Origin: Jiangella endophytica
GTDB taxonomy: Bacteria > Actinomycetota > Actinomycetes > Jiangellales > Jiangellaceae
Reading direction: 5' to 3'
DNA: 64,000 nucleotides
Assembly (NCBI RefSeq): GCF_003427025.1
Contig: NZ_QVAI01000004.1
Coordinates: 372,001 to 436,000, forward strand
Within the stretch, counting starts at the first letter, position 1. Every line of letters starts with the position of its first letter. The notes beneath the pieces were generated by a model. It was not told the origin of the DNA. It searched no databases and saw only the letters and a list, made by a program, of their open reading frames with translations. The translations under genes and the position numbers were made by a program. Below, piece by piece: positions 1-64,000 of this stretch.

Positions 1-40
1 CACGGCAAGAATGCACCCTGTGGCGAGCCCGGGCGCTACC

Positions 41-46
41 TATCGT
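41..46 (+). promoter_or_regulatory. Candidate leaderless -10 box
   Basis: TATCGT fits the actinobacterial TANNNT -10 pattern and lies exactly 7 nt before the ATG at 54. No purine-rich ribosome-binding site precedes that ATG. The layout suits a leaderless transcript starting at the A of the start codon. No good -35 is visible. This is inference from spacing only. Confidence 0.35.
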
Positions 47-53
47 GGCCGCA

Positions 54-1739
54 ATGATCCGGATCATCACCGACCAGAAGGCGGCCGACGCGGAGCGGAG
101 CGAGGGCCGCGACGTGTGGTCGGCGCCCGCCGCCGTCGAGGCGCTGGCGATCCTCGGCGTCCCCGCCGTCGTCCACGACCTCGCCGACGGGCCCGGCTGG
201 AGCCAGGCCGCCGCGCCCGTCCTCGTCGTCGACGCACCCGGCGACGCCACCGCCGCGGCCCTGCTCGCGTGGACGGCGGACGGCGGCGGCCTGGTGGTCT
301 GCGGCCACGACCCCGGCTGGACGGGGATCGCCGCGACACCCGCGCCGGACGAGGCGGTCGTCCAGGCCGGCGCCGACCGGCTGCGGGCGTTCGGCGGCTG
401 GGCGCTCACCGTGCCCGACGGCGGCAGCGCCGATGCCCGCTGGGCCGACGGCCGCGCCGCCGTCGTCCGGATACCGCACGGCCGCGGCACGATCACCGTC
501 GTCGGGCCGGACCTGTGGCACACGCTGGTGCGGATCACCCAGGGGCACCCGGTCCGGGCCGACGGCGTGCCCCCGGCCGACGGCTCGGCGCCGGTCGACG
601 ACGGGCTGCTGAAGTGCGACGACGGCATCGCGCTCTCGTGGGCCGAGGACCGGACGGTCGTCGGCGACGCCCCCTACGAGCACGTCCATCCGCCCGCCCG
701 CAGCCTGCCGTTCTTCGGCACCGCGCAGGCCGATCGGTGGCGTGAGGTGCTGCTGCGGCTGTTGCTCGACGCCGCCGGTGACACCGTCGTCCCGCTGGTC
801 GCGCCGTGGCCGGACGGCGCGCCCGCCGCGGCACACGTCAGCCACGACTCCGACGCCAACGACGACCCCTCCGCCCGCGCCGCACTGGACGCGTTCGCCG
901 CCACCGGCATCCCGGTGACCTGGTGCTTCCTCTACCCGGGCGGCTACTCGCAGGCGGTCTACGACGAGGTGGTCGCGGCCGGGCACGAGCCGGGACTGCA
1001 CTACAACGCGATGCTCGACACGCCGGACTGCACCTGGGGCTTCGACCGGCTGCGCGACCAACTGGCGTGGGCGGCCGACCGGGTGCGCGGCGCGGCGATC
1101 GTCACGAACAAGAACCACTTCACCCGCTGGGAGGGGTGGGACGAGTTCTACCTCTGGTGCGAGCAGCTCGGCCTGCGGGTCGACCAGAGTCACGGCCCGA
1201 GCGTCCAGGGCGCCATCGGGTTCCCGTTCGGCACCTGCCACCCACACCACCCGCTGGCCGGCGTCGAGCACGGGAACCGGCGGCTGGAGGTGCTCGACCT
1301 GCCGCTGCAGACCCAGGATCTCTGGTTGACCTGCACGAGCGAGGTCCGCGACGCGTTCGTCGCCGAGGCTCTGCGCCGGCACGGCCTGGTGCACCTGCTC
1401 TTCCACGGCCAGCACCTGCAGCACCACGCCGAGGTGCGCGCCGCGCTGGCCGAGACGGCCGCCCGGCTCCGCGCCGCCGGCGCCGCCTTCCACACCAGCG
1501 TGGCGCTGGCCGACTGGACGCAGCGGCGCCGTGCGCTGCGGGTCGACGCGAGGGCGGTGCGGGACGGCGCCGTGACGATCACCGTCGACGGCGGCTCCGG
1601 CGTCGACGGCGTCGCGCTGCTGCTCCCGCCGCACCTCGTCCCGGCCGGTGGCGAGCGGCACGAGCGGGTGGAACGCTACGGCCGCACGTTCACCCAGGTG
1701 CACCTCGACGGCCCCACCCTCCTCCTGGTCGCGGCATGA
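54..1739 (+). CDS. NodB-like polysaccharide deacetylase family protein
   Basis: A 561-residue protein. Residues about 1-250 form an alpha/beta region rich in strand-loop-helix patterns, resembling a class I glutamine amidotransferase-like fold but with no recognisable catalytic triad. Residues about 260-490 look like a NodB/polysaccharide deacetylase barrel: HVSHDSDAND stands in place of the usual TFDDG motif, and HEPGLHYN resembles the HxxxxH metal site. A short beta-rich tail follows. No signal peptide is visible, so a cytoplasmic enzyme acting on a small glycan or amide is inferred. The frame stays open to the left edge, so a start outside the window is possible; ATG 54 was preferred because of the -10-like box 7 nt upstream. 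The stop overlaps the next gene's ATG (ATGA), indicating an operon with the aminotransferase. Substrate unknown. Confidence 0.7.
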   Translation: MIRIITDQKAADAERSEGRDVWSAPAAVEALAILGVPAVVHDLADGPGWSQAAAPVLVVDAPGDATAAALLAWTADGGGLVVCGHDPGWTGIAATPAPDEAVVQAGADRLRAFGGWALTVPDGGSADARWADGRAAVVRIPHGRGTITVVGPDLWHTLVRITQGHPVRADGVPPADGSAPVDDGLLKCDDGIALSWAEDRTVVGDAPYEHVHPPARSLPFFGTAQADRWREVLLRLLLDAAGDTVVPLVAPWPDGAPAAAHVSHDSDANDDPSARAALDAFAATGIPVTWCFLYPGGYSQAVYDEVVAAGHEPGLHYNAMLDTPDCTWGFDRLRDQLAWAADRVRGAAIVTNKNHFTRWEGWDEFYLWCEQLGLRVDQSHGPSVQGAIGFPFGTCHPHHPLAGVEHGNRRLEVLDLPLQTQDLWLTCTSEVRDAFVAEALRRHGLVHLLFHGQHLQHHAEVRAALAETAARLRAAGAAFHTSVALADWTQRRRALRVDARAVRDGAVTITVDGGSGVDGVALLLPPHLVPAGGERHERVERYGRTFTQVHLDGPTLLLVAA

Positions 1740-2977
1740 GCCGGCTCGCCGTCGACGGCGGTACGCCGGTGCGCACGCGCCCGCTGCCCACCGTCCTCGA
1801 CCCGGCCGGCCGGACGTTCGGCGCCGAGGAGCGCGCCGCCGTGCTCGAGGTGCTCGATGGCGCCGTCCTCAACGCGTCGTGCGGCGGGCCGTGGCTGCCC
1901 GATCTCGAGGCGACGATGGCGCGACTGCACGGCGGCGGTCACGCCGTCGCGAGCTCGTCCGGGACGGCGGCGCTGCACCTGGCCGTCGCGGCGATCGACC
2001 CGGAGCCGGGCGACGAGATCGTCACCACGCCGCTGACCGACTTCGGCACGATCGCCGCGATCCTCGCCCAGAACGCCGTCCCCGTCTTCGCCGACGTCGA
2101 CCCGCTGACCGGCAACCTGGACCCCGCCTCGGTCGAGGCGTGCCTGTCGCCGCGGACCCGGGCGATCCTCGTCGTGCACCTGTTCGGCGCGGCGGCGCCG
2201 GTCGCCGAACTGCGGGCGCTGGCCGGCCGTGCCGGCGTCGCGCTGATCGAGGACTGCGCCCAGGCCTACCTCGCCCGCCCCGCCGCCGACGCGCCGCCGG
2301 TCGGCACGTACGGCGCGGTCGGCTGCTTCAGCCTGCAGCAGTACAAGCACGTCACCGCCGGCGACGGCGGGCTGTGCCTCACCGCCGACGCGGCGCTCGC
2401 GGAGCGGATGCGGCTGTTCGCCGACAAGGCCTGGCCGCGCGACCAGGGCCGCTTCCACCAGTTCCTCGCGCTGAACTACCGCATGACGAACCTCACCGCC
2501 GCGGTCGCGGCCGTCCAGCTGCGCCGGCTTCCGGACGTGGTGCAGCGACGGCGGCTGCTGGCGGCCCGGCTGCTGGCCGCGGCCGGCGACCTGCCCGGCG
2601 TCCACCTCCCGAACCGCGCCGACCTGCACGCCTGGTGGGTGCTGCCGCTCGTGGTCGGCGGCGGCAACCGGCGCTGGGCGGCGGCGCTGACGGCGGAGGG
2701 CGTGCCGGCGCACGCGGGCTGGCTCCAGTCGCCCGTCTACCGCTATCCGGCACTGGCCGAGCGGCGCACGTACGGCACGTCGGCGTTCCCGCTGACCAGC
2801 CCGCCGGCCCGGCGGGACTGGACGTACCGGCCCGGCCTCTGCCCGGTGACCGAGCGGCTGATCGACGACACCCTCGTCGTCCTGCCGTGGAACGAGAACT
2901 ACACCGACGCCGACGTCGGCGACATCGCCGCCGCGCTGGTCAAGGTGGCGACCCGCCTCACCACCGGCGGAGCGTGA
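1736..2977 (+). CDS. DegT/DnrJ/EryC1/StrS family PLP aminotransferase
   Basis: A 413-residue PLP enzyme of the sugar aminotransferase family. Visible hallmarks are the nucleotide-loop segment SSSGTAAL near residue 73, the cofactor aspartate in IEDCAQ (D173) and the Schiff-base lysine K204 in SLQQYKHVTAGDGG. Length is normal for the family. Members transaminate keto-sugars, usually nucleotide-activated, or make unusual amino-sugars and cyclitols. It is translationally coupled to the upstream deacetylase-like gene by an ATGA overlap, suggesting both act on one amino-sugar. No nucleotidyltransferase or glycosyltransferase is nearby in the window, so a role in antibiotic or cell-wall sugar synthesis is not supported; a catabolic or salvage role is equally possible. 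Confidence 0.85.
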   Translation: MSRLAVDGGTPVRTRPLPTVLDPAGRTFGAEERAAVLEVLDGAVLNASCGGPWLPDLEATMARLHGGGHAVASSSGTAALHLAVAAIDPEPGDEIVTTPLTDFGTIAAILAQNAVPVFADVDPLTGNLDPASVEACLSPRTRAILVVHLFGAAAPVAELRALAGRAGVALIEDCAQAYLARPAADAPPVGTYGAVGCFSLQQYKHVTAGDGGLCLTADAALAERMRLFADKAWPRDQGRFHQFLALNYRMTNLTAAVAAVQLRRLPDVVQRRRLLAARLLAAAGDLPGVHLPNRADLHAWWVLPLVVGGGNRRWAAALTAEGVPAHAGWLQSPVYRYPALAERRTYGTSAFPLTSPPARRDWTYRPGLCPVTERLIDDTLVVLPWNENYTDADVGDIAAALVKVATRLTTGGA

Positions 2978-2993
2978 CGCTACCCCTCCAGAC

Positions 2994-3064
2994 GTTGATC
3001 TTGGAGTTGTTCGGCATTAGTGCCTGAAATGTCCGTTAGATGGACGAACAACTCCAAGATCAAC
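2994..3064. repeat. 71-bp inverted repeat with 20-bp perfect arms
   Basis: The arms at 2994-3013 and 3045-3064 are exact reverse complements over 20 bp (left arm begins GTTGATCTTGGAG). The 31-nt centre can form two small hairpins, GGCA/TGCC around 3013-3024 and GTCC/GGAC around 3031-3045, giving a three-way-junction-like fold. It is visibly richer in A/T than the surrounding coding DNA. It sits between the convergent genes ending at 2977 and 3093, so it could act as a bidirectional terminator. Arm length, composition and branched centre also resemble a dispersed palindromic (REP-like) element. Confidence 0.8.
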
Positions 3065-3092
3065 TCGGGTGTGCTGGGCGAGAAGCCGGGTC

Positions 3093-4418
3093 TTACGTCG
3101 GGGTGTAGGTCAGGTAGTCGAGCCGCGTGAAGGCGGACGAGCCGGTCGGGCGGGTCGAGAGCAGCATCCGGACGCTCGTCCCCGCGTCCGGGACCCACGA
3201 GCCGGTCTCCTTGCGCTCCAGGTTCGGCGAGTACACCTGCGCCGCCCCGCTGACCGGGAAGGTCTCCGTCGACCAGCTCGACCCGGTCGTGGAGCGCAGC
3301 ACGTGCAGCGAGCTGGAACCGGCGGCCGGCGTGCCGAGCACGAACCGCTCACCGGCGGCGGCGACGGCGAGCTGGGCGTGGTTCTCGTAGGTGCCGAGGT
3401 CCACCGGGCTGCCCGGCAGCGTCACCGAGCCGGCGTTGCCCTGCCAGTAGTAGAGGTGCGACGCGCCGGAGATCATCTTGTAGAACAGGACGTGTGGCCG
3501 ATCGGACCCGTCGACGACGAGGTCGGCCGCGTCGCACCAGTTCGAGACGCCGTCCGGTGACGGACACGACGCCACCATGAAGCGCTGCCCGGAGGGGAAC
3601 GACGCACCGCCGTCGGTCGACCGCCACAGCTGCACGCCGTGGATCGTGGCGCTGCTGCCGGTGTTGAGCACCGTCTGGTTGAACAGCAGCCACACCTCGC
3701 CGCTGGACGTCCCGGGCCGGACGCGCGGGTAGAGGTACGCCTCGTCCACCCCCGGGTTGGCCACGAGCGACGTCGTCTCGGTGTTGGTCCAGGTGTCGAA
3801 CCGGCTGACGTTCAGGCTCCAGTCGGCCTTGCTGTAGGCGTGGTAGATGTAGCGGCGGTCGTTGTCGATCGCCATGCCGCCGTAGTAGCGCTCCGCGCCG
3901 GCCGAGCGCACCGACTGGTCGCTCCACGCGCTGAAGTCGAACGAGCCGTCGCCCAGCCGCGACGCGAACTGCAGCCGCACGAGGTAGACCCGCTCCATGG
4001 ACCCGCCGCCGGCCGACGCGACACCCGGATAGCACTGGCCGCCGGTGTAGCAGGGAACGGTCAGCCACAGCCGGTTGCCGGAGTCCAGCAGCAGCGACGG
4101 CGGCTGGTACACCCACTGGTTCAGCGACACGGCGAGCGTCCAGTTGACGCCGTCGGGCGACTTCCAGATCCGCGACACCCACGGGTAGGACGTGCCGGAG
4201 CCGTCCAGCGTCACCGCATAGCGCCAGCCGTTCGAGTCCTGGACGATCTTGGGCAGTTGCGGGCTGTGCATCGGCGTGACGTTGGTGGCGCCGATGGTCG
4301 ACGAGATGGTCGAGACGGTGGTGGACGACGCGGCGGCGGGCGCGATCGGCCCGGCGACGGCGGTGGTGACGAGGGTCGCGACGGCGAGCGCCGCGGCCAG
4401 CGGACGGGGCAGTCTCAT
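3093..4418 (-). CDS. Secreted BNR/sialidase-like beta-propeller protein
   Basis: A 441-residue protein with a Sec-type signal peptide (MRLPRPL, then an Ala/Val-rich core and AAAS near residue 31). The mature part is rich in W/Y and strand-turn patterns and carries Asp-box-like motifs such as RSTDGGASF and WKSPDGVNW, typical of BNR/sialidase propellers. No complete sialidase catalytic set could be assigned, so enzymatic activity is unproven. The start ATG 4418 has AGGAG 6 nt upstream. It lies 14 bp downstream of the secreted propeller gene at 4433-6787 and is very likely cotranscribed with it. An extracellular glycan-binding or glycan-cleaving role is inferred. Confidence 0.7.
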   Translation of the reverse strand: MRLPRPLAAALAVATLVTTAVAGPIAPAAASSTTVSTISSTIGATNVTPMHSPQLPKIVQDSNGWRYAVTLDGSGTSYPWVSRIWKSPDGVNWTLAVSLNQWVYQPPSLLLDSGNRLWLTVPCYTGGQCYPGVASAGGGSMERVYLVRLQFASRLGDGSFDFSAWSDQSVRSAGAERYYGGMAIDNDRRYIYHAYSKADWSLNVSRFDTWTNTETTSLVANPGVDEAYLYPRVRPGTSSGEVWLLFNQTVLNTGSSATIHGVQLWRSTDGGASFPSGQRFMVASCPSPDGVSNWCDAADLVVDGSDRPHVLFYKMISGASHLYYWQGNAGSVTLPGSPVDLGTYENHAQLAVAAAGERFVLGTPAAGSSSLHVLRSTTGSSWSTETFPVSGAAQVYSPNLERKETGSWVPDAGTSVRMLLSTRPTGSSAFTRLDYLTYTPT

Positions 4419-4432
4419 GACGGACTCCTTCC

Positions 4433-6787
4433 CTAGCGACTGGGGCCCACGACGACGCGCACCGGCGCCGACGTGCTGGGGGCATGGGCGAGGCTGCCCG
4501 CGTAGGTCGCGACCAGCGTGTGGCTGCCCGGCCGGCCCACGTCGGACGCGGCGACGGTGACGGCGGCGGCGCCGTCGCGCAGTTCCCCCGTGGCGACGGC
4601 CGCGCCCGGCGACCCGTCTGCGCGGATCTGGTGCAGGGTGACGGTGCCCTGCGGCTGTCCCGGCGGACCGTCGACGCGGACGGTCACGACCCCCGGTCCG
4701 CCGGCCGACACCGGCCGCAACGGGGTCGTGGCGGTCGTCGACGACGGGGCCGCGGCCACATCGGGCAGCACCCGCAGCAGCGCCCCGCCGCTCCCCCAGT
4801 ACGCACGGTCCGACCCGTCGAAGGCGAGCGTCCGGTAGTAGCCGCTGCCCGGGTTCGCGACCACCTCGACGGTGTCCGTGCCCGCCGGGATGCGCACGAT
4901 CGCGCTGCCGGTGTGCCCGTACAGGTCGCCGCCCGGACCGTCGACCAGGCCGAGCAGCTGACCGCCCGGGAACGCGCCCAGGACGGTCACCACACCGGAG
5001 GCGGGGTCCATGCGGAACCAGGTCCCGTCCGCCGACCCGTACAGGGTGCCGTCGGCGGCGGTCTCCAGCGTGAGGATGCGGGTCGCGCCGGGCACCGGCA
5101 CCACGGACGCGAGCACCGTCGCGTCGTCGGGGTCGACGGTGAGCACGCGGGCGTCGCCGCCGGCGTCGGTATCGTCGCCGTAGCGGGTGGTGCCGGCGTA
5201 GACGACGTCGTCACCGGCCGCGACGGCGAAGAAGTGCTGGTCGCCGGCCAGGCCGCGGAACGACTCGACCTCGTACGTGACCGGGTCGATCGCCGTCAGC
5301 GCGCCGCGCAGCGCTCCGTAGGCGGCCGACGACGCGACCCACACGCGGCCGTCCGGACCGACCTCCATGTCCCACGGCCGGTACTGGTTGTCGCCGACCG
5401 GGCCGAGGTCGCGCGGGTTGGACGCCGGCGAGCTGCCCGGGTTCCACGGCTGCGCGGGGTCGAAGACCGTGACGACGTTGTTGATGTACGAGCCGATGAA
5501 GATCTTGTCGCCGGCCGTGACCATCGACAGGATCTCGCCGGTGCGGCCGGGAGCGACGTTGCCGTAGACGGTGGTGTCGCCGGTGGCCGGGTCGTAGCCG
5601 AACAGCGCGTTGGTCTCGTACGTGCCGCCGTACACCGACCCGTCCGGACCGGACACCAGCGCGGTGATGTTCGTCGGGTTGCCGGGCAGCGACAGCTGGT
5701 GCGTCCACACCTCGCCGGTCGCCGGGTTCCACCGGCCGAGCAGCCCGTTGCTGCCGACGCTGGTGAACCACTGCTGCCCGCCGATCGTGACCGGCCACAT
5801 GCGGGCCGCCGACACGAACGACGGCGGTGTGCCGGTGTCGGTGGTGGCGAGCGTGTCGCCGTCGACGGCGATGATGCTGGTGCCGCCCGCGCCGGTCCCC
5901 GTCACGTAGAAGTCGTTCGGGTCGGCGCCGCCCTGCGGGGCGAAGCCCATGCCGGTGACGCCCGGCACCTCGGCGTCGAACGTCATCGTCGCCGCGTCGA
6001 ACCGGACGATCCGCGCGTCCGGCGTCACCAGCTGCACGTACACCCAGTCGCTGATGCGCACCGCGTTGTAGGCGAAGGAGTAGTGCTGGTACTGCGACGG
6101 CAGCACCTCGGTCGCCGCGCCGGTGGCGATGTCGACGACGAGCACGCTCGCGTCGGTGCCCTGCGCGACCACCAGCCGGTTCGCGTCCAGCACCGCGAGG
6201 CCCTTGGGGTAGGTGCGGGTGGACACGACCAGCCGGACGGCGCCGGTGCCGGGGTCGTACTCGTAGACGCCGGCGCCGGAGTGCACGCCGCAGTAGACCT
6301 TGCCGGTGTACGGCGACACCGTGATGCCGAAGCACATGATGCCCGTGGGCATCGTCGCGACCAGCGCGATCGTGTCGGCGACCGGGTCGTACTCCCAGAT
6401 CTGCGACGCGCTGGACGAGTTCAGCGGGCCGAGGTAGACGTGTCCGTCCGGCCCGGCGGTGACGTGGTAGCCGCCCCAGGCTCCGGGCATCGGCAGCTCG
6501 GTACGGACGGCGCCGGTCTCCGGGTCGACGCCGAAGAACGTGACGCCGTCGCTGGGTGCGTTGTAGGTGCTGCCGTAGAGGGTCGGGTCACCGTTGGCGT
6601 CGTCGGCGAGGACGGTGTCGAGGACGAGGTAGGTGGAGATCGGGATGCCGAGGTTCTCGACGACGCCCGGATCGGACTCGGGCGAGGCGGGCGCGGCCGC
6701 CGCGGGCGCCAGCAGTGCGGTCGCGGCGGCCACGGCCAGCGTGGCGAGGGATCGACGTCGGGGGAATCGTGCACGCGGGAAGGGCAT
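4433..6787 (-). CDS. Secreted YncE/NHL-type beta-propeller protein with C-terminal Ig-like domain
   Basis: A 784-residue protein with an N-terminal basic stretch (FPRRRSLATLAV) and Ala-rich hydrophobic signal sequence ending near residue 33. Residues about 40-680 consist of repeated blades of the type DGxVYxGTxxxxxxxxYDPATGxxxxxG, seen many times, as in YncE/SMP-30/WD40-like propellers. The last roughly 100 residues (from about 685) look like a bacterial Ig-like domain repeat (TVTLHQIRADG, SHTLVATYAG). No catalytic residues are recognised. ATG 6787 has GGAG 6 nt upstream. It is the first gene of a two-gene unit with the downstream BNR-like gene; both are exported. A binding or structural role outside the cell is inferred. 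Confidence 0.7.
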   Translation of the reverse strand: MPFPRARFPRRRSLATLAVAAATALLAPAAAAPASPESDPGVVENLGIPISTYLVLDTVLADDANGDPTLYGSTYNAPSDGVTFFGVDPETGAVRTELPMPGAWGGYHVTAGPDGHVYLGPLNSSSASQIWEYDPVADTIALVATMPTGIMCFGITVSPYTGKVYCGVHSGAGVYEYDPGTGAVRLVVSTRTYPKGLAVLDANRLVVAQGTDASVLVVDIATGAATEVLPSQYQHYSFAYNAVRISDWVYVQLVTPDARIVRFDAATMTFDAEVPGVTGMGFAPQGGADPNDFYVTGTGAGGTSIIAVDGDTLATTDTGTPPSFVSAARMWPVTIGGQQWFTSVGSNGLLGRWNPATGEVWTHQLSLPGNPTNITALVSGPDGSVYGGTYETNALFGYDPATGDTTVYGNVAPGRTGEILSMVTAGDKIFIGSYINNVVTVFDPAQPWNPGSSPASNPRDLGPVGDNQYRPWDMEVGPDGRVWVASSAAYGALRGALTAIDPVTYEVESFRGLAGDQHFFAVAAGDDVVYAGTTRYGDDTDAGGDARVLTVDPDDATVLASVVPVPGATRILTLETAADGTLYGSADGTWFRMDPASGVVTVLGAFPGGQLLGLVDGPGGDLYGHTGSAIVRIPAGTDTVEVVANPGSGYYRTLAFDGSDRAYWGSGGALLRVLPDVAAAPSSTTATTPLRPVSAGGPGVVTVRVDGPPGQPQGTVTLHQIRADGSPGAAVATGELRDGAAAVTVAASDVGRPGSHTLVATYAGSLAHAPSTSAPVRVVVGPSR

Positions 6788-6940
6788 GAGTGCTCCTGAC
6801 GGCCGGGGGACGATTCGGATGAAGCCAGGACGCTTGCCGCGAACCTAGGTGCGCGGCGGGCGGCGGCAACAGCCGGATAGTTGCCCGGCGGACCGGAGAC
6901 TTGCCCCGTTCCCACCCCCGGACCAGGCGTATGCACGGGT

Positions 6941-6962
6941 CACCAGGCGTGCATGCCTGGTG
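6941..6962. promoter_or_regulatory. Palindrome and repeated ACCAGGCGT in the 6788-7002 spacer
   Basis: CACCAGGC and GCCTGGTG flank GTGCAT, giving a 22-bp near-perfect palindrome. ACCAGGCGT occurs again at 6923-6931, a 20-bp shift from 6943. The spacer separates the amidohydrolase stop (7003) from the start of the secreted propeller gene (6787), both on the minus strand. The palindrome may be an operator for the propeller pair or a terminator for the amidohydrolase unit. A weaker CCCCTG/CAGGGG hairpin (6974-7009) overlaps the amidohydrolase stop codon. No function is demonstrated. Confidence 0.45.
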
Positions 6963-7002
6963 GAGCGAACACACCCCTGCTCAACGTGATCATTTCCGGG
7001 GT

Positions 7003-7893
7003 TCAGGGGGCGGAGAAGAAGCGGCGCCAGTTCTCGTGCACGATCTGGTCCTGCACATCGACCGGCAGGGTCGGCAGCGGCGTCCCCGCGACCACGTCGT
7101 TCACCCGGCGCAGCCCTTCCAGCGTCTGCTCGACCGTGGCGCTCGGGAAGTCCGACGCGAACAGCAGCTTGCCGGTCACGCCGTACTCGAACGCCGTCGT
7201 CATCGCGTGCCAGAACCGGTACGGCCGGTAGTGCAGCGCGGAGATGTCAGCCCAGACGTTCGGGGCCTTGCGCATGAGCGCGACGACGTCCTCCTCCCAC
7301 GGGTGCCCGAGGTGCGCGACGATCACCCGCAGCGACGGGAACCGCATGACCAGCCGCTCCAGCAGCAGCGGCTGCGCGTACTCCAGCCGCGCCGTCGTCG
7401 GGAACGTGGTGCCCTGGTGGATGATCACCGGCAGGTCGTGGCGTTCGCAGTACTCGAACACTCCCCACAGCGACGAGTCGCGCGGGTCCCAGTGCTGGTA
7501 CGTCGGCCCGACCTTGAGCCCGCGCAGGCCGAGGTCCTCGACACAGCGGACCAGCTCGTCGACGGCGTCCGGCTCGCCCGGGTTGACCGATGCCCAGCCC
7601 TCCAGCCGGTCCGGATGTTCCCGGACGTAGGAGGCGATGACGTCGTTCGGGACGTCGAACCCGGTCGGCTTGGCGGCCATGCCGAACACGACGACGCGGT
7701 CGGCCTGTCGCGCCGCCGCCCAGTGCTCGTCCGGCGTGGAGTCGTAGCAGTGCAGGTCGAGGTGGGCGGCGTTGGTGAGTCCGCCGCTGCGCTCCAGCTT
7801 GACCAGCTTCGCGGCCAGCGCCTCGCCGGCCGTCTGCTCGCTGATGTGGTCCGGGTACCACATCAGGTGGGTGTGGACGTCGACGACGGCCAT
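7003..7893 (-). CDS. Amidohydrolase-2 family metal-dependent hydrolase
   Basis: A 296-residue TIM-barrel hydrolase. The expected metal ligands are visible: H7 and H9 in DVHTHL, a histidine in VIIHQGTT, another in VIVAHLGHP and the aspartate in FASDFP. This set matches the amidohydrolase-2 group (ACMSD, 2-pyrone-4,6-dicarboxylate lactonase and related enzymes), which hydrolyse lactones or amides or decarboxylate ring-cleavage products. Its start codon overlaps the stop of the upstream AraC-type gene by 1 nt (TGATG), so the regulator and enzyme form one unit. Two further paralogues lie in the divergent operon at 10117-11609, suggesting one shared catabolic programme. Substrate unknown. Confidence 0.8.
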   Translation of the reverse strand: MAVVDVHTHLMWYPDHISEQTAGEALAAKLVKLERSGGLTNAAHLDLHCYDSTPDEHWAAARQADRVVVFGMAAKPTGFDVPNDVIASYVREHPDRLEGWASVNPGEPDAVDELVRCVEDLGLRGLKVGPTYQHWDPRDSSLWGVFEYCERHDLPVIIHQGTTFPTTARLEYAQPLLLERLVMRFPSLRVIVAHLGHPWEEDVVALMRKAPNVWADISALHYRPYRFWHAMTTAFEYGVTGKLLFASDFPSATVEQTLEGLRRVNDVVAGTPLPTLPVDVQDQIVHENWRRFFSAP

Positions 7894-9083
7894 CAGCCGA
7901 CGGCCCGCAGCACCGGCGTCGCCACCTGCCGGCGGTACTCGCTCGGTGTCACGTGGAAGGTGCGCTTGAACAGCTCCCGGAACCGCTTCGGCGCCTGGTA
8001 GCCGACCTGCTCGGCGACCAGCTCCACCGGCAGGTCGGTCTCGGCCAGCAACCGCCGCCCGTGCCGCATCCGCACCGCCGTCAGGTACTTGAGGAACGTG
8101 GTGCCGAGCTCGCGCTGGAACAGGTGGCTGATGTAGTACGGGCTGACGAACACCGCCTCGCTGACGGTCACCAGCCGCAGGTCGTCGGCGTAGTGCTCCT
8201 GGATGTAGCGCTCGACCACGGCCAGCACGTGCCGGGCCGGCGACGGCGCGGTGTGCGACGCGACGATCCGCGGCAGCAGCTGCTCCAGCCAGAGCACCAG
8301 GTAGGAACGGTCGTGGATGTCATACATCTCGACCACCTCGTTCAGCGGCAGCCGCGAACAGGCCGCGATCCAGTCGGTGGAGCCGTCCGACAGCCGCCGT
8401 TGACCGGCCACCTCCAGCGCGTACAGCACCTCCGCGGCCAGCCACTCGCGCAGCACGTCGGGCGTGACGCCGTCGACGGCGCTGACCCGCTCGATCCACG
8501 ACCGCAGCGTCGCCACCGCACCGGTCGCGTCGCCGCGGCGGACGCAGCGGGCCAGCCGCTCCTCCACCCGGTCCGGCACCGGCACCGCGCCGCCGCCGGA
8601 GCGCGCGGCCCGCACTTCGGCGACGTCGTACACCGCGTCGCCGCCGCTGATCAGCTTGTGGTCCAGCGCGGCCACCGCCTCGGCCGTCGCCGCCTCGACC
8701 CGCGCCGGCCCCGTCTGCGGCCGGCTGATGCCGACCGTCACGGCCACCCCGCAGGCGGCCTGGACGCGGTCGCGCACCAGCGCGGCGAACCGCCGGCCCG
8801 TGGCCCGCAGCTCGGTCGCGTCGTCGCCGTGGAAGGTCACCATCCAGGCGTCCGGCGGTACGGCGACGACGGCGCCGTGGCGCTCCGGCGCGTAGCCGGC
8901 CGCGCAGCGTTCGACGGCGTCCGCGGCGGCCTCGAGCATCCCCGACGCCCACTCGTCGCCGAGGGACAGCCGGCTCACCTCGAAGTCGTCGACGTCGGCC
9001 AGCACCACGAGCACGTGGCCCTCGTCGCCGGCCTGGTCCGGCACGGCGATCGACTGGCCGAGGACGGTCGGGTGGTGTCGCAT
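7893..9083 (-). CDS. AraC-family transcriptional regulator with GGDEF-like N-terminal domain
   Basis: A 396-residue regulator. The C-terminal 100 residues carry two helix-turn-helix motifs of the AraC/XylS type (YIQEHYADDLRLVTVSEAVFVSPYYISHLF is part of the first region; VAEQVGYQAPKRFRELFKRTFHVTPSEYRR lies in the second; split here for reading). The N-terminal third begins LADVDDFEVSRLSLGDEW, which looks like the DxDxF...N...GD opening of a GGDEF domain, but no GGDEF signature follows, so it is probably a degenerate sensing module as in YesN-type regulators. Start ATG 9083 was chosen because GGAGGA lies 4 nt upstream. It is divergent from the aldolase operon at 9203 and is the obvious candidate to control it. 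Confidence 0.82.
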   Translation of the reverse strand: MRHHPTVLGQSIAVPDQAGDEGHVLVVLADVDDFEVSRLSLGDEWASGMLEAAADAVERCAAGYAPERHGAVVAVPPDAWMVTFHGDDATELRATGRRFAALVRDRVQAACGVAVTVGISRPQTGPARVEAATAEAVAALDHKLISGGDAVYDVAEVRAARSGGGAVPVPDRVEERLARCVRRGDATGAVATLRSWIERVSAVDGVTPDVLREWLAAEVLYALEVAGQRRLSDGSTDWIAACSRLPLNEVVEMYDIHDRSYLVLWLEQLLPRIVASHTAPSPARHVLAVVERYIQEHYADDLRLVTVSEAVFVSPYYISHLFQRELGTTFLKYLTAVRMRHGRRLLAETDLPVELVAEQVGYQAPKRFRELFKRTFHVTPSEYRRQVATPVLRAVG

Positions 9084-9161
9084 GGCTCCTCCAGTGATCG
9101 ACTCGCCGGCGGCGTGCCCGCTGTGACCGGCGCGGATCGGGCTGTTCAGTAGCGGCTGATG

Positions 9162-9175
9162 TCTGATATACCAGA
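9162..9175. promoter_or_regulatory. Candidate operator in the 119-bp divergent spacer
   Basis: TCTGATATACCAGA is a short dyad (TCTG/CAGA); read on the other strand it contains TGGTATATCA, resembling TGGTATACCA-like operators of GntR/IclR-type regulators. It lies 28 bp upstream of the aldolase start and about 80 bp from the AraC gene start, so AraC (7893) or the GntR protein encoded inside the operon (12637) could bind here. Inference from position and symmetry. Confidence 0.35.
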
Positions 9176-9202
9176 GCCCGTCCCTTCGTGGAAAGGCCCA
9201 CA

Positions 9203-10120
9203 GTGGAACTGCAGACCTTCCGCGCTTCGCTGCGCGGCGTCCTCGCCTTCGCCCCGACGTCCATGCACGACGACGGCGCCCTCGACCTCGACAGCCAGCG
9301 CGAGCACGTGGCCTTCCTCGCCGGCAGCGGCGTCGGGGCGGTCGTGGTCGGCGGCGGGGTCGGCGAGTTCTACGCACTCGACGAGCCCGAGTACGCCGCG
9401 CTCGTCCGCGAGAGCGTCGACGCGGCCGGCGGCCGGGTCCCGGTGCTGGCCGGCGTCGGGCACGCGACCGCCATCGCCACCCGGCTGGCCCGGATCGCCG
9501 CCGACGCCGGCGCCGGTGGACTCATGGTCAACCCGCTGTACTTCGTCACGCCGGACGGCGACGGCATGGTCCGCCACTACCGCGAGATCGGCGCCGCGTC
9601 CGGGCTCGGACTGGTGGTGTTCAGCACCGCCGGCGCGGTCTACGACGACACCGACCTGGAGCGGCTGGCCGAGGTCGAGGCCGCCGTCGCGGTGAAGGAC
9701 GAGGCCGGCGACCAGGAGCTGTTCGCCCGCTGCGTCGACCGCCTCGGCGACCGGTACGTCTGGATCAACGGCATGGCCGAGCTGCCCGCCGTCGACTACG
9801 CCCGCATGGGTGCGGTCGCGATGACCTCCGGCCTGGTCAACCTGGACCCGGCCGTGGCGCTCGACGTGTGGGCGGCCGCGCTGGACGGCGACGCCGAGCG
9901 GCACGCGACGCTGCTGCGCGAGCGGATCGGGCCGATCGCCGCGCTGCGAGCGGCCCGGCCGGGCTACCACATCACGGTCATCAAGGAGGCCATGCACCTG
10001 CTCGGACGGGGCGGTCCGGCGGTCCGGCTGCCGCTGCTGCCGCTGCGGCCGGAGGACCGCGCCGCCCTGGCCGAGCACCTGGACCGCTGCGGCTACCGCC
10101 GCCCGGAGCGCGTCCTGTGA
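9203..10120 (+). CDS. DapA/KDGDH-superfamily aldolase or dehydratase
   Basis: A 305-residue class I aldolase-like TIM barrel. The segment GGGVGEFYAL (50-59) resembles the GTGEFFSL motif of 5-dehydro-4-deoxyglucarate dehydratase more than the GTTGE of DHDPS. K165 in AVAVKDEAGD is the expected Schiff-base lysine. The tyrosine that DHDPS uses for proton relay seems to be replaced by Phe140 (VVFST). GTG 9203 is preferred over GTG 9188 because GGAAAGG lies 6 nt upstream. First gene of an operon with amidohydrolases and an oxidoreductase; its stop overlaps the next start (GTGA). It probably acts on a 2-keto acid intermediate; the precise reaction is not determined. Confidence 0.78.
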   Translation: MELQTFRASLRGVLAFAPTSMHDDGALDLDSQREHVAFLAGSGVGAVVVGGGVGEFYALDEPEYAALVRESVDAAGGRVPVLAGVGHATAIATRLARIAADAGAGGLMVNPLYFVTPDGDGMVRHYREIGAASGLGLVVFSTAGAVYDDTDLERLAEVEAAVAVKDEAGDQELFARCVDRLGDRYVWINGMAELPAVDYARMGAVAMTSGLVNLDPAVALDVWAAALDGDAERHATLLRERIGPIAALRAARPGYHITVIKEAMHLLGRGGPAVRLPLLPLRPEDRAALAEHLDRCGYRRPERVL

Positions 10121-10860
10121 CGACCGGCGTCGTCGACGCGCACGTCGCCGCCGGCGACCTGCCCAGCCTGCCGACGCTCGGCGTCGACGACCTGCTGCAC
10201 CGCCTGGACGACGGCGGCGTCGAGCGGGCCGTCGTCGGGCCGGTCGGCCGCTGGGTCGCCGTCGACAACGAGGACGGCAACCGCACGCTGGCGAGCTGGT
10301 GCGACGCGCACCCGGACCGGCTGGCGCACTGGGCCACCGTCAGTCCCTGGTACGGCGAGCGCGCGGCCACGGAGCTGCGCCGGGCGTTCGCCGCCGGGGC
10401 ACGCGGGCTGAAGCTGGTGCCGTCCGTGCAGGGGTTCGGGCTGCTCTCGCCGCTGCTCGAGCCGGTGCTCGACGTCGTCGAGGAGCACGGGCGGCCGGTC
10501 TACGTCGTCACCGGCGTGCCCGTCGCGAGTGAGCCGCTGCAGCTGGCCGAGCTGGCGCTGCGCCGCCCCGGCCTCACGTTCGTCATGGGCCGGTCCGGAC
10601 GGACCGACTTCTCCCTCGACCTGCTGCCGGCGCTGACCACCGGCCCGAACCTCGTGGCCGAGACGGCGTACAACGGGGCGTCGCTGATCGCCGGGCTGGT
10701 CGCCGCGCTGGGCGCCGGCCGGGTCCTGTTCAGCAGCGACGTCCCGTTCAACGACCTCGCGCTGGAGCTGGAGCGGGTCGACCGCGCGGGGCTCCCCGAG
10801 GCCGGCCGGGCCGCGGTGCTCGGCGGCACCGCGGCCGCCCTGCTGGGGGTGGCGCGGTGA
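10117..10860 (+). CDS. Amidohydrolase-2 homologue lacking most metal ligands
   Basis: A 247-residue protein that aligns by eye with the next gene's product along the whole length. It has the fold's landmarks but not its ligands: the HxH motif is DAHVA, so the second histidine is Ala; the VVHDGT segment is VVTGVP; the AHGG segment is GRSG. The aspartate near the end is kept (FSSDVPF). It is therefore probably catalytically inactive or mechanistically altered. The gene is full length, in frame and embedded in the operon by GTGA overlaps at both ends, which argues against decay. A structural or regulatory partner of the neighbouring active paralogue is inferred. Confidence 0.75.
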   Translation: MTTGVVDAHVAAGDLPSLPTLGVDDLLHRLDDGGVERAVVGPVGRWVAVDNEDGNRTLASWCDAHPDRLAHWATVSPWYGERAATELRRAFAAGARGLKLVPSVQGFGLLSPLLEPVLDVVEEHGRPVYVVTGVPVASEPLQLAELALRRPGLTFVMGRSGRTDFSLDLLPALTTGPNLVAETAYNGASLIAGLVAALGAGRVLFSSDVPFNDLALELERVDRAGLPEAGRAAVLGGTAAALLGVAR

Positions 10861-11609
10861 CCTTCGTCGATCTGCACACGCACCTGCCGGCGCAGGCATC
10901 GCCGGAGTGGGACCGGTGGCGCCGGCCCGACGTGCTGGCCGCCATGGACCGCCTCGGCATCACGCGGGCCGCCGTCATGACGCTGGACGGGCTCGGCTAC
11001 GACGCGGTGGCCGGCAACGACGTGATCGCGCAGGCGTGCGCCGGGTCGGACGGGCGGCTGCTGCCGCTGGGCACCGTCGACCCGCGCCGCCCGGACGCCG
11101 CCGACGAGCTGCACCGGTGCGCCGACCGCGGCTTCCACGCGCTCAAGCTGCACCCGTGGATGCAGGGGTTCTCGCCGCTGGAGGCCTACATGGAGCCGGT
11201 CGCCGCGGCGGCGATCGAGCGCGGGCTGCCGTTCGTCGTGCACGACGGCACCCCGCCGTACGCGTCGCCGTTGCAGATCGCCCGGCTGGCCGCCCGATTC
11301 CCGGAGCTGACGGTCGTGCTGGCGCACGGCGGCCTGTTCGACCTGTGGGAGGACGCCGTCGCGGCCGCGCTGCGGTACCCGAACGTGCACATCACGATGT
11401 GCGGGACGGCGCCGCGGGCGATCTTCCGCGAGATCGTGCGCCGCGTGCCGGTGGCGAAGCTGACGCTGGGCACCGACAGCGGCTTCGGCGACCCGGACCT
11501 GTCGCGGCACCGGTTGTCCGTGCATCGTGCGATCCTTGCCGAGCTGCCCGACGGCGACGCCGCCGCGCTGGCACACCGCAACGCCGAACGACTTCTGGGG
11601 CTGACGTGA
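10857..11609 (+). CDS. Amidohydrolase-2 family metal-dependent hydrolase
   Basis: A 250-residue TIM-barrel hydrolase with the ligands its upstream paralogue lacks: H7 and H9 in DLHTH, a histidine in VVHDGT, another in VLAHGG and an aspartate in GTDSGFGD. Related families hydrolyse lactones, amides or decarboxylate small acids. GTG start overlaps the previous stop by 4 nt, and its own stop overlaps the oxidoreductase start in the same way, so expression is probably coupled. The context with a keto-acid aldolase and a sugar-type oxidoreductase suggests lactone or amide opening in a carbohydrate-derived pathway; this is inference. Confidence 0.8.
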   Translation: MTFVDLHTHLPAQASPEWDRWRRPDVLAAMDRLGITRAAVMTLDGLGYDAVAGNDVIAQACAGSDGRLLPLGTVDPRRPDAADELHRCADRGFHALKLHPWMQGFSPLEAYMEPVAAAAIERGLPFVVHDGTPPYASPLQIARLAARFPELTVVLAHGGLFDLWEDAVAAALRYPNVHITMCGTAPRAIFREIVRRVPVAKLTLGTDSGFGDPDLSRHRLSVHRAILAELPDGDAAALAHRNAERLLGLT

Positions 11610-12640
11610 CCACTGCCGACACTACTGGCGCCGGACCCCTCCGCGTGGTCCAGGTGGGCTGCGGCGACATCGCGACGACGGGGCACCTGCCCGCGCTGGA
11701 CCGCTCCCCCGCCGTCACGCTGGTGGGCGTCGTCGACGTGGTCGCCGAGCACCGCGACGCCGCCGCCGCGGCGTACGGCGTCCCCGCTTGGACCGAGCTC
11801 GGCCCGGCCGTGGCCGCGGGCGCGCGGGCCGCCGTCGTGGCCGTCCCGCCGCACGTCGCGCCTTCACTGACGCTGGCCGCCATCGACGCCGGCCTGGACG
11901 TGCTGTGCGAGAAGCCGATGGCCGTCGATCTCGCGTCGGCCCGGAAGGTGCACGACGCCGCGCGAGCCGCCGGGCGGATCGTCCAGATCGGTTTCAAGAA
12001 CCGGTTCTCTCCGCTGGTCCGAGCCGCGCGGCGGTGGCTGGACGACGGCCTGATCGGCTCCCCCGCCGTCTACACGCTGGGCGGCTTCGACGAGCGCTAC
12101 GACGCCGCCGACACCGTGCACGTCGGCCGCATCCAGGAGTTCCTCGCGCACGGGCCGTCGTACCTGCACGAGGGCGCCCACCTGGCCGACTACCTCGCCT
12201 ACCTGACCGGTGCGACGCCGGTGCGGGTGCGCGCCACCGGGGTGCGGTCACAGCCGCGGTTCCACGGCGAGAACTTCGTCTCCGCGCTGGTCGACTACGC
12301 CAACGGCGACGCCGCCCGCATGGAGGTGGGCTGGTTCTTCCCCAGCTCGCCGAAGGGCGAGTTCCGCATCCTCGGCCCGCGCGGCGTCGCGTTGATCGAC
12401 CGGCCGGAGCAGGTGGCCACGCTCACCACCCGCGACGACGACGGCACGCTGCGCACCGAGGAGGTGCGGTTCGAGCGGCCGTGGAACGACGAGTGCTTCG
12501 ACCGGCAGCTGGCCCACTTCGCCGAGTGCGTGCGCACGCGGGCCGAGCCCGAGACGTCGACGGCGGCCGGGCTCGCGTCGCTGCGCCTCGGGGCCGCCGT
12601 CACGGAGTCGCTGCGCGAGGGGACGGTGGTCGTGTGGTGA
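11606..12640 (+). CDS. Gfo/Idh/MocA family NAD(P)-dependent oxidoreductase
   Basis: A 344-residue oxidoreductase. The Rossmann motif VGCGDIATTGHLP lies at 17-29 and the signature CEKP with catalytic K103 at 101-104. The C-terminal half contains the alpha/beta dimerisation domain; FLAHGPSYLHEGAHLADYL supplies candidate active-site histidines near residues 180-190. Family members oxidise sugars, inositols or their derivatives. GTG 11606 overlaps the upstream stop (GTGA), and its own stop overlaps the GntR start. The position after aldolase and amidohydrolase genes fits stepwise oxidation of a sugar-like substrate before lactone opening and aldol cleavage, but the order is inferred. Confidence 0.87.
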   Translation: MTTADTTGAGPLRVVQVGCGDIATTGHLPALDRSPAVTLVGVVDVVAEHRDAAAAAYGVPAWTELGPAVAAGARAAVVAVPPHVAPSLTLAAIDAGLDVLCEKPMAVDLASARKVHDAARAAGRIVQIGFKNRFSPLVRAARRWLDDGLIGSPAVYTLGGFDERYDAADTVHVGRIQEFLAHGPSYLHEGAHLADYLAYLTGATPVRVRATGVRSQPRFHGENFVSALVDYANGDAARMEVGWFFPSSPKGEFRILGPRGVALIDRPEQVATLTTRDDDGTLRTEEVRFERPWNDECFDRQLAHFAECVRTRAEPETSTAAGLASLRLGAAVTESLREGTVVVW

Positions 12641-13323
12641 CCGAGGACGGGCCGGTGATCCGCGAGGTCCCGCTGATCCGCGACCAGGTGTACCAGGTGC
12701 TGCTGACCAAGCTGATCAACGGCGACCTGACGCCCGGCGACAAGATCACCGAGCGGGTGACGGCGCAGGAGCTGGGCATCAGCACGACGCCGGTGAAGGA
12801 GGCGCTGCGCCGGCTCGAGAACGAGGGCTTCGTCCGCAGCATGCCGCGCCGGGGCATCGTTGTCGGCGAGAACGCGCTGACCTCGTTCGAGCAGGTCATC
12901 ACCGTGCGGGCATGGCTGGAGGGACTGGCCGCCCGGTTGTGCGCCGCCCGGGTGGCGACCGGCGACGTGACCGACGTCGCCGCGCTGACCGAGCCGCTGG
13001 CGCTGATGAAGGACCCGATCCTGCGCCCGGTCGACGAGATCGTCGAGATCAACGCCAGCTTCCACGACGCCGTCCGCGAGCTGTCCGGCAACCGGGTGAT
13101 CGTGCAGTTCATCGGGACGTTGCTGGGAGTCGACGCGGCGGTGCGCAAGCGCGCCCTCGCCGACCCCGACGAGCTGCAGCGCGGCAATGCCGAGCACATC
13201 GACATCGGCGACGCGATCCTCGACGGCGACCGGGACCGCGCCGAGGCGCTCATGCGCGGCCACGTGCTGCGCTCCGGCGACCACACGCTGCACGCCGGCC
13301 CGGACCACGGGACGCCGTCGTGA
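12637..13323 (+). CDS. GntR-family regulator of the FadR/FCD type
   Basis: A 228-residue regulator. The N-terminal winged helix (about 10-75) includes LINGDLTPGDKITERVTAQELG and STTPVKEALRRLENEGFV read in two parts, the standard GntR pattern. Residues about 85-215 form an all-helical FCD effector domain, with ASFHDAVRELSGN and MRGHVLRSGDH matching the metal/ligand-binding helices. These regulators usually repress adjacent catabolic genes and respond to a small carboxylic acid. It is encoded inside the operon, between oxidoreductase and creatininase, linked by GTGA overlaps on both sides. The TGGTATATCA-like site near 9165 is a plausible target. Confidence 0.88.
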   Translation: MTEDGPVIREVPLIRDQVYQVLLTKLINGDLTPGDKITERVTAQELGISTTPVKEALRRLENEGFVRSMPRRGIVVGENALTSFEQVITVRAWLEGLAARLCAARVATGDVTDVAALTEPLALMKDPILRPVDEIVEINASFHDAVRELSGNRVIVQFIGTLLGVDAAVRKRALADPDELQRGNAEHIDIGDAILDGDRDRAEALMRGHVLRSGDHTLHAGPDHGTPS

Positions 13324-14069
13324 CGGCGCTGCTGGCCGAGCTGACCCGGGCGGCCGTCGCCGAGCGGGCGCCGGACGCCGTGGCCGTCGTGCCGGTCGGG
13401 GCCTGCGAGCAGCACGGGCCGCACCTGCCGCTGGGCACCGACCTCATGGTCGCCGAGCACCTGGCCGGCGCCGCGGCGGCCCGGCTGGCCGGTGCGGTCG
13501 ACGTCATCGTCACACCGGGCGTCGCCGTCGGGTACTCCCCGCACCACGTGCCGATCGGCGCCACGCTGACCGCCGACGCCGGCACGCTGCTGGCCCAGCT
13601 GCGCGACGTGTGCGCCGGGCTGGCGGCCGCCGGGTTCGGCCGGGTGTTCCTGCTCAACGGGCACGGCGGCAACGCCGAGCTGGTCGTCGTCGCCGCGCGC
13701 GAGGCCGGGCAGGCGCTGCGGGTGCGGGCCGGCGCCGGCTCCTACTGGGTCATGGCGTGGGACGAGCTGGTCGCGGCCGGCGCGCAGGACCGCGGCCGGC
13801 TGCCCGGTCACGCCGGCGCGTTCGAGACGTCGCTGGTGCTGGCGCTGCGGCCGGACCTCGTCGACGACCCGCCGCACCGGCCCGGCGCACCGTACCGGCG
13901 CAACCCGGCCGGCTATTGGGGCCGCTACCACGTCGAGCAGCCCGACGCGATGGCGCAGGGCGACGGCTTCTCCGACGACCCGTCGGCCGGCAACGCCGAG
14001 CACGGCCGCCGTTACCTCGACGCCGCGGCCGGTGCCGTCGCCGCCGCGTTGCGCGAGTTCGCCGCCTGA
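13320..14069 (+). CDS. Creatininase-family amidohydrolase
   Basis: A 249-residue enzyme with the family signatures GACEQHGPHLPLGTD (ligands E30, H32, D41), NGHGGN around H115, and GHAGAFETS supplying the late glutamate. Creatininase-family enzymes use two metals to hydrolyse cyclic amides such as creatininine-like lactams and formamides in cofactor or drug metabolism. Here the operon context (aldolase, amidohydrolases, oxidoreductase, GntR) suggests an amide or lactam in the same unknown pathway rather than creatinine itself. GTG start overlaps the GntR stop (GTGA); it is the last gene of that tight series. About 80 bp separate it from the transglutaminase-like gene. Confidence 0.85.
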   Translation: MTALLAELTRAAVAERAPDAVAVVPVGACEQHGPHLPLGTDLMVAEHLAGAAAARLAGAVDVIVTPGVAVGYSPHHVPIGATLTADAGTLLAQLRDVCAGLAAAGFGRVFLLNGHGGNAELVVVAAREAGQALRVRAGAGSYWVMAWDELVAAGAQDRGRLPGHAGAFETSLVLALRPDLVDDPPHRPGAPYRRNPAGYWGRYHVEQPDAMAQGDGFSDDPSAGNAEHGRRYLDAAAGAVAAALREFAA

Positions 14070-14150
14070 CAGGACAAGTCTCAGCCTGTCGCGGCCGGAC
14101 CGGCCTTCCGTAGCCTCGATCCGACCGGACGTCGCCCGATGGAGGACACC

Positions 14151-15530
14151 GTGCAGGAGCACCCCGACTACCGCACGCTGGAGGAACGGCTCGCCGAGTG
14201 GCGGACGGAGATCCTCACCCGCATGGACCGGCGCGACGAGCTGTCGGTGCTGCCGTCCTACCCGCGGGTGAACCTGGCCCGCGAGGCCGGGACGACGGTA
14301 CGGGTGGGCAGCTATCTCGGCTCCGCGAACCCGTCGTCGGCCGGCGACGTCTACTACGACCCGGCCGCACCGCCGCCCGGCGCGCTGCCCTTCACGTCGG
14401 AGGATCCCGACCACCCGGTGCTGGCCGAGCTGCGCCGCCGGTTCCCGCTCGCCGAGGTGGCCGGCGAGGGCAGCGACGTCGAGAAGGCGGTCCGGCTGCG
14501 CGACTGGATCAAGTCGCTGTTCCCGCACCACATCCCGTACCGCATGCCGGAGTGGAACGCGTTGCTCATCCTCGACCGCGGCTCCCGCGGCGTCGAGCAC
14601 TTCATCTGCGTCCATTACTCGGTGTCGCTGGTGCAGACCTGCCTCGCGCTGGGCATCCCGGCCCGGATGATCAACCTGCACCGGGGCATCTCCGGCCACT
14701 ATCGCATCGGCGACGAGGCGGTCGCCGACCCGCCCGTCGACGAGCACGTCGTCGCCGAGATCTGGTCGTCCGAGCAGGGCGCCTGGGTGATGATGGACAC
14801 CGACTTCGACGTGCACTACGAGCGCGACGGTCAGGCCCTGTCGGCCTGGGACATCCACCGTGCGTTCGCCGACGACGAGCTGGCCAAGATCGAGCCCCGG
14901 CGCGGCCCGCACTCGATGTCGTTCAACGCCTACGGCGAGCGGCTGCCCGACGAGGACGACTTCTTCGCGACGCAGCTGCCGGCCTACTACGCGCACGTCA
15001 CCGTGCTGATGCGCAACGACTTCCTCAGCGACGCCGACGGCCCGGTCACCATGGCGCACCCGGTCGACGACACCGCCACACCGATCCTGTGGCACCGCGG
15101 CTCGGACAACCGGCTGCAGCCGCACCTCATGGGCCCGGTCGTCGTCGCGCAGCCGTACACCGAGGTCACACCGGTGCTCACCGACGGCAACCGGCGCACC
15201 GGCTGGGCGTCCGCGGACGCCGGCGACGCGCACGCCGTACACGTCGCGCTGGCCGGTCCGCGGCTGCTCGGCCGTGCCGTCCTGCACTGGCCCGAGTACC
15301 GGCTGCGCTACCAGAGCAGCGCCGCCTACCGGCTCGACACCCGCGACGGCGACGACGGCGCCTGGGAGCCCTGGGTCGACGTGGCCGGCGGCACGGAGAC
15401 GCCCTACTCCGTGCACGACGCGCCCGCCCGCCGGGCGACGCACGTCCGGCTGGTCCAGCAGGCCGGCGGCGGGCCGGCGGACTTCCCCGGCCGGCTCTGG
15501 CTCACCCAGCTCGAGCTCTACGGGCCGTGA
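14151..15530 (+). CDS. Transglutaminase-like protein with discoidin-like C-terminal domain
   Basis: A 459-residue protein without a signal peptide. A transglutaminase/protease-like core spans about 105-220; candidate triad C153 (FICVHYS), H199 (DEHVVAEIW) and D216 (MMDTDFD). Residues about 330-459 look like a galactose-binding, F5/8 type C-like beta-sandwich ending WLTQLELYGP. GTG 14151 has GGAGG 5 nt upstream; ATG 14139 in the same frame is the alternative start. It follows the creatininase gene by about 80 bp in the same orientation and may be cotranscribed. The C-terminal domain suggests carbohydrate binding, but the lack of an export signal is odd. Function not known. Confidence 0.72.
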   Translation: MQEHPDYRTLEERLAEWRTEILTRMDRRDELSVLPSYPRVNLAREAGTTVRVGSYLGSANPSSAGDVYYDPAAPPPGALPFTSEDPDHPVLAELRRRFPLAEVAGEGSDVEKAVRLRDWIKSLFPHHIPYRMPEWNALLILDRGSRGVEHFICVHYSVSLVQTCLALGIPARMINLHRGISGHYRIGDEAVADPPVDEHVVAEIWSSEQGAWVMMDTDFDVHYERDGQALSAWDIHRAFADDELAKIEPRRGPHSMSFNAYGERLPDEDDFFATQLPAYYAHVTVLMRNDFLSDADGPVTMAHPVDDTATPILWHRGSDNRLQPHLMGPVVVAQPYTEVTPVLTDGNRRTGWASADAGDAHAVHVALAGPRLLGRAVLHWPEYRLRYQSSAAYRLDTRDGDDGAWEPWVDVAGGTETPYSVHDAPARRATHVRLVQQAGGGPADFPGRLWLTQLELYGP

Positions 15531-16079
15531 CAGCGCGGCTCGGCCTCCCGCAGCGTCAGGGTGCCGGCATCGGGGCAGACGTGGCCGTCATGAGGCGTTC
15601 TGGTGCATCGCGAGGCATGCCATGCCTGCCGGAGCTGGAGCAGGCCTGGTGCCGCGACGACGAGGCCCGCAGATCGTCGAGTCGATCATGGAAGTGCACG
15701 TTCCCGGCGCCGGGACGCTGCGTTTCTCTCTGATCAACGGCGCCGGACAGGCCCACCGCCCGTTTCCCGCCCTGGATGAGTGAGTCCGACTGGGTTCTTC
15801 CGTGGTTCCGCGGTTCTGATCGCGCCGGTGGCGGTCGGCCGGTCCGGTGAGCGGTGTGGGATCGCCGCCCCTCAGCCCCCGGCCCACCCGGTTCGAGCCT
15901 GATCACCTGCCCCCGGGCACGGCAGTTCATGGCGCTGTCAATCGTCATCAAGGACGAAGGGCCGGGTCACATCGTCACGCCGTGGCGCCGACGCGACAGA
16001 CAGCTACCCGTGCGGCGGACCCGTCCGTCCCGCCATCAGCTCCCGACCTGCCGTCCTCACCACCATTCGGACTCACGCT
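15531..16079. other. 549-bp gap between convergent genes; no credible gene
   Basis: The region separates the stop at 15530 from the PucR-type stop at 16080. Open frames here lack ribosome-binding sites and family resemblance. A 31-codon frame at 15688-15783 (MEVHVPGAGTLRF...) could be a remnant, but nothing supports expression. A 15-bp palindrome AGGCATG-C-CATGCCT lies at 15613-15627. No strong terminator with a T-run is evident. Unusual length for this dense window suggests eroded sequence. Confidence 0.5.
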
Positions 16080-17717
16080 CTAGCCGTCGTCGTCGCCGCC
16101 GAGGACCGACCAGCCGCGCACGGCGACGTGCAGGTTGAGCCGGGTGTCCGGGTCGCCGAGGTCCAGGCCGGTGAGGTCGCGGATGCGCTGCAACCGGTAC
16201 CGCAGCGTGCTGCGGTGGATGATCAGCGCGGCCGCGGTCTCGTCGTAGTTGCCGCCGCGGTCCAGGTAGGTGCGCAGGGTCCGGGTCAGTTCGCTGCCGC
16301 TCTCGGCGTCGTAGCGCAGCAGCGCGCCCAGCCACTCGTCGACGTAGCGCTCGAGGTCGCCGCTGCCGGCGCCGGTGCCGAGGATGCGGTAGAGACCGAG
16401 CTGGTCGTCGACGGTGACGCCGTCGCGCTGGCGGCCGCCGGCCCTGATGGCGTAGGCCCGCTGCGCGTCTCGCCAGGACTGCGCGATGCCGGCCGGCCCG
16501 TCGGCCGGGCGCCCCACCCCGACGGCGACCTCGACGGCGCCGAGCCGCGCCGAGATCGCCGCGTGCAGCCGCTCCCAGGTCGTGCCGGTCGCGTCGGGCC
16601 GCGGCTCGGGCGACAGCAGGACGACGTGGTCGGCGCGGCGGCTGACCAGGCCGGGCAGCCCGAGAGCGGCGACCGCGCGCTCGACCGCGGCCGCGAGCAC
16701 CTCGTCGGCCGGGGCGACCGGGTAGCCGACGGCGACGGCGCGGTGCGGCGGCCCCAGGTCGTAACCGAGCGCCTCGGCGCGCGCGGCCGCGCCGGCCTCG
16801 TCGGCGCCGTCGATCAGGTCCTCGACGAGGTCGCGCCGCTGCCGCCGTTCGACCTCGGCGACCGCGCGGACGTGCGCCAGCTCGCCGGAGAGCACCAGGG
16901 CCGCGTGAGTCAGGGCGAACTGGTCCCGCTCGCCGGCCATGCGCCCCGGGTCGACCAGCGCGATCGTGCCGAGCACCTCGTGTCGCGGCTGCGCCGCGGT
17001 GACCAGCCGGTCGCCGTCGCGGACCGGGAGCGGGCCGCGCAGGTCGGGTGCGCCCGCCTCGGCGGCCGGCGCCTCGGCCAGGCCGGACCACGCGCGGGCG
17101 TACCCGAAGGAGTCCTCGATGACGACCGGGAGACCCGTGATCGCGTAGAGCGCCTCGGCGATGGCCCTGATGCGGTCCTCGGTGGGGTCGGCGGCGGCGC
17201 GCGCCAGCGTCTCCTGGATGGCGGCGTGCTGGCGCAGCTCCGCCTCGGCGCGGTCGAGGTCGCCGGCGACGGTGCGCAGCCGGCGGCGCAGCGCGTCCTG
17301 CCCCAGCGCGACACCGGTGTACCGGGCCAGGCTCGTCAGCAGGAATCGCTCGTCGGAGGTCGGCGGCTGGTCACCGGCCACGACGAGATGGCCCTGCGGC
17401 CCGTTGAACGCGCGCAGCGGGTAGGCCCACGCCCACCCGCGCCCCTCGACCGTGACCCGGCCGCCGTCGGCGCGCAGGCCGCTCACCTCGGCGGGTGCCT
17501 CGCCCGGCTCGCGCGGAACGGCCACCACCTCGCACGGGGTCCAGGACCGCACCGCGCCGCCGGCCAGCTCGATGATCTCGGCCGCCGGGCGTCCGTCGGA
17601 CAGGAGTACCGACAGGGCCAGCAGCTCACGCAGCCGCGCCGAACCAGCCCGCGCCGCCGGTGGTCCCACGACTGGCGGCCGCGGCGCCCCACCCCGAGCG
17701 CTGCCGCTGTGCGACAT
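16080..17717 (-). CDS. PucR/CdaR-type helix-turn-helix transcriptional regulator
   Basis: A 545-residue regulator. A GAF-like sensor region lies in the middle (about 165-300), followed by a GGDEF-like central domain (about 310-440). The C-terminal PucR helix-turn-helix reads NYDETAAALIIHRSTLRYRL and continues QRIRDLTGLDL. Such proteins control catabolic genes in response to small metabolites. ATG 17717 is preferred; ATG 17747 in frame is possible. It diverges from the GAF-ANTAR gene at 17925 across a 207-bp spacer that holds a 10-bp inverted repeat. The convergent flank is the empty 549-bp gap. No obvious target operon adjoins it. Confidence 0.83.
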   Translation of the reverse strand: MSHSGSARGGAPRPPVVGPPAARAGSARLRELLALSVLLSDGRPAAEIIELAGGAVRSWTPCEVVAVPREPGEAPAEVSGLRADGGRVTVEGRGWAWAYPLRAFNGPQGHLVVAGDQPPTSDERFLLTSLARYTGVALGQDALRRRLRTVAGDLDRAEAELRQHAAIQETLARAAADPTEDRIRAIAEALYAITGLPVVIEDSFGYARAWSGLAEAPAAEAGAPDLRGPLPVRDGDRLVTAAQPRHEVLGTIALVDPGRMAGERDQFALTHAALVLSGELAHVRAVAEVERRQRRDLVEDLIDGADEAGAAARAEALGYDLGPPHRAVAVGYPVAPADEVLAAAVERAVAALGLPGLVSRRADHVVLLSPEPRPDATGTTWERLHAAISARLGAVEVAVGVGRPADGPAGIAQSWRDAQRAYAIRAGGRQRDGVTVDDQLGLYRILGTGAGSGDLERYVDEWLGALLRYDAESGSELTRTLRTYLDRGGNYDETAAALIIHRSTLRYRLQRIRDLTGLDLGDPDTRLNLHVAVRGWSVLGGDDDG

Positions 17718-17721
17718 CGTC

Positions 17722-17784
17722 CCAGTCTGCCCCGTACCGCGCGACATGTCAGGTGATCCGGCCGCGACACGCCCGGCAGACTGG
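17722..17784. promoter_or_regulatory. Two inverted copies of CCAGTCTGCC in a divergent promoter region
   Basis: CCAGTCTGCC at 17722-17731 and its exact reverse complement at 17775-17784 are centred 53 bp apart, about five helical turns. The first copy touches the translation-initiation region of the PucR-type gene. The spacing would allow protein looping, so autoregulation by the PucR-type protein is a reasonable guess. No regulator has been shown to bind. Confidence 0.4.
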
Positions 17785-17924
17785 TCCGGCCACCCACTCG
17801 ACCTGGCAGGACGGGCCTGCCGAGCCCCTCTCGTCCCGTCAGGCCGAAGCCGTTCGTTCCGGTCGGTGACATCGTCGATGTCAGGATCGGCACATTCAGG
17901 TACGAGGCGACGGGGGCGGAGCCG

Positions 17925-18656
17925 ATGACCGCGGATCAGACCATCAGCACCGGCTCGACGACGGCCTGTGCCCTGCTGTCCAGCAGCGCTACGTTGCACG
18001 ACTTCCTCACCGGCCTGGCCGGCGCCGTCGCGCGCGATCTGGGCGGTGGTGTCTCCTGTTCGCTGACGGTGCGGCGGGGGCCGCGAGTGCCGGTCACGTC
18101 CGGGAGCAGCGACGCCGTCGCGGCGGCGTTGGAGGAGACGCAGTACATCACGCAGGACGGGCCGTCGCTGCGGGCCGTCCAGGCCGGCGAGCCGGTGCGC
18201 GTCGACTACCTGGCGGCCGACGTGCGCTGGCCCGAGCTGACGCTGCGCGGCACCGCCGACGGCGTCGCCGCGGTGCTGGCGGTGCCGGTGGACGGCGACC
18301 TCGCGCCCGTCGGCGCACTGACCGTCTACGCCCGGCGCGCGGACGCGCTGGACGCCGCGATGCGCGCACGGGTGGCCGAGTTGGCCGCCCAGCAAGCGGT
18401 CGCACTGCACCTCGCGCTGCGCATGTTCGAGTACGCGGCGCACGCCGAGCACCTGCGGGTGGCGCTGACCTCGCGGTACGTGATCGACCAGGCACTCGGC
18501 GTGCTCATGAGCCGGCACAGCTGCAACGCCCGCACGGCCTTCGAGATCCTGCGGCGGCGCTCACAGCGCGACAACGTCAAGCTGCGCAAGATCGCCGCCG
18601 AGATCATCGTCTCGACGACGGGTGAGCCGCCGGTCCCGCCGGGCCCGGACCGCTGA
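17925..18656 (+). CDS. GAF and ANTAR domain protein
   Basis: A 243-residue protein. Residues about 20-160 are a GAF sensor domain (SLRAVQAGEPVRVDYLAADVRWPEL, shown in part), and about 170-230 an ANTAR RNA-binding domain (SRYVIDQALGVLMSRHSCNARTAFEILRRRS region, with ANTAR-typical A, G and the late N-x-K-L/R pattern). ANTAR proteins bind dual-hexaloop RNA and prevent termination in target leaders. In actinomycetes GAF-ANTAR proteins are common stress or redox sensors. ATG 17925 follows a GGGGGCGGA stretch. It is alone, divergent from the PucR regulator and followed by the phosphoesterase gene. No dual hairpin leader was recognised nearby. Confidence 0.88.
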   Translation: MTADQTISTGSTTACALLSSSATLHDFLTGLAGAVARDLGGGVSCSLTVRRGPRVPVTSGSSDAVAAALEETQYITQDGPSLRAVQAGEPVRVDYLAADVRWPELTLRGTADGVAAVLAVPVDGDLAPVGALTVYARRADALDAAMRARVAELAAQQAVALHLALRMFEYAAHAEHLRVALTSRYVIDQALGVLMSRHSCNARTAFEILRRRSQRDNVKLRKIAAEIIVSTTGEPPVPPGPDR

Positions 18657-18693
18657 TCGTCCGGGGGTCGCCGCACCGTAGGATCGGCGCGCC

Positions 18694-19443
18694 ATGATCC
18701 TCGCCCACGCCAGCGACCCCCACGTCGGCAGCGTCCACGACGACGCGCTCGCCGTCGCGTTCGCGGCGCTGCCCGCCGCTCTCGACGCCGTCCGGCCGGG
18801 CCCGGACCTGCTGCTGCTCACCGGCGACCTCACCGACCACGGCACCGCCGGCGAGTACCGCCGGCTGTCCGCGCTGCTCGCGCCGCTGGGCGTGCGCTGC
18901 CTGGTGCTGGCCGGCAACCACGACGACCCGGCCGTGCTGCGCGACGAGCTGCCGCACCTTCTGGGCGCGCCCGCCGACGGCGCGGGGTCGCCGGCCGTGT
19001 GGACCCACACCGCGGGCGGCGTCCTGCTGATCGGACTCGACAGCTCGTCCGGCACCCTCGGCGACCAGCAGCTGGACTGGCTGGACGGCCGGCTCGCGGC
19101 GGCCGGCGCACCGGTCCTCGTGACGCTGCACCATCCGCCGTTCCCCACCGGTCTCGACCAGCTCGACGCCGAGTGGCCGCTCACCGACGCGGCGGCGTTG
19201 CGCGCGGTCGTCGCCCGGCACCCGGTCGTCGCCGGCGTCCTCTGCGGCCACGACCACCGCCACATCGCGACCCGCCTGGACGGCACGGTACCCATGGTGT
19301 CGGCGCCGGCGCTGTCCTGGCGGCCGCGGCTCGACCTGCGCGCCGGCCGGCCGCTGGGCCCGTCGCCGGAACCCGCCGGCCTGCTCGTCCACGTGCTGGA
19401 CGAGCTCGGCCTGCGCACCCACCACGTCGCGCTGAGCGCCTGA
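18694..19443 (+). CDS. Calcineurin-like metallophosphoesterase, CpdA type
   Basis: A 249-residue cytoplasmic phosphoesterase with the full dimetal motif series: D8-x-H10 in SDPHVG, GDLTDHG (44-50), GNHD (74-77), a histidine in TLHHPPFP and GHDHRH near residue 186. It resembles CpdA/Icc cyclic-nucleotide phosphodiesterases and related class III enzymes; actual substrate is not determined. No ribosome-binding site precedes ATG 18694, but TAGGAT at 18679-18684, 9 nt upstream, could be a leaderless -10 box. The stop abuts, with no spacer, the stop of the convergent PPK2 gene (TGATCA at 19441-19446). Confidence 0.85.
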   Translation: MILAHASDPHVGSVHDDALAVAFAALPAALDAVRPGPDLLLLTGDLTDHGTAGEYRRLSALLAPLGVRCLVLAGNHDDPAVLRDELPHLLGAPADGAGSPAVWTHTAGGVLLIGLDSSSGTLGDQQLDWLDGRLAAAGAPVLVTLHHPPFPTGLDQLDAEWPLTDAAALRAVVARHPVVAGVLCGHDHRHIATRLDGTVPMVSAPALSWRPRLDLRAGRPLGPSPEPAGLLVHVLDELGLRTHHVALSA

Positions 19444-20373
19444 TCAGCCGCCCGGCGCGGGCTGCAGCCCGGCCGACTCGGCCTCCAGGACCCGGCGGGC
19501 CCGGATGTTCGCCTCCCGCGCGGCGGCGGAGACGACCGGCCACCGCAGGTCGAGCCCTTGGACCGTCTCGAGGATGGCGGCGGCGACCAGGGCCTGCGTG
19601 ACGCTCTTCTGGTCGGCCGGCACGACGTACCAGGGCGCCCACGACGTCGACGTCGCGGAGAGGGCGGCCTCGTAGGCGGCCTGGTAGTCCTCCCACAGGG
19701 CTCGCTCGGCCACGTCGGCGGCGTTGAACTTCCACTGCTTGCCTGCGTTGTCGAGGCGGGCCAGGAACCGCCGGTGCTGCTCGTCCTTGGAGACGTGCAG
19801 GAAGAACTTGACGATCTTGGTGCCGTTGCGGTCGAGGTGCCGCTCGAACGCGTTGATGTCCTCGTAGCGCCCGGACCAGAAGGCCGCTCCACGCTCGCCC
19901 GGCGGCAGCTTCTGCGCGTCCAGCCAGTCCGGGTGCACCCGCAGCGCGATGACCTCCTCGTAGTGCGACCGGTTGAAGATCCCGATCCGGCCCCGCTCGG
20001 GCACCGCCTTGGCGATGCGCCACAGGAAGGTGTGGTCGAGCTCCTCGGCCGAGGGCTTGCGGAACCCGACGACGTCGACGCCCTGCGGGTTGACCCCGGA
20101 CATGACGTGCTCGATCGCCGAGTCCTTGCCGGCGGCGTCCATCGCCTGGAAGACGACCAGGAGCGCGTACCGGTCGCTGGCCCACAGCAGCTCCTGCGCG
20201 TCGGACAGCTCGGCCACCCCGTCCTTCAGCAGCTCCCGCGCGGTGGCGTCGAGCTGCCGCTCCGTCAGTGCGCCCAGTTCGTCGCCGGACCAGCGGGTGC
20301 CGCGCTCGGCCAGCCCGGCCGGCGCGCCCGGCCGCACGCGGAGCGCGTCGACGATTCTGCCGCGTCGGTCCAC
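19444..20373 (-). CDS. ppk2: Polyphosphate kinase 2 family protein (PPK2)
   Basis: A 309-residue PPK2-family kinase. The Walker A segment is FQAMDAAGKDS with K83; the lid/Walker B region shows FNRSHYEEV and FFLHVSKDEQ. These enzymes transfer phosphate from polyphosphate to nucleotides (AMP or ADP, depending on class); the N-terminal extension and sequence look like the single-domain class III/I group, not resolved further. GTG 20373 has GGGGAGG 8 nt upstream; GTG 20382 would create a GTGA overlap with the upstream ATPase stop but leaves no spacing from that site. It is the second gene after the P-type ATPase. Recharging nucleotides for the pump is a plausible link. Confidence 0.9.
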   Translation of the reverse strand: MDRRGRIVDALRVRPGAPAGLAERGTRWSGDELGALTERQLDATARELLKDGVAELSDAQELLWASDRYALLVVFQAMDAAGKDSAIEHVMSGVNPQGVDVVGFRKPSAEELDHTFLWRIAKAVPERGRIGIFNRSHYEEVIALRVHPDWLDAQKLPPGERGAAFWSGRYEDINAFERHLDRNGTKIVKFFLHVSKDEQHRRFLARLDNAGKQWKFNAADVAERALWEDYQAAYEAALSATSTSWAPWYVVPADQKSVTQALVAAAILETVQGLDLRWPVVSAAAREANIRARRVLEAESAGLQPAPGG

Positions 20374-20378
20374 GGCCC

Positions 20379-23120
20379 TCACCTCCCCGCCGGCGCCGGT
20401 GCCGCTCGCCGGCCGGCCACCAGCTTCTCGATCTCAGCGAGCACGAGGTAGCCCAGCGGCGCGAGCAGGCAGATCCCCCACTGTGTCGCCGTCAGCTCGA
20501 CGGTGTCGAAGACGCGCTGCAGACCGCCGACGGCGGTGACGAGGAACGTCAGCGCCACGGCGATGAGCACGAGCCGGATGAACCGCCCGTTGGCCAGCGT
20601 GGCCCTGGTGAAGACGGTCCGCAGCGGGTCGCGCCACTCCAGTGCCGCCACGATGTGCAGGAGCGAGGTCGCCGTCAGGCCCATCGTCGTGGCGACCACC
20701 AGGTCGTACTGGTCCTCCCCGACCGCGACGACCACCAGCGCGCCGATCGCGATCAGCAGCCCGTCGAGCGCCAGCCGCACGCCCATCGCCGGGCGGATCA
20801 CCGGCTCGTCCGGCGGGCGGGGCCGGCGATCCATCAGCCCGGGGGTCGGCTGGTCGAACCCGAGACCGACGGCCAGCAGGACGTCGATGGCGAAGTTGAT
20901 CCACAGGATCTGCAACGGCAGCAGCGGCGTGCCGTTCGCGATGGTGAAGATCCCGGCACCGAGGAAGGTCAGGATGAACCCGGCCAGCATGATCATCTGG
21001 ACGCGCACGTACTTCATCAGGTTGTCGTAGAGCCCGCGCCCGCCCTCGACGGCGGCGACGATCGTCGCGAAGTTGTCGTCGGTCAGAATCATCTCCGCCG
21101 CGTCCTTGGTCACCTCGGTGCCGGTGATCCCCATCGCGACCCCGATGTCCGCCCTGGTGAGCGCCGGGGCGTCGTTGACGCCGTCGCCGGTCATCGCGAC
21201 GACGTTGCCCTGCTGCTTCAGCACGCCGACCAGCCGCACCTTGTCCTCGGGCGCGACCCGGGCGACGACGCCGATGCCGCCGACCTCGCGATCCAGCCGG
21301 TCGTCGGAGAGCGCGGCGAACTCCGTCCCGGTGAGCGCCCGCCCCTCGATGCCCAGCTGCCCGGCGATCGCCGCCGCCGTGGTCGCGTGGTCACCGGTGA
21401 TCATGCGGACCCGGATGCCCGCCCGCTTGCACTCGGCGATCGCGTCCTTCGCCTCCTTGCGCGGCGGGTCGACGATGCCGACGAGCGCCAGGAACTCCAG
21501 GTCCGACACGGTGTCGAGCAGGTCCGACGTCGCGTCGAACTCGACCCGCTCGAGGTCGCGGCGCGCCACGGCCAGCACCCGCATGCCCTCGCCGGCCAGC
21601 CGGTCGTTCTCGGCCAGCACCTTCCCCGTCCCCGCCGATCCCTCCACCAGCGGCCGCGCCGTCCCGTCGGCGGCCAGGTAGTGCGTCGACCGCGCCAGCA
21701 GGACGTCCGGCGCGCCCTTCACCAGGCACCGGACGATCCGCCGCCCGTCCTCCTGCAGCTCGTGGAAGGTCGCCATCAGCTTGTACTCGGCGTCGAACGG
21801 CACCTCGGCCAGCCGCGGGACCGTGCGCCGGGTCTCCTCGACGTCGAGGCCGCCCTTCTCGGCCAGCACCACCAGCGCGCCCTCCGTGGGGTCGCCGATA
21901 CAGGCGCCGTCGCGGATCACCGCGTCGTTGGCCAGCGCCATCGGCAGCAGGAACGGCTCCAGCGAGCCGTCGCCCGACCCCGCGACGCGCATGATCCGCC
22001 CCTGCGTCGAGTAGCCCTCGCCGTCGACGTCGAACCGGCGGCCGGCCACGATCAGTGCCCGTGCCGTCATCTGGTTCAGCGTCAGCGTGCCGGTCTTGTC
22101 CGAGCAGATCGCCGACGTGGACCCGAGCGTCTCGACCGACCGCAGGCGCTTGACGATCGCGCCCTTGCCGGCGAGCTGTTGCGTGCCCATCGAGAGCAGC
22201 ATGGTGACGACGGCCGGCAGCCCGGTCGGGATCGCGGCGATCGCCAGGCTGATACCGACCAGGAAGAGCGAGTCGAAGTCCTCGCCGCGGGCCAGCCCGA
22301 GCAGGACGATCGCGACCAGCGCGCCGGCCGCCATGATCGTGATGAGGACCGTCAGCTGGTCCAGCTGCCTGGTCAGCGGCGTCTTCTCCTGCTCGACGCC
22401 GCTGAGCATGCCGGAGATGTGCCCGACCTCGGTGCCCATGCCGGTGGCGGTGACGACCATCTCGCCGCGCCCGCGGGTGACCTGCGAGTTCATGTACGCC
22501 ATGTCGATGCGGTCGCCCAGCGGCACGTCGACTCCGTCGACGGGATCGACCGTCTTGGAGACCGGGGTGCTCTCCCCCGTCAGCCCGGCCTCCTCGATCT
22601 CCAGCGTCGCCGCCACCAGGACCCGGCCGTCGGCGGGCACCTTGTCGCCGGCCTCGAAACTAACGACGTCGCCCGGCACCAGTTCCTCCGCCGGCACCTC
22701 CGCCACCTGGCCGTCACGGCGCACGTGAGCCGTCATGATCAGCATCTTGCTCAACGCGGCGACGCTCTCCGCGGCCTTGCCCTCCTGGTGCAGCCCCATG
22801 ACCGCGTTGATCACCGTGAGGGCCAGCACCACCAGCCCGGTCGAGACGTCCTGGAGGGCCACGATGCTGACGATCGCCGCACCGACCAGCACGAGCTGCA
22901 TGAGGTCGCGGTACTGGCGCAGGAACGTCTTCCAGCCGGGCTCCTTCGCCGCCTGCGCCAGCCGGTTCGGCCCGTACGTCGCCCGCCGCTCGGTGACCTC
23001 GGCCGTCGTCAGCCCGGTGCGGGGGTCCACGCCGAGCCGCTGGCAGGCGTCGGCCACGGAGAGCCGGTACCACTCGGTGCGGTCCTCGGCCGGGGTGGTG
23101 GCGGTGGCGGTCGCTGTCAT
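20379..23120 (-). CDS. P-type ATPase, P2-like cation pump
   Basis: A 913-residue membrane pump. The N-terminal cation-ATPase domain is at about 15-80, TGES at 181-184, phosphorylation site D341 in SDKTGTLT, MITGDHATTAAA and GDGVNDAP in the HAD domain, and about ten predicted membrane segments, including the C-terminal four. The overall layout is that of Ca2+-type P2A pumps, but the membrane-4 motif is IPTGLP (297-302) where calcium pumps have PEGLP, so a calcium-ligand glutamate is missing and ion specificity is uncertain. ATG 23120 has GAGGAG 6 nt upstream. It leads the PPK2 gene in one operon and diverges from the LAL regulator at 23312. Confidence 0.9.
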   Translation of the reverse strand: MTATATATTPAEDRTEWYRLSVADACQRLGVDPRTGLTTAEVTERRATYGPNRLAQAAKEPGWKTFLRQYRDLMQLVLVGAAIVSIVALQDVSTGLVVLALTVINAVMGLHQEGKAAESVAALSKMLIMTAHVRRDGQVAEVPAEELVPGDVVSFEAGDKVPADGRVLVAATLEIEEAGLTGESTPVSKTVDPVDGVDVPLGDRIDMAYMNSQVTRGRGEMVVTATGMGTEVGHISGMLSGVEQEKTPLTRQLDQLTVLITIMAAGALVAIVLLGLARGEDFDSLFLVGISLAIAAIPTGLPAVVTMLLSMGTQQLAGKGAIVKRLRSVETLGSTSAICSDKTGTLTLNQMTARALIVAGRRFDVDGEGYSTQGRIMRVAGSGDGSLEPFLLPMALANDAVIRDGACIGDPTEGALVVLAEKGGLDVEETRRTVPRLAEVPFDAEYKLMATFHELQEDGRRIVRCLVKGAPDVLLARSTHYLAADGTARPLVEGSAGTGKVLAENDRLAGEGMRVLAVARRDLERVEFDATSDLLDTVSDLEFLALVGIVDPPRKEAKDAIAECKRAGIRVRMITGDHATTAAAIAGQLGIEGRALTGTEFAALSDDRLDREVGGIGVVARVAPEDKVRLVGVLKQQGNVVAMTGDGVNDAPALTRADIGVAMGITGTEVTKDAAEMILTDDNFATIVAAVEGGRGLYDNLMKYVRVQMIMLAGFILTFLGAGIFTIANGTPLLPLQILWINFAIDVLLAVGLGFDQPTPGLMDRRPRPPDEPVIRPAMGVRLALDGLLIAIGALVVVAVGEDQYDLVVATTMGLTATSLLHIVAALEWRDPLRTVFTRATLANGRFIRLVLIAVALTFLVTAVGGLQRVFDTVELTATQWGICLLAPLGYLVLAEIEKLVAGRRAAPAPAGR

Positions 23121-23193
23121 CGGGCTCTCCTCACCCTTGCGCATGGCGGCGTCAGAGACGCTGCCGCACTCTCTCGTGCCGACGATGCCGGGT

Positions 23194-23258
23194 CGCCGGG
23201 TGGGCCGGGCCCACCCGGCGCAGGGTGATCGGAACCCCTGGCTGAGGGTTCAGCCAGG
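23194..23258. promoter_or_regulatory. Two adjacent perfect dyads in the P-type ATPase/LAL divergent spacer
   Basis: Dyad 1 (23194-23220) has 11-bp arms, CGCCGGGTGGG and its reverse complement, around CCGGG. Dyad 2 (23237-23258) has 9-bp arms, CCTGGCTGA and TCAGCCAGG, around GGGT. They occupy the 191-bp region between the ATPase start (23120) and the LAL start (23312). Position and symmetry suggest operators for the divergent promoters; stem-loops in the regulator leader are the alternative for dyad 2. Confidence 0.55.
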
Positions 23259-23311
23259 CCGAAAAGGGCTACCGTGGAGGACGTCCACATCCCAGGGGGA
23301 GGGTGTGAGTC

Positions 23312-25933
23312 ATGGCCGACGATGGCGGCTCCGCCTGGCTGCGCCCGTCGCGCCGCGCGTCGTCGTTGTTCAAGTCGAAGCTGCGGGCACCGGCGCGGCC
23401 GGACCATTACGTGCGCCGCGTCCGGCTCATCGCGCTCATGGACGACGCGGTCAGGGCGCCGCTCACGGTGGTGGTCGCGCCGGCCGGCGCCGGCAAGACA
23501 TCGCTGCTGGCAGGCTGGGCGGACGAGTCGGCGCTGCCGACCGCGTGGCTCTCACTCGACGAGAGCGACCGCGACGGCGCGCAGCTGTGGACCGGCCTGG
23601 TGGCCGCGATCGAGACCCTGAGCCCGGGCTGCGGCGAACACGCCACTCCCCTGCTCCGGCGGCCCGACACGCTCGCCGAAGGCGTCCGGCGGCTGCTGGA
23701 CGACCTCGATGCCGGACCGGCGGACCGCCCGCCGGCAGTGCTCGTCGTCGACGACCTGCACCTGGTGCACGACGACCGGCTCACCGCCGAGACGCTGGCG
23801 CTGTTCGTCCAGCACCTGCCGTCCTGGCTGCGCCTGGTCCTGATCTCGCGCCGTGACCCGCCGCTCCCGATGGACCGGTTGCGAGCGCGCGGCCGGCTGC
23901 GCGAGGTGCGCTTCGCCGAGCTGCGCTTCGTGCCCGACGAGGCCGAGCGGATGCTGTCGAAACTGGCGCCGGCGATGCCCGGTGATCAGGTGGCGGCCAC
24001 CTCGCGGCACGCGCGCGGCTGGGCGGCCGGCCTGCACCTCGGTGCCCTCGCGGCGCGCGCCGCCCAGGCCCGCCCGGACACCGCCCCTGCGCTCGACGCC
24101 GACCTGATGATCGAGGACTACGTGCTCCGCGAGGTCCTGGGCGCGGAGAGCCCGGCCGTGACCGCGGCCCTCACGGACATCGCCGTCGTCGAACGGGTCG
24201 ACCCGCGGCTCGCCGAGGCGCTGACCGAGCGGCCCGATGCCGCCGAACTGCTGCTGCAGGCCGAGGAGCGCGGGCTGTTCGTCACGCGCATCGACGCAGG
24301 TTGGTTCGAGATGCACGCGTTGGTCCGCGAGGTCCTGGTGGCCCAGCTGGCCAGGCGCTCGCCCGAGCGGCTGGCGACCCGGCACGCCCGTGCCGCCCGC
24401 TGGTTCGCCGACGCCGACGAGGTCCCGCTCGCGCTGGAGCACTGGCTGCGCGCCGGGCTGCCGCGCGAGGCGCTGCGCCTGCTCGCGGTCAAGAACCTCG
24501 AGCTGTACGACACCGGTCTCGAGGCCACGATCGTGCGCACCCTCGCCGCGATCCCGCCCGGGGTCGCGACAGCCGACCTCAGCGCGATGATCGATTACGC
24601 GTGGTGCCATCTCCTGGTCAGCCGCCGTGGCTTCCTCGATGCCGTCGACCGGCTCAGCTGGTGGGCCGCTCAGCCGGCGCACCGCGGCGCCGGCACCGCG
24701 GCACGGATCACGATGCTCCGCTCGATCGCTGCGACGATGACCGGCGACTGGTCGACCGGCCGGACGCTCGCCCGACGGACCCTGACCGACGCCGGGGCCA
24801 GCTGGTGGCGCGACCCGGTGGGCCGGGTCGGCTGGAACATGCTGGCCCGGGCGCTCGCCCTGTACGAGCAGTGGGACGACGCCAGCGACGACGTGCGCGG
24901 TGCGGACCTCGCGGTGGCCGGCGACCCAGAGCGTCAACTCGCCCTGGAGGGCACCCGCGCGTTGGGCGAGGCGCTGGCCGGCCGCCCGATCCACGCCGTC
25001 GAGGTGGTCTCCGGCGTCCGCCGATCCGCGACCATGGCCAACAGAACGGTGCTCCGCGCCGAGCTGGCCACCGCCGAGGCGCTCGCCCACCGCGAGCTCG
25101 GCGACCGGCCGCGCGCCCTGGCGGCGTCGGCTGAGATCGTCGCCACCGCGCTGGAGCCGGTGCTCTACTGCCGAGTGCTCGCCCAGCTCGACCTGGCCGA
25201 GGCACACACCGACGACGGCGACCTCGCCGCAGCCCACGACGCGTTCGACCAGGCTCGCGCCCTGGCTGAGCCGGACCTCGCCGGCCCGGGCGGCCGCACA
25301 CTCCTGGCCCGGGTGGCGGCCCGGCTGCAACTCGCCGATGGCGAGACCGAACGGGCCAGGCGCTGGTCGGACCAGATCGTCGACCCGTTCTGGCGGGCGG
25401 CTTGCACGGCCCGGATCCTCTTGGCCGAGGGCCACCACTCGGCGGCCGCGGAATCGCTCGAACAGGCCCGCCCGCGCTGCGTACGCCACGACGTCGTCCG
25501 CAACCTGCTGCTCTCCCGCGCCGCAGGCAGCCATGAGGCAGCCATCAAGTACGCCGCCGCGGCGGCCGAGCGAGCTGCCGCGAACGGCATGGTGCAGACG
25601 GTCGCGTCGGAGGGCGGCGAGATCATCGAACTGATCGAACGCGCCGCGTGGCAGGTGCCGCCCGAGTGGCTCGACCGCGTCCGCCGGACGGCGGTGCCCC
25701 ACCACGGCGAGGCCCAGCAGATCCGCGGTACCGGCGAGCCGCTCACGCAGCGCGAGCGCGACGTGCTGCGGTTCCTGCCCAGCCGGCTCTCGCTGCCGGA
25801 GATCGCCGACGAGCTGTACATCTCCGTCAACACGCTGAAGTTCCACGTCAAGGTCATCTATCGCAAGCTCGGCGTCCGGTCGCGGGCCGAGGCGGCCGAG
25901 GCAGCCCGGGCGATGGCCGGTCTGCGGCGGTGA
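23312..25933 (+). CDS. LuxR-family ATP-binding regulator (LAL, MalT-like)
   Basis: An 873-residue regulator of the large ATP-binding LuxR group. The Walker A motif APAGAGKTSL (57-66) and Walker B VLVVDDLH (143-150) mark the STAND ATPase; a long helical, TPR-like middle (about 330-790) follows. The C-terminal LuxR helix-turn-helix includes PLTQRERDVLRFL and ISVNTLKFHVKVIYRKLG. MalT-like proteins activate transcription after binding an inducer and ATP. ATG 23312 follows GGGGGAGGG with 8-9 nt spacing. Divergent from the ATPase-PPK2 operon and convergent with the SHOCT gene, it is the likely controller of this island. Confidence 0.9.
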   Translation: MADDGGSAWLRPSRRASSLFKSKLRAPARPDHYVRRVRLIALMDDAVRAPLTVVVAPAGAGKTSLLAGWADESALPTAWLSLDESDRDGAQLWTGLVAAIETLSPGCGEHATPLLRRPDTLAEGVRRLLDDLDAGPADRPPAVLVVDDLHLVHDDRLTAETLALFVQHLPSWLRLVLISRRDPPLPMDRLRARGRLREVRFAELRFVPDEAERMLSKLAPAMPGDQVAATSRHARGWAAGLHLGALAARAAQARPDTAPALDADLMIEDYVLREVLGAESPAVTAALTDIAVVERVDPRLAEALTERPDAAELLLQAEERGLFVTRIDAGWFEMHALVREVLVAQLARRSPERLATRHARAARWFADADEVPLALEHWLRAGLPREALRLLAVKNLELYDTGLEATIVRTLAAIPPGVATADLSAMIDYAWCHLLVSRRGFLDAVDRLSWWAAQPAHRGAGTAARITMLRSIAATMTGDWSTGRTLARRTLTDAGASWWRDPVGRVGWNMLARALALYEQWDDASDDVRGADLAVAGDPERQLALEGTRALGEALAGRPIHAVEVVSGVRRSATMANRTVLRAELATAEALAHRELGDRPRALAASAEIVATALEPVLYCRVLAQLDLAEAHTDDGDLAAAHDAFDQARALAEPDLAGPGGRTLLARVAARLQLADGETERARRWSDQIVDPFWRAACTARILLAEGHHSAAAESLEQARPRCVRHDVVRNLLLSRAAGSHEAAIKYAAAAAERAAANGMVQTVASEGGEIIELIERAAWQVPPEWLDRVRRTAVPHHGEAQQIRGTGEPLTQRERDVLRFLPSRLSLPEIADELYISVNTLKFHVKVIYRKLGVRSRAEAAEAARAMAGLRR

Positions 25934-25936
25934 CGG

Positions 25937-26140
25937 TCAGGCCGGCAGGATCCGGCCTTTCTGCCGCTCGAACTCCTCCGGCGAGAGCAACCCGCGCGCG
26001 ACGAGGTCGTCCAGGGCCTTGAGCTGCTCGACCGGGTCGACCACCAGGCCGGACGAGCGGCTCGGGCCGGGCAGGTCCGGGCAGGGCGGGCGGACCAGCA
26101 GATCGGTCTCGTGGGCGCGGGTGGTGGCGACACGTCTCAT
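25937..26140 (-). CDS. SHOCT-domain small protein
   Basis: A 67-residue protein whose last 33 residues are a typical short C-terminal (SHOCT) domain: VEQLKALDDLVARGLLSPEE followed by FERQKGRIL. The N-terminal half is polar with a Pro-rich PDLPGPSRSS linker and no membrane segment. SHOCT domains are thought to mediate oligomerisation. ATG 26140 has GGAG about 8 nt upstream and overlaps the stop of the upstream DUF6325-like gene (ATGA), so the two are coupled. Its 3' end is 3 bp from the convergent LAL stop. Function not known. Confidence 0.88.
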   Translation of the reverse strand: MRRVATTRAHETDLLVRPPCPDLPGPSRSSGLVVDPVEQLKALDDLVARGLLSPEEFERQKGRILPA

Positions 26141-26619
26141 GGCACCGCTCCTCCAGAGGGTGGGTCCGCCAGTGCGGCCCGATCGGCCAGCACGTCCTCG
26201 ACCCGCGACGGCGGGATCCGCTCGCCCGCGGCGATGCGGCCCCCGGCGGCACCGGCCGCCGCGGACAGCGGCAGCGCCCAGCGGTCCTCGGTGACGAGCA
26301 GCACCCCGCAGGTCCCCAGCCGCAGGGCCGCCGACGCCAGCTGGAGGTCGTGGTCGCTGAGGAAGCCGCCGACGTCGCCCTCGACGCCCCGCAGTCCGGC
26401 GAGACTCCCGACGTCCTCCACCTCGTGGACGTCGACCACGCCGTCCGCGCCGCGCTCGAGTACGACCAGGTCGAGTACCCGGACCGAGGCCGTCTCGACC
26501 AGCCGTGCCAGTGCCGGGACCAGTCCTCCCAGCGACTGAACGTCGGGTACCGACACGACCAGGTACGACACCAGGTCGGGCGAGATCGCGCTGCTGTTTA
26601 GCTGCTCGGGGCGGTCCAT
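26137..26619 (-). CDS. DUF6325/DUF1269-like small protein
   Basis: A 160-residue protein. YLVVSVPDVQSLGGLVPALARL followed by VRVLDLVVLERGADG and a C-terminal DRWALPLSAAAGAAGGRI segment resembles DUF6325 and the related DUF1269 stress-associated proteins; the family assignment is from memory of the pattern, not a search. ATG 26619 has GGGAG 5 nt upstream. The stop overlaps the SHOCT gene start (ATGA), a pairing common for such proteins in actinomycetes. It diverges from the arcB start across a 225-bp spacer with two dyads. The Gly/Ala-rich segment near 125-140 may pack against membrane, but it is not clearly transmembrane. Confidence 0.72.
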   Translation of the reverse strand: MDRPEQLNSSAISPDLVSYLVVSVPDVQSLGGLVPALARLVETASVRVLDLVVLERGADGVVDVHEVEDVGSLAGLRGVEGDVGGFLSDHDLQLASAALRLGTCGVLLVTEDRWALPLSAAAGAAGGRIAAGERIPPSRVEDVLADRAALADPPSGGAVP

Positions 26620-26750
26620 CTCATCTCCCACCGTTGCGCGATCCCACCATCCTCGACACGACCCGGGCCGTAGCGGCCCACACGGAGCGGGGTGGACTTG
26701 CGGATGCGCGGACCCCGGCGCCGTCCACGGCGTGCGCTCCCGCCCGGGTC

Positions 26751-26816
26751 GCGCCCACCCCGGGGCGGGTGGGCGCCGACCACCCACCTGACCGCCAGTC
26801 TCTCCGGTGTCCGGAG
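26751..26816. promoter_or_regulatory. Dyads in the spacer upstream of the arginine deiminase operon
   Basis: Dyad 1 at 26751-26776 has perfect 10-bp arms, GCGCCCACCC and GGGTGGGCGC, around CGGGGC. Dyad 2 at 26802-26816 is CTCCGG-TGT-CCGGAG and ends 14 bp before the arcB AGGAG. The spacer also serves the divergent DUF6325-SHOCT pair. Dyad 1 shares the GGGTGGG/CCCACCC half-sites of the dyad at 23194-23220 in opposite orientation. Probable regulatory sites; a leader hairpin is the alternative. Confidence 0.5.
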
Positions 26817-26844
26817 CGCTACCGACCGCGAGGAGTGGCACGCC

Positions 26845-27846
26845 ATGCTCAACCTCCGCAACCGGAGCTTTCTCAAGGAGATCGACTTCGAGCCGGCCGA
26901 ACTGCGGCATCTGCTGTGGCTGTCGGAAGCCGTCAAGATCGCCAAGTACGCCGGCAGCGAGACGAGGCGGCTCGACGGCAAGGAGATCGCGCTGATCTTC
27001 GAGAAGACGTCGACCCGCACCCGGTCGGCCTTCGAGGTGGCCGCGTTCGACCAGGGCGCTCACGTCACGTACCTCGACCCGTCCGGCTCGCAGCTGGGAC
27101 ACAAGGAGTCCGTCGCCGACACCGCGCGGGTCCTGGGCCGCATGTACGACGCCATCGAGTACCGAGGCTCCCGGCAGGCCGACGTCGAGACACTGGCGGC
27201 GTTCGCCGGCGTTCCGGTCTACAACGGTCTCACCGCCGAGTGGCACCCCACCCAGATGCTGGCCGACTTCCTCACCATGCACGAGTCGAGCGGGAAGCCG
27301 TACGACGCCCTCACCTACGCGTTCGTGGGCGACTGCCGGTTCAACATGGGCCGGTCGTTGCTGGTCATGGGCGCGCTGATGGGCGCCGACGTCCGCCTCG
27401 CCGGGCCCGGGTCGCTGGCCCCGCCGGACGACGTCGTCTCGACCGCTCGCGAGATCGCGGCGCGCACCGGCGCGCAGATCACCGTCACCACCGACGCCGC
27501 CGAAGCCGTCGCGGGCGTCGACTTCGTCCACACCGACGTCTGGGTGTCGATGGGTGAGCCGAAGGACGTCTGGACCGAGCGGGTGCGCTTGCTCACGCCG
27601 TACCAGGTCAACCGCGCGCTGCTGGAGAAATCCGGCAACCCGAGGGTGCGGTTCATGCACTGCCTGCCGGCGTTCCACGACCCGAACACCACGGTCGGGC
27701 GGGAGATGATGGAGCAGACCGGCATGCCCACCGGTCTCGAGGTCACCGGAGACGTCTTCGAGTCCCCCGCGAGCATCGTCTTCGACCAGGCCGAGAACCG
27801 CCTCCACACCATCAAGGCCCTGCTCGTGGCCACCCTCGGCAGCTGA
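26845..27846 (+). CDS. arcB: Ornithine carbamoyltransferase, catabolic context
   Basis: A 333-residue enzyme with the carbamoyl-phosphate site STRTR at 56-60, the SMG loop in DVWVSMGE (231-238) and HCLPAFHDP (272-280) with the conserved cysteine. Length is normal for OTCases. In arginine deiminase operons the enzyme runs in the phosphorolytic direction, citrulline plus phosphate to ornithine plus carbamoyl phosphate. The adjacent carbamate kinase and arginine deiminase support this catabolic role rather than arginine synthesis. ATG 26845 follows AGGAG at 26830-26834; no other arg biosynthesis gene is present. First gene of the arcB-arcC-arcA operon. Confidence 0.95.
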
Positions 27847-27858
27847 GGCGGGCTCGTC

Positions 27859-28803
27859 ATGCGCATCCTCGTGGCTCTCGGCGGCAATGCCCTGCTGCGC
27901 CGGGGCGAGCCGATGACCGCGGACGCCCAGCGCGCCAACGTCCGTACCGCGGCCCATGCCCTGGCACCCGTCGCCGCCCACCATCAACTGGTCGTCTCGC
28001 ACGGCAACGGTCCACAGGTCGGTCTGCTCGCCCTGCAGGCCGCCGCCTACGCCGACGTCGAGCCGTATCCTCTGGACGTCCTCGGCGCGCAGACGGAGGG
28101 CATGATCGGCTATCTCATCGAGCAGGAGCTGGGCAACGTGCTCCCGCCGGACCAGCCGTTCGCGACCTTGCTGACGATGGTCGAGGTCGACGCGGCCGAT
28201 CCGGCGTTCCAGCGGCCCACGAAGTTCGTCGGGCCGCTCTACGACGACGACCAGGCCGCCGGACTCGCCGCCGACCGGGGCTGGTCGTTCCGGCGCGACG
28301 GCGACAGACTGCGCCGCGTCGTGCCGTCGCCGGAGCCGAAGCGCATCTTCGAGATCCGGCCGATCCGCTGGCTCCTCGATCGCGGCGTTCTCGTGGTGTG
28401 CGCGGGCGGCGGCGGCATCCCGACCACCTGGCTGCCCGGCCGCCGGCAGGCCCTCGGCGGCGTCGAGGCGGTCATCGACAAGGACCTGGCCAGTGAACTG
28501 CTCGCGCGCGAGGTCGGCGCCGACCTGTTCGTCATGGCGACCGACGTACCCGGGGTGTTCCTCGACTGGGGCACGCCGGAGCAGCGGCAGCTGGATCACG
28601 TCACCCCGGAAGAGCTGCGCTCGCTGCCGTTCGCCGCCGGCTCGATGGGACCGAAGGTCGATGCAGCGGCGCGCTTCGTCGAGGCGACCGGACGGCGGGC
28701 CTCGATCGGCGCACTCGCCGACCTGGAGCGGATCGTCGCGGGCACCGCCGGGACGACGGTCGAGCCGGCCGCGGAGCGCGCGTTGGCGAAGGAGGAACGA
28801 TGA
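27859..28803 (+). CDS. arcC: Carbamate kinase
   Basis: A 314-residue amino-acid-kinase-family enzyme. Typical segments are LVALGGNAL at the N-terminus, SHGNGPQVG around residue 50, CAGGGGIPT in the nucleotide region, and [13 protein letters not shown]. It makes ATP and carbamate (ammonia plus CO2) from carbamoyl phosphate and ADP, the energy-yielding step of the arginine deiminase pathway. It starts 12 bp after arcB and its stop overlaps the arcA start (ATGA). Length matches bacterial ArcC. Confidence 0.96.
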
Positions 28804-30065
28804 ACAGCTTCGGTGTGCACTCCGAGGTCGGCACGCTCCGCAAGGTGCTGGTCCACCGGCCGGATCTGAGCCTGCAACGACTCACCCCGGCCAACCACGA
28901 CGATCTGCTCTTCGACGACGTGCTCTGGGTCGAGCGGGCGCAGTACGAGCACGACAGGTTCGTCACCCTGATGCGCGAACGCGGCGTGCAGGTGTACCTC
29001 CTCACCGACCTGCTCGCCGAGACCATCGCCGCCGACGACGACAACAGGACCCGGCTGATCGAGCTGGTCGCGTCGGAGTACACGGTGGGCTGGTCGCTGG
29101 TCGACGAGATCCGCGCGATGCTGAGCGAGCTCAAGTCCGAGGACCTGGCCCGCCATCTGGTCGGCGGCCTCACCGTCGCCGAGTCCGGTCTCGACCTCGG
29201 CCGGGCCGCGGGCAGCTCGCTGATCGGCGCGGCCGCGGCCGGCGACCCGAGCGTGTTCGTGCTGCCACCGCTGCCGAACACCCTGTTCACGCGGGACTCG
29301 TCGTGCTGGATCTACGGCGGGGTGTCGGTCAACCCCATGTACTGGCCGGCGCGGCGGCGCGAGGCCTACAACGTCGGCGCGATCTACCGCGGCCACCCGA
29401 TGTTCCGCGACGCCGGGTTCGAGTTCTGGTACCCGCCGCAGGGCCGCGACGGGCGGCTCGAGATCGCCGACTTCGGCCGGGCGTCGTTGGAGGGCGGCGA
29501 CGTCATGCCGATCGGCAACGGCGCCGTGCTCATCGGGATGAGCGAGCGCTCGCAGGGCCGGATGATCGAGCAGATCGCCAGGGCGCTGTTCACCGCCGGC
29601 GCGGCCGACCGGGTCATCGCGTGCGTGATGACGAAGGACCGCGCACACATGCACCTGGACACCGTCTTCACCCTCCTGGATCGCGACAAGGCGACCGCGT
29701 ACCCGAAGGTCGTCGGGAACATCAAGGCGATCAGCCTGCGGCCGGGGCGGCGTGAGGGCGACTTCCACGTCACGACCGAACCGGACTTCGTCGCAGCGGT
29801 CGCCGACGCACTCGACGTGCCGAAGCTGCACGTCGTCGAGACCGGCGGCGACGCCTACCAGCAGGAGCGGGAGCAGTGGGACGACGGCAACAACGTCGTC
29901 GCGCTCTCCCCCGGTGTGGTCGTCGCCTACGAACGCAACACCCACACGATCGCGAAGATGCGCCGGGCCGGCGTCGAGGTGCTCGAGATCGAGGGCTTCG
30001 AGCTCGGCAAGGGCCGCGGCGGCGGGCACTGCATGACCTGCCCGCTCGAGCGTGACGCGATCTAG
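28800..30065 (+). CDS. arcA: Arginine deiminase
   Basis: A 421-residue enzyme that converts arginine to citrulline and ammonia. Seen: [20 protein letters not shown] at the start, [38 protein letters not shown] and the catalytic cysteine C411 in [10 protein letters not shown]. Length and motif order are canonical. ATG 28800 overlaps the arcC stop and has AAGGAGG just upstream, so it is efficiently coupled. With arcB and arcC it completes a three-enzyme pathway giving one ATP per arginine without oxygen. Putative transporters follow. Confidence 0.97.
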
Positions 30066-30074
30066 GCGGCCGCC

Positions 30075-30221
30075 GTGAGCACGGGGATGCGCTGGCTGGT
30101 CGCGATCATCGTCGCGGCCGCCATCGTGGCGCTGGTCGCCTACGCCCGCAATCCGGCCAAGGCCGGCCGGAGCCTGGACGACGCCGTGGCCGAGGGCTCG
30201 GTCGCGACGGCGGCGCCCTGA
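30075..30221 (+). CDS. 48-residue putative single-pass membrane protein
   Basis: A short frame, starting GTG 30075 (or ATG 30087), encodes MSTGMRWLVAIIVAAAIVAL, then VAYARNPAKAGRSLDDAVAE and GSVATAAP. Residues 7-22 form one hydrophobic helix, followed by a basic, positively charged stretch (R25, K29, R32), which would place the tail inside. A weak AGGCGG lies 5 nt upstream. It fits, without overlap, between arcA (ends 30065) and the NhaC-type gene (starts 30240), both in the same direction, so cotranscription is likely. No family recognised; a small partner of the transporters is a guess. Confidence 0.5.
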   Translation: MSTGMRWLVAIIVAAAIVALVAYARNPAKAGRSLDDAVAEGSVATAAP

Positions 30222-30239
30222 TCGGCGGCGGACACCGAC

Positions 30240-31784
30240 ATGGCAGCCGACGACGCCGTACCCGAGGAGCGGACGCGACCACGCCCGCCCAGCCTGCTCG
30301 ACGCCGTGGCGCCGGTCGTCGTGCTGGTGGTCCTGCTGACGCTCACCATCGTGCTGTTCGGCATCGACGCCGCCGCCGGGCCGCTGCAGGTGGCGCTGCT
30401 GGCCAGTGCGGTGTTCGCCGGCCTGGTCGCGCTGAAGAACGGGCACACCGTCGCCGCCGTCCGCGACGCGGCCATCGGCGGCGTGACGTCGGCGCTGGGC
30501 GCGGTCTTCATCCTGCTGGCCGTCGGCGCGATGATCGGCACCTGGAACATGGCCGGCGTCATCCCCACGGTGGTGTCGTACGGCCTGCTGTTCCTCGTCC
30601 CGGCCATCTTCTACGCCGCGGTGGCCGCGATCTGCGCGCTCGTCGGCGCCGTCACCGGCAGCTCCTGGACGACGGCCGCCACCCTGGGCGTCGCGTTCAC
30701 CGGGATGGCGCCGATCCTCGGCATGTCGACCGCGATCACCGCGGGCGCCGTCGTGTCCGGGGCGTACATGGGCGACAAGATGTCGCCGCTGTCGGAGACC
30801 ACGGTGCTGGTGCCCAGCCTGGTCGGCGGCGTCACGGTCAACCAGCACATTCGTGGCATGGCCTGGACCGCGTTCCCGGCGTTCGCGATCGCGCTCGTGG
30901 TGTTCCTCGTCATCGGGTTGTTCGCGGAGCCGGCGTCCTCGGCCGTCGGCACCGACGAGGCCCGCGACGCCCTCGCGGACGCGTTCTGGATCTCGCCGGT
31001 GAACCTCTTGCCGCTGATCCTGCTCGTGGTGCTGTCGCTGCTGCGCACGCCACCGTTCCTGGCGATCTTCTCGGTCGCGGTGTTCTCCGGCGTGTTCGCC
31101 TGGTTCACCCAGCCCGACGCCGTCGAAGCCTTCGTCGACGAGCCCGGGCAGAGCCGGCTGCTGACCGGCATCGAGGCGGTGTACGACGCCATGGCGAACG
31201 GGTTCGTCGCCGTGAGCGGCAACGCCACCATCGACGAACTGTTCTCCACCGGCGGCATGGCCGGCATGCTCACGACGGTCTGGCTGATCCTGGCGGCGCT
31301 GAGCTTCGCGGCCATCATGGAGCAGGCCGGGTTCCTCAACCGCCTCATCCAGCCGCTGGTGCAGCGCGTCCACTCCGATCGCGGCCTCATCGCGTCGGCC
31401 GGCGGCACCTCCCTCGGCCTCAACGTCGTCGCCGGCGACCAGTACGTCGCGGCGGTGCTGCCCGCCCGGGTGTTCCGTTCGGTCTTCGCCCGTCAGGGCC
31501 TGGCGCCGCGGATGTTGTCGCGCACCGTCGAGGACACCGGCACCGTCACGTCGCCGTTGGTCCCCTGGAACAGCTGCGGCGCGTACATGACCGGAGTGCT
31601 GGGCGTGCCCACGTTGGAGTATCTGCCGTTCGCCGTCTTCAACCTGCTCAACCCGCTGGTGACGCTGGCCTTCGCGGCCACGGGGTTCCGCATCGAGCAC
31701 GTCGCGCCGCAGGCGGCGCAACCGGACGCGGCGCAGCCGGATGCCGTCCCGCAGCCGAACCGAGGAGACAGCCATGTCGAGTGA
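30240..31784 (+). CDS. NhaC-family transporter
   Basis: A 514-residue membrane protein with about 11-12 hydrophobic segments. VTGSSWTTAATLGVAFTGMA and GDKMSPLSETTVL are NhaC-family signatures seen in sodium/proton antiporters and in amino-acid exchangers of the same group. In the arc operon it may exchange arginine/ornithine or a related substrate, or export sodium or protons to offset ammonia release; the sequence alone does not decide. Its C-terminus carries a short AAQPDAAQPDA repeat, probably a flexible tail. The last 11 nt overlap the YfcC-type gene. Confidence 0.82.
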   Translation: MAADDAVPEERTRPRPPSLLDAVAPVVVLVVLLTLTIVLFGIDAAAGPLQVALLASAVFAGLVALKNGHTVAAVRDAAIGGVTSALGAVFILLAVGAMIGTWNMAGVIPTVVSYGLLFLVPAIFYAAVAAICALVGAVTGSSWTTAATLGVAFTGMAPILGMSTAITAGAVVSGAYMGDKMSPLSETTVLVPSLVGGVTVNQHIRGMAWTAFPAFAIALVVFLVIGLFAEPASSAVGTDEARDALADAFWISPVNLLPLILLVVLSLLRTPPFLAIFSVAVFSGVFAWFTQPDAVEAFVDEPGQSRLLTGIEAVYDAMANGFVAVSGNATIDELFSTGGMAGMLTTVWLILAALSFAAIMEQAGFLNRLIQPLVQRVHSDRGLIASAGGTSLGLNVVAGDQYVAAVLPARVFRSVFARQGLAPRMLSRTVEDTGTVTSPLVPWNSCGAYMTGVLGVPTLEYLPFAVFNLLNPLVTLAFAATGFRIEHVAPQAAQPDAAQPDAVPQPNRGDSHVE

Positions 31785-33315
31785 CGCCCACGCGCCGGAG
31801 CGGCCGGCAGCCGTCGAACCACCCGGGGACGAGCCGCCGCGGCGCGGCCGCTTCAGCCTGCCGTCGGCGTACACGATCCTGTTCGCTCTCATCGTCCTCA
31901 CCGCGCTCGCGACGTGGATCATCCCGGCCGGGCAGTACGCGCTCTCGCCCGAGGGCACGCCGATCCCCGGCACGTACGAGGAGGTCGAGTCCAACCCCCA
32001 GCGGATCATCGTCGACTCCCTCGAGGCGCCGATCAACGGGCTGTACGGCATCGAGGACCCGGCCACCGGCAACGTCGACGTCTTCAACACCGGCACGCTG
32101 TTCGGCGCCATCGACGTAGCATTGTTCATCCTGGTCATCGGCGGGTTCATCGGCATCACCATGCAGACCGGCGCCATCCAGGCGGGCATCGCCGTGCTGG
32201 TGCGGAAACTGCACGGACGTGAGCGCTGGCTGATCCCGATCCTCATGATGATCTTCGCCGCGGGCGGCACCACCTTCGGGATGGCCGAGGAGAGCCTGGC
32301 GTTCTACCTGCTCATCACGACCGTCATGATCGCGGCCGGATACGACGCCCTCGTCGGTGCGACGGTGATCCTGCTGGGCGCCGGCATCGGCGTGCTCGGA
32401 TCGACGGTCAACCCGTTCGCCACGGGCATCGCCTCGGAGTTCGCCGACGTCCCGCTGACCGACGGCCTGTGGCTGCGACTGACCATCCTGGTCCTGTGTC
32501 TCGCGGCCGGCATCTGGTGGGTGCTGCGATACGCGACCCGGGTCCGCCGCGACCCGGACGCGTCCCTCGTCGCGGACCTGCGCGCCGCCAACCGTGAGCA
32601 CTTCGCCTCAGCCGTGCCCGCGGACGGCGACGGCGACGGCGCCCGGCTGACCGGCCGCCACCAGCTCATCCTGCTGGTCTTCGGCGCCGCGTTCGCCCTG
32701 ATGGTGTACGGCGTCGTGCCGTGGGACGACATCGGCATCGATCTGCCGACGCTCTGGTGGTGGTTTCCCGAGATGACCGCGTTGTTCCTGCTGTTCGCGA
32801 TCCTCATCGGACTCATCGGCGGCATGGGCGAGGGCCGGTTGACGACGGTGTTCGTCGACGGCGCGCGCGATCTGCTGGGCGTCGCCCTCATCATCGGCAT
32901 CGCCCGCGGCATCACCGTCGTCATGAACAACGGCCAGATCACCGACACCGTGCTGCACTGGGCCGAGAGCGCGCTCGGCGACGTCGGCGCGACCGCGTTC
33001 TCGATCGTGATGTACGCGCTGTTCCTGCCGCTGTCGTTCCTCATCCCGTCGTCGTCGGGCCTGGCCACCGTCGCGATGCCGATCATGGCGCCGCTCGCGG
33101 ACTTCGCCGGCGCCGACCGCAGCCTGGTCGTGACCGCCTACCAGAGCGCGTCCGGCCTGCTCAACCTGGTGACCCCGACATCGGCCGTGGTGATGGGCGG
33201 GCTGGCGATCGCCCGGGTGCCGTACGGACGGTACCTGCGGTTCGTCTGGCCGTTGCTGGCGATCCTGGCCGCGATCACCGTCGTCATGCTGGGGATCGGC
33301 GCCGTCACCGCGTGA
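31774..33315 (+). CDS. YfcC/ArcD-like basic amino-acid antiporter
   Basis: A 513-residue membrane protein with about 12 hydrophobic segments. FSLPSAYTILFALIVLTALATWIIPAG (read in parts) near the N-terminus, GGTTFGMAEESLAFY, LGSTVNPFATGIA and PSSSGLATVAMPIMAPLADFA match the YfcC family, whose members include ArcD-type arginine/ornithine antiporters. In this operon arginine import against ornithine export is the most economical role. ATG 31774 has GAGGAG 6 nt upstream; the start lies inside the NhaC gene's end. The 3' end overlaps by 11 bp the convergent DUF7144 gene. Confidence 0.85.
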   Translation: MSSDAHAPERPAAVEPPGDEPPRRGRFSLPSAYTILFALIVLTALATWIIPAGQYALSPEGTPIPGTYEEVESNPQRIIVDSLEAPINGLYGIEDPATGNVDVFNTGTLFGAIDVALFILVIGGFIGITMQTGAIQAGIAVLVRKLHGRERWLIPILMMIFAAGGTTFGMAEESLAFYLLITTVMIAAGYDALVGATVILLGAGIGVLGSTVNPFATGIASEFADVPLTDGLWLRLTILVLCLAAGIWWVLRYATRVRRDPDASLVADLRAANREHFASAVPADGDGDGARLTGRHQLILLVFGAAFALMVYGVVPWDDIGIDLPTLWWWFPEMTALFLLFAILIGLIGGMGEGRLTTVFVDGARDLLGVALIIGIARGITVVMNNGQITDTVLHWAESALGDVGATAFSIVMYALFLPLSFLIPSSSGLATVAMPIMAPLADFAGADRSLVVTAYQSASGLLNLVTPTSAVVMGGLAIARVPYGRYLRFVWPLLAILAAITVVMLGIGAVTA

Positions 33316-33715
33316 GGATGCCGGAGCGGACGATGGACCACATCGAGAACACGCACAGCACGATGACCACCAGCGACCAGACCGGGTAGTACGGCAGGAA
33401 GAGGAAGTTCGCGATCGCCGACAGGCCTGCCAGCGCCATGGCGACACCCGCCGCGACCCGGCTGCCGCCGAACAGCGCGAAGCCCGCGATCATGAGCAGG
33501 ATCGCCATGACCAGGTGGATCCAGGCCCACGCCCCGACGCTGATGTCGTACGCGTACGCGGGCACATCGGCGTAGAAGTTCTCGTCGATGAGGGCGGTCA
33601 GGCCCTCGAGCGCCTGGAAGCCGCCGAGCAGGATCATCATCGTCCCGGCGAGGAAGACCCCGGCCTCGGCCCACGAGTCGGTCCGGGACATCTGCGTGTC
33701 GAACGTGCCGGCCAT
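33305..33715 (-). CDS. DUF7144-type four-helix membrane protein
   Basis: A 136-residue integral membrane protein with four hydrophobic segments: FLAGTMMILLGGFQALEGL, WIHLVMAILLMIAGFALFG, a short VAMALAGLSAIANFLFLPY and LVVIVLCVFSMWSIV. Motifs LEGL, FYADVP and W-x-H match the DUF7144 pattern as I recall it; function unknown. ATG 33715 has GGGAGGGG just upstream. It is convergent with and overlaps the YfcC-type gene by 11 bp. Such small proteins often sit with universal-stress, polyphosphate or SHOCT genes in actinomycetes, consistent with this island. Confidence 0.8.
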   Translation of the reverse strand: MAGTFDTQMSRTDSWAEAGVFLAGTMMILLGGFQALEGLTALIDENFYADVPAYAYDISVGAWAWIHLVMAILLMIAGFALFGGSRVAAGVAMALAGLSAIANFLFLPYYPVWSLVVIVLCVFSMWSIVRSGILTR

Positions 33716-33770
33716 GGCCCCTCCCCGTGTCGGTCGGAGTCATGGTCGTCCCGCGCGGACGGCCGCCGCC

Positions 33771-33802
33771 TCACCCGGCCGGGGTGAACCGCGGTCTAGC
33801 GT
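33771..33802. promoter_or_regulatory. CACCC/GGGTG dyad and leaderless -10 candidate
   Basis: TCACCC at 33771-33776 and GGGTGA at 33782-33787 are inverted around GGCCG; TAGCGT at 33797-33802 is a TANNNT box 7 nt before GTG 33810, which has no ribosome-binding site. The 94-bp spacer is shared with the divergent DUF7144 gene. A leaderless promoter for the AlkZ-like gene and an operator overlapping its core region are inferred from spacing only. Confidence 0.4.
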
Positions 33803-33809
33803 GGGCACG

Positions 33810-34895
33810 GTGACCATCCACGAGCTGACCCGTGCGGACGCCAGGCGCATCGCCGTTCGCGCGCAGCTGCTCGACGCGCACCGGCCGGACGACCTGGCCG
33901 AGGTGGTGCGGGGGCTGACGCTGCTCGTCTACGACCCGACGGCCGCCGTGGCACCCGCGGCGGACCTCGTCGTGTGGAGCCGGCTGGGGTCGGAGTACGA
34001 CCCGTCGTCGCTGGCCACGGCGCTGGCCGAGCAGAAGCTGGTCGAGCTGCGCGGTGTGATCCGCCCCATCGAGGACGTCGCTCTCCATCGCGCCGAGATG
34101 GCCGCCTGGGACGAGCCGGCGCCCGGCGAGCCGGCCTGGCGCGACCGCCTGCGCGAGTGGGTCCACGACAACGACGGGTTCCGGCTCGACCTCCTCGAGC
34201 GGTTGCGCGCCGACGGGCCACTGCGCTCGCGCGACCTCCCGGACACGTCCGTGCGGCCGTGGCGCTCGACCGGCTGGACCAACAGCCGCAACGTGCGTCA
34301 GATGCTGGAGCTCCTGGTGCAGCGCGGCGAGGTGGCCCTGCACGGCCGCGAGAACGGCGACCCGCTCTGGGACCTCGCCGCACGCGTGTACCCCGACGAC
34401 GTCGTACCCGTCGCCGAGGCGGTGCGCCTCCGCGACGAGCGCCGGCTGCGCTCGCTCGGGCTGGTCCGGCCGGGGGTGCTGGAGTCCCCGGCCGGACCGG
34501 TCGGCGAGCCCGCGGTCGTCGACGGCGTCCGCGGATCCTGGCGGGTCGACCCCGCCCAGCTCGGCCGCCCGTTCGACGGACGGGCCGCGCTGCTGTCGCC
34601 GTTCGACCGCCTCGTCCACGACCGCAAGCGCATGGCCGAGCTGTTCGAGTTCGACTACCAGCTGGAGATGTTCAAGCCCGCGGCCCAGCGGCGGTGGGGC
34701 TACTTCGCGCTGCCGGTGCTCTACGGCGACCGCCTGGTCGGCAAGGTCGACGCGACGGCGGACCGCCGGGCGGGAGTGCTGCGGGTCGACGCCGTCCACG
34801 AGGACGCCGCCTTCACCCCCGCGATGGCCGAGGCGGTCGATCGTGAGATCGACGACCTCGCCACCTGGCTCCGGCTGGTCCTGGTCCGCCGCTGA
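33810..34895 (+). CDS. AlkZ/YcaQ-like winged-helix DNA glycosylase family protein
   Basis: A 361-residue protein. LTRADARRIAVRAQLLD at the start, FDGRAALLSPFDRLVHDRKR and the late PAAQRRWGYFALPVLYGDRLVGK segment are characteristic of the winged-helix HTH_42/AlkZ family, which includes glycosylases that unhook DNA crosslinks. Active YcaQ/AlkZ enzymes carry a Q-x-D or Q-x-Q motif; the corresponding segment here reads LLVYDPT (V40, D42), so the first glutamine appears to be missing and activity is doubtful. GTG 33810 was chosen for the TAGCGT box 7 nt upstream. Monocistronic; convergent with the gene at 35101. Confidence 0.75.
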   Translation: MTIHELTRADARRIAVRAQLLDAHRPDDLAEVVRGLTLLVYDPTAAVAPAADLVVWSRLGSEYDPSSLATALAEQKLVELRGVIRPIEDVALHRAEMAAWDEPAPGEPAWRDRLREWVHDNDGFRLDLLERLRADGPLRSRDLPDTSVRPWRSTGWTNSRNVRQMLELLVQRGEVALHGRENGDPLWDLAARVYPDDVVPVAEAVRLRDERRLRSLGLVRPGVLESPAGPVGEPAVVDGVRGSWRVDPAQLGRPFDGRAALLSPFDRLVHDRKRMAELFEFDYQLEMFKPAAQRRWGYFALPVLYGDRLVGKVDATADRRAGVLRVDAVHEDAAFTPAMAEAVDREIDDLATWLRLVLVRR

Positions 34896-34956
34896 CGTAT
34901 CGCCACCTGTACGAAGCAGTGATCACACACCGATCCTCACCCTCGGGAGGCGGACC

Positions 34957-35083
34957 CCGCACTGGTGATCTCGAGTGCGGCGCGGTGAGCGCGCCGGGTC
35001 GGTCCTGCTGCTCGTCCTCGTCGATCCCTGACGGTGGTGGTTGGCGGTTTGCTGGCGCCCTGGGCCCAGTAGACCGCCAACCA
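34957..35083. terminator. Two hairpins between convergent genes, probable bidirectional terminator
   Basis: CCGCACT (34957-34963) pairs with AGTGCGG (34974-34980) around a 10-nt loop. TGGTTGGCGGT (35038-35048) pairs perfectly with ACCGCCAACCA (35073-35083) around 24 nt, whose centre contains the palindrome CTGGGCCCAG. There is no T-run, as usual in GC-rich actinomycetes. The 205-bp spacer lies between stops at 34895 (plus) and 35101 (minus). Confidence 0.6.
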
Positions 35084-35100
35084 ACGATCTCGCTCGGCCG

Positions 35101-37143
35101 TCACGAGACCCAGTAGGAGTACAGGTCGGCGTTGACCAGGTGGAAGCGGAACCGCACCTGCTGCCCGGCGAGTGTCGCGAGCTTCGCGCGCCCTCGCCAC
35201 TTCACCGACGCGTCCAGCCGGTCGCCCATGATCGGGATCAGGTCCGCGCCCGTGAATCCGGGGATCGGCGCGCCGTCGGCCGTCAGCACCTCGACCACGA
35301 GGCTGCCCTCCTCGTGCACGGCGGCGTTGACGTGCAGGTCCGATCCGTCGAAGACGACCGGCTTCGTGGTGATCTCGCCGGCGTCGCCGAGGCCGGGCAG
35401 CGACGCGTTCGACATCGACGCGAAGCCGTCGCGGCGCCAGGTCGCCAGGCCCACCTGCCCGAAGTGCTGCTCGCGGTTCGGGTCGTCGGAGTCGGCGCCA
35501 CCGTGGCCGTTCTGGAATCCGGCGTAGTACATCGAGATCGTCGAGTCGTCGACGAGGATGTTCGCGGCCGTGTAGAGGGCGCCGTCGTCCCACGCGCCAC
35601 CCCGCCCGGGTTCCAGGATCGGGTCGCGCACCGGCCGTTCCCAGCGCAGCAGGTCACGCGACGTCGCCAGCTGCGGCAGCACCGGCCCGTCGGCCGCCGT
35701 CGCGTACTCGCCGGAGGTGTAGTCGGTGGTGAGGAAGACCCACGGGACGCCGATGTAGGTGCTCTCGTACGGCAGCACCGGCATGCCGTAGATCTGGCCC
35801 TCGAGTCCGCCGATCGCCTCGGCCGCGCCGTCGTCGGCGGAGTCGCCCATGACGGCCAGTTGCGGTGTCGTCCAGTTCTCCAGGTCCGGGCTGGTCGAGA
35901 CGAAGGCCGCCCGCTCGTAGATGCCCGGCGTGCGTGAGGTGAACATGCGCTTCTTGATGGTGGCGATGTAGAGCCGTGACTTCGGGTCCCACGCGGTCTG
36001 CACGACGTCGCCGTCGTTGAGCAGGTGCTCCGCCCGCAGCGGCGTCCAGTCGTACCCGTTGGGCGACTTCCAGCCGTAGTAGCCGTTGCCGCCCGGCACG
36101 CCCGGCGCCGGCTGGGTCTTCATGAGGAAGTAGCGGCGGTCGGCGGGCGCGTCGGGGTTGTACACGACATGCGCGCCGCTGCCGGCCATGACGATGTTCG
36201 TCTGCGACGCCGGGATGTCGCCGTAGCCCACGCCGGACACCGTGGAGCGGCCGACCGGCTTGTCCCAGGTGACGCCGTCGGTGCTCTCGGCATAGCAGAG
36301 GTGGTAGTTCGGCGCCTGGTCGTTGTAGCACGTGTACCACATGCGGTAGAGGCCGTCGATCACGTAGACCGAGCCGTAGGTGTAGCTGCTGTCCTCCCAC
36401 GGCCGGTCCGGCCGCAGCACCGGCCGCTCCCTCTTCTCGCCCGGGTGCACGACGCGCTCGACGTCGTGAGCAGACTCGATGCGGTAGTCGTCGAGGAACA
36501 GCTCGCGCTCGGTGCCCAGGTGGGGGTCGTACGACGGCGGCGCCGCGGTCAGGACGGCCTCGTCCCAGTACGAGACGCCGGCCGCGGCCTGCGAGCCGTA
36601 GATGTGCGCCGTCACGTGCGCGGTGGTCGGCGGGGCCACGCCGGTGACGGTGACCTCCTGCCACTCGGTGCTGAACACCGGCTCGACGTGGGTCTCGCCG
36701 ACGCGGTTGCGGTCGAAGTCCCAGAACTCCAGGTACAGCCAGGCCGGCGAGCCGCTGCGACCCTTCAGGTTGGCGGTCAGCGTGTACTCGTCGCCGGCGG
36801 TGGCGACGATCCGCTCGCTGCGCACCGACACCGACGTGCCGGCCGCGTCGTTGATCTCCAACGACCCGAGCCCGGCCGTGCGGTAGGCGCCGAGGTTGAC
36901 GATGTTCGCGCCGTCGGCGTTGCCCTCGACGCCCCAGCCGATCGGGTGGCCGCTGCGGGTGCCGGCGTCGAAGGCGCCGTTCTGCAGCAGCAGGCCGGGG
37001 GTGCCGACGACGGGCTGCGGCAGCGGCTGCGCGGCCACCAGCAGGGTGGACGACAGTGCGACGGCGGCGATGACGGCGCCGGCGGTCACGGCCGTGCGCA
37101 GGACGCGGCGGCGCAGCGTGCGGACAGGGGCCGGGTGAGGCAT
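35101..37143 (-). CDS. Secreted GH43/GH32-like five-bladed propeller protein with CBM-like domain
   Basis: A 680-residue exported protein: basic start (RTLRRRVLRTAV) and one hydrophobic signal segment to about residue 40. Residues about 50-200 look like a carbohydrate-binding CBM4_9-type sandwich (NGAFDAGTRSGHPIGWGVEG). From about 205 a propeller of the GH32/43/68 superfamily type begins with LFLDDYRIESAHDVERVVHP, followed by YGSVYVIDGLYRMWYT and YAESTDGVTWDKP. Catalytic acids were not assigned. ATG 37143 has GGAG about 6 nt upstream. It diverges from the sialidase-like gene at 37335 over a 191-bp regulated spacer, so the pair is probably coexpressed for extracellular glycan attack. Confidence 0.75.
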   Translation of the reverse strand: MPHPAPVRTLRRRVLRTAVTAGAVIAAVALSSTLLVAAQPLPQPVVGTPGLLLQNGAFDAGTRSGHPIGWGVEGNADGANIVNLGAYRTAGLGSLEINDAAGTSVSVRSERIVATAGDEYTLTANLKGRSGSPAWLYLEFWDFDRNRVGETHVEPVFSTEWQEVTVTGVAPPTTAHVTAHIYGSQAAAGVSYWDEAVLTAAPPSYDPHLGTERELFLDDYRIESAHDVERVVHPGEKRERPVLRPDRPWEDSSYTYGSVYVIDGLYRMWYTCYNDQAPNYHLCYAESTDGVTWDKPVGRSTVSGVGYGDIPASQTNIVMAGSGAHVVYNPDAPADRRYFLMKTQPAPGVPGGNGYYGWKSPNGYDWTPLRAEHLLNDGDVVQTAWDPKSRLYIATIKKRMFTSRTPGIYERAAFVSTSPDLENWTTPQLAVMGDSADDGAAEAIGGLEGQIYGMPVLPYESTYIGVPWVFLTTDYTSGEYATAADGPVLPQLATSRDLLRWERPVRDPILEPGRGGAWDDGALYTAANILVDDSTISMYYAGFQNGHGGADSDDPNREQHFGQVGLATWRRDGFASMSNASLPGLGDAGEITTKPVVFDGSDLHVNAAVHEEGSLVVEVLTADGAPIPGFTGADLIPIMGDRLDASVKWRGRAKLATLAGQQVRFRFHLVNADLYSYWVS

Positions 37144-37215
37144 GACGACTCCGATGCTCCGGGGGACGGGGACGACATTCCGTGGTTCGGCAGCGAACAC
37201 GGGCCGATGTTCCAT

Positions 37216-37275
37216 GTCAAGACACACACGGTGACGACTGTGGTCTTGACCGCCGATACCGGACGGCTCTACCGT
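37216..37275 (+). promoter_or_regulatory. Promoter with dyad overlapping the -35, upstream of the sialidase-like gene
   Basis: GTCAAGAC (37216-37223) and GTCTTGAC (37243-37250) form a perfect 8-bp inverted repeat. The right arm overlaps TTGACC (37246-37251), which is followed after 18 nt by TACCGT (37270-37275), a good actinobacterial -35/-10 pair. The start codon is 60 bp downstream. A repressor bound at the dyad would block the promoter. The divergent gene at 37143 may share it. Confidence 0.5.
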
Positions 37276-37334
37276 CGCCGCGCATAGGTATGGAACCGCG
37301 TTTCACTCAGTTGCCGAGTGTTGGGAGTTCCCTC

Positions 37335-39587
37335 ATGCCCCCTCGTCCACGACCTCACCTGTCCGGCATCGTCGGAGGCCTGGTCGGCTTCGGCGCGGCC
37401 GTCGCCCTGCTCGGGGCCGGCCTGGGCGGGCCCGAGCGCGTCGACCCCGCGGCCGACACGCCCGCAGGCGCGATCAACCCGCTGCCCGCGGGCGACGGCC
37501 CGCCCGCCGACGCGTCGGTCACCGGCGTCGGCCCGGAGTGGAACGTGCTGAACTGGGGTCCGGGGCCGCGCGCCGCCGTGCCCGCCTCGTTCGGCTACGA
37601 CACCGTGGTCGACGGGCGCACGAAGCAGAAGATCTTCGTGTCGTCGCAGGCCAACGACGACGTCGCGGGTGCGGACTCGATCGTCAACATGTCGCTGTCC
37701 GAGGACTCCGGGCTGTCGTTCCTCACCACCGAGCGCGACTACCCGACGACGGCGCTGAACATGACCCGCCTGCCCGACGGCTCGCTGTTCGCCGTCGACT
37801 TCATCCCGGAGTGGGCCGACAGCACCCAGACGTCGGTGAACCTGCTGTCCTGGCGGTCCACGGACGGCGGGCAGACCTGGGAACGGATCAAGGGCCGGTT
37901 CACGCCGCCCGCCGGCGAGCAGTTCGCCGGCACCAACCGCGGCCTGCGCGTCCACCGGGTCCCGCGGGTCCTCGACGACGGCGCCATCGTCGTCCCCGTC
38001 TACACCACCTACCGCTCGGCGCCGCGCCGGATCAGCGCGTTCCTCCAGTCCACCGACGGCGGCCACACCTGGACACAGCGCTCCGTCGTGCCGTCGAGCA
38101 TCGGCACCAACGAGGTCGGCTGGGGGCACACGAAGGACGGCCGGCTGATCGCCGTCATGCGCACGGAGGGCGAGACGCCGGCCCGCCTGCGGGTCAGCTG
38201 GTCCAGCGACGACGGCCACACGTGGTCCCCGTCGCAGCCGCTGCTCGACCCCGGCGGCCAGCAGGTCGTCGGCATCTACCCCGACGTCGTGCTGCAGCCC
38301 AACGGCATCATGCTGATGAGCACGGGCCGGCCGGACAACCGCGTCTACATCGACTACGACGGCACCGGCGAGACCTGGGACGAGGTCCGTGACGTCTTCA
38401 CCCTGTACCCGTCGGACACCGGCAACGGCCGCTACGACGGCTCCAGCGGCAACCAGTCGATGACCGGCGTCGGGGCCAGCCGGACGCTGTTCTTCGGCGA
38501 CCGGTGCCACGTCTGGGGCTGCAAGGCCTACAACGAGCAGTACGGCGTGGTCGCGGTGCTGCTGAACGCCGTGACCGACGGCGTCGGCAAGATCGACGTC
38601 GCGTCGCAGCTGGCCGGGGGCGTGGCAGCGGTGACGGGCGACTTCGCGCCGGCCGATGCGCGCTTCCCCGAGCAGCGTCCCGAGGGTGCGTTCGACGGCA
38701 GCTCGCGGCCGAACTCCGCCGCCGTGCTGTCAGGCTCCGGCACCCCGGCGATGACGCTGAAGCTGGACCGGCCGTACTCGATCGACCGCATCGGCCTGAT
38801 GCTCGGTGACGGCCAGCCGCTCGATGCCAACATCCAGCTCTCGCTCGACGGCCGCCGCTGGGGCAAGCCGGTGGTGCGCACGGCCGGCACCCGCGACCAT
38901 TCGATGCGCTACACGGACTTCCCGGCGCAGCGAGCCCAGTACGTGCGGGTCACGACGCCGGCCGGCACCACCACGCCGATCACCGAGCTGGAGGTCTACG
39001 CCGCCGACGTGCAGACCTTCGAGAACGACCCGATCTACGGCATCCCGCGCGGCTTCGTCGACGCGAAGAACGCCACCGTCAACGACCAGGAGGTCGAGGG
39101 CTGGAACAGCAGCTCGTCGCTGCGGCTGTTCGACAAGTTCCTCGACGACAACGCGACGGCCACTAGGCCGGCGCCGCCCGTCGACCACCAGCGGGCGACG
39201 TTCGCGTGGAGCACCAACGACTTCCGCGGCCCCTTCACGTTCTCGGCCGAGGGGCGCTCCGGCGACGACGCCGTCACCCCGTGGCGGTTCCGGCTGGTGC
39301 CCGGGGCGAACGCGACGACGCCGCCGGCGGTGGAGGTCTCCGACGGTTCGACCTGGACGTCGCTGGGCTCGCTCTCCGCCGTCGTGCCGGTCAACACCTG
39401 GGTGCCGATCACCGTCGACACCACGACGTCCGAGGCGACGGTGACGATCGGCGCGCAGGAGTTCACCACGGGGGTCTCGGCGGAACCGGCCGACCAGCTC
39501 GCGGGACTGACCTTCACCACCGGCGACCCGATCGCCTACGGCATGTCGTTCTTCATCGACGACCTGAGTATCGGGGGCGTCTCGTAG
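37335..39587 (+). CDS. Secreted BNR/sialidase-like protein with F5/8C-type domain
   Basis: A 750-residue exported protein with a signal segment (VGGLVGFGAAVALLGAGLGG). The propeller (about 60-400) shows several Asp-boxes: WRSTDGGQTW, LQSTDGGHTW and WSSDDGHTW, characteristic of exo-sialidases and related BNR hydrolases. Residues about 440-570 resemble an F5/8 type C carbohydrate-binding sandwich (LDRPYSIDRIGLML, YVRVTTPAGTTTPITELEVY in parts). The last 150 residues are concanavalin-like. The complete arginine triad of sialidases was not verified. ATG 37335 has GGGAG 8 nt upstream. It ends 13 bp before the convergent YedK gene. Confidence 0.8.
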   Translation: MPPRPRPHLSGIVGGLVGFGAAVALLGAGLGGPERVDPAADTPAGAINPLPAGDGPPADASVTGVGPEWNVLNWGPGPRAAVPASFGYDTVVDGRTKQKIFVSSQANDDVAGADSIVNMSLSEDSGLSFLTTERDYPTTALNMTRLPDGSLFAVDFIPEWADSTQTSVNLLSWRSTDGGQTWERIKGRFTPPAGEQFAGTNRGLRVHRVPRVLDDGAIVVPVYTTYRSAPRRISAFLQSTDGGHTWTQRSVVPSSIGTNEVGWGHTKDGRLIAVMRTEGETPARLRVSWSSDDGHTWSPSQPLLDPGGQQVVGIYPDVVLQPNGIMLMSTGRPDNRVYIDYDGTGETWDEVRDVFTLYPSDTGNGRYDGSSGNQSMTGVGASRTLFFGDRCHVWGCKAYNEQYGVVAVLLNAVTDGVGKIDVASQLAGGVAAVTGDFAPADARFPEQRPEGAFDGSSRPNSAAVLSGSGTPAMTLKLDRPYSIDRIGLMLGDGQPLDANIQLSLDGRRWGKPVVRTAGTRDHSMRYTDFPAQRAQYVRVTTPAGTTTPITELEVYAADVQTFENDPIYGIPRGFVDAKNATVNDQEVEGWNSSSSLRLFDKFLDDNATATRPAPPVDHQRATFAWSTNDFRGPFTFSAEGRSGDDAVTPWRFRLVPGANATTPPAVEVSDGSTWTSLGSLSAVVPVNTWVPITVDTTTSEATVTIGAQEFTTGVSAEPADQLAGLTFTTGDPIAYGMSFFIDDLSIGGVS

Positions 39588-39600
39588 GTACGGACTCCGG

Positions 39601-40341
39601 TCAGCCGCCCAGCGGGAGCTGGGCGGCTGCCGCCTCGTCGACCAGGCCGGCGTGGTTGTTGCGCACGTTCCCGACGTCGGGCCCGACCGGCCGCGCCGCC
39701 AGCGCGGTCCCCACCCGGCCCGCCGCCGAGCGGGCGAGGTCCAGCAGTGCGCCGGTGTCCTCGTTGCTCCGGTCCAGCCAGTCCGGGATCTCCTCCGCCG
39801 TCAGCAGCACCGGCATCCGGTCATGGATGTGCGCCAGCCCCGGCACCGGCGCCGTCGTGAGGACGCTGGCCGAGAGCACCCAGCGGTGCGGGTCGTCGGC
39901 CGGCGCCGACGGGTCCCGCCACCACTCGAACACGCCGGCCATCGCCAGCAGGCCGCCGGCCGGATGGATGAAGTAGGGGCGCTTCGTCCGTCCGGCCCCC
40001 CGCTGCCACTCGTAGTAGCCGCGGGCCGGCAGGACGCACCGGCGCCGGGCGACGGGACCGCGGAAGGCGGGTTTGTCGGCGACGGTCTCGATGCGGGCGT
40101 TGATCATCGTGGCGGCGGTGCCGGAGTTCTTGGCCCAGGACGGGATCAGGCCCCACCGCGCCGCATGCAGCTGCCGGGTCCGCTCGGGCGGCTCGTCGGT
40201 GCGTTCCAGCACGACGGGGACGCGGTCGGTGGGCGCGACGTTGTACGACGGCATCAGCTCCGCGACCGTGCCCGCGGCGATGGCGTCGAACTCGGCCGCG
40301 AGGTCGTCGATCGACGTGTCAGCGACGTAGCGTCCGCACAT
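39601..40341 (-). CDS. SOS response-associated peptidase (YedK/HMCES)
   Basis: A 246-residue SRAP-domain protein. The mature N-terminal cysteine is C2 (MCGRY), which forms a thiazolidine crosslink with abasic sites in single-stranded DNA. Other conserved residues are N81-R83-E85 in NARIE, E111 in ARGYYEW and H173 in HDRMPVLL. Length is normal. It starts 4 nt after the GH3 stop, so it lies at the end of the LacI-GH3 operon, an unexpected place for a DNA-repair gene; a separate internal promoter cannot be excluded. Confidence 0.93.
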   Translation of the reverse strand: MCGRYVADTSIDDLAAEFDAIAAGTVAELMPSYNVAPTDRVPVVLERTDEPPERTRQLHAARWGLIPSWAKNSGTAATMINARIETVADKPAFRGPVARRRCVLPARGYYEWQRGAGRTKRPYFIHPAGGLLAMAGVFEWWRDPSAPADDPHRWVLSASVLTTAPVPGLAHIHDRMPVLLTAEEIPDWLDRSNEDTGALLDLARSAAGRVGTALAARPVGPDVGNVRNNHAGLVDEAAAAQLPLGG

Positions 40342-40345
40342 CCGG

Positions 40346-42757
40346 TCATTCTGCCGCAGGCGTCACGGCGCACCACAGCGGCAGGTCGTCGACGTGCGGG
40401 CCGACGTGCAGGGTGAACGGGCCGGGCTCGACCGCCCAGCCGCCGGCGGCCCAGTGGGCGAACGCGCGCCGTCCGATGCGCAGCCCCGCCTCGGCCGTCT
40501 CGCCGGCGTCCGCCCGCACGACGGCGAACCCGGCCAGCCAGCGCACCGGCCGCTCGACCGCGCTGCCCGGCCGCGACAGGTACGCCTGCACGACGTGTTT
40601 GCCGGGCCGCCCGCCGGTGTTGCGCACCGGCAGTACGACGTCGACCCCGCCGTCGCCGGCCGCGGCCACTCGCGGGGCGCCGAGCGACCACGTCGTGTAC
40701 CCGAGACCGGACCCGAACGGGTACGCCGGCACCGCCCCGGCCCGCAGCCAGGCCCGATGACCGACGTGGATCGCCTCGTCGTAGGGCAGCCGGCCCTCGA
40801 CGGGGGTGGTCGACAGCACCGGGACGTCCCGCTCCGCGGCCGGCCACGTGGTGGGCAGCCGCCCGCCTGGCTCCCGGACACCGAGCAGCACGTCGGCCAG
40901 CGCGTGTCCCAGCTCCTGGCCGCCGAACCAGGTCAGCAGCACGGCGGCGACGTCGTCGCGCCACGGCAGCAGCACCGGGGCGCCCGCCGTCACCGCGACC
41001 ACCGTGCGCGGGTTCGCCGCCGCGACCGCCCGCACCAGGTCGTCCTGCCCGCCGGGCAACGCCAGCGTGGCACGGTCGAAGCTCTCGCTCTCGTCGTCGG
41101 CGCCGGTGCCGACGACGACGAGGACGGCGTCGGCCCCGCGGGCCGCGGCCACCGCGTCGGCGAGGGCGCCGGGGGTGTCCGGCCCGGCCGGGTCGGTGCC
41201 GACCACCAGCGTCCCGGCGGTGTGGTCGCCGGCGGGCAGGTCGAGCCGGGCGACCACGTCGACCGGACGGTCCGCGACCAGGTCGACCTCCACGCTCGCC
41301 ACCGGCGGCGCCACCAGTCCCCCGGCGAACGCCGTGCCGTCGTGTTCGAGCACGGTGTCGAGCACCGTGGCGCCGTCGACCGTCAGCCGGACCCGCCCTC
41401 CCGCCGCCACGCCCAGCCGAGCGACGCCACCGTGGACCGGCCGGTACACCGCCGCGAGCTCCACCGACGCCGCTCCGGCCAGCCGCCGCGACCCCAGCCG
41501 GGTCAGCTCGGCTGAGCGGTACCGTTCCGAGCGCAGCACCGTGCCACCGGCGGACCGGACGACCAGCCGCACGCCCGGCTCGCCGGTCTCGGGGTCGGTG
41601 AGATCGGCGGGCGGCAGCGCGACCAGACCCCGCCGCACCCGCGCACCGAGCGACCACCGCACGTCGACACCCGGCAGTGCGGCGCGCAGGCCGTCGAGCG
41701 GCGACACCACCCGCTCGGGCTCCACGTACGCGCTGCCGCCGCCCTGGGTGCGGGCCAGCACGGCGGCCGGGCCGATGACGGCGACGGAGCGCAGCTCGGC
41801 CGCGTCCCACGGCAGCTCGCCGCCGGCGTTGCGCAGCAGCACCATGCCCTCGGCGGCCGCCTCACGCGCGAACGCCACCCCATCGACGACCGGCGATGGG
41901 CGCGCCGTGACCGCGTCCAGCGCACCCACCCGCGCCGCCAGCCGGAGCAGCCGCCGCACCTTCTCGTCGACCGCCTCCTCGGGCACCGAGCCGGCTCGCA
42001 CGGCGTCCACCAACGCGTCGCCCCACGGCCCAGCTGGGCCCGGCATCACCAGGTCCAGCCGCGCGCGCCCCGCCGCGGACGTCGTGCGTGCCGCACCCCA
42101 GTCGGACACGACGACGCCGTCGAAGCCCCACTCACCGCACAACGGCTCGGCCAGCAGCGGGTTCTCCGTCATCGTCGCGCCGTTCACCGAGTTGTACGCC
42201 GCCATCACCATCCACGGCCGCTCCTCGACGACGGTGTCCTCGAACGCGGCCAGGTACAGCTCGCGCAGCGTCCGCTCCCCCACCACGACGTCGACGGTCA
42301 GCCGCTCGGTCTCGGCGTCGTTGCCTACATAGTGCTTCGGGCACGCCCCGACGCCGCCGTTCTGTACGCCGCGCACGTACGCCGCCGCCAGCCGCGACGT
42401 CAGCAGCGGGTCCTCCGAGTAGGCCTCGAAGTGCCGCCCGCCCAACGGGCTGCGATGCAGGTTCACGGTCGGCCCGAGCAGCACGTCGGCGCCGACCCGC
42501 CGGGTCTCCGCCGCCAGCACCGCACCGAACCGCTCGGCCAGCTCGACGTCCCAGCTGGCGCCGAGCGCCGTGCCGGACGGCAGGTTCAGGGCGGTGACCG
42601 CGCCGCCGCGATGCGCGGCCCGGACCCCGGCCGGGCCGTCGGTCAGCACCACGGTCCGCAGCCCGATGGCGGGCTCGGCCCGCAGGTGCCACGAGTCGGT
42701 CCCGGTGAGCAGCCGCACCTTCTGCTCGAGCGTCAACTTCGCCAGCAGGTCGTCCAT
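40346..42757 (-). CDS. Glycoside hydrolase family 3 beta-glycosidase
   Basis: An 803-residue enzyme without a signal peptide, so probably intracellular. The N-terminal barrel carries DGPAGVR, KH at 141-142 and the nucleophile D219 in VVVSDWGA. The second (alpha/beta) domain holds an inserted PA14-like segment (about 420-520, RLTVDGATVLDTVLEHDG in parts), and the C-terminus is fibronectin-III-like (VVQAYLSRPG). Typical activities are beta-glucosidase or beta-xylosidase; specificity is not evident. It lies 4 nt after the LacI stop and 4 nt before the YedK start, all in one minus-strand unit. It likely degrades oligosaccharides imported by the nearby ABC transporter. Confidence 0.9.
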   Translation of the reverse strand: MDDLLAKLTLEQKVRLLTGTDSWHLRAEPAIGLRTVVLTDGPAGVRAAHRGGAVTALNLPSGTALGASWDVELAERFGAVLAAETRRVGADVLLGPTVNLHRSPLGGRHFEAYSEDPLLTSRLAAAYVRGVQNGGVGACPKHYVGNDAETERLTVDVVVGERTLRELYLAAFEDTVVEERPWMVMAAYNSVNGATMTENPLLAEPLCGEWGFDGVVVSDWGAARTTSAAGRARLDLVMPGPAGPWGDALVDAVRAGSVPEEAVDEKVRRLLRLAARVGALDAVTARPSPVVDGVAFAREAAAEGMVLLRNAGGELPWDAAELRSVAVIGPAAVLARTQGGGSAYVEPERVVSPLDGLRAALPGVDVRWSLGARVRRGLVALPPADLTDPETGEPGVRLVVRSAGGTVLRSERYRSAELTRLGSRRLAGAASVELAAVYRPVHGGVARLGVAAGGRVRLTVDGATVLDTVLEHDGTAFAGGLVAPPVASVEVDLVADRPVDVVARLDLPAGDHTAGTLVVGTDPAGPDTPGALADAVAAARGADAVLVVVGTGADDESESFDRATLALPGGQDDLVRAVAAANPRTVVAVTAGAPVLLPWRDDVAAVLLTWFGGQELGHALADVLLGVREPGGRLPTTWPAAERDVPVLSTTPVEGRLPYDEAIHVGHRAWLRAGAVPAYPFGSGLGYTTWSLGAPRVAAAGDGGVDVVLPVRNTGGRPGKHVVQAYLSRPGSAVERPVRWLAGFAVVRADAGETAEAGLRIGRRAFAHWAAGGWAVEPGPFTLHVGPHVDDLPLWCAVTPAAE

Positions 42758-42761
42758 CGGA

Positions 42762-43856
42762 TCACGCGGGCGCGCCGACGGTGCGCCCGCCGGTCGGCTC
42801 GCAGGCGATGAACTCCTGCTCCGGCCCGCCCTCGGGGGCGTCGAGCAGTCGCAGCAGCATGCGCACCGCGGCCGCGCCGATCTCGCGGCTGGGGGTGCGC
42901 AACAGGGTGAGCGCGGGGTCGGGCGAGAGGACGTTCTCGCGGTCGCCGTGGTCGCCCAGTCCGACGACGCTCAGCGCGCCCGGAACGTCGACCCCCCGCG
43001 CCAGTGCGGCCTCGTACAGCCGGTGCGCGACGTAGGAGGACTCGGCGATGACGGCGGTCGCGCCGGACTCCTGCGCGGCGGCCAGCACCGCCGCTTCGTC
43101 GCCGGCCACCGGCACCCGCGGGAGGTCCGGGTTGGCCGCGCCGAAAGCGACCATGCGGGCTCGTTTCGCGCCGAGCCGGTGCCGCGCGCAGGCCGCCGCG
43201 AACCCGGTGCGCCGCTCGACCAGCGTCTCCTGCGTGCGGGTGCCGGCGACGTAGAGCAGCCGCCGGTGCCCACGCGCGTACAGGTCCTCGACGACCGAGC
43301 CGGCGCCGGCCGCGTAGTCGGCCGCCACCCACGACACCTGCGGCCCGACGTCGTCGTGCCGGCCGATCATGACGAACGGGTAGCCGTCGGCGGACAGCTT
43401 GGCCAGCTCGCCGCTGTCGACCCGGCCACCGACCAGGATCGCGCCGTCGGCCAGCCGCAGCATGTTCGCGTCGCGGTTGTAGATGGACCGCTCCCCCGAG
43501 TCGTTCTTCGCGCCGGTGAACAGCAGCAGGTGGTGCGCGACCGCCTCGGCCTCCTCCTCGATGCCGAGCAGGAACTCGTAGTAGAAGTCGCGGCTCTCCC
43601 ACGGGAACAGCCGCTGGTAGGTGAACGCGCCGATGATGCGGTTGCGGCCACCGGCCAGGCTCTGCGCGGCGATGTTCGGCGTGTAGTGGAGCTCGCGGAC
43701 GGCCTGCCACACCCGCTCGCGGGTCTGCTCGCTGACGCGGATGGCGTCGTTCTTGCCGTTGATGACCGTGGAGACGATGGCCGTGGAGACGTTCGCGGCG
43801 CGAGCGACGTCGCTCTGCGTCACGCGACGGTTGCCGGGCCGGCGGCGCTGCGCCAC
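42762..43856 (-). CDS. LacI-family transcriptional regulator
   Basis: A 364-residue repressor. The helix-turn-helix is VTQSDVARAANVSTAIVSTV, then the hinge helix NIAAQSLAGGRNRIIG; a periplasmic-binding-protein-like effector domain follows. GTG 43856 (MAQRRRPGNRR) was preferred because AAGCAGG lies about 7 nt upstream; GTG 43898 in frame has none. It is the first gene of the unit with GH3 and YedK, and diverges from the FAD-oxidoreductase/ABC operon. Direct repeats in that spacer are likely linked to its control. Ligand is probably a sugar. Confidence 0.88.
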   Translation of the reverse strand: MAQRRRPGNRRVTQSDVARAANVSTAIVSTVINGKNDAIRVSEQTRERVWQAVRELHYTPNIAAQSLAGGRNRIIGAFTYQRLFPWESRDFYYEFLLGIEEEAEAVAHHLLLFTGAKNDSGERSIYNRDANMLRLADGAILVGGRVDSGELAKLSADGYPFVMIGRHDDVGPQVSWVAADYAAGAGSVVEDLYARGHRRLLYVAGTRTQETLVERRTGFAAACARHRLGAKRARMVAFGAANPDLPRVPVAGDEAAVLAAAQESGATAVIAESSYVAHRLYEAALARGVDVPGALSVVGLGDHGDRENVLSPDPALTLLRTPSREIGAAAVRMLLRLLDAPEGGPEQEFIACEPTGGRTVGAPA

Positions 43857-43938
43857 GAGTACCTGCTTCCCAGTTCCGGCGAACCTCGCCGGACCCACCC
43901 ATTGACGACGGAACGGTCCGAGTCTAGCATCGGCTAAC

Positions 43939-43975
43939 GCGCTTAATCATAGCGCTTAATCACAGCGCTTAATCA
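43939..43975. repeat. Three 11-bp direct repeats at 13-bp spacing (probable operator array)
   Basis: GCGCTTAATCA occurs at 43939-43949, 43952-43962 and 43965-43975, with TA and CA spacers. The first copy overlaps TAACGCGCTTA, an imperfect palindrome with the central CG typical of LacI-family operators. The array lies 25-60 bp upstream of the FAD-oxidoreductase start and 83-119 bp from the LacI start. The AT-rich core may also overlap the promoter. Exact sequence identity is seen; function is inferred. Confidence 0.7.
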
Positions 43976-44000
43976 GCTTCTGACGAGCCAGGAGGCGCCG

Positions 44001-45635
44001 ATGGACCTCGAGACCGATGTGCTCGTCGTCGGCGGCGGGCTGGGCGGTGTCGCGGCGGCGCTCGCGGCGCTGCGACTGGGCCGCCGGGTCGTCCTCACCG
44101 AGGAGTCGCCGTGGCTGGGCGGCCAGCTCACGTCGCAGGCCGTCCCCCCGGACGAGAACGCGTGGGTCGAGACGTTCGGCGCTCCCGCCAGCTACCGCCG
44201 TCTGCGCGCCGAGATCCGCGATCACTACCGCCGGCACTACCCGCTGACGGAGTCCGCGCGGGCCGCCGCCGCGCTGAACCCCGGCGACGGCCGGGTCAGC
44301 CCGCTGTGCCACGAGCCCAAGGCGGCGCTCGCGGCGATCCAGGCGACGCTGGCGCCGTACCTGGCGAACCGGAGGCTCACGGTGCTCACCGGCACCCGGC
44401 CGCGGTTCGTCGAGACCGGCGGCGACGTCGTCACCGCGGTACGGTTCGAGGCGACCGGCGGCGACGCCGGTGACGTCACCGTCCGCGCCCCCTATGTCCT
44501 CGACGCCACCGAACTGGGCGACGTCGTGGAGAAGTCCGGCACCGAGTCGGTCATCGGCGCCGAGAGCCGCGACCAGACCGGCGAACTGCACGCTCTGCCC
44601 GGCCCGCCGCAGCCGCTCGACCAGCAGTCGTTCACCTGGTGTTTCGCCCTGGACTACCGCGAGGGCGAGAACTGGACCATCGACCGCCCGGCCGGCTACG
44701 GCTTCTGGCGCGACCATGCGCCGGACTACTGGCCGGGTCCGCTGCTCTCCTGGACCGACGTGCGGCCGGACTCGCTCGCCGTCCGGACCCATCCGCTGTT
44801 CACCGACGCCGCGACGCCCACCGGCGGGCACGGCATCGACCGCTGGACGTTCCGGCGGCTCCTCAGCGTCCGTACGTTCACGCCCGGCTTCCTGGCCAGC
44901 GACGTCACCCTCGTCAACTGGCCGCAGAACGACTACGTGCTCGGCCCGCTGGTCGGCGTCGGCCCGGCGGAACGGCAGCGCCACCTCGACGCCGCCATGC
45001 AGCTGAGCCGTTCGCTGCTCTACTGGATGCAGACCGAAGCGCCGCGGCACGACGGCGGCACCGGCTACCCCGGCCTGCGCCCACGCGGCGACCTGCTCCG
45101 CGACGGCGTGCCAGACGACGCCGGACTGGCGCTGCGCCCGTACGTCCGCGAGTCGCGGCGCATCGCCGGCGAGGTCACCGTCGTCGAGGAGCACGTCGGC
45201 GTCGAGGCCCGCCGCACCGCCGGGTTGCCGCCCGGCTCGGAGGTCTTCCCCGACTCCGTCGGCATCGGCTGCTACCGCATCGACCTGCACCCCAGCACCG
45301 GCGCCGGCACCCCGCGCAGCTACGTCGACATCGCCTGCCACCCGTTCCAGGTGCCGCTCGGCGCGCTGCTGCCCGTCCGCATGGAGAACCTGATCGCCGC
45401 GGCGAAGAACATCGCCACCACGCACGTCACCAACGGCGGCTACCGGCTGCACCCGGTCGAGTGGACCATCGGCGAGGCGGCCGGCGCACTGGCCGCACAC
45501 TGCCTCGAGACCGGTCTCCCGCCGCGCGCGGTGCGCGCCAAGCCCGTCGCGCTGGAGCGGTTCCAGCGCCTGCTCACCGGCGTCCTCGGCGCCGAACTGG
45601 CCTGGCCCGAGCGCGTCCGCACCAGCACCGTCTGA
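44001..45635 (+). CDS. FAD-dependent oxidoreductase (FAD_oxidored type)
   Basis: A 544-residue flavoprotein. The N-terminal dinucleotide-binding motif VVGGGLGGVAAALAAL spans about 8-23, followed by the TEESPWLGGQLTSQ segment seen in this family; C-terminal segments NIATTHVTNGGYRLHPVEW and GEAAGALAAHC close the FAD site. Homologues occur in carbohydrate loci, but substrates are rarely known. ATG 44001 has AGGAGG 5 nt upstream. It leads an operon of beta-helix protein, ABC importer and hydrolase, immediately downstream of the LacI-linked repeat array. Oxidation of an imported sugar or a tailored glycan unit is inferred. No signal peptide is visible. Confidence 0.82.
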   Translation: MDLETDVLVVGGGLGGVAAALAALRLGRRVVLTEESPWLGGQLTSQAVPPDENAWVETFGAPASYRRLRAEIRDHYRRHYPLTESARAAAALNPGDGRVSPLCHEPKAALAAIQATLAPYLANRRLTVLTGTRPRFVETGGDVVTAVRFEATGGDAGDVTVRAPYVLDATELGDVVEKSGTESVIGAESRDQTGELHALPGPPQPLDQQSFTWCFALDYREGENWTIDRPAGYGFWRDHAPDYWPGPLLSWTDVRPDSLAVRTHPLFTDAATPTGGHGIDRWTFRRLLSVRTFTPGFLASDVTLVNWPQNDYVLGPLVGVGPAERQRHLDAAMQLSRSLLYWMQTEAPRHDGGTGYPGLRPRGDLLRDGVPDDAGLALRPYVRESRRIAGEVTVVEEHVGVEARRTAGLPPGSEVFPDSVGIGCYRIDLHPSTGAGTPRSYVDIACHPFQVPLGALLPVRMENLIAAAKNIATTHVTNGGYRLHPVEWTIGEAAGALAAHCLETGLPPRAVRAKPVALERFQRLLTGVLGAELAWPERVRTSTV

Positions 45636-45664
45636 CCCCCGCTCCCCTTCCCCCTGGAGGGACC

Positions 45665-47251
45665 ATGCCCCCGACCACCGTCACCCGGCGCACCCTGCTC
45701 AGCATGGCCGCCGCGGTCCCGCTGTTCCACGGCGCCACGAAGCTCAGCGTCGCGGCCGCCGGCGCCGACCCCGCGGCCGGCGTCGTCAAGGCCTCCGACT
45801 TCGGCTTCGACCCCGAGGACTCCACGGCCGCGCTGACCGCCGCCCTGGACAGCGGCGCCGACGTCGTCGTCATCGATCACGTCGGCCAGGACTGGATCAC
45901 CGGGCCGCTGTGGATCAACCGCGACGACCTCACCGTCATCGTCGAGGACGGCGTCACCCTCCGCGGCAAGGCGGCCGGGTTCCCGGACACCCGCGACGGC
46001 ATCTGGCGCATCCACGGCCGGCGCAACGTCAAGCTCATCGGCTACGGCGCCACCTGCGCCATGACCAAGGCCGAGTACACCGGCGAGTGGCGCGCCATCG
46101 TGCGCATGGGCACCAGCGAGAACGTCACCGTCGAGGGCCTGGTGCTGCGTGGCGCCCCCGGCGACGGCATCATCACCGGCGCCGGGTCGACGAACGTCAC
46201 CATCCGCAACGTCGTCTGCGACGACAACAAGCGCAACGCCATCAGCGTCATCTACGCCGACGGCCTGCTCATCGAGGGCAGCGCGTTCGTCAACACCGAG
46301 GGCACGCTGCCCGAGGCCGGCATCGACCTCGAGCCCGACACCGCGGCACAGCTGATCAAGGACGTCGTCATCCGCGACTGCGTGTTCGCCGGCAACCGCA
46401 CGTACAGCTTCGAGATCAACCTGATGCGCTACCAGGCCACCAGTACACCCGCGTCGGTGCTGGTCGAGCGGTGCTACATGGGCCCGACCGGCGACGCCGT
46501 CGTGCACGTGCAACCCGGGACCAAGGGCCCGGCGAGCGGCTCGGTGATCTTCCGCGACTGCGTGTTCGATGCCGGCGACTCGCCCGGCACGGTCAACGTG
46601 TACGGCCAGCGCGGCTACGACGGCCTGCGGACGACGTTCGAGCGGGTCGCGTTCACCGCGCTGCGCGACCCGGCCCGGACCGACGCATTCGTGAAGGTCT
46701 GGTCCGGCATGGTGACGGTGCTGCCGGAGTACGGCAACATCGGGTTCACCGACTGCCTGGCCCTGGCCGACCTCGACGGCCCGTTCCTCGCCGGCATGGA
46801 GGGCGCCGGCGACCCCGTCCTCGCCAACGTGCAGGGCACCCTCTGGGCGGTCCGCCCGCAGCAGCCCGTCGTCGAGACGGCGGGCGCCACCCGCGACGTC
46901 GACCTCGACCTGCGGCCCACGACCGGCGCCGGCACCGTCGTCGTCACCAGCGACCGGCGCTGGGTACGAGCCGGCGAGACCGCCACCGTCACCGTCCGGC
47001 GGCTGGGCTCCGACCTCGCCGCACCGCTCGCGCTGCACTACGACCTGTCCGGCACCGCGCGGCACCGGGTCGACTACGACGGCCTGCCCGGCGTCGCCGT
47101 CATCGCGCCGGGACAGCGCGCCGTCACGATCCCCGTCCGGGCCCGCGACACCGGCGACACCACCCCGCGCGAGCTGCGGCTGACGCTGCGTCCGCTGCCC
47201 GGCACCACCGTCGCCGGCCGCGACGCCGTGACGCTGCGCGTCGCCGGCTGA
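45665..47251 (+). CDS. Tat-exported right-handed beta-helix protein with Calx-beta-like domain
   Basis: A 528-residue protein. The twin-arginine motif TRRTLLS (R8, R9) and a short hydrophobic core indicate Tat export. Residues about 70-400 show strand repeats of a parallel beta-helix: VTVEGLVLRGAPGDGI, VTIRNVVCDDNKRNAISV, LIEGSAFVNTEG and VVIRDCVFAGN. This fold is used by polysaccharide lyases and pectinases. The final 110 residues (ATVTVRRLGSDLAAPLALHY, VIAPGQRAVTIPV) look like a Calx-beta domain. No catalytic residues were identified. ATG 45665 follows GGAGGG. Between the FAD enzyme and the sugar-binding protein, it probably acts on the exterior polymer. Confidence 0.75.
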   Translation: MPPTTVTRRTLLSMAAAVPLFHGATKLSVAAAGADPAAGVVKASDFGFDPEDSTAALTAALDSGADVVVIDHVGQDWITGPLWINRDDLTVIVEDGVTLRGKAAGFPDTRDGIWRIHGRRNVKLIGYGATCAMTKAEYTGEWRAIVRMGTSENVTVEGLVLRGAPGDGIITGAGSTNVTIRNVVCDDNKRNAISVIYADGLLIEGSAFVNTEGTLPEAGIDLEPDTAAQLIKDVVIRDCVFAGNRTYSFEINLMRYQATSTPASVLVERCYMGPTGDAVVHVQPGTKGPASGSVIFRDCVFDAGDSPGTVNVYGQRGYDGLRTTFERVAFTALRDPARTDAFVKVWSGMVTVLPEYGNIGFTDCLALADLDGPFLAGMEGAGDPVLANVQGTLWAVRPQQPVVETAGATRDVDLDLRPTTGAGTVVVTSDRRWVRAGETATVTVRRLGSDLAAPLALHYDLSGTARHRVDYDGLPGVAVIAPGQRAVTIPVRARDTGDTTPRELRLTLRPLPGTTVAGRDAVTLRVAG

Positions 47252-47274
47252 CCCGACCTCCCGAGGAGCACACC

Positions 47275-48702
47275 ATGACCCACCCGACCCGCGCCCTCAA
47301 CCGGCGCACCCTCCTGGGCCTGGGCGCCGGACTCGGCGCCCTGGCCGGCACCGGGTTCCTGTCCGCCTGCGCGACGTCGTCGTCCACCCGCGGGGGCGGC
47401 GAGTCCGCCAGCCCACGGGCCACCGGCGACCCGGACAACCCGCTCGGCGTGCCCGCGGACCTGCCGCTGGAGGCCGTCATCTTCAAGGGCGGCTACGGCG
47501 ACCAGTACGCGATCGACGCCCAGGCCGTCTACCAGCAGCGTTTCCCGCAGGCGCAGATCCAGCACACCGGCGGGCAGGAGCTGGCCAAGCTGCTGCAGCC
47601 GCGCTTCGTCTCCGGCGACGTGCCCGACGTCATCTGCAACGCCGGCGCCGGCGCGCTGATGCTCGCCCCACTGGTCGAGAACGGCCAGCTGACGGACCTG
47701 ACCCCGCTGCTGGACGCCCCCGCCGACGGCGGCGACGGAAGGACCGTCCGCGACACGCTGCTGCCGGGCGTCGTCGAGCAGGGCACGTTCGGCGGGGTGC
47801 CGTACGCGCTCAACTACACCTTCACGGTGCACGGCCTGTACTACAGCAGCGCCCTCTTCGACGAGCACGGCTGGACCTACCCGGGCACCTGGACCGAGAT
47901 GCTGGACCTGTGCCAGGAGATCAAGGACTCCACCGGCATGGCGCCCTGGACCTACCAGGGCAAGAACCCCGGCTACATCCTGACGCCGCTGGTCATGATG
48001 GCCGTCAAGGCCGGCGGCCGGGACGTCATCGACGCACTGGACAACCTCGACCCGGACGGCTGGACCAGCGCGCCGATGATGGAGTCGGCGCGGGCGATGT
48101 ACCAACTGGTCGAGCGCGACTTCATCATGCAGGGCACGTCCGGCCTCACCCACATCCAGGCGCAGACCTACTGGGCCAACGGCGAGGCCGCCTTCATCCC
48201 GTGCGGGTCGTGGCTGGAGAGCGAGCTCGGCGACGTCACGCCGGACGGCTTCGACATGGTCATCGCGTCGCCGCCCGCCCTCACCGACGACGACGCGCTG
48301 CCGCAGGCCGCCATCCGCGGCATGGGCAACGAGCCGTTCATCGTCCCGGCGCAGGCGGAGAACCCGTACGGCGGCATGGAGTTCCTGCGCATCATGCTGT
48401 CGCCGGCGTCGTCGCAGAACTTCACCCGGCAGACGCAGACGCTGACCAGCCTGGCCGAGTACGACCCGCAGTCGGCCGGCACCGGACTCACGTCGGTGCG
48501 CGACGCGCTGAGCGCGTCGGGCGACGACACGTTCTTCTGGCGCTACGGCACCTGGTACTCGGCGCTGCAGACCGAGGCGGCCAACGCCACGAGCGCGCTG
48601 ATGACCGGCGAGATCGACCCGGACGAGTGGGGCCGGCGCTGCCAGGCCGCCGCCGACGCCGTCCGGGAAGACGACTCGATCGAGAAGTACGGGGACCAGT
48701 GA
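47275..48702 (+). CDS. Sugar ABC transporter substrate-binding lipoprotein
   Basis: A 475-residue solute-binding protein of the carbohydrate-uptake-1 family. The leader has both RR (residues 10-11, NRRTLLGLG) and a lipobox LSAC with C32, so Tat-exported lipoprotein is likely. The domain shows the family elements GQELAKLLQPRFVSGDVPDV, YALNYTFTVHGLYY, TMAPW-like WTYQGKNPGY and the C-terminal QAYWANGEAAFIPCGSWLE-like helix. Overall closest by eye to NgcE-type N-acetylglucosamine/chitobiose binders, not certain. ATG 47275 has GAGGAG 6 nt upstream. The two permease genes follow directly; no ATPase gene is present, suggesting a shared MsiK-like ATPase elsewhere. Confidence 0.85.
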   Translation: MTHPTRALNRRTLLGLGAGLGALAGTGFLSACATSSSTRGGGESASPRATGDPDNPLGVPADLPLEAVIFKGGYGDQYAIDAQAVYQQRFPQAQIQHTGGQELAKLLQPRFVSGDVPDVICNAGAGALMLAPLVENGQLTDLTPLLDAPADGGDGRTVRDTLLPGVVEQGTFGGVPYALNYTFTVHGLYYSSALFDEHGWTYPGTWTEMLDLCQEIKDSTGMAPWTYQGKNPGYILTPLVMMAVKAGGRDVIDALDNLDPDGWTSAPMMESARAMYQLVERDFIMQGTSGLTHIQAQTYWANGEAAFIPCGSWLESELGDVTPDGFDMVIASPPALTDDDALPQAAIRGMGNEPFIVPAQAENPYGGMEFLRIMLSPASSQNFTRQTQTLTSLAEYDPQSAGTGLTSVRDALSASGDDTFFWRYGTWYSALQTEAANATSALMTGEIDPDEWGRRCQAAADAVREDDSIEKYGDQ

Positions 48703-48706
48703 CGTC

Positions 48707-49624
48707 ATGCGTGCCGGCAGTCTCAGGTTCGTCGTCACGGCCCTCGCCGTCCCGATCCTCCTCTACGGCGTCCTCGTCATCTCCCCGTACGCCCAGTCGT
48801 TCTACATCTCGCTGACCGACTGGAACGGGCTGTCGCCGGAGCGGACGTTCGTGGGGCTGGACAACTACGTCCGGCTGGTCCAGGACGACGTGTTCTGGAT
48901 CTCGGTGTGGCACAACGTCATCGCGGTGCTGGTGATCCCGGCCGTGACGCTGGCGCTGGGGCTGTTCTTCGCGACGATGATCCACGTCGGCCGGTACCGC
49001 GCCCGCGGCGGCGGCCGCGGCGTGCGGGGCGCCGCGGTCTACCGCATCGTCTACTTCTTCCCGCACCTGCTGTCGATCGCTGTGGTCGGCGTGCTGTTCT
49101 CCACCGTCTACGACCCGACCGACAGCGGCCTGCTCAACGGCGCGCTCGGCCTGGTCGGCATCGAGCCGGTGAACTGGCTGGGCGACCGCGGCACCGCCTA
49201 CCCGGCGATGCTGGCAGTGATCATCTGGCTGTCCGTCGGCTTCTACGTGATCCTGTTCACCAGCGCGATGAGCTCGATCCCGGTGGACATCTTCGAAGCC
49301 GCCCGGCTCGACGGCGCGTCGCGGTGGCAGACGTTCTGGCGCATGACGTTGCCGCTGATCTGGGACACCGTCCAGGTTGCCGGCATCTACCTCGGCATCC
49401 ATGCGCTGGACATGTTCGCGATCGTCAACGTGATGTCGGCGGCCGGCGGGTCGGGCGGGCCGGACAACGCCACCCAGGTGCTGGGCAACTACCTGTACCT
49501 CACCGCCTTCCAGAACAGCGAGTTCGGCTACGCCACCGCCATCGGCGTCGCCCTGCTGCTGCTCACCCTGGCCTTCGCCGCCGCGGCGCTGCGGCTGACC
49601 CGGCGCGAGCGCGTCGAATTCTAG
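48707..49624 (+). CDS. Sugar ABC transporter permease, MalF type
   Basis: A 305-residue permease with six hydrophobic segments. The cytoplasmic coupling (EAA) loop is EAARLDGASRWQTFWRMTLP, which docks to the ATPase. The N-terminal stretch IPILLYGVLVISPYAQSFYIS-like segment is typical of the MalF/UgpA side. It starts 4 nt after the binding-protein stop and precedes the second permease by 8 nt, so the three form one transporter. Confidence 0.9.
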   Translation: MRAGSLRFVVTALAVPILLYGVLVISPYAQSFYISLTDWNGLSPERTFVGLDNYVRLVQDDVFWISVWHNVIAVLVIPAVTLALGLFFATMIHVGRYRARGGGRGVRGAAVYRIVYFFPHLLSIAVVGVLFSTVYDPTDSGLLNGALGLVGIEPVNWLGDRGTAYPAMLAVIIWLSVGFYVILFTSAMSSIPVDIFEAARLDGASRWQTFWRMTLPLIWDTVQVAGIYLGIHALDMFAIVNVMSAAGGSGGPDNATQVLGNYLYLTAFQNSEFGYATAIGVALLLLTLAFAAAALRLTRRERVEF

Positions 49625-49632
49625 GAGGATCG

Positions 49633-50547
49633 ATGAGCCTCGATACGACGCGTGCACCCGGCCCCGCGGCGCCTCCCGCGGCGCGGCCGGCGCCGCCCGG
49701 GCCGGGTGACGGCCGCTCCGCCACCGGCAGCGTCCTCAACGTCTTCACCCACGGCTTCCTGCTCACCTGGGCGGCGCTGGTGGTGATTCCGCTGGCGTGG
49801 TGCGTGATGTCGGCGTTCAAGACCAATGACGAGCTGCTCAGCAGCCCGTGGAGCCTGCCGGGCGCGCTGCGGTGGAGCAACTTCGCCGACGCGTGGACGA
49901 ACGCGGAGATCGGCCGCTACTTCGTCAACACGGTGGTCGTGGTGACGCTCGGGACGGCGTTGACGTTGGCCATGGGCGCCACCGTCTCCTACGTCGTCGC
50001 GCGCTACGCGTTCCGCGGCAACCGGCTGGTGTACTTCCTGTTCGTCATCGGCATGACGTTTCCGACGTTCCTCGCCATCGTGCCGCTGTTCTTCATCGCG
50101 CAGAGCCTGCGGCTGGCCGACTCGCTACCCGGCCTCGCCGTCGTCTACGCCGCGTACAACCTGCCGTTCGCCGTCTTCTTCCTCACCGCCTACTTCCGGA
50201 CGCTGCCGACGTCGCTGTCCGAGGCCGCGTTCATCGACGGCTGCGGACACTGGGGCACGTACCTGCGGATCATGCTGCCGCTGGCCCGGCCGGGCCTGGT
50301 GAGCGTCGGCATCTTCGTGGTGCTCGGGCAGTGGAACCAGTACCTGCTGCCGCTCATCCTGCAGTCCAGCCCGGAGAACTACGTGCTCGCCCAGGGACTG
50401 GCCAACCTCGCGGTCAGCCAGGGCTACGCCGGCAACTGGAGCGCGCTGTTCGCCGGCCTCACCATCTCGATCGTCCCCGTCCTCGTCGTCTACCTCAGCT
50501 TCCAGCGGCAGATCCAGGGCGGCATGGTCACCGGCGCCCTGAAGTAA
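49633..50547 (+). CDS. Sugar ABC transporter permease, MalG type
   Basis: A 304-residue permease with six hydrophobic segments and a polar, Pro/Ala-rich N-terminus (about 1-30). The EAA loop is EAAFIDGCGHWGTYLRIMLP. The C-terminal LSFQRQIQGGMVTGALK is the usual end of MalG/UgpE proteins. ATG 49633 has AGGAGG 5 nt upstream. With the preceding permease and lipoprotein it makes an importer lacking its own ATPase. Confidence 0.9.
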   Translation: MSLDTTRAPGPAAPPAARPAPPGPGDGRSATGSVLNVFTHGFLLTWAALVVIPLAWCVMSAFKTNDELLSSPWSLPGALRWSNFADAWTNAEIGRYFVNTVVVVTLGTALTLAMGATVSYVVARYAFRGNRLVYFLFVIGMTFPTFLAIVPLFFIAQSLRLADSLPGLAVVYAAYNLPFAVFFLTAYFRTLPTSLSEAAFIDGCGHWGTYLRIMLPLARPGLVSVGIFVVLGQWNQYLLPLILQSSPENYVLAQGLANLAVSQGYAGNWSALFAGLTISIVPVLVVYLSFQRQIQGGMVTGALK

Positions 50548-50575
50548 CTCCCGTCCAGCCCGCAAAGGAGGAACC

Positions 50576-52102
50576 ATGGCCGACCCCCGCCGGCTCCGCC
50601 GCCGCACCGTCCTCGCCGGTGGCGCCGCGTTAGCCGTCGCCACCCAGCTGCCCGCCGCCGCGGCGGCGTACCCGACGTTCGACATCAAGGCCGACTTCGG
50701 CGCCGCCGGCAACGGCAGCACCAACGACACCACCGCGTTCCAGCAGGCCGCGGCCGCGATCCAGGCGGCCGGCGGCGGTACCCTCACGATCCCGGCCGGC
50801 GTGTACGTCGTGGGCCGGCAGACGCACACGAGCGGCGTGACGCCGTACTACGTCATGGAGCCGATCATCGCTCTCAGCGGTGTGCAGTTCCTGCACGTCA
50901 AGGGCAGCACGGGCACCGTCCTGCGGCTCGCGGCCGGGCTGCGGTACGGCTCGTTCCACCCGACCACCGGCGCGCGGTACGACCCGCCGACGCTGCCGTT
51001 CACCACCGCGTCCTACGGCGTCGAGGCCGGCCGGATGATCGAGGTGCTCGACGGCAGCGACATCACCATCGAGAACCTCGAGCTCGACGGCGCCAACGAC
51101 CAGCTCGTGCTCGGCGGCGAGTTCGGCGACACCGGCCGGCAGCTGAAGGCCACCGGCATCCGGCTGCTGGGCTGCACGAACGTGCGGATCACCGACGTCC
51201 ACTCCCACCACCACGGCCTCGACGGCGTCACCGTCGGCCAGCCGGGGCACACCGCCGCCGACCCGGCGACGCCGCACACCATCACCCGGCTGCGTTCGGA
51301 GTACAACGGCCGCCAAGGCCTGTCGTGGACCGGCGGACGCGGGCTCACCTGCACCGACAGCGCGTTCAACCACACCGGACGCGCGGGCGTGCGGTCGGCG
51401 CCGTCGGCCGGCGTGGACATCGAGGCCGAGAGCAGCGTCTGCCGCGACGGACTCTTCACCGGCTGCGAGTTCGTGAACAACGCCGGCAGCGGGCTGGACG
51501 TCACGCACGGCGACTCCGGCTACACCCGGTTCGAGGGCTGCACGTTCTGGGGCACCACCACGTACAGCGCCTACACGACCACACCCGGCCTGGTGTTCAA
51601 GTGGTCGACGTTCAACGGCACGTCCAACGTCGGGTTCGGGTCCGCCGACGCCGCGCTGGCAACCGTCTACGCCGACTGCCACTTCGAGGACCGCCCCTGG
51701 ACGAACGGGCAGGTCTACCGCGGCACGTACCTCGTCACCGACGCGGGCAACACCGGCCAGAACGTCCGCTACGCCGACTGCACGTTCGTCGCCCGCGAGC
51801 TGCGCAGTATCTGGACCAACGACGTCACGGTGCAGAAGCACTTCGTCCGCTGCACGATCGACCACCGCTACGCGGCGCTGGCCGACGGCGGCATCCAGTG
51901 CCACCCCTGGGGCGCCCGGCTGGTGGCCTGCACGTTCACCGAGGCCATGGGGACGACGACGAGGCGCTGGTACGTCCACCTCAACGACGTCGTGGTCGAG
52001 AACGACGTCGACGGCATACCGACCACGGTCACCGGCCCGGCCGTCCGCTGGGGCAGTCCCAGCGGACCGGTCGGCACGATCGCCGAGGGCCCCTATGGCT
52101 GA
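50576..52102 (+). CDS. Tat-exported right-handed beta-helix protein (pectate-lyase superfamily)
   Basis: A 508-residue exported protein. RLRRRTVLAGGAALAV carries the Tat motif. FDIKADFGAAGNGSTNDTTAFQQAA is the typical opening of pectate-lyase-3/GH28-like helices (the phage-tailspike-type start), and TFDIKADFGA is followed by coils such as ITIENLELDGAND, VRITDVHSHHHGLDG and FTGCEFVNNAGSGLDV. Active-site residues of GH28 (NxD, DD, GHG) are not complete; HSHHHGLDG is a possible acid/histidine cluster. ATG 50576 has AAAGGAGG 6 nt upstream. It overlaps the hydrolase gene by 8 nt and, like the other beta-helix gene, flanks the importer. Confidence 0.8.
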   Translation: MADPRRLRRRTVLAGGAALAVATQLPAAAAAYPTFDIKADFGAAGNGSTNDTTAFQQAAAAIQAAGGGTLTIPAGVYVVGRQTHTSGVTPYYVMEPIIALSGVQFLHVKGSTGTVLRLAAGLRYGSFHPTTGARYDPPTLPFTTASYGVEAGRMIEVLDGSDITIENLELDGANDQLVLGGEFGDTGRQLKATGIRLLGCTNVRITDVHSHHHGLDGVTVGQPGHTAADPATPHTITRLRSEYNGRQGLSWTGGRGLTCTDSAFNHTGRAGVRSAPSAGVDIEAESSVCRDGLFTGCEFVNNAGSGLDVTHGDSGYTRFEGCTFWGTTTYSAYTTTPGLVFKWSTFNGTSNVGFGSADAALATVYADCHFEDRPWTNGQVYRGTYLVTDAGNTGQNVRYADCTFVARELRSIWTNDVTVQKHFVRCTIDHRYAALADGGIQCHPWGARLVACTFTEAMGTTTRRWYVHLNDVVVENDVDGIPTTVTGPAVRWGSPSGPVGTIAEGPYG

Positions 52103-53958
52103 GGCCGGCGAGACGACGCCGGGGTTCCGCGACTTCCTCGACGGCATGTACGACCCGTCGCTGCAGGTGCAGCTGAACGTCCATCGCCGGACCAGCGAGT
52201 GGCTCGCGGCCGGCCGGCGCGCCAACGACCTGCTGCTGACCCCCGACGACGTGCGCCGGCGCCAGGAGGAGCTGCGCAAGCTCGCCCTCGACGCCCTGGG
52301 CGGGGACCTGCCGGACGACCGGCCGGTCCCCACGGCCCGGCCGGCCGGCACGCTGGCGGCCGACGGGTACGTGGTCGAGAAGCTGGTCCTCGACGTCGGT
52401 GACGGTGTCCTGCTGCCGACCCACCTGTACCGGCCGGACAGCGCGACGGCCAGGCGCCCGGCCGGTGCGGTGCTGTTCCTCTGCGGGCACGCCGACGCGG
52501 GCAAGGCCGCGCCCCGCTACCAGGCCATGTGCGCCCGGCTGGCCCGGGCCGGCCTGGTGGTGCTGACCTACGACTCCATCGGTCAGGGCGAGCGCAAGAG
52601 CTACCTCGACGCCGACGGCCGCGAGCTGATCCCGGCCAACGTGCCCGAGCACGTCCACGCGGGCGTGCAGTGCTGGTGGGCGGGCGACACCATCGCGCGC
52701 TACTTCGTCAGCGACGCGCGCCGGGCGCTGGACTACCTGACCGCGCGGCCCGAGGTCGACGCGGCCCGCGTCGGCGTGGCCGGCAACAGCGGCGGCGGCA
52801 CCCAGGCCACCTGGCTGATGCTCGTGGAACCGCGCATCGCCGCCGCCGCGCCGAGCTGCTTCGTCACCGGGCGCGAGGAGTACCAGCGATCGGGCCAGGC
52901 GCAGGACCCGGAGCAGGTCATCCCCGGCGGCGCGCTGGCCGGCCTGGACCACGAGGACTTCCTGGTCGCGATGGCGCCGCGGCCGACGCTGGTGCTCTCG
53001 GCGAACTCGGACTTCTTCTGCGTCGAGGGGGCGGTGCGAACGGTCGAGCGGGCGCGGCGGATCGTCGACCTCACCGGCGGCTCGCTCGCCCACGTCCGCG
53101 CCGACGGCGAGCACGGGCTCGGCCCGGAGCTGGCCGCCGCCGCGACCGCGTTCCTCGCCCGGCACCTCGGCGACGCCGGCACGCCGGCGGCGGCGCCGGT
53201 CCTCGACGAGCCGCCGGTGCGGACGGCCGCGGAGCTGCGGTGCACCCGGACCGGGCAGTTGGCCACCGACCATCCGGGCGGGCCCCTCGTCTTCGACCTC
53301 AACCGCGACCGGCTGGCCCGCGAGCTGCCGGGCGAGGCCGGCGGCGTCCCCTGGCTGCACGAGCGGGTGGCGAACGGCCGGGAGCCGGCGCCGGAGTTCT
53401 ACCCGCGGTGGTGGGCCGACCCGGCGTCCGGTGCCCGCAAGGTGTTCTGGTGGTCCGAGCGCGACATCGTCAACGCGGCGATCGTGCTCGACCCGGCGCC
53501 CGGCGTGCCCGCGGACGGCACCGACCTGTTGCTGCTGGACCGGGGCACCGAGGACCTCGACGCCCACCTGGACGCCTGCGACCGCGCGCGGGCGGCCGGC
53601 CGCCGGGTGGTCGTGCTGGACGTGCGCGGCACCGGCGCGCTCGCGGTGCACCGGTTCAACGAGTTCGGTCTGGAGGCCAACTACGGCACGCTCTACAAGA
53701 TCGTCGCCGATCTGGTCTGCCTCTCCGACAGCCTCGGCGCGGCCCGGGTCCACGACGTCCTCCGGGCCGCGGAGTTCGTCCGCACCTGGGCCGAGGGGCC
53801 GGTCCGCCTCGTCGGCGCCGGCCAGGGCGCCTTCCTCTCCGTCCTGGCCGGCGCGCTGGACACCGGCGTCGCCGAGGTGGTCTGCCTGACGCCGCCGCTG
53901 GACCCGGTCCGCGTCGTGGGGACCCGGTTCTACGGCCCGGAGCGGGACAACCAGGTCG

Positions 53959-56403
<2,445 letters not shown>

Positions 56404-56414
56404 GGGTCCTCCGA

Positions 56415-57374
56415 TCAGTGCAGCCGCACGCGCGGGTCCAGCGCCGCGTAGGCCACGTCGACGACGATGTTGGCGATGACGACGGCCGCGGACGCGACGA
56501 GCACGATCCCGATGATCACCGGCAGGTCCTGCCGGGTGATCGCGTCGACGGCGGTGTTGCCGAGGCCGGGCAGGCTGAACACCGTCTCGGTCACGACGGC
56601 GCCGCCGACCAGCTGGCCCAGGTCGATGCCGAACTGCGTCACCACCGGCGTCAGGGCCGCGCGCAGCCCGTGCCGGTAGATGACGCGGCGCTCGGTGATC
56701 CCCTTGGACCGGGCGGTGCGGATGTAGTCCTCGCCCAGCACGTCGAGCATCGACGCGCGGGTGAGCCGGGTGTACGTCGCGGCCAGCAGCAGCGCCAGCG
56801 TGATCCACGGCAGCACCATGTGCTGGAACCAGGCGGTCGGGTCCTGGGCGAACGGGACGTAGCCGCCGGCCGGGAACCACGTCACCCCGCGCAGGGTCAG
56901 CTGGTAGTAGAAGACGTACAGCAGCAGGATGCCGAGCAGGAACGGCGGCATCGAGTAGAAGAACAGCGAGAACGCGGTCAGGCCGCGGTCCTCCAGTGAG
57001 CGCGGGTGCGTGGCCGACAGCACCCCGTTGAACACGCCCAGCACCAGCCAGATGATCGACGCGCCGATCGCCAGCGACAGCGTGATCGGCAGCGCCTGCG
57101 CGATGATGTGCGTCACCGGCACCTGGTGGTAGTAGTCGTAGCCGAGGTCGCCGTGCAACGCCCGCCACACGAAGTCGAGGTACTGCTTCCAGACCGGCTG
57201 GTCCAGGCCGAGCCGGTGCTGGATCAGCGCGATCGTCTCCGGGGTCGCCTGACGCCCGGCCAGCGTGCGGGCCACGTCGTTGGGCACCACGAAGAACAAC
57301 CCGAACACCGCGACGGTGATGAGCCAGAGCACCACGATCCCCTGGAGGATCCGGCGGATCAGGAAGCGCGCCAC
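56415..57374 (-). CDS. Peptide/nickel-type ABC transporter permease, DppB type
   Basis: A 319-residue permease with six hydrophobic segments. MARFLIRRILQGIVVLWLIT is the standard N-terminal signature, followed by a large external loop (about 35-95) and the coupling segment EDYIRTARSKGITERRVIYRH. GTG 57374 follows GGGG 6 nt upstream. It lies 10 nt after the dppC-type gene stop. With that gene it forms the membrane channel of the importer. Confidence 0.92.
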   Translation of the reverse strand: MARFLIRRILQGIVVLWLITVAVFGLFFVVPNDVARTLAGRQATPETIALIQHRLGLDQPVWKQYLDFVWRALHGDLGYDYYHQVPVTHIIAQALPITLSLAIGASIIWLVLGVFNGVLSATHPRSLEDRGLTAFSLFFYSMPPFLLGILLLYVFYYQLTLRGVTWFPAGGYVPFAQDPTAWFQHMVLPWITLALLLAATYTRLTRASMLDVLGEDYIRTARSKGITERRVIYRHGLRAALTPVVTQFGIDLGQLVGGAVVTETVFSLPGLGNTAVDAITRQDLPVIIGIVLVASAAVVIANIVVDVAYAALDPRVRLH

Positions 57375-57384
57375 GGCAACCCCC

Positions 57385-58326
57385 TCACCGGCGCAGCTGC
57401 TGCTCGAGGCGCGGGTCGAACGCGTCGCGCACGCCGTCGCCGAACAGGTTGAAGGCCAGCGTCGTGATCAGCAGCGCGGCGCCGGGGAAGACGACGAACC
57501 ACCAGGCCGTCGTGTAGTAGTTCTGCGCGGAGCTGATCATGCCGCCCCAGTCGGCGGTGGGCGGCGGCAGCCCGAGGCCCAGGAACGACAGCGTCGCCTG
57601 CGTGACGATCACGACGGGGACCAGCAGCGTCGTGTAGACGATGACCGGCGCCAGCACGTTCGGCAGGACGTCGACGAACATGATCCGGACCGACCCGGCG
57701 CCGAGCGAGCGGGCCGCCTCGACGTACTCGCGCTCGCGGATCGACAGCACCTGCCCGCGCACGATACGGGCCACGGACGCCCAGCTGAAGAACCCGATGA
57801 CCAGCACCGTCACCGTCATGCTCGGCCCGGTGACGGACACCAGCGCGATCGCGACCAGCAGGAACGGCACCGACAGCACGACGTCGACGACGCGGGCGAG
57901 GACGGTGTCCAGCCAGCCGCCGACGTACCCGGCGGCCAGCCCGACCAGCACGCCGACCACGACCGTCAGCCCGGTGGCGACCACGCCGACCAGCAGCGAG
58001 ACCCGCGCGCCGTAGGCGATGCGGACCAGGATGTCGCGGCCGAGGTCGTCGGTGCCGAGCCAGAACGTGCTGTTCGGCGCGCGAGGCAGGCCCTCCGGCG
58101 AGAGCCCGATGTCGCGGTACTGCTCGTTCGGCGGGTGCCCGGTGACGTGGGCGACCAGCGGTGCGGCGATGGCGACGACGACGATGAGCAGGATCACGAC
58201 GAGCGAGATCATCGCGACCTTGTCGCGCCGCAGCCGCGACCACGCCAGCGCCCAGGTGCCGCGGCCCTCGATCGGCTTCGCCGACGCGGCGGAGGCCGTG
58301 ACCGTGGCGACCGGCTGGGCGTTCAT
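57385..58326 (-). CDS. Peptide/nickel-type ABC transporter permease, DppC type
   Basis: A 313-residue permease with six hydrophobic segments. [21 protein letters not shown] is the DppC/OppC hallmark near residue 85; the coupling loop is [21 protein letters not shown] 58326 overlaps the preceding ATPase stop (ATGA), so translation is coupled. The N-terminal 25 residues are polar and variable. A longer frame upstream to 58497 was rejected because it has no start with a ribosome-binding site. Confidence 0.92.
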
Positions 58327-59365
58327 CGCACGCCACCGGGCAGCGGCGCTGGCGCCGCGGTGAGGTCCTCGCCGGCCTGCAGCGGATGCCAGCAGGCGGC
58401 CCGGTGGTCGTCCGGGTCGCCGAGCACCGGCTCGAGCGGTGGCTCGGTCAGCGCGCAGTCCTCGCGCGCCTTCGGGCAGCGCGGATGGAACCGGCACCCG
58501 GACGGCGGCGCCACCGGCGACGGCACGTCGCCGCCGAGGATCACCCGGCGGCGGCTGTCGGCGGCGTCGGGGTCGGCTACCGGCGCCGCCGACAGCAACG
58601 CCCGCGTGTACGGATGCCGCGGGCGCTCGAACAGCACCTCCGAGGGTGCCAGTTCGACGATCTTGCCGAGGTACATGACCGCGATCCGGTCGCTGACGTG
58701 CCGCACGACGGACAGGTCGTGCGAGATGAACACGTAGGTCAGTCCGAACTCCGTCCGCAGGTCGGCGAGCAGGTTGATGATCTGGCCCTGGATGGACACG
58801 TCCAGCGCGGACACCGGCTCGTCGCAGACCAGCAGCCGCGGCCGCAGCGCCAGCGCCCGGGCGATGCCGATGCGCTGGCGCTGGCCGCCGGAGAACTCGG
58901 CCGGGAACCGGTTGTAGTGCTCCGGGTTCAGCCCGACCAGCTCCATCAGCTCCTGCACGCGGCCCTTGCGGACGGCGCGGCCGCCCAGTCCGTGGATGGC
59001 GAACGGGTCGCCGATGATCGCGCCGACACGACGACGCGGGTTCAGCGAGCCGAACGGGTCCTGGAAGATCATCTGCAGGTTCCGGCGCAGCGGCCGCATC
59101 CTGGCGCCGGACAGGTGGGTGATGTCGGCCCCGTCGAAGACGACCCGGCCGCCGGTCGGTTCCAGCAGCCGGGCCACGCAGCGGGCCAGCGTCGACTTGC
59201 CGCAGCCGGTCTCGCCCACCAGCCCCAGCGTCTCGCCGGGCGCGACGTCGAGGCTGACCCCGTCGACCGCGTGCACCACCCCGCCCGCCCGGCCCGTCAG
59301 CGCCGACGCGCCCGCGGGGAACTCCTTGACCAGCCCCTCCACGTGCAGCAGCGGCTCGGTGTCCA

Positions 59366-59366
<1 letters not shown>
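58323..59366 (-). CDS. Oligopeptide-type ABC transporter ATPase, OppF/DppF type
   Basis: A 347-residue ATPase. Walker A is GETGCGKST, the signature [15 protein letters not shown], Walker [13 protein letters not shown], and the switch histidine lies in FISHDLSVV. The C-terminal cysteine cluster [14 protein letters not shown] and CWHP resembles the iron-sulphur or metal-binding oligopeptide/dipeptide C-domain. ATG 59366 overlaps the previous stop by 1 nt. It works with the OppD-type ATPase as a heterodimer. Confidence 0.93.
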
Positions 59367-60358
<992 letters not shown>

Positions 60359-60359
60359 G

Positions 60360-62156
60360 TCAGCCGCCCTGCTCGCCCTTGGTGAGCCACACGTTCGCCG
60401 GGTCGAAGTTCTGGAACGCCGGGATGTAGACGGCGTTGTTGACCTGCGACGCGTGGTAGTTCGCGTTGAGCGGATCGGTGATCGGGAAGAACACGGCGTC
60501 CTTCATGACCTGCTCGTCGGCCTGCTCCCACAGCGTGGCGGCGTCGTCCTTCGTCGCCGCCTGGGACGCCTGCTGGATCAGCGTGTTCAGGTCCGGGTTG
60601 TCGTAGAGGCCGAAGTTGCTGCCGGCCGGCGGGAACGACGGCTTGCCGGAGAACAGCGGCTTGAAGAACGACAGCGCCGCGTCGCCGTACCAGTCCGGGC
60701 CCCACCCGGCCAGCGCCAGGTCCCACGTCCCGGCCTGCGCGACCGACGGCACCTGCAGGTACTTCGTGTAGAAGTCCGCGTTCGGCGACGGCACGCCGGT
60801 GACGGTGATGCCGGCCTTCTGCAGGTCCTGCTGGACCGTCTGGAACGCCTTGCTGCTGCCCTCGGAGGCGTTGCGGTACAGGAACTTCAACGTCAGCCCG
60901 TTCGGGTAGCCGGCGTCGGCGAGCAGTTGCTTCGCCTTGTCGACGTCGTACGGGTACAGGTCGGAGTCCTTGGACCCGTTGATCTCCTTCGGCAGCACGT
61001 GCGTCAGCGGCGGCGTGACCTTCGGCCCGCCCAGCACCTGGATGATGTCGTCCCGGTTGATCGCGTACTCCAGCGCCTGCCGGACCTGCGGCTTGCTCAG
61101 CGCCGAGGCGTTGTTCGGCGAGGCGAGGTTGAACACGATGTACGGGTTGGTCGACGACGTGTCGCCCAGGTCCAGGTTGGGATCGTCGGAGCTCATCAGC
61201 CCGGCCAGCTGCGACGGCGGCACCTGCACGTCGAACTGCATGTCCGCCGACGGCGTGCCGGTCTGCAGCTGCTGCTGGATGGAGTCCTGGCTGACCGTCT
61301 CGTCCACGACGATCTTGTCGACGTACGCCTTGCGAATCGGGTCGGTGGACGAGTCCCACGTCGGGTTGCGCGTGTAGGTGATCGACTTCGTCGGCTCCCA
61401 GGACGCCACCTGGTACGGGCCGTCGGAGACCTGGTGCTGGCCCAGATCGGTGCTGCCCGGCAGGTAGGCGAGGACCTCCTCCGGCGCCGGCGAGAACGCC
61501 GGCAGCGTCAGCATGTCGACGAAGTACGTCGCCGGGTGGGTCAGCGTGAAGGTCACCGTGGTGTCGTCGGTCGCGACGACGCCGGGCAGGTCGGTGTTGT
61601 CGATGTAGCTCGCGATCGACTTCGCGTCCTGGGGCACGTTCGCGAACCCCGCGCAGAAGTCCTGGTAGCCGACGATCAGGTCGGCGAAGTCCGGCGTGCC
61701 GCCGAACGGCTGCACCGGGTTGCAGGTGCGCTTGACGCCGCGGACGACGTCGGCAGCGGTCACGGCCCGGGCCGGGCTGGTGTTCCACTGCACTCCGTCG
61801 CGCAGCGTGATGGTGTACGTCTTGCCGTCGGAGCTGACACCGCCGTTGTCCTGGGTCGGCAGGTCCGTGGCGAGGTCCGGGACGGCGGTGGTGGTCTTGC
61901 CGTCCTCCGCGGGATAGGTGAACAACTGACGGCTCCAGAGCCGCAGGTTCAGGTACCCGACCGAGTAGTAGCTGACGTTCGGGTCCATGTAGTCCACGTC
62001 CCCCGAGCCCAGCATGTTGAGCGTGCCGCCGGTGACGGCCTCGCCCGTGGAGTTGCTTCCGGCGGTGCTGCCACCGCCGCCCCCGCAGCCCGCGAGGGCC
62101 AGCAGGCCGGCCACGCCGATGACGGCGGCGGCCCATCGTGCTCTGGCGTGCCTCAT
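60360..62156 (-). CDS. Peptide/nickel-type ABC substrate-binding lipoprotein
   Basis: A 598-residue extracytoplasmic binding lipoprotein of the SBP_bac_5 type. The signal ends in a lipobox LAGC with C24, followed by a flexible GGGGST tether. The body includes TYTITLRDGVQWN, the family's DGKxYTFxLRxGVKW motif, and FLYRNASEGSSKAFQTVQQDL. First gene of an operon of binding protein, two ATPases, two permeases and SecDF. It diverges from the response regulator at 62323 by 166 bp. Substrate (peptide, sugar or nickel chelate) is not resolved. Confidence 0.9.
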   Translation of the reverse strand: MRHARARWAAAVIGVAGLLALAGCGGGGGSTAGSNSTGEAVTGGTLNMLGSGDVDYMDPNVSYYSVGYLNLRLWSRQLFTYPAEDGKTTTAVPDLATDLPTQDNGGVSSDGKTYTITLRDGVQWNTSPARAVTAADVVRGVKRTCNPVQPFGGTPDFADLIVGYQDFCAGFANVPQDAKSIASYIDNTDLPGVVATDDTTVTFTLTHPATYFVDMLTLPAFSPAPEEVLAYLPGSTDLGQHQVSDGPYQVASWEPTKSITYTRNPTWDSSTDPIRKAYVDKIVVDETVSQDSIQQQLQTGTPSADMQFDVQVPPSQLAGLMSSDDPNLDLGDTSSTNPYIVFNLASPNNASALSKPQVRQALEYAINRDDIIQVLGGPKVTPPLTHVLPKEINGSKDSDLYPYDVDKAKQLLADAGYPNGLTLKFLYRNASEGSSKAFQTVQQDLQKAGITVTGVPSPNADFYTKYLQVPSVAQAGTWDLALAGWGPDWYGDAALSFFKPLFSGKPSFPPAGSNFGLYDNPDLNTLIQQASQAATKDDAATLWEQADEQVMKDAVFFPITDPLNANYHASQVNNAVYIPAFQNFDPANVWLTKGEQGG

Positions 62157-62249
62157 GCCGCCATGAGACTCCCGATCTTGACCGCCGTCCCGGCCGCGCC
62201 GCCGGATGTCACCGGTTCGCCATCTGCGCGGGCCGGTTCGTGACGCCCG

Positions 62250-62286
62250 GATGACGCGCCGTCATCTTCGTCATGCGAGCGTCATC
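62250..62286. promoter_or_regulatory. GATGAC/GTCATC boxes in the dpp/two-component divergent spacer
   Basis: GATGAC (62250-62255) faces GTCATC (62261-62266) as a dyad; GTCAT recurs at 62270-62274 and GTCATC at 62281-62286, spaced 9 and 11 bp. Phased direct repeats near one helical turn are typical of OmpR-type response-regulator boxes. The response regulator starts at 62323, the divergent binding-protein gene at 62156. Autoregulation and control of the transporter operon are inferred. Confidence 0.5.
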
Positions 62287-62322
62287 CGCGGATCGCGGGC
62301 CGCGCCGCGCCATACTGGAGGC

Positions 62323-63006
62323 GTGACGCGCAGTGTGCTGCTCGTCGAGGACGACCAGCGGGTGCGCCGGGCACTGCGGCTGGCGCTGGAGGACGAGGGC
62401 TACCAGGTCCGCGAGGCCGGATCGGGCCGCGACGGCCTGGCCGAGCTGAGCCGCAACCCGCCCGACGTCGTGCTGCTGGACCTCATGCTCCCCGACACCG
62501 ACGGGTTCGCCGTCTGCCACCAGATCAGGCACACCAGTGCCATCCCCGTCATCATGGTGACCGCCCGCACCGACAGCCACGACGTCGTCGCCGGGCTCGA
62601 GGCGGGCGCCGACGACTACGTCACCAAGCCGCTGGTCGCGAAGGAGCTGTCGGCGCGCATCCGGGCGCTGCTGCGGCGCACCGACAACGCGCCGGGCGGC
62701 GCGCCGCGCCGGCTCGCCTCCGGCGACCTCGAGATCGGGGTGGACGAGGGCGTCGTGACCCGCGACGGCGTCGCGCTGGCCCTGACGCAGACGGAGTTCA
62801 AGCTGCTGGCCGAGCTGGCGCTGGCCGGTGGCAAGGTGCGCAGCCGCGAACAACTGCTGGAACGGGTCTGGGGGTACGGCTACTTCGGCGACAGCCGCAT
62901 CGTCGACGTCCACGTCCGGCGGCTGCGGACGAAGGTGGAACGCGACCCGGCCAGCCCCGCCCACGTCGTGACGGTGCGCGGCCAGGGCTATCGTCTGGTG
63001 CCCTGA
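62323..63006 (+). CDS. OmpR-family response regulator
   Basis: A 227-residue regulator. The receiver has the acidic pair DD at 10-11, phospho-acceptor D53 (LLDLMLPD) and K102 (YVTKPL). The C-terminal winged helix (about 130-227) includes LTQTEFKLLAELALAGGKV and RIVDVHVRRLRTKVE. GTG 62323 has GGAGG directly upstream with short spacing, and a CATACT -10-like box 6 nt upstream, so a leaderless transcript is possible. Its stop overlaps the kinase start by 1 nt. Divergent from the dpp operon and its likely controller. Confidence 0.93.
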   Translation: MTRSVLLVEDDQRVRRALRLALEDEGYQVREAGSGRDGLAELSRNPPDVVLLDLMLPDTDGFAVCHQIRHTSAIPVIMVTARTDSHDVVAGLEAGADDYVTKPLVAKELSARIRALLRRTDNAPGGAPRRLASGDLEIGVDEGVVTRDGVALALTQTEFKLLAELALAGGKVRSREQLLERVWGYGYFGDSRIVDVHVRRLRTKVERDPASPAHVVTVRGQGYRLVP

Positions 63007-64000
63007 TGACGTGGCCGCGGCCGGGACTGCGCAACCGGGTCGTGCTGTGGTTCGGGCTGCTGGGGTTCGGGCTGTCGCTGGTGCTCGCGGTGACGGTGTG
63101 GGTGCTGCTGAGCCGCTTCCTGGTCACCGAGCAGGAGTCGACGGCGCTCACCGAGACGTCGGCCAACGCGACCGCGATCCAGCGCGGGCTGACGGCCAGC
63201 CAGTCCGACATCGACGGCCTGCTCGCCGGGCTGCCCTCGACCGACGGCCGCACCGCGGCGATGCTGCGCTGGGACGGGACGTGGCACGTCACGCCGGCGG
63301 GGACGTCGCAGACCGACCTGCCCGCGCCGCTGCTGGCGACGGCCGAGGGCGGGCGGCCGGTGCAGGAACGGGTCGACGTCGACGGGTCGACCCAGCTGGC
63401 GGTCGTGCTGCCGCTGAGCAACCCCGGCGACGTGTACGTCGAGTTGTACTCGCTGTCGTCGCTGAACCGGGTGCTGCTGGTGCTCGCCGTCAGCCTGGTG
63501 GCCGGTGTCGTGCTGGCGACGGCGCTCGGGCTGGCGGTGGGGCGGGCGGCGGGCCGGCGGGCGCTGCGTCCGCTGGACGCCGTCAGCCGGACGGCGGCCC
63601 GGCTGGCCGGCGGCGACCTGGGAGTACGTCTGGAGCCCGGCGACGACCCCGACCTCGTCGAGCTGGCCGCCTCGTTCAACCGCACCGCCGACGCCCTGCA
63701 GCGCCGCGTCGAGTCCGACACCCGCTTCGCCGCCGACGTCAGCCACGAGCTGCGCACGCCGCTCACCACGATGCTGAACTCGATGCAGCTGCTCGAGGCC
63801 CGGCGGGCGGAACTGCCGCCGCAGCTGCGCGAGCCGCTCGACCTGCTGGCGGCCGAGCTGGACCGCTTCCGCCAGCTGGTCGTCGACCTCCTGGAGATCT
63901 CCCGCGACGACGCCGATCCCGGCGGGCCGGCTGGCCGCGAGACCGTCGTCATCGGCGACCTCGTCCGCCACGCCGCCGACTCCGCAGCCGGCCGCCCCGT
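63006..64000 (+). CDS. Sensor histidine kinase, truncated by the window edge
   Basis: The first 331 residues of a membrane histidine kinase. Two transmembrane segments (about 12-36 and 156-178) flank a small extracytoplasmic sensor of about 120 residues with no recognised domain. HAMP follows (LRPLDAVSRTAARLAGGDLG), then the dimerisation box DVSHELRTPLTT with H247. The ATPase domain lies beyond position 64000. ATG 63006 overlaps the regulator stop (TGATG). Partner of the preceding OmpR-type regulator. Confidence 0.93.
   Translation, partial: MTWPRPGLRNRVVLWFGLLGFGLSLVLAVTVWVLLSRFLVTEQESTALTETSANATAIQRGLTASQSDIDGLLAGLPSTDGRTAAMLRWDGTWHVTPAGTSQTDLPAPLLATAEGGRPVQERVDVDGSTQLAVVLPLSNPGDVYVELYSLSSLNRVLLVLAVSLVAGVVLATALGLAVGRAAGRRALRPLDAVSRTAARLAGGDLGVRLEPGDDPDLVELAASFNRTADALQRRVESDTRFAADVSHELRTPLTTMLNSMQLLEARRAELPPQLREPLDLLAAELDRFRQLVVDLLEISRDDADPGGPAGRETVVIGDLVRHAADSAAGRP

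Follow-up and report, generated by a model that had tools for sequence, protein, structure and literature searches.

Operators of the LacI family are treated as palindromes (PMC2329647, PMC6828939), with a rule linking the hinge and a central CG (PMC2978694), although flexible sites are described for another member of the family (PMC5263246). These and the other papers are cited here for the parts of their text that bear on site architecture. The distances between LacI sites peak at 13, 22 and 32 bp (Ravcheev et al., 2014; PMC4052901). Overlapping sites approximately 13 bp apart occur upstream of 110 operons; their function has been shown for gntKU, and the part of the study cited here gives no structural explanation for them (PMC4052901). 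Standard LacI dimers that are 13 bp apart overlap in their contact zone (PMC4052901). Double operators at 21–22 bp are described for RafR and ScrR (PMC4052901). CytR of E. coli, also a LacI-family protein, reads direct repeats of half-sites; it differs by a 1-bp spacer, a flexible linker and its cooperation with CRP (PMC3454398). Among actinobacterial LacI-family repressors, MalR of Streptomyces lividans and AcrC of Actinoplanes have been described (PMC5526262). The MalR half-site, CTTGCAG, occurs as direct and inverted repeats downstream of the promoter with spacers of 3–15 bp, and the cited part of that work tells of no regular 13-bp array (PMC5526262).

The locus described here shares the regulator family, the distance and the promoter proximity with the 13-bp LacI sites, such as those of GntR at gntKU in E. 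coli (PMC4052901, in the part cited). It lies in a 64-kb stretch of DNA of a soil actinobacterium, which was analysed as a whole and is called the window. Its features are the following.

40346..42757, minus strand: GH3 glycoside hydrolase, 3′ of lacI (Pfam Glyco_hydro_3 N and C domains)
42762..43856, minus strand: LacI-family regulator, 364 aa with GTG 43856 as the chosen start, in an open frame that extends to 43898
43902-43907 and 43925-43930, plus strand: promoter-like −35 TTGACG and −10 TAGCAT, 17 bp apart, of the transporter operon
43933-43948, plus strand: operator 1, GCTAACGC·GCTTAATC (the dot marks the centre), a predicted, imperfect LacI palindrome with central C·G and 5/8 pairs
43939-43949, plus strand: unit 1, GCGCTTAATCA, centre and right half of the predicted operator 1
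43952-43962, plus strand: unit 2, putative hemi-operator at +13 bp, centre and right half without left half
43965-43975, plus strand: unit 3, putative hemi-operator at +26 bp, centre and right half
44001..45635, plus strand: FAD-dependent oxidoreductase, first gene past the array (Pfam FAD_oxidored PF12831, 7.6e-97)
45665..47251, plus strand: right-handed beta-helix protein (Pfam Beta_helix)
47275..48702, plus strand: ABC-transporter solute-binding protein (Pfam SBP_bac_1)
48707-49624 and 49633-50547, plus strand: two ABC-transporter permeases (Pfam BPD_transp_1)

The array thus has a lacI-family gene on one side and, on the other, an ABC-transporter operon taken to serve sugar uptake. The genes from the FAD-dependent oxidoreductase to the permeases, all on the plus strand and separated by small gaps, probably form one operon, and an AGGAGG at 43990-43995 precedes the first of them. 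TTGACG-17-TAGCAT is the only sigma-70-like site in 43500-44500, and unit 1 begins 8 bp beyond its −10 box. The regulator is predicted to be a LacI-family repressor by its N-terminal LacI HTH (Pfam PF00356, 1.3e-14) and its periplasmic-binding-like core (Peripla_BP_3 PF13377, 1.6e-21). An eight-member profile of this LacI matches the structures of CcpA, PurR and LacI over most of its length, CcpA and PurR being the closest solved relatives. The hinge, PNIAAQSLAGGR, is consistent with a hinge helix of the standard type and resembles that of E. coli LacI. Further along, downstream of the lacI-GH3 pair, lies a gene with an SRAP domain (SOS response associated peptidase; 39601-40341), which is adjoined by a BNR-repeat gene (37182-39587).

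Three identical 11-bp repeats with a period of 13 bp had been reported by a sequence-only reading of this DNA, and they are confirmed to the base: GCGCTTAATCA occurs three times in the span 43939-43975. That reading missed the left flank GCTAACGC, which is part of the first site; the conserved element begins at 43933. Tandem Repeats Finder, run on the window, returns a period of 13 and 2.8 copies. At up to one mismatch, no further copy of GCGCTTAATCA is present in the 64 kb, where 0.14 are expected, and a count of three was reached in 0 of 100 shuffles. Likewise, a set of three exact 11-mers sharing one period in the range 12–25 appeared in none of 100 simulated first-order-Markov windows, and the array is the only such set in the real window. 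The whole 7.85-Mb genome contains no exact GCGCTTAATCA beyond the array. Together with seven places at one mismatch elsewhere, the genome total is 10 matches, against 13 for a reversed-pattern control; because this control yields no fewer, isolated near-copies are meaningless. Chance or slippage as the origin of the array is disfavoured by the shuffles, the Markov windows and the conservation described below. It had also been pointed out that 13 bp does not equal one helical turn. This arithmetic is right and corresponds to a rotation of ~86 degrees. The spacing is indeed unusual, yet it has a known counterpart, as it is a preferred LacI inter-site distance (PMC4052901, in the part cited).

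The nature of the unit becomes apparent from orthologs of the regulator. The set comprises 11 of them, i.e., the one in the window and 10 others, with seven members from the family, three from Hamadaea and one from Nonomuraea soli; identity is 66–70% for Hamadaea and N. soli. At E ≤ 1e-85, the ortholog search gave hits in 1 of 341 genomes of the Nonomuraea family, 3 of 354 of the Hamadaea family and 7 of 393 of the class. One Hamadaea ortholog (locus L075; genome G868, contig C476) carries an in-frame TAG, which is either a broken gene or an assembly error. In all 11 cases a similar −35/−10 pair with a spacer of 17–18 bp is present, an operator centred on GC·G[C/T] begins exactly 2 bp after the −10, and the central C·G is kept. 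The Hamadaea operator, GCTAAAGC·GCTTTAGC, is a perfect palindrome (8/8 pairs) in three genomes, and that of N. soli, GCTAAAGC·GCTTAAGC, has 7/8 pairs. The family operator, GCTAA[C/T]GC·G[C/T]TTAATC, has 4 or 5 of 8 pairs in the three versions checked. Operator 1 of the window is in register with the Hamadaea and N. soli operators but pairs at 5/8 (4/8 in J. muralis), so that here the direct repeat is stronger than the palindrome. Operator 1, an even palindrome with a central CG beside lacI, has the properties of a LacI-family operator and is predicted to be one. Unit 1 would then represent the centre plus the right half of this LacI operator, which relatives have in complete form and which has decayed here.

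A pattern written from these operators, GMTWAHGCGYTTWAKC, of which only the uniqueness is informative, has a single zero-mismatch match in each of nine genomes (9/9), always at this locus; in the window's own genome, operator 1 is the sole place. No other regulon members were found with the zero-mismatch pattern in these nine genomes, and a single place per genome fits a local regulator. Hamadaea and N. soli (four orthologs) have a second site at 21 bp, or two helical turns, like the double operators of RafR and ScrR, whereas distances of 13 and 26 bp are found in Jiangella and of 13 bp in Phytoactinopolyspora (RafR and ScrR as in the cited part of PMC4052901). The second site of N. soli can be read either way, since its strong half, GCTTAAGC, is its own complement and is at the same time 13 bp downstream of the right half of the first site.

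Within the family, 22 genomes were sampled, including 12 of Jiangella and five of Phytoactinopolyspora, and the array search tolerated up to 3 mismatches. The two-unit pattern is present in seven of the 22, i.e., in 5 of the 12 Jiangella and 2 of the 5 Phytoactinopolyspora genomes. The same seven have a LacI ortholog of at least 72% identity, and the other 15 yielded neither the array nor the ortholog. In the 22 genomes, every two-unit array lies next to this lacI gene. Three units at 13 bp are present in all five Jiangella orthologs, and both Phytoactinopolyspora orthologs have two units at 13 bp and lack unit 3. The step of 13 bp is therefore common to all seven, and Hamadaea and Nonomuraea differ with 21 bp. 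The sequence-only reading had considered that number and spacing might vary freely in relatives; both proved to be fixed among orthologs within a genus. In Phytoactinopolyspora the gene adjoining the array encodes an SBP_bac_1 solute-binding protein rather than the FAD protein (3348-4784 of locus L047, and alike in genome G015), so that the array remains associated with lacI and the transporter.

The array is conserved far above synonymous sites. From 43933 onward, 30 of 30 bases are identical between the window and G015, a Phytoactinopolyspora genome, and 88 of 165 four-fold sites differ between the two lacI genes, which indicates strong purifying selection on units and spacing. Unit 2 and the TA spacer in front of it (spacer 1) are invariant in the seven family orthologs, and the left half of operator 1 reads GCTAA[C/T]GC in all seven. 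The spacer of unit 3 differs among the five Jiangella orthologs (CA, GA, TT, AA and AA). The 19 units of the seven genomes show four differences, all of them C to T at unit position 4, i.e., operator position +2. Two of these are common to the near relatives G004 and G010, which brings the number of events below four. Operator position +2 is free in LacI motifs such as nAAAnCGnTTTn (PMC4052901, in the part cited). Outside the family this arrangement is rare: at up to two mismatches, two-unit arrays are present in 9 of 393 genomes of the class, seven of which are the family members. The remaining two, in G108 and G172, have 2 mismatches and unrelated contexts with no lacI among the ORFs listed, and were set aside. 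A further place with 3 mismatches (L039 of genome G083) was viewed as sequence only. No three-unit 13-bp LacI array was found in the listed titles and abstracts of open-access papers.

The spacing of the array corresponds to the published 13-bp class of LacI sites, being about 13 bp and conserved in orthologs. However, the published sites are overlapping palindromes, whereas units 2 and 3 are without a left half and the locus has a perfect 11-bp direct repeat, three in a row (PMC4052901, in the part cited). Scored with a half-site matrix, unit 2 reaches −6.2 for its left and +12.0 for its right half; over units 2 and 3 the scores range from −8.2 to −1.4 for left halves and from +8.9 to +12.0 for right halves. 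As the window's own operator contributed to the matrix, there is some circularity in the high scores of the right halves, but none in the low scores of the left halves. Where the left half of unit 2 overlaps the right half of unit 1, the sequence obeys the right half. The idea that each unit is a palindrome of its own was rejected on the low scores of these left halves.

Altogether, the LacI protein is a well-supported, probable binder of the array, to judge from the sequences compared. The array and the LacI ortholog co-occur and unit 1 corresponds to half of a palindrome, which supports reading the array as LacI operators. The earlier suggestion of LacI operators in an unusual arrangement is thereby upheld, by the co-occurrence and by the palindromes in relatives, and its alternative of a second regulator is not needed. 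With moderate confidence, the array is considered the operator region of the adjacent LacI-family repressor, on which further dimers would occupy hemi-operators 13 and 26 bp on. On the assumption that transcription of the transporter operon starts ~7 bp downstream of the −10, operator 1 and the array would extend from about −4 to +39. A dimer on operator 1 would have its hinge helices at the C·G centre, with one of its HTHs on GCTAACGC and the other on GCTTAATC of unit 1. A second or third dimer would have its hinge at the centre of unit 2 or 3 and one HTH on the right half; its other HTH would not be specifically seated, because the preceding unit uses its position. The units might be filled jointly or in alternation. 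Extra dimers would raise occupancy over the start region and block initiation, and a sugar ligand would free LacI and end the block. The seating by one HTH is our own proposal, set against the overlap of standard dimers at 13 bp. The invariance of spacer 1 and unit 2 exceeds what this model requires.

The main rival holds the same protein responsible as the hemi-operator model. LacI would use three mutually exclusive registers that admit a single dimer at once or, with units 1 and 3 occupied (26 bp apart), two dimers, and extra copies would only add binding chances. Contact zones 13 bp apart do overlap (PMC4052901, in the part cited) and three-unit arrays permit occupancy of units 1 and 3. The two-unit arrays of Phytoactinopolyspora bar this occupancy, yet unit 2 is invariant there as well, and the strict keeping of the 13-bp step is not explained by exclusive registers. 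For these reasons this rival is deemed unlikely, although it deserves serious consideration.

A binding mode such as that of CytR is markedly less probable. One LacI dimer would then read two units as a direct repeat with one HTH reversed, which requires a flexible hinge. CytR does bind direct repeats, but these are octamers with a 1-bp spacer (period 9) read through an unstructured linker (PMC3454398, in the part cited). Operator 1 is a poor palindrome in the window, as this mode would allow; nevertheless, every unit retains the C·G centre, which a direct-repeat reader does not need, and the left half of operator 1 is kept in all seven family orthologs. With a period of 13 and a hinge of standard appearance, the array was not classed as a CytR-type operator. 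Direct repeats suit several other regulator families, so a different regulator might bind the three units while LacI binds operator 1 only. This is slightly less credible still: the unit equals a LacI half-site plus centre, it is tolerant at the LacI-tolerant position, its two-unit arrays occur only beside this lacI in the 22 family genomes, and the non-family matches in the 393 class genomes are just the two 2-mismatch places without a listed lacI. A recent neutral tandem duplication is a very improbable origin of units 2 and 3. Slippage makes tandem repeats and copy number differs between the genera, but unit 2 is identical in two genera between which approximately half of the lacI four-fold sites differ, and the spacer of unit 3 varies while the unit itself changes at position 4 only. 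An action of the array in 5′ untranslated RNA, conceivable from its position downstream of the presumed start site, is hardly believable, as the DNA palindromes of relatives at the same place suffice and the same geometry recurs with unrelated sequence (locus L082, below).

Other LacI genes also speak for LacI as the probable binder: two paralogs use the half-site of the array, and the unrelated locus L082 repeats its geometry. A paralog of 51% identity (L076) has GATTAAGC·GCATAATC (7/8 pairs), a palindromic form of the same half-site, and one of 47% identity (L022; G010, C1:4170230-4174264) has one copy of GCGCTTAATCA upstream. By eye, the region upstream of L022 shows two possible centres at a distance of 14 bp, whose inner halves read GCATCA and TGATGC. 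In the window's own genome, the 1-mismatch operator place ACTTAAGCGCTTAAGC (L066, C78:11928-11943) lies just upstream of a GH2 gene; it is possibly the operator of another lacI gene ~2.6 kb off.

Repeats were surveyed in the window's own genome over 330 bp upstream of LacI-type HTH places (at least 65, from 150 scored of 169 candidates), with repeats of at least 9 bases, A+T of at least 35% and a palindrome threshold of 6/8 pairs. Direct repeats gave 12 rows versus 0.82 expected, and the array described here accounts for three of the 12. A period of 13 is shown by two loci, L082 and the window, versus 0.035 expected; since the window was the starting point, only L082 is independent. Periods of 11, 14, 21, 23, 25, 27 and 33 were each seen once or twice. 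At another locus, L136 (C56:218834-219565), two overlapping palindromes 14 bp apart, with TCGAATCGATTCGAT repeated, lie upstream of a LacI-type HTH.

L082 (C67:196082-196105) has ATGTAACCGGT-TT-ATGTAACCGGT upstream of an unrelated LacI-family gene, in the same 11+2-bp geometry: an 11-bp unit of half-site and centre, followed by a 2-bp spacer. Its repeat starts 29 bases after a TTGACA, compared with 31 for the counterpart in the window. The pattern ATGTAACCGGT-NN-ATGTAACCGGT is found without mismatch in 12 of 12 Jiangella genomes, ~80 bases ahead of the same LacI HTH codons. Each of these genomes has a second place of this type, ATGTAACCGGTATCAGTAACCGGT, which in the window's own genome (C9:18494) lies ~90 bp before the start of a ThuA-domain gene. 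Matches in G014 and G017 (2 and 3 mismatches) were dismissed as probable chance, with no lacI nearby among GC-filtered ORFs of at least 120 residues. In Phytoactinopolyspora, ATGTAACC·GGTATCTGATACC·GGTTACAA precedes a similar LacI gene (L160); its outer halves are strong and its inner ones weak, as estimated by eye. Upstream of E. coli gntK, GTTACC·GATAACAGTTACC·CGTAAC forms a direct repeat of 13-bp period in which 8 of 10 bases agree; both halves are moderately kept, 13 bp apart, and C·C replaces C·G at the second centre. At L160 and gntK alike the outer halves are stronger than the inner ones.

A bolder reading, less likely than not, may tentatively be proposed: tandem hemi-operators at 13 bp would be a general operator class of the LacI family, in which dimers are packed at the closest spacing. 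Each dimer would seat its hinge and one HTH, and the shared half-site would be dispensable. If this is true, both unrelated Jiangella LacI arrays, L160 and E. coli gntK would be instances of the class, and it would explain the so far unexplained 13-bp peak of inter-site distances.

What is new is the three-unit half-operator form; the 13-bp spacing of LacI sites was already published, without an explanation. Across its orthologs, the same repressor presents a natural series of sites: Hamadaea and N. soli have two at 21 bp, Phytoactinopolyspora has two units at 13 bp, and Jiangella has three at 13 and 26 bp. Because the extra units are half-operators only, a single protein and a small set of short DNAs would suffice to test how dimers occupy them, and the locus is a natural test case for the known but unexplained 13-bp spacing in the LacI family.
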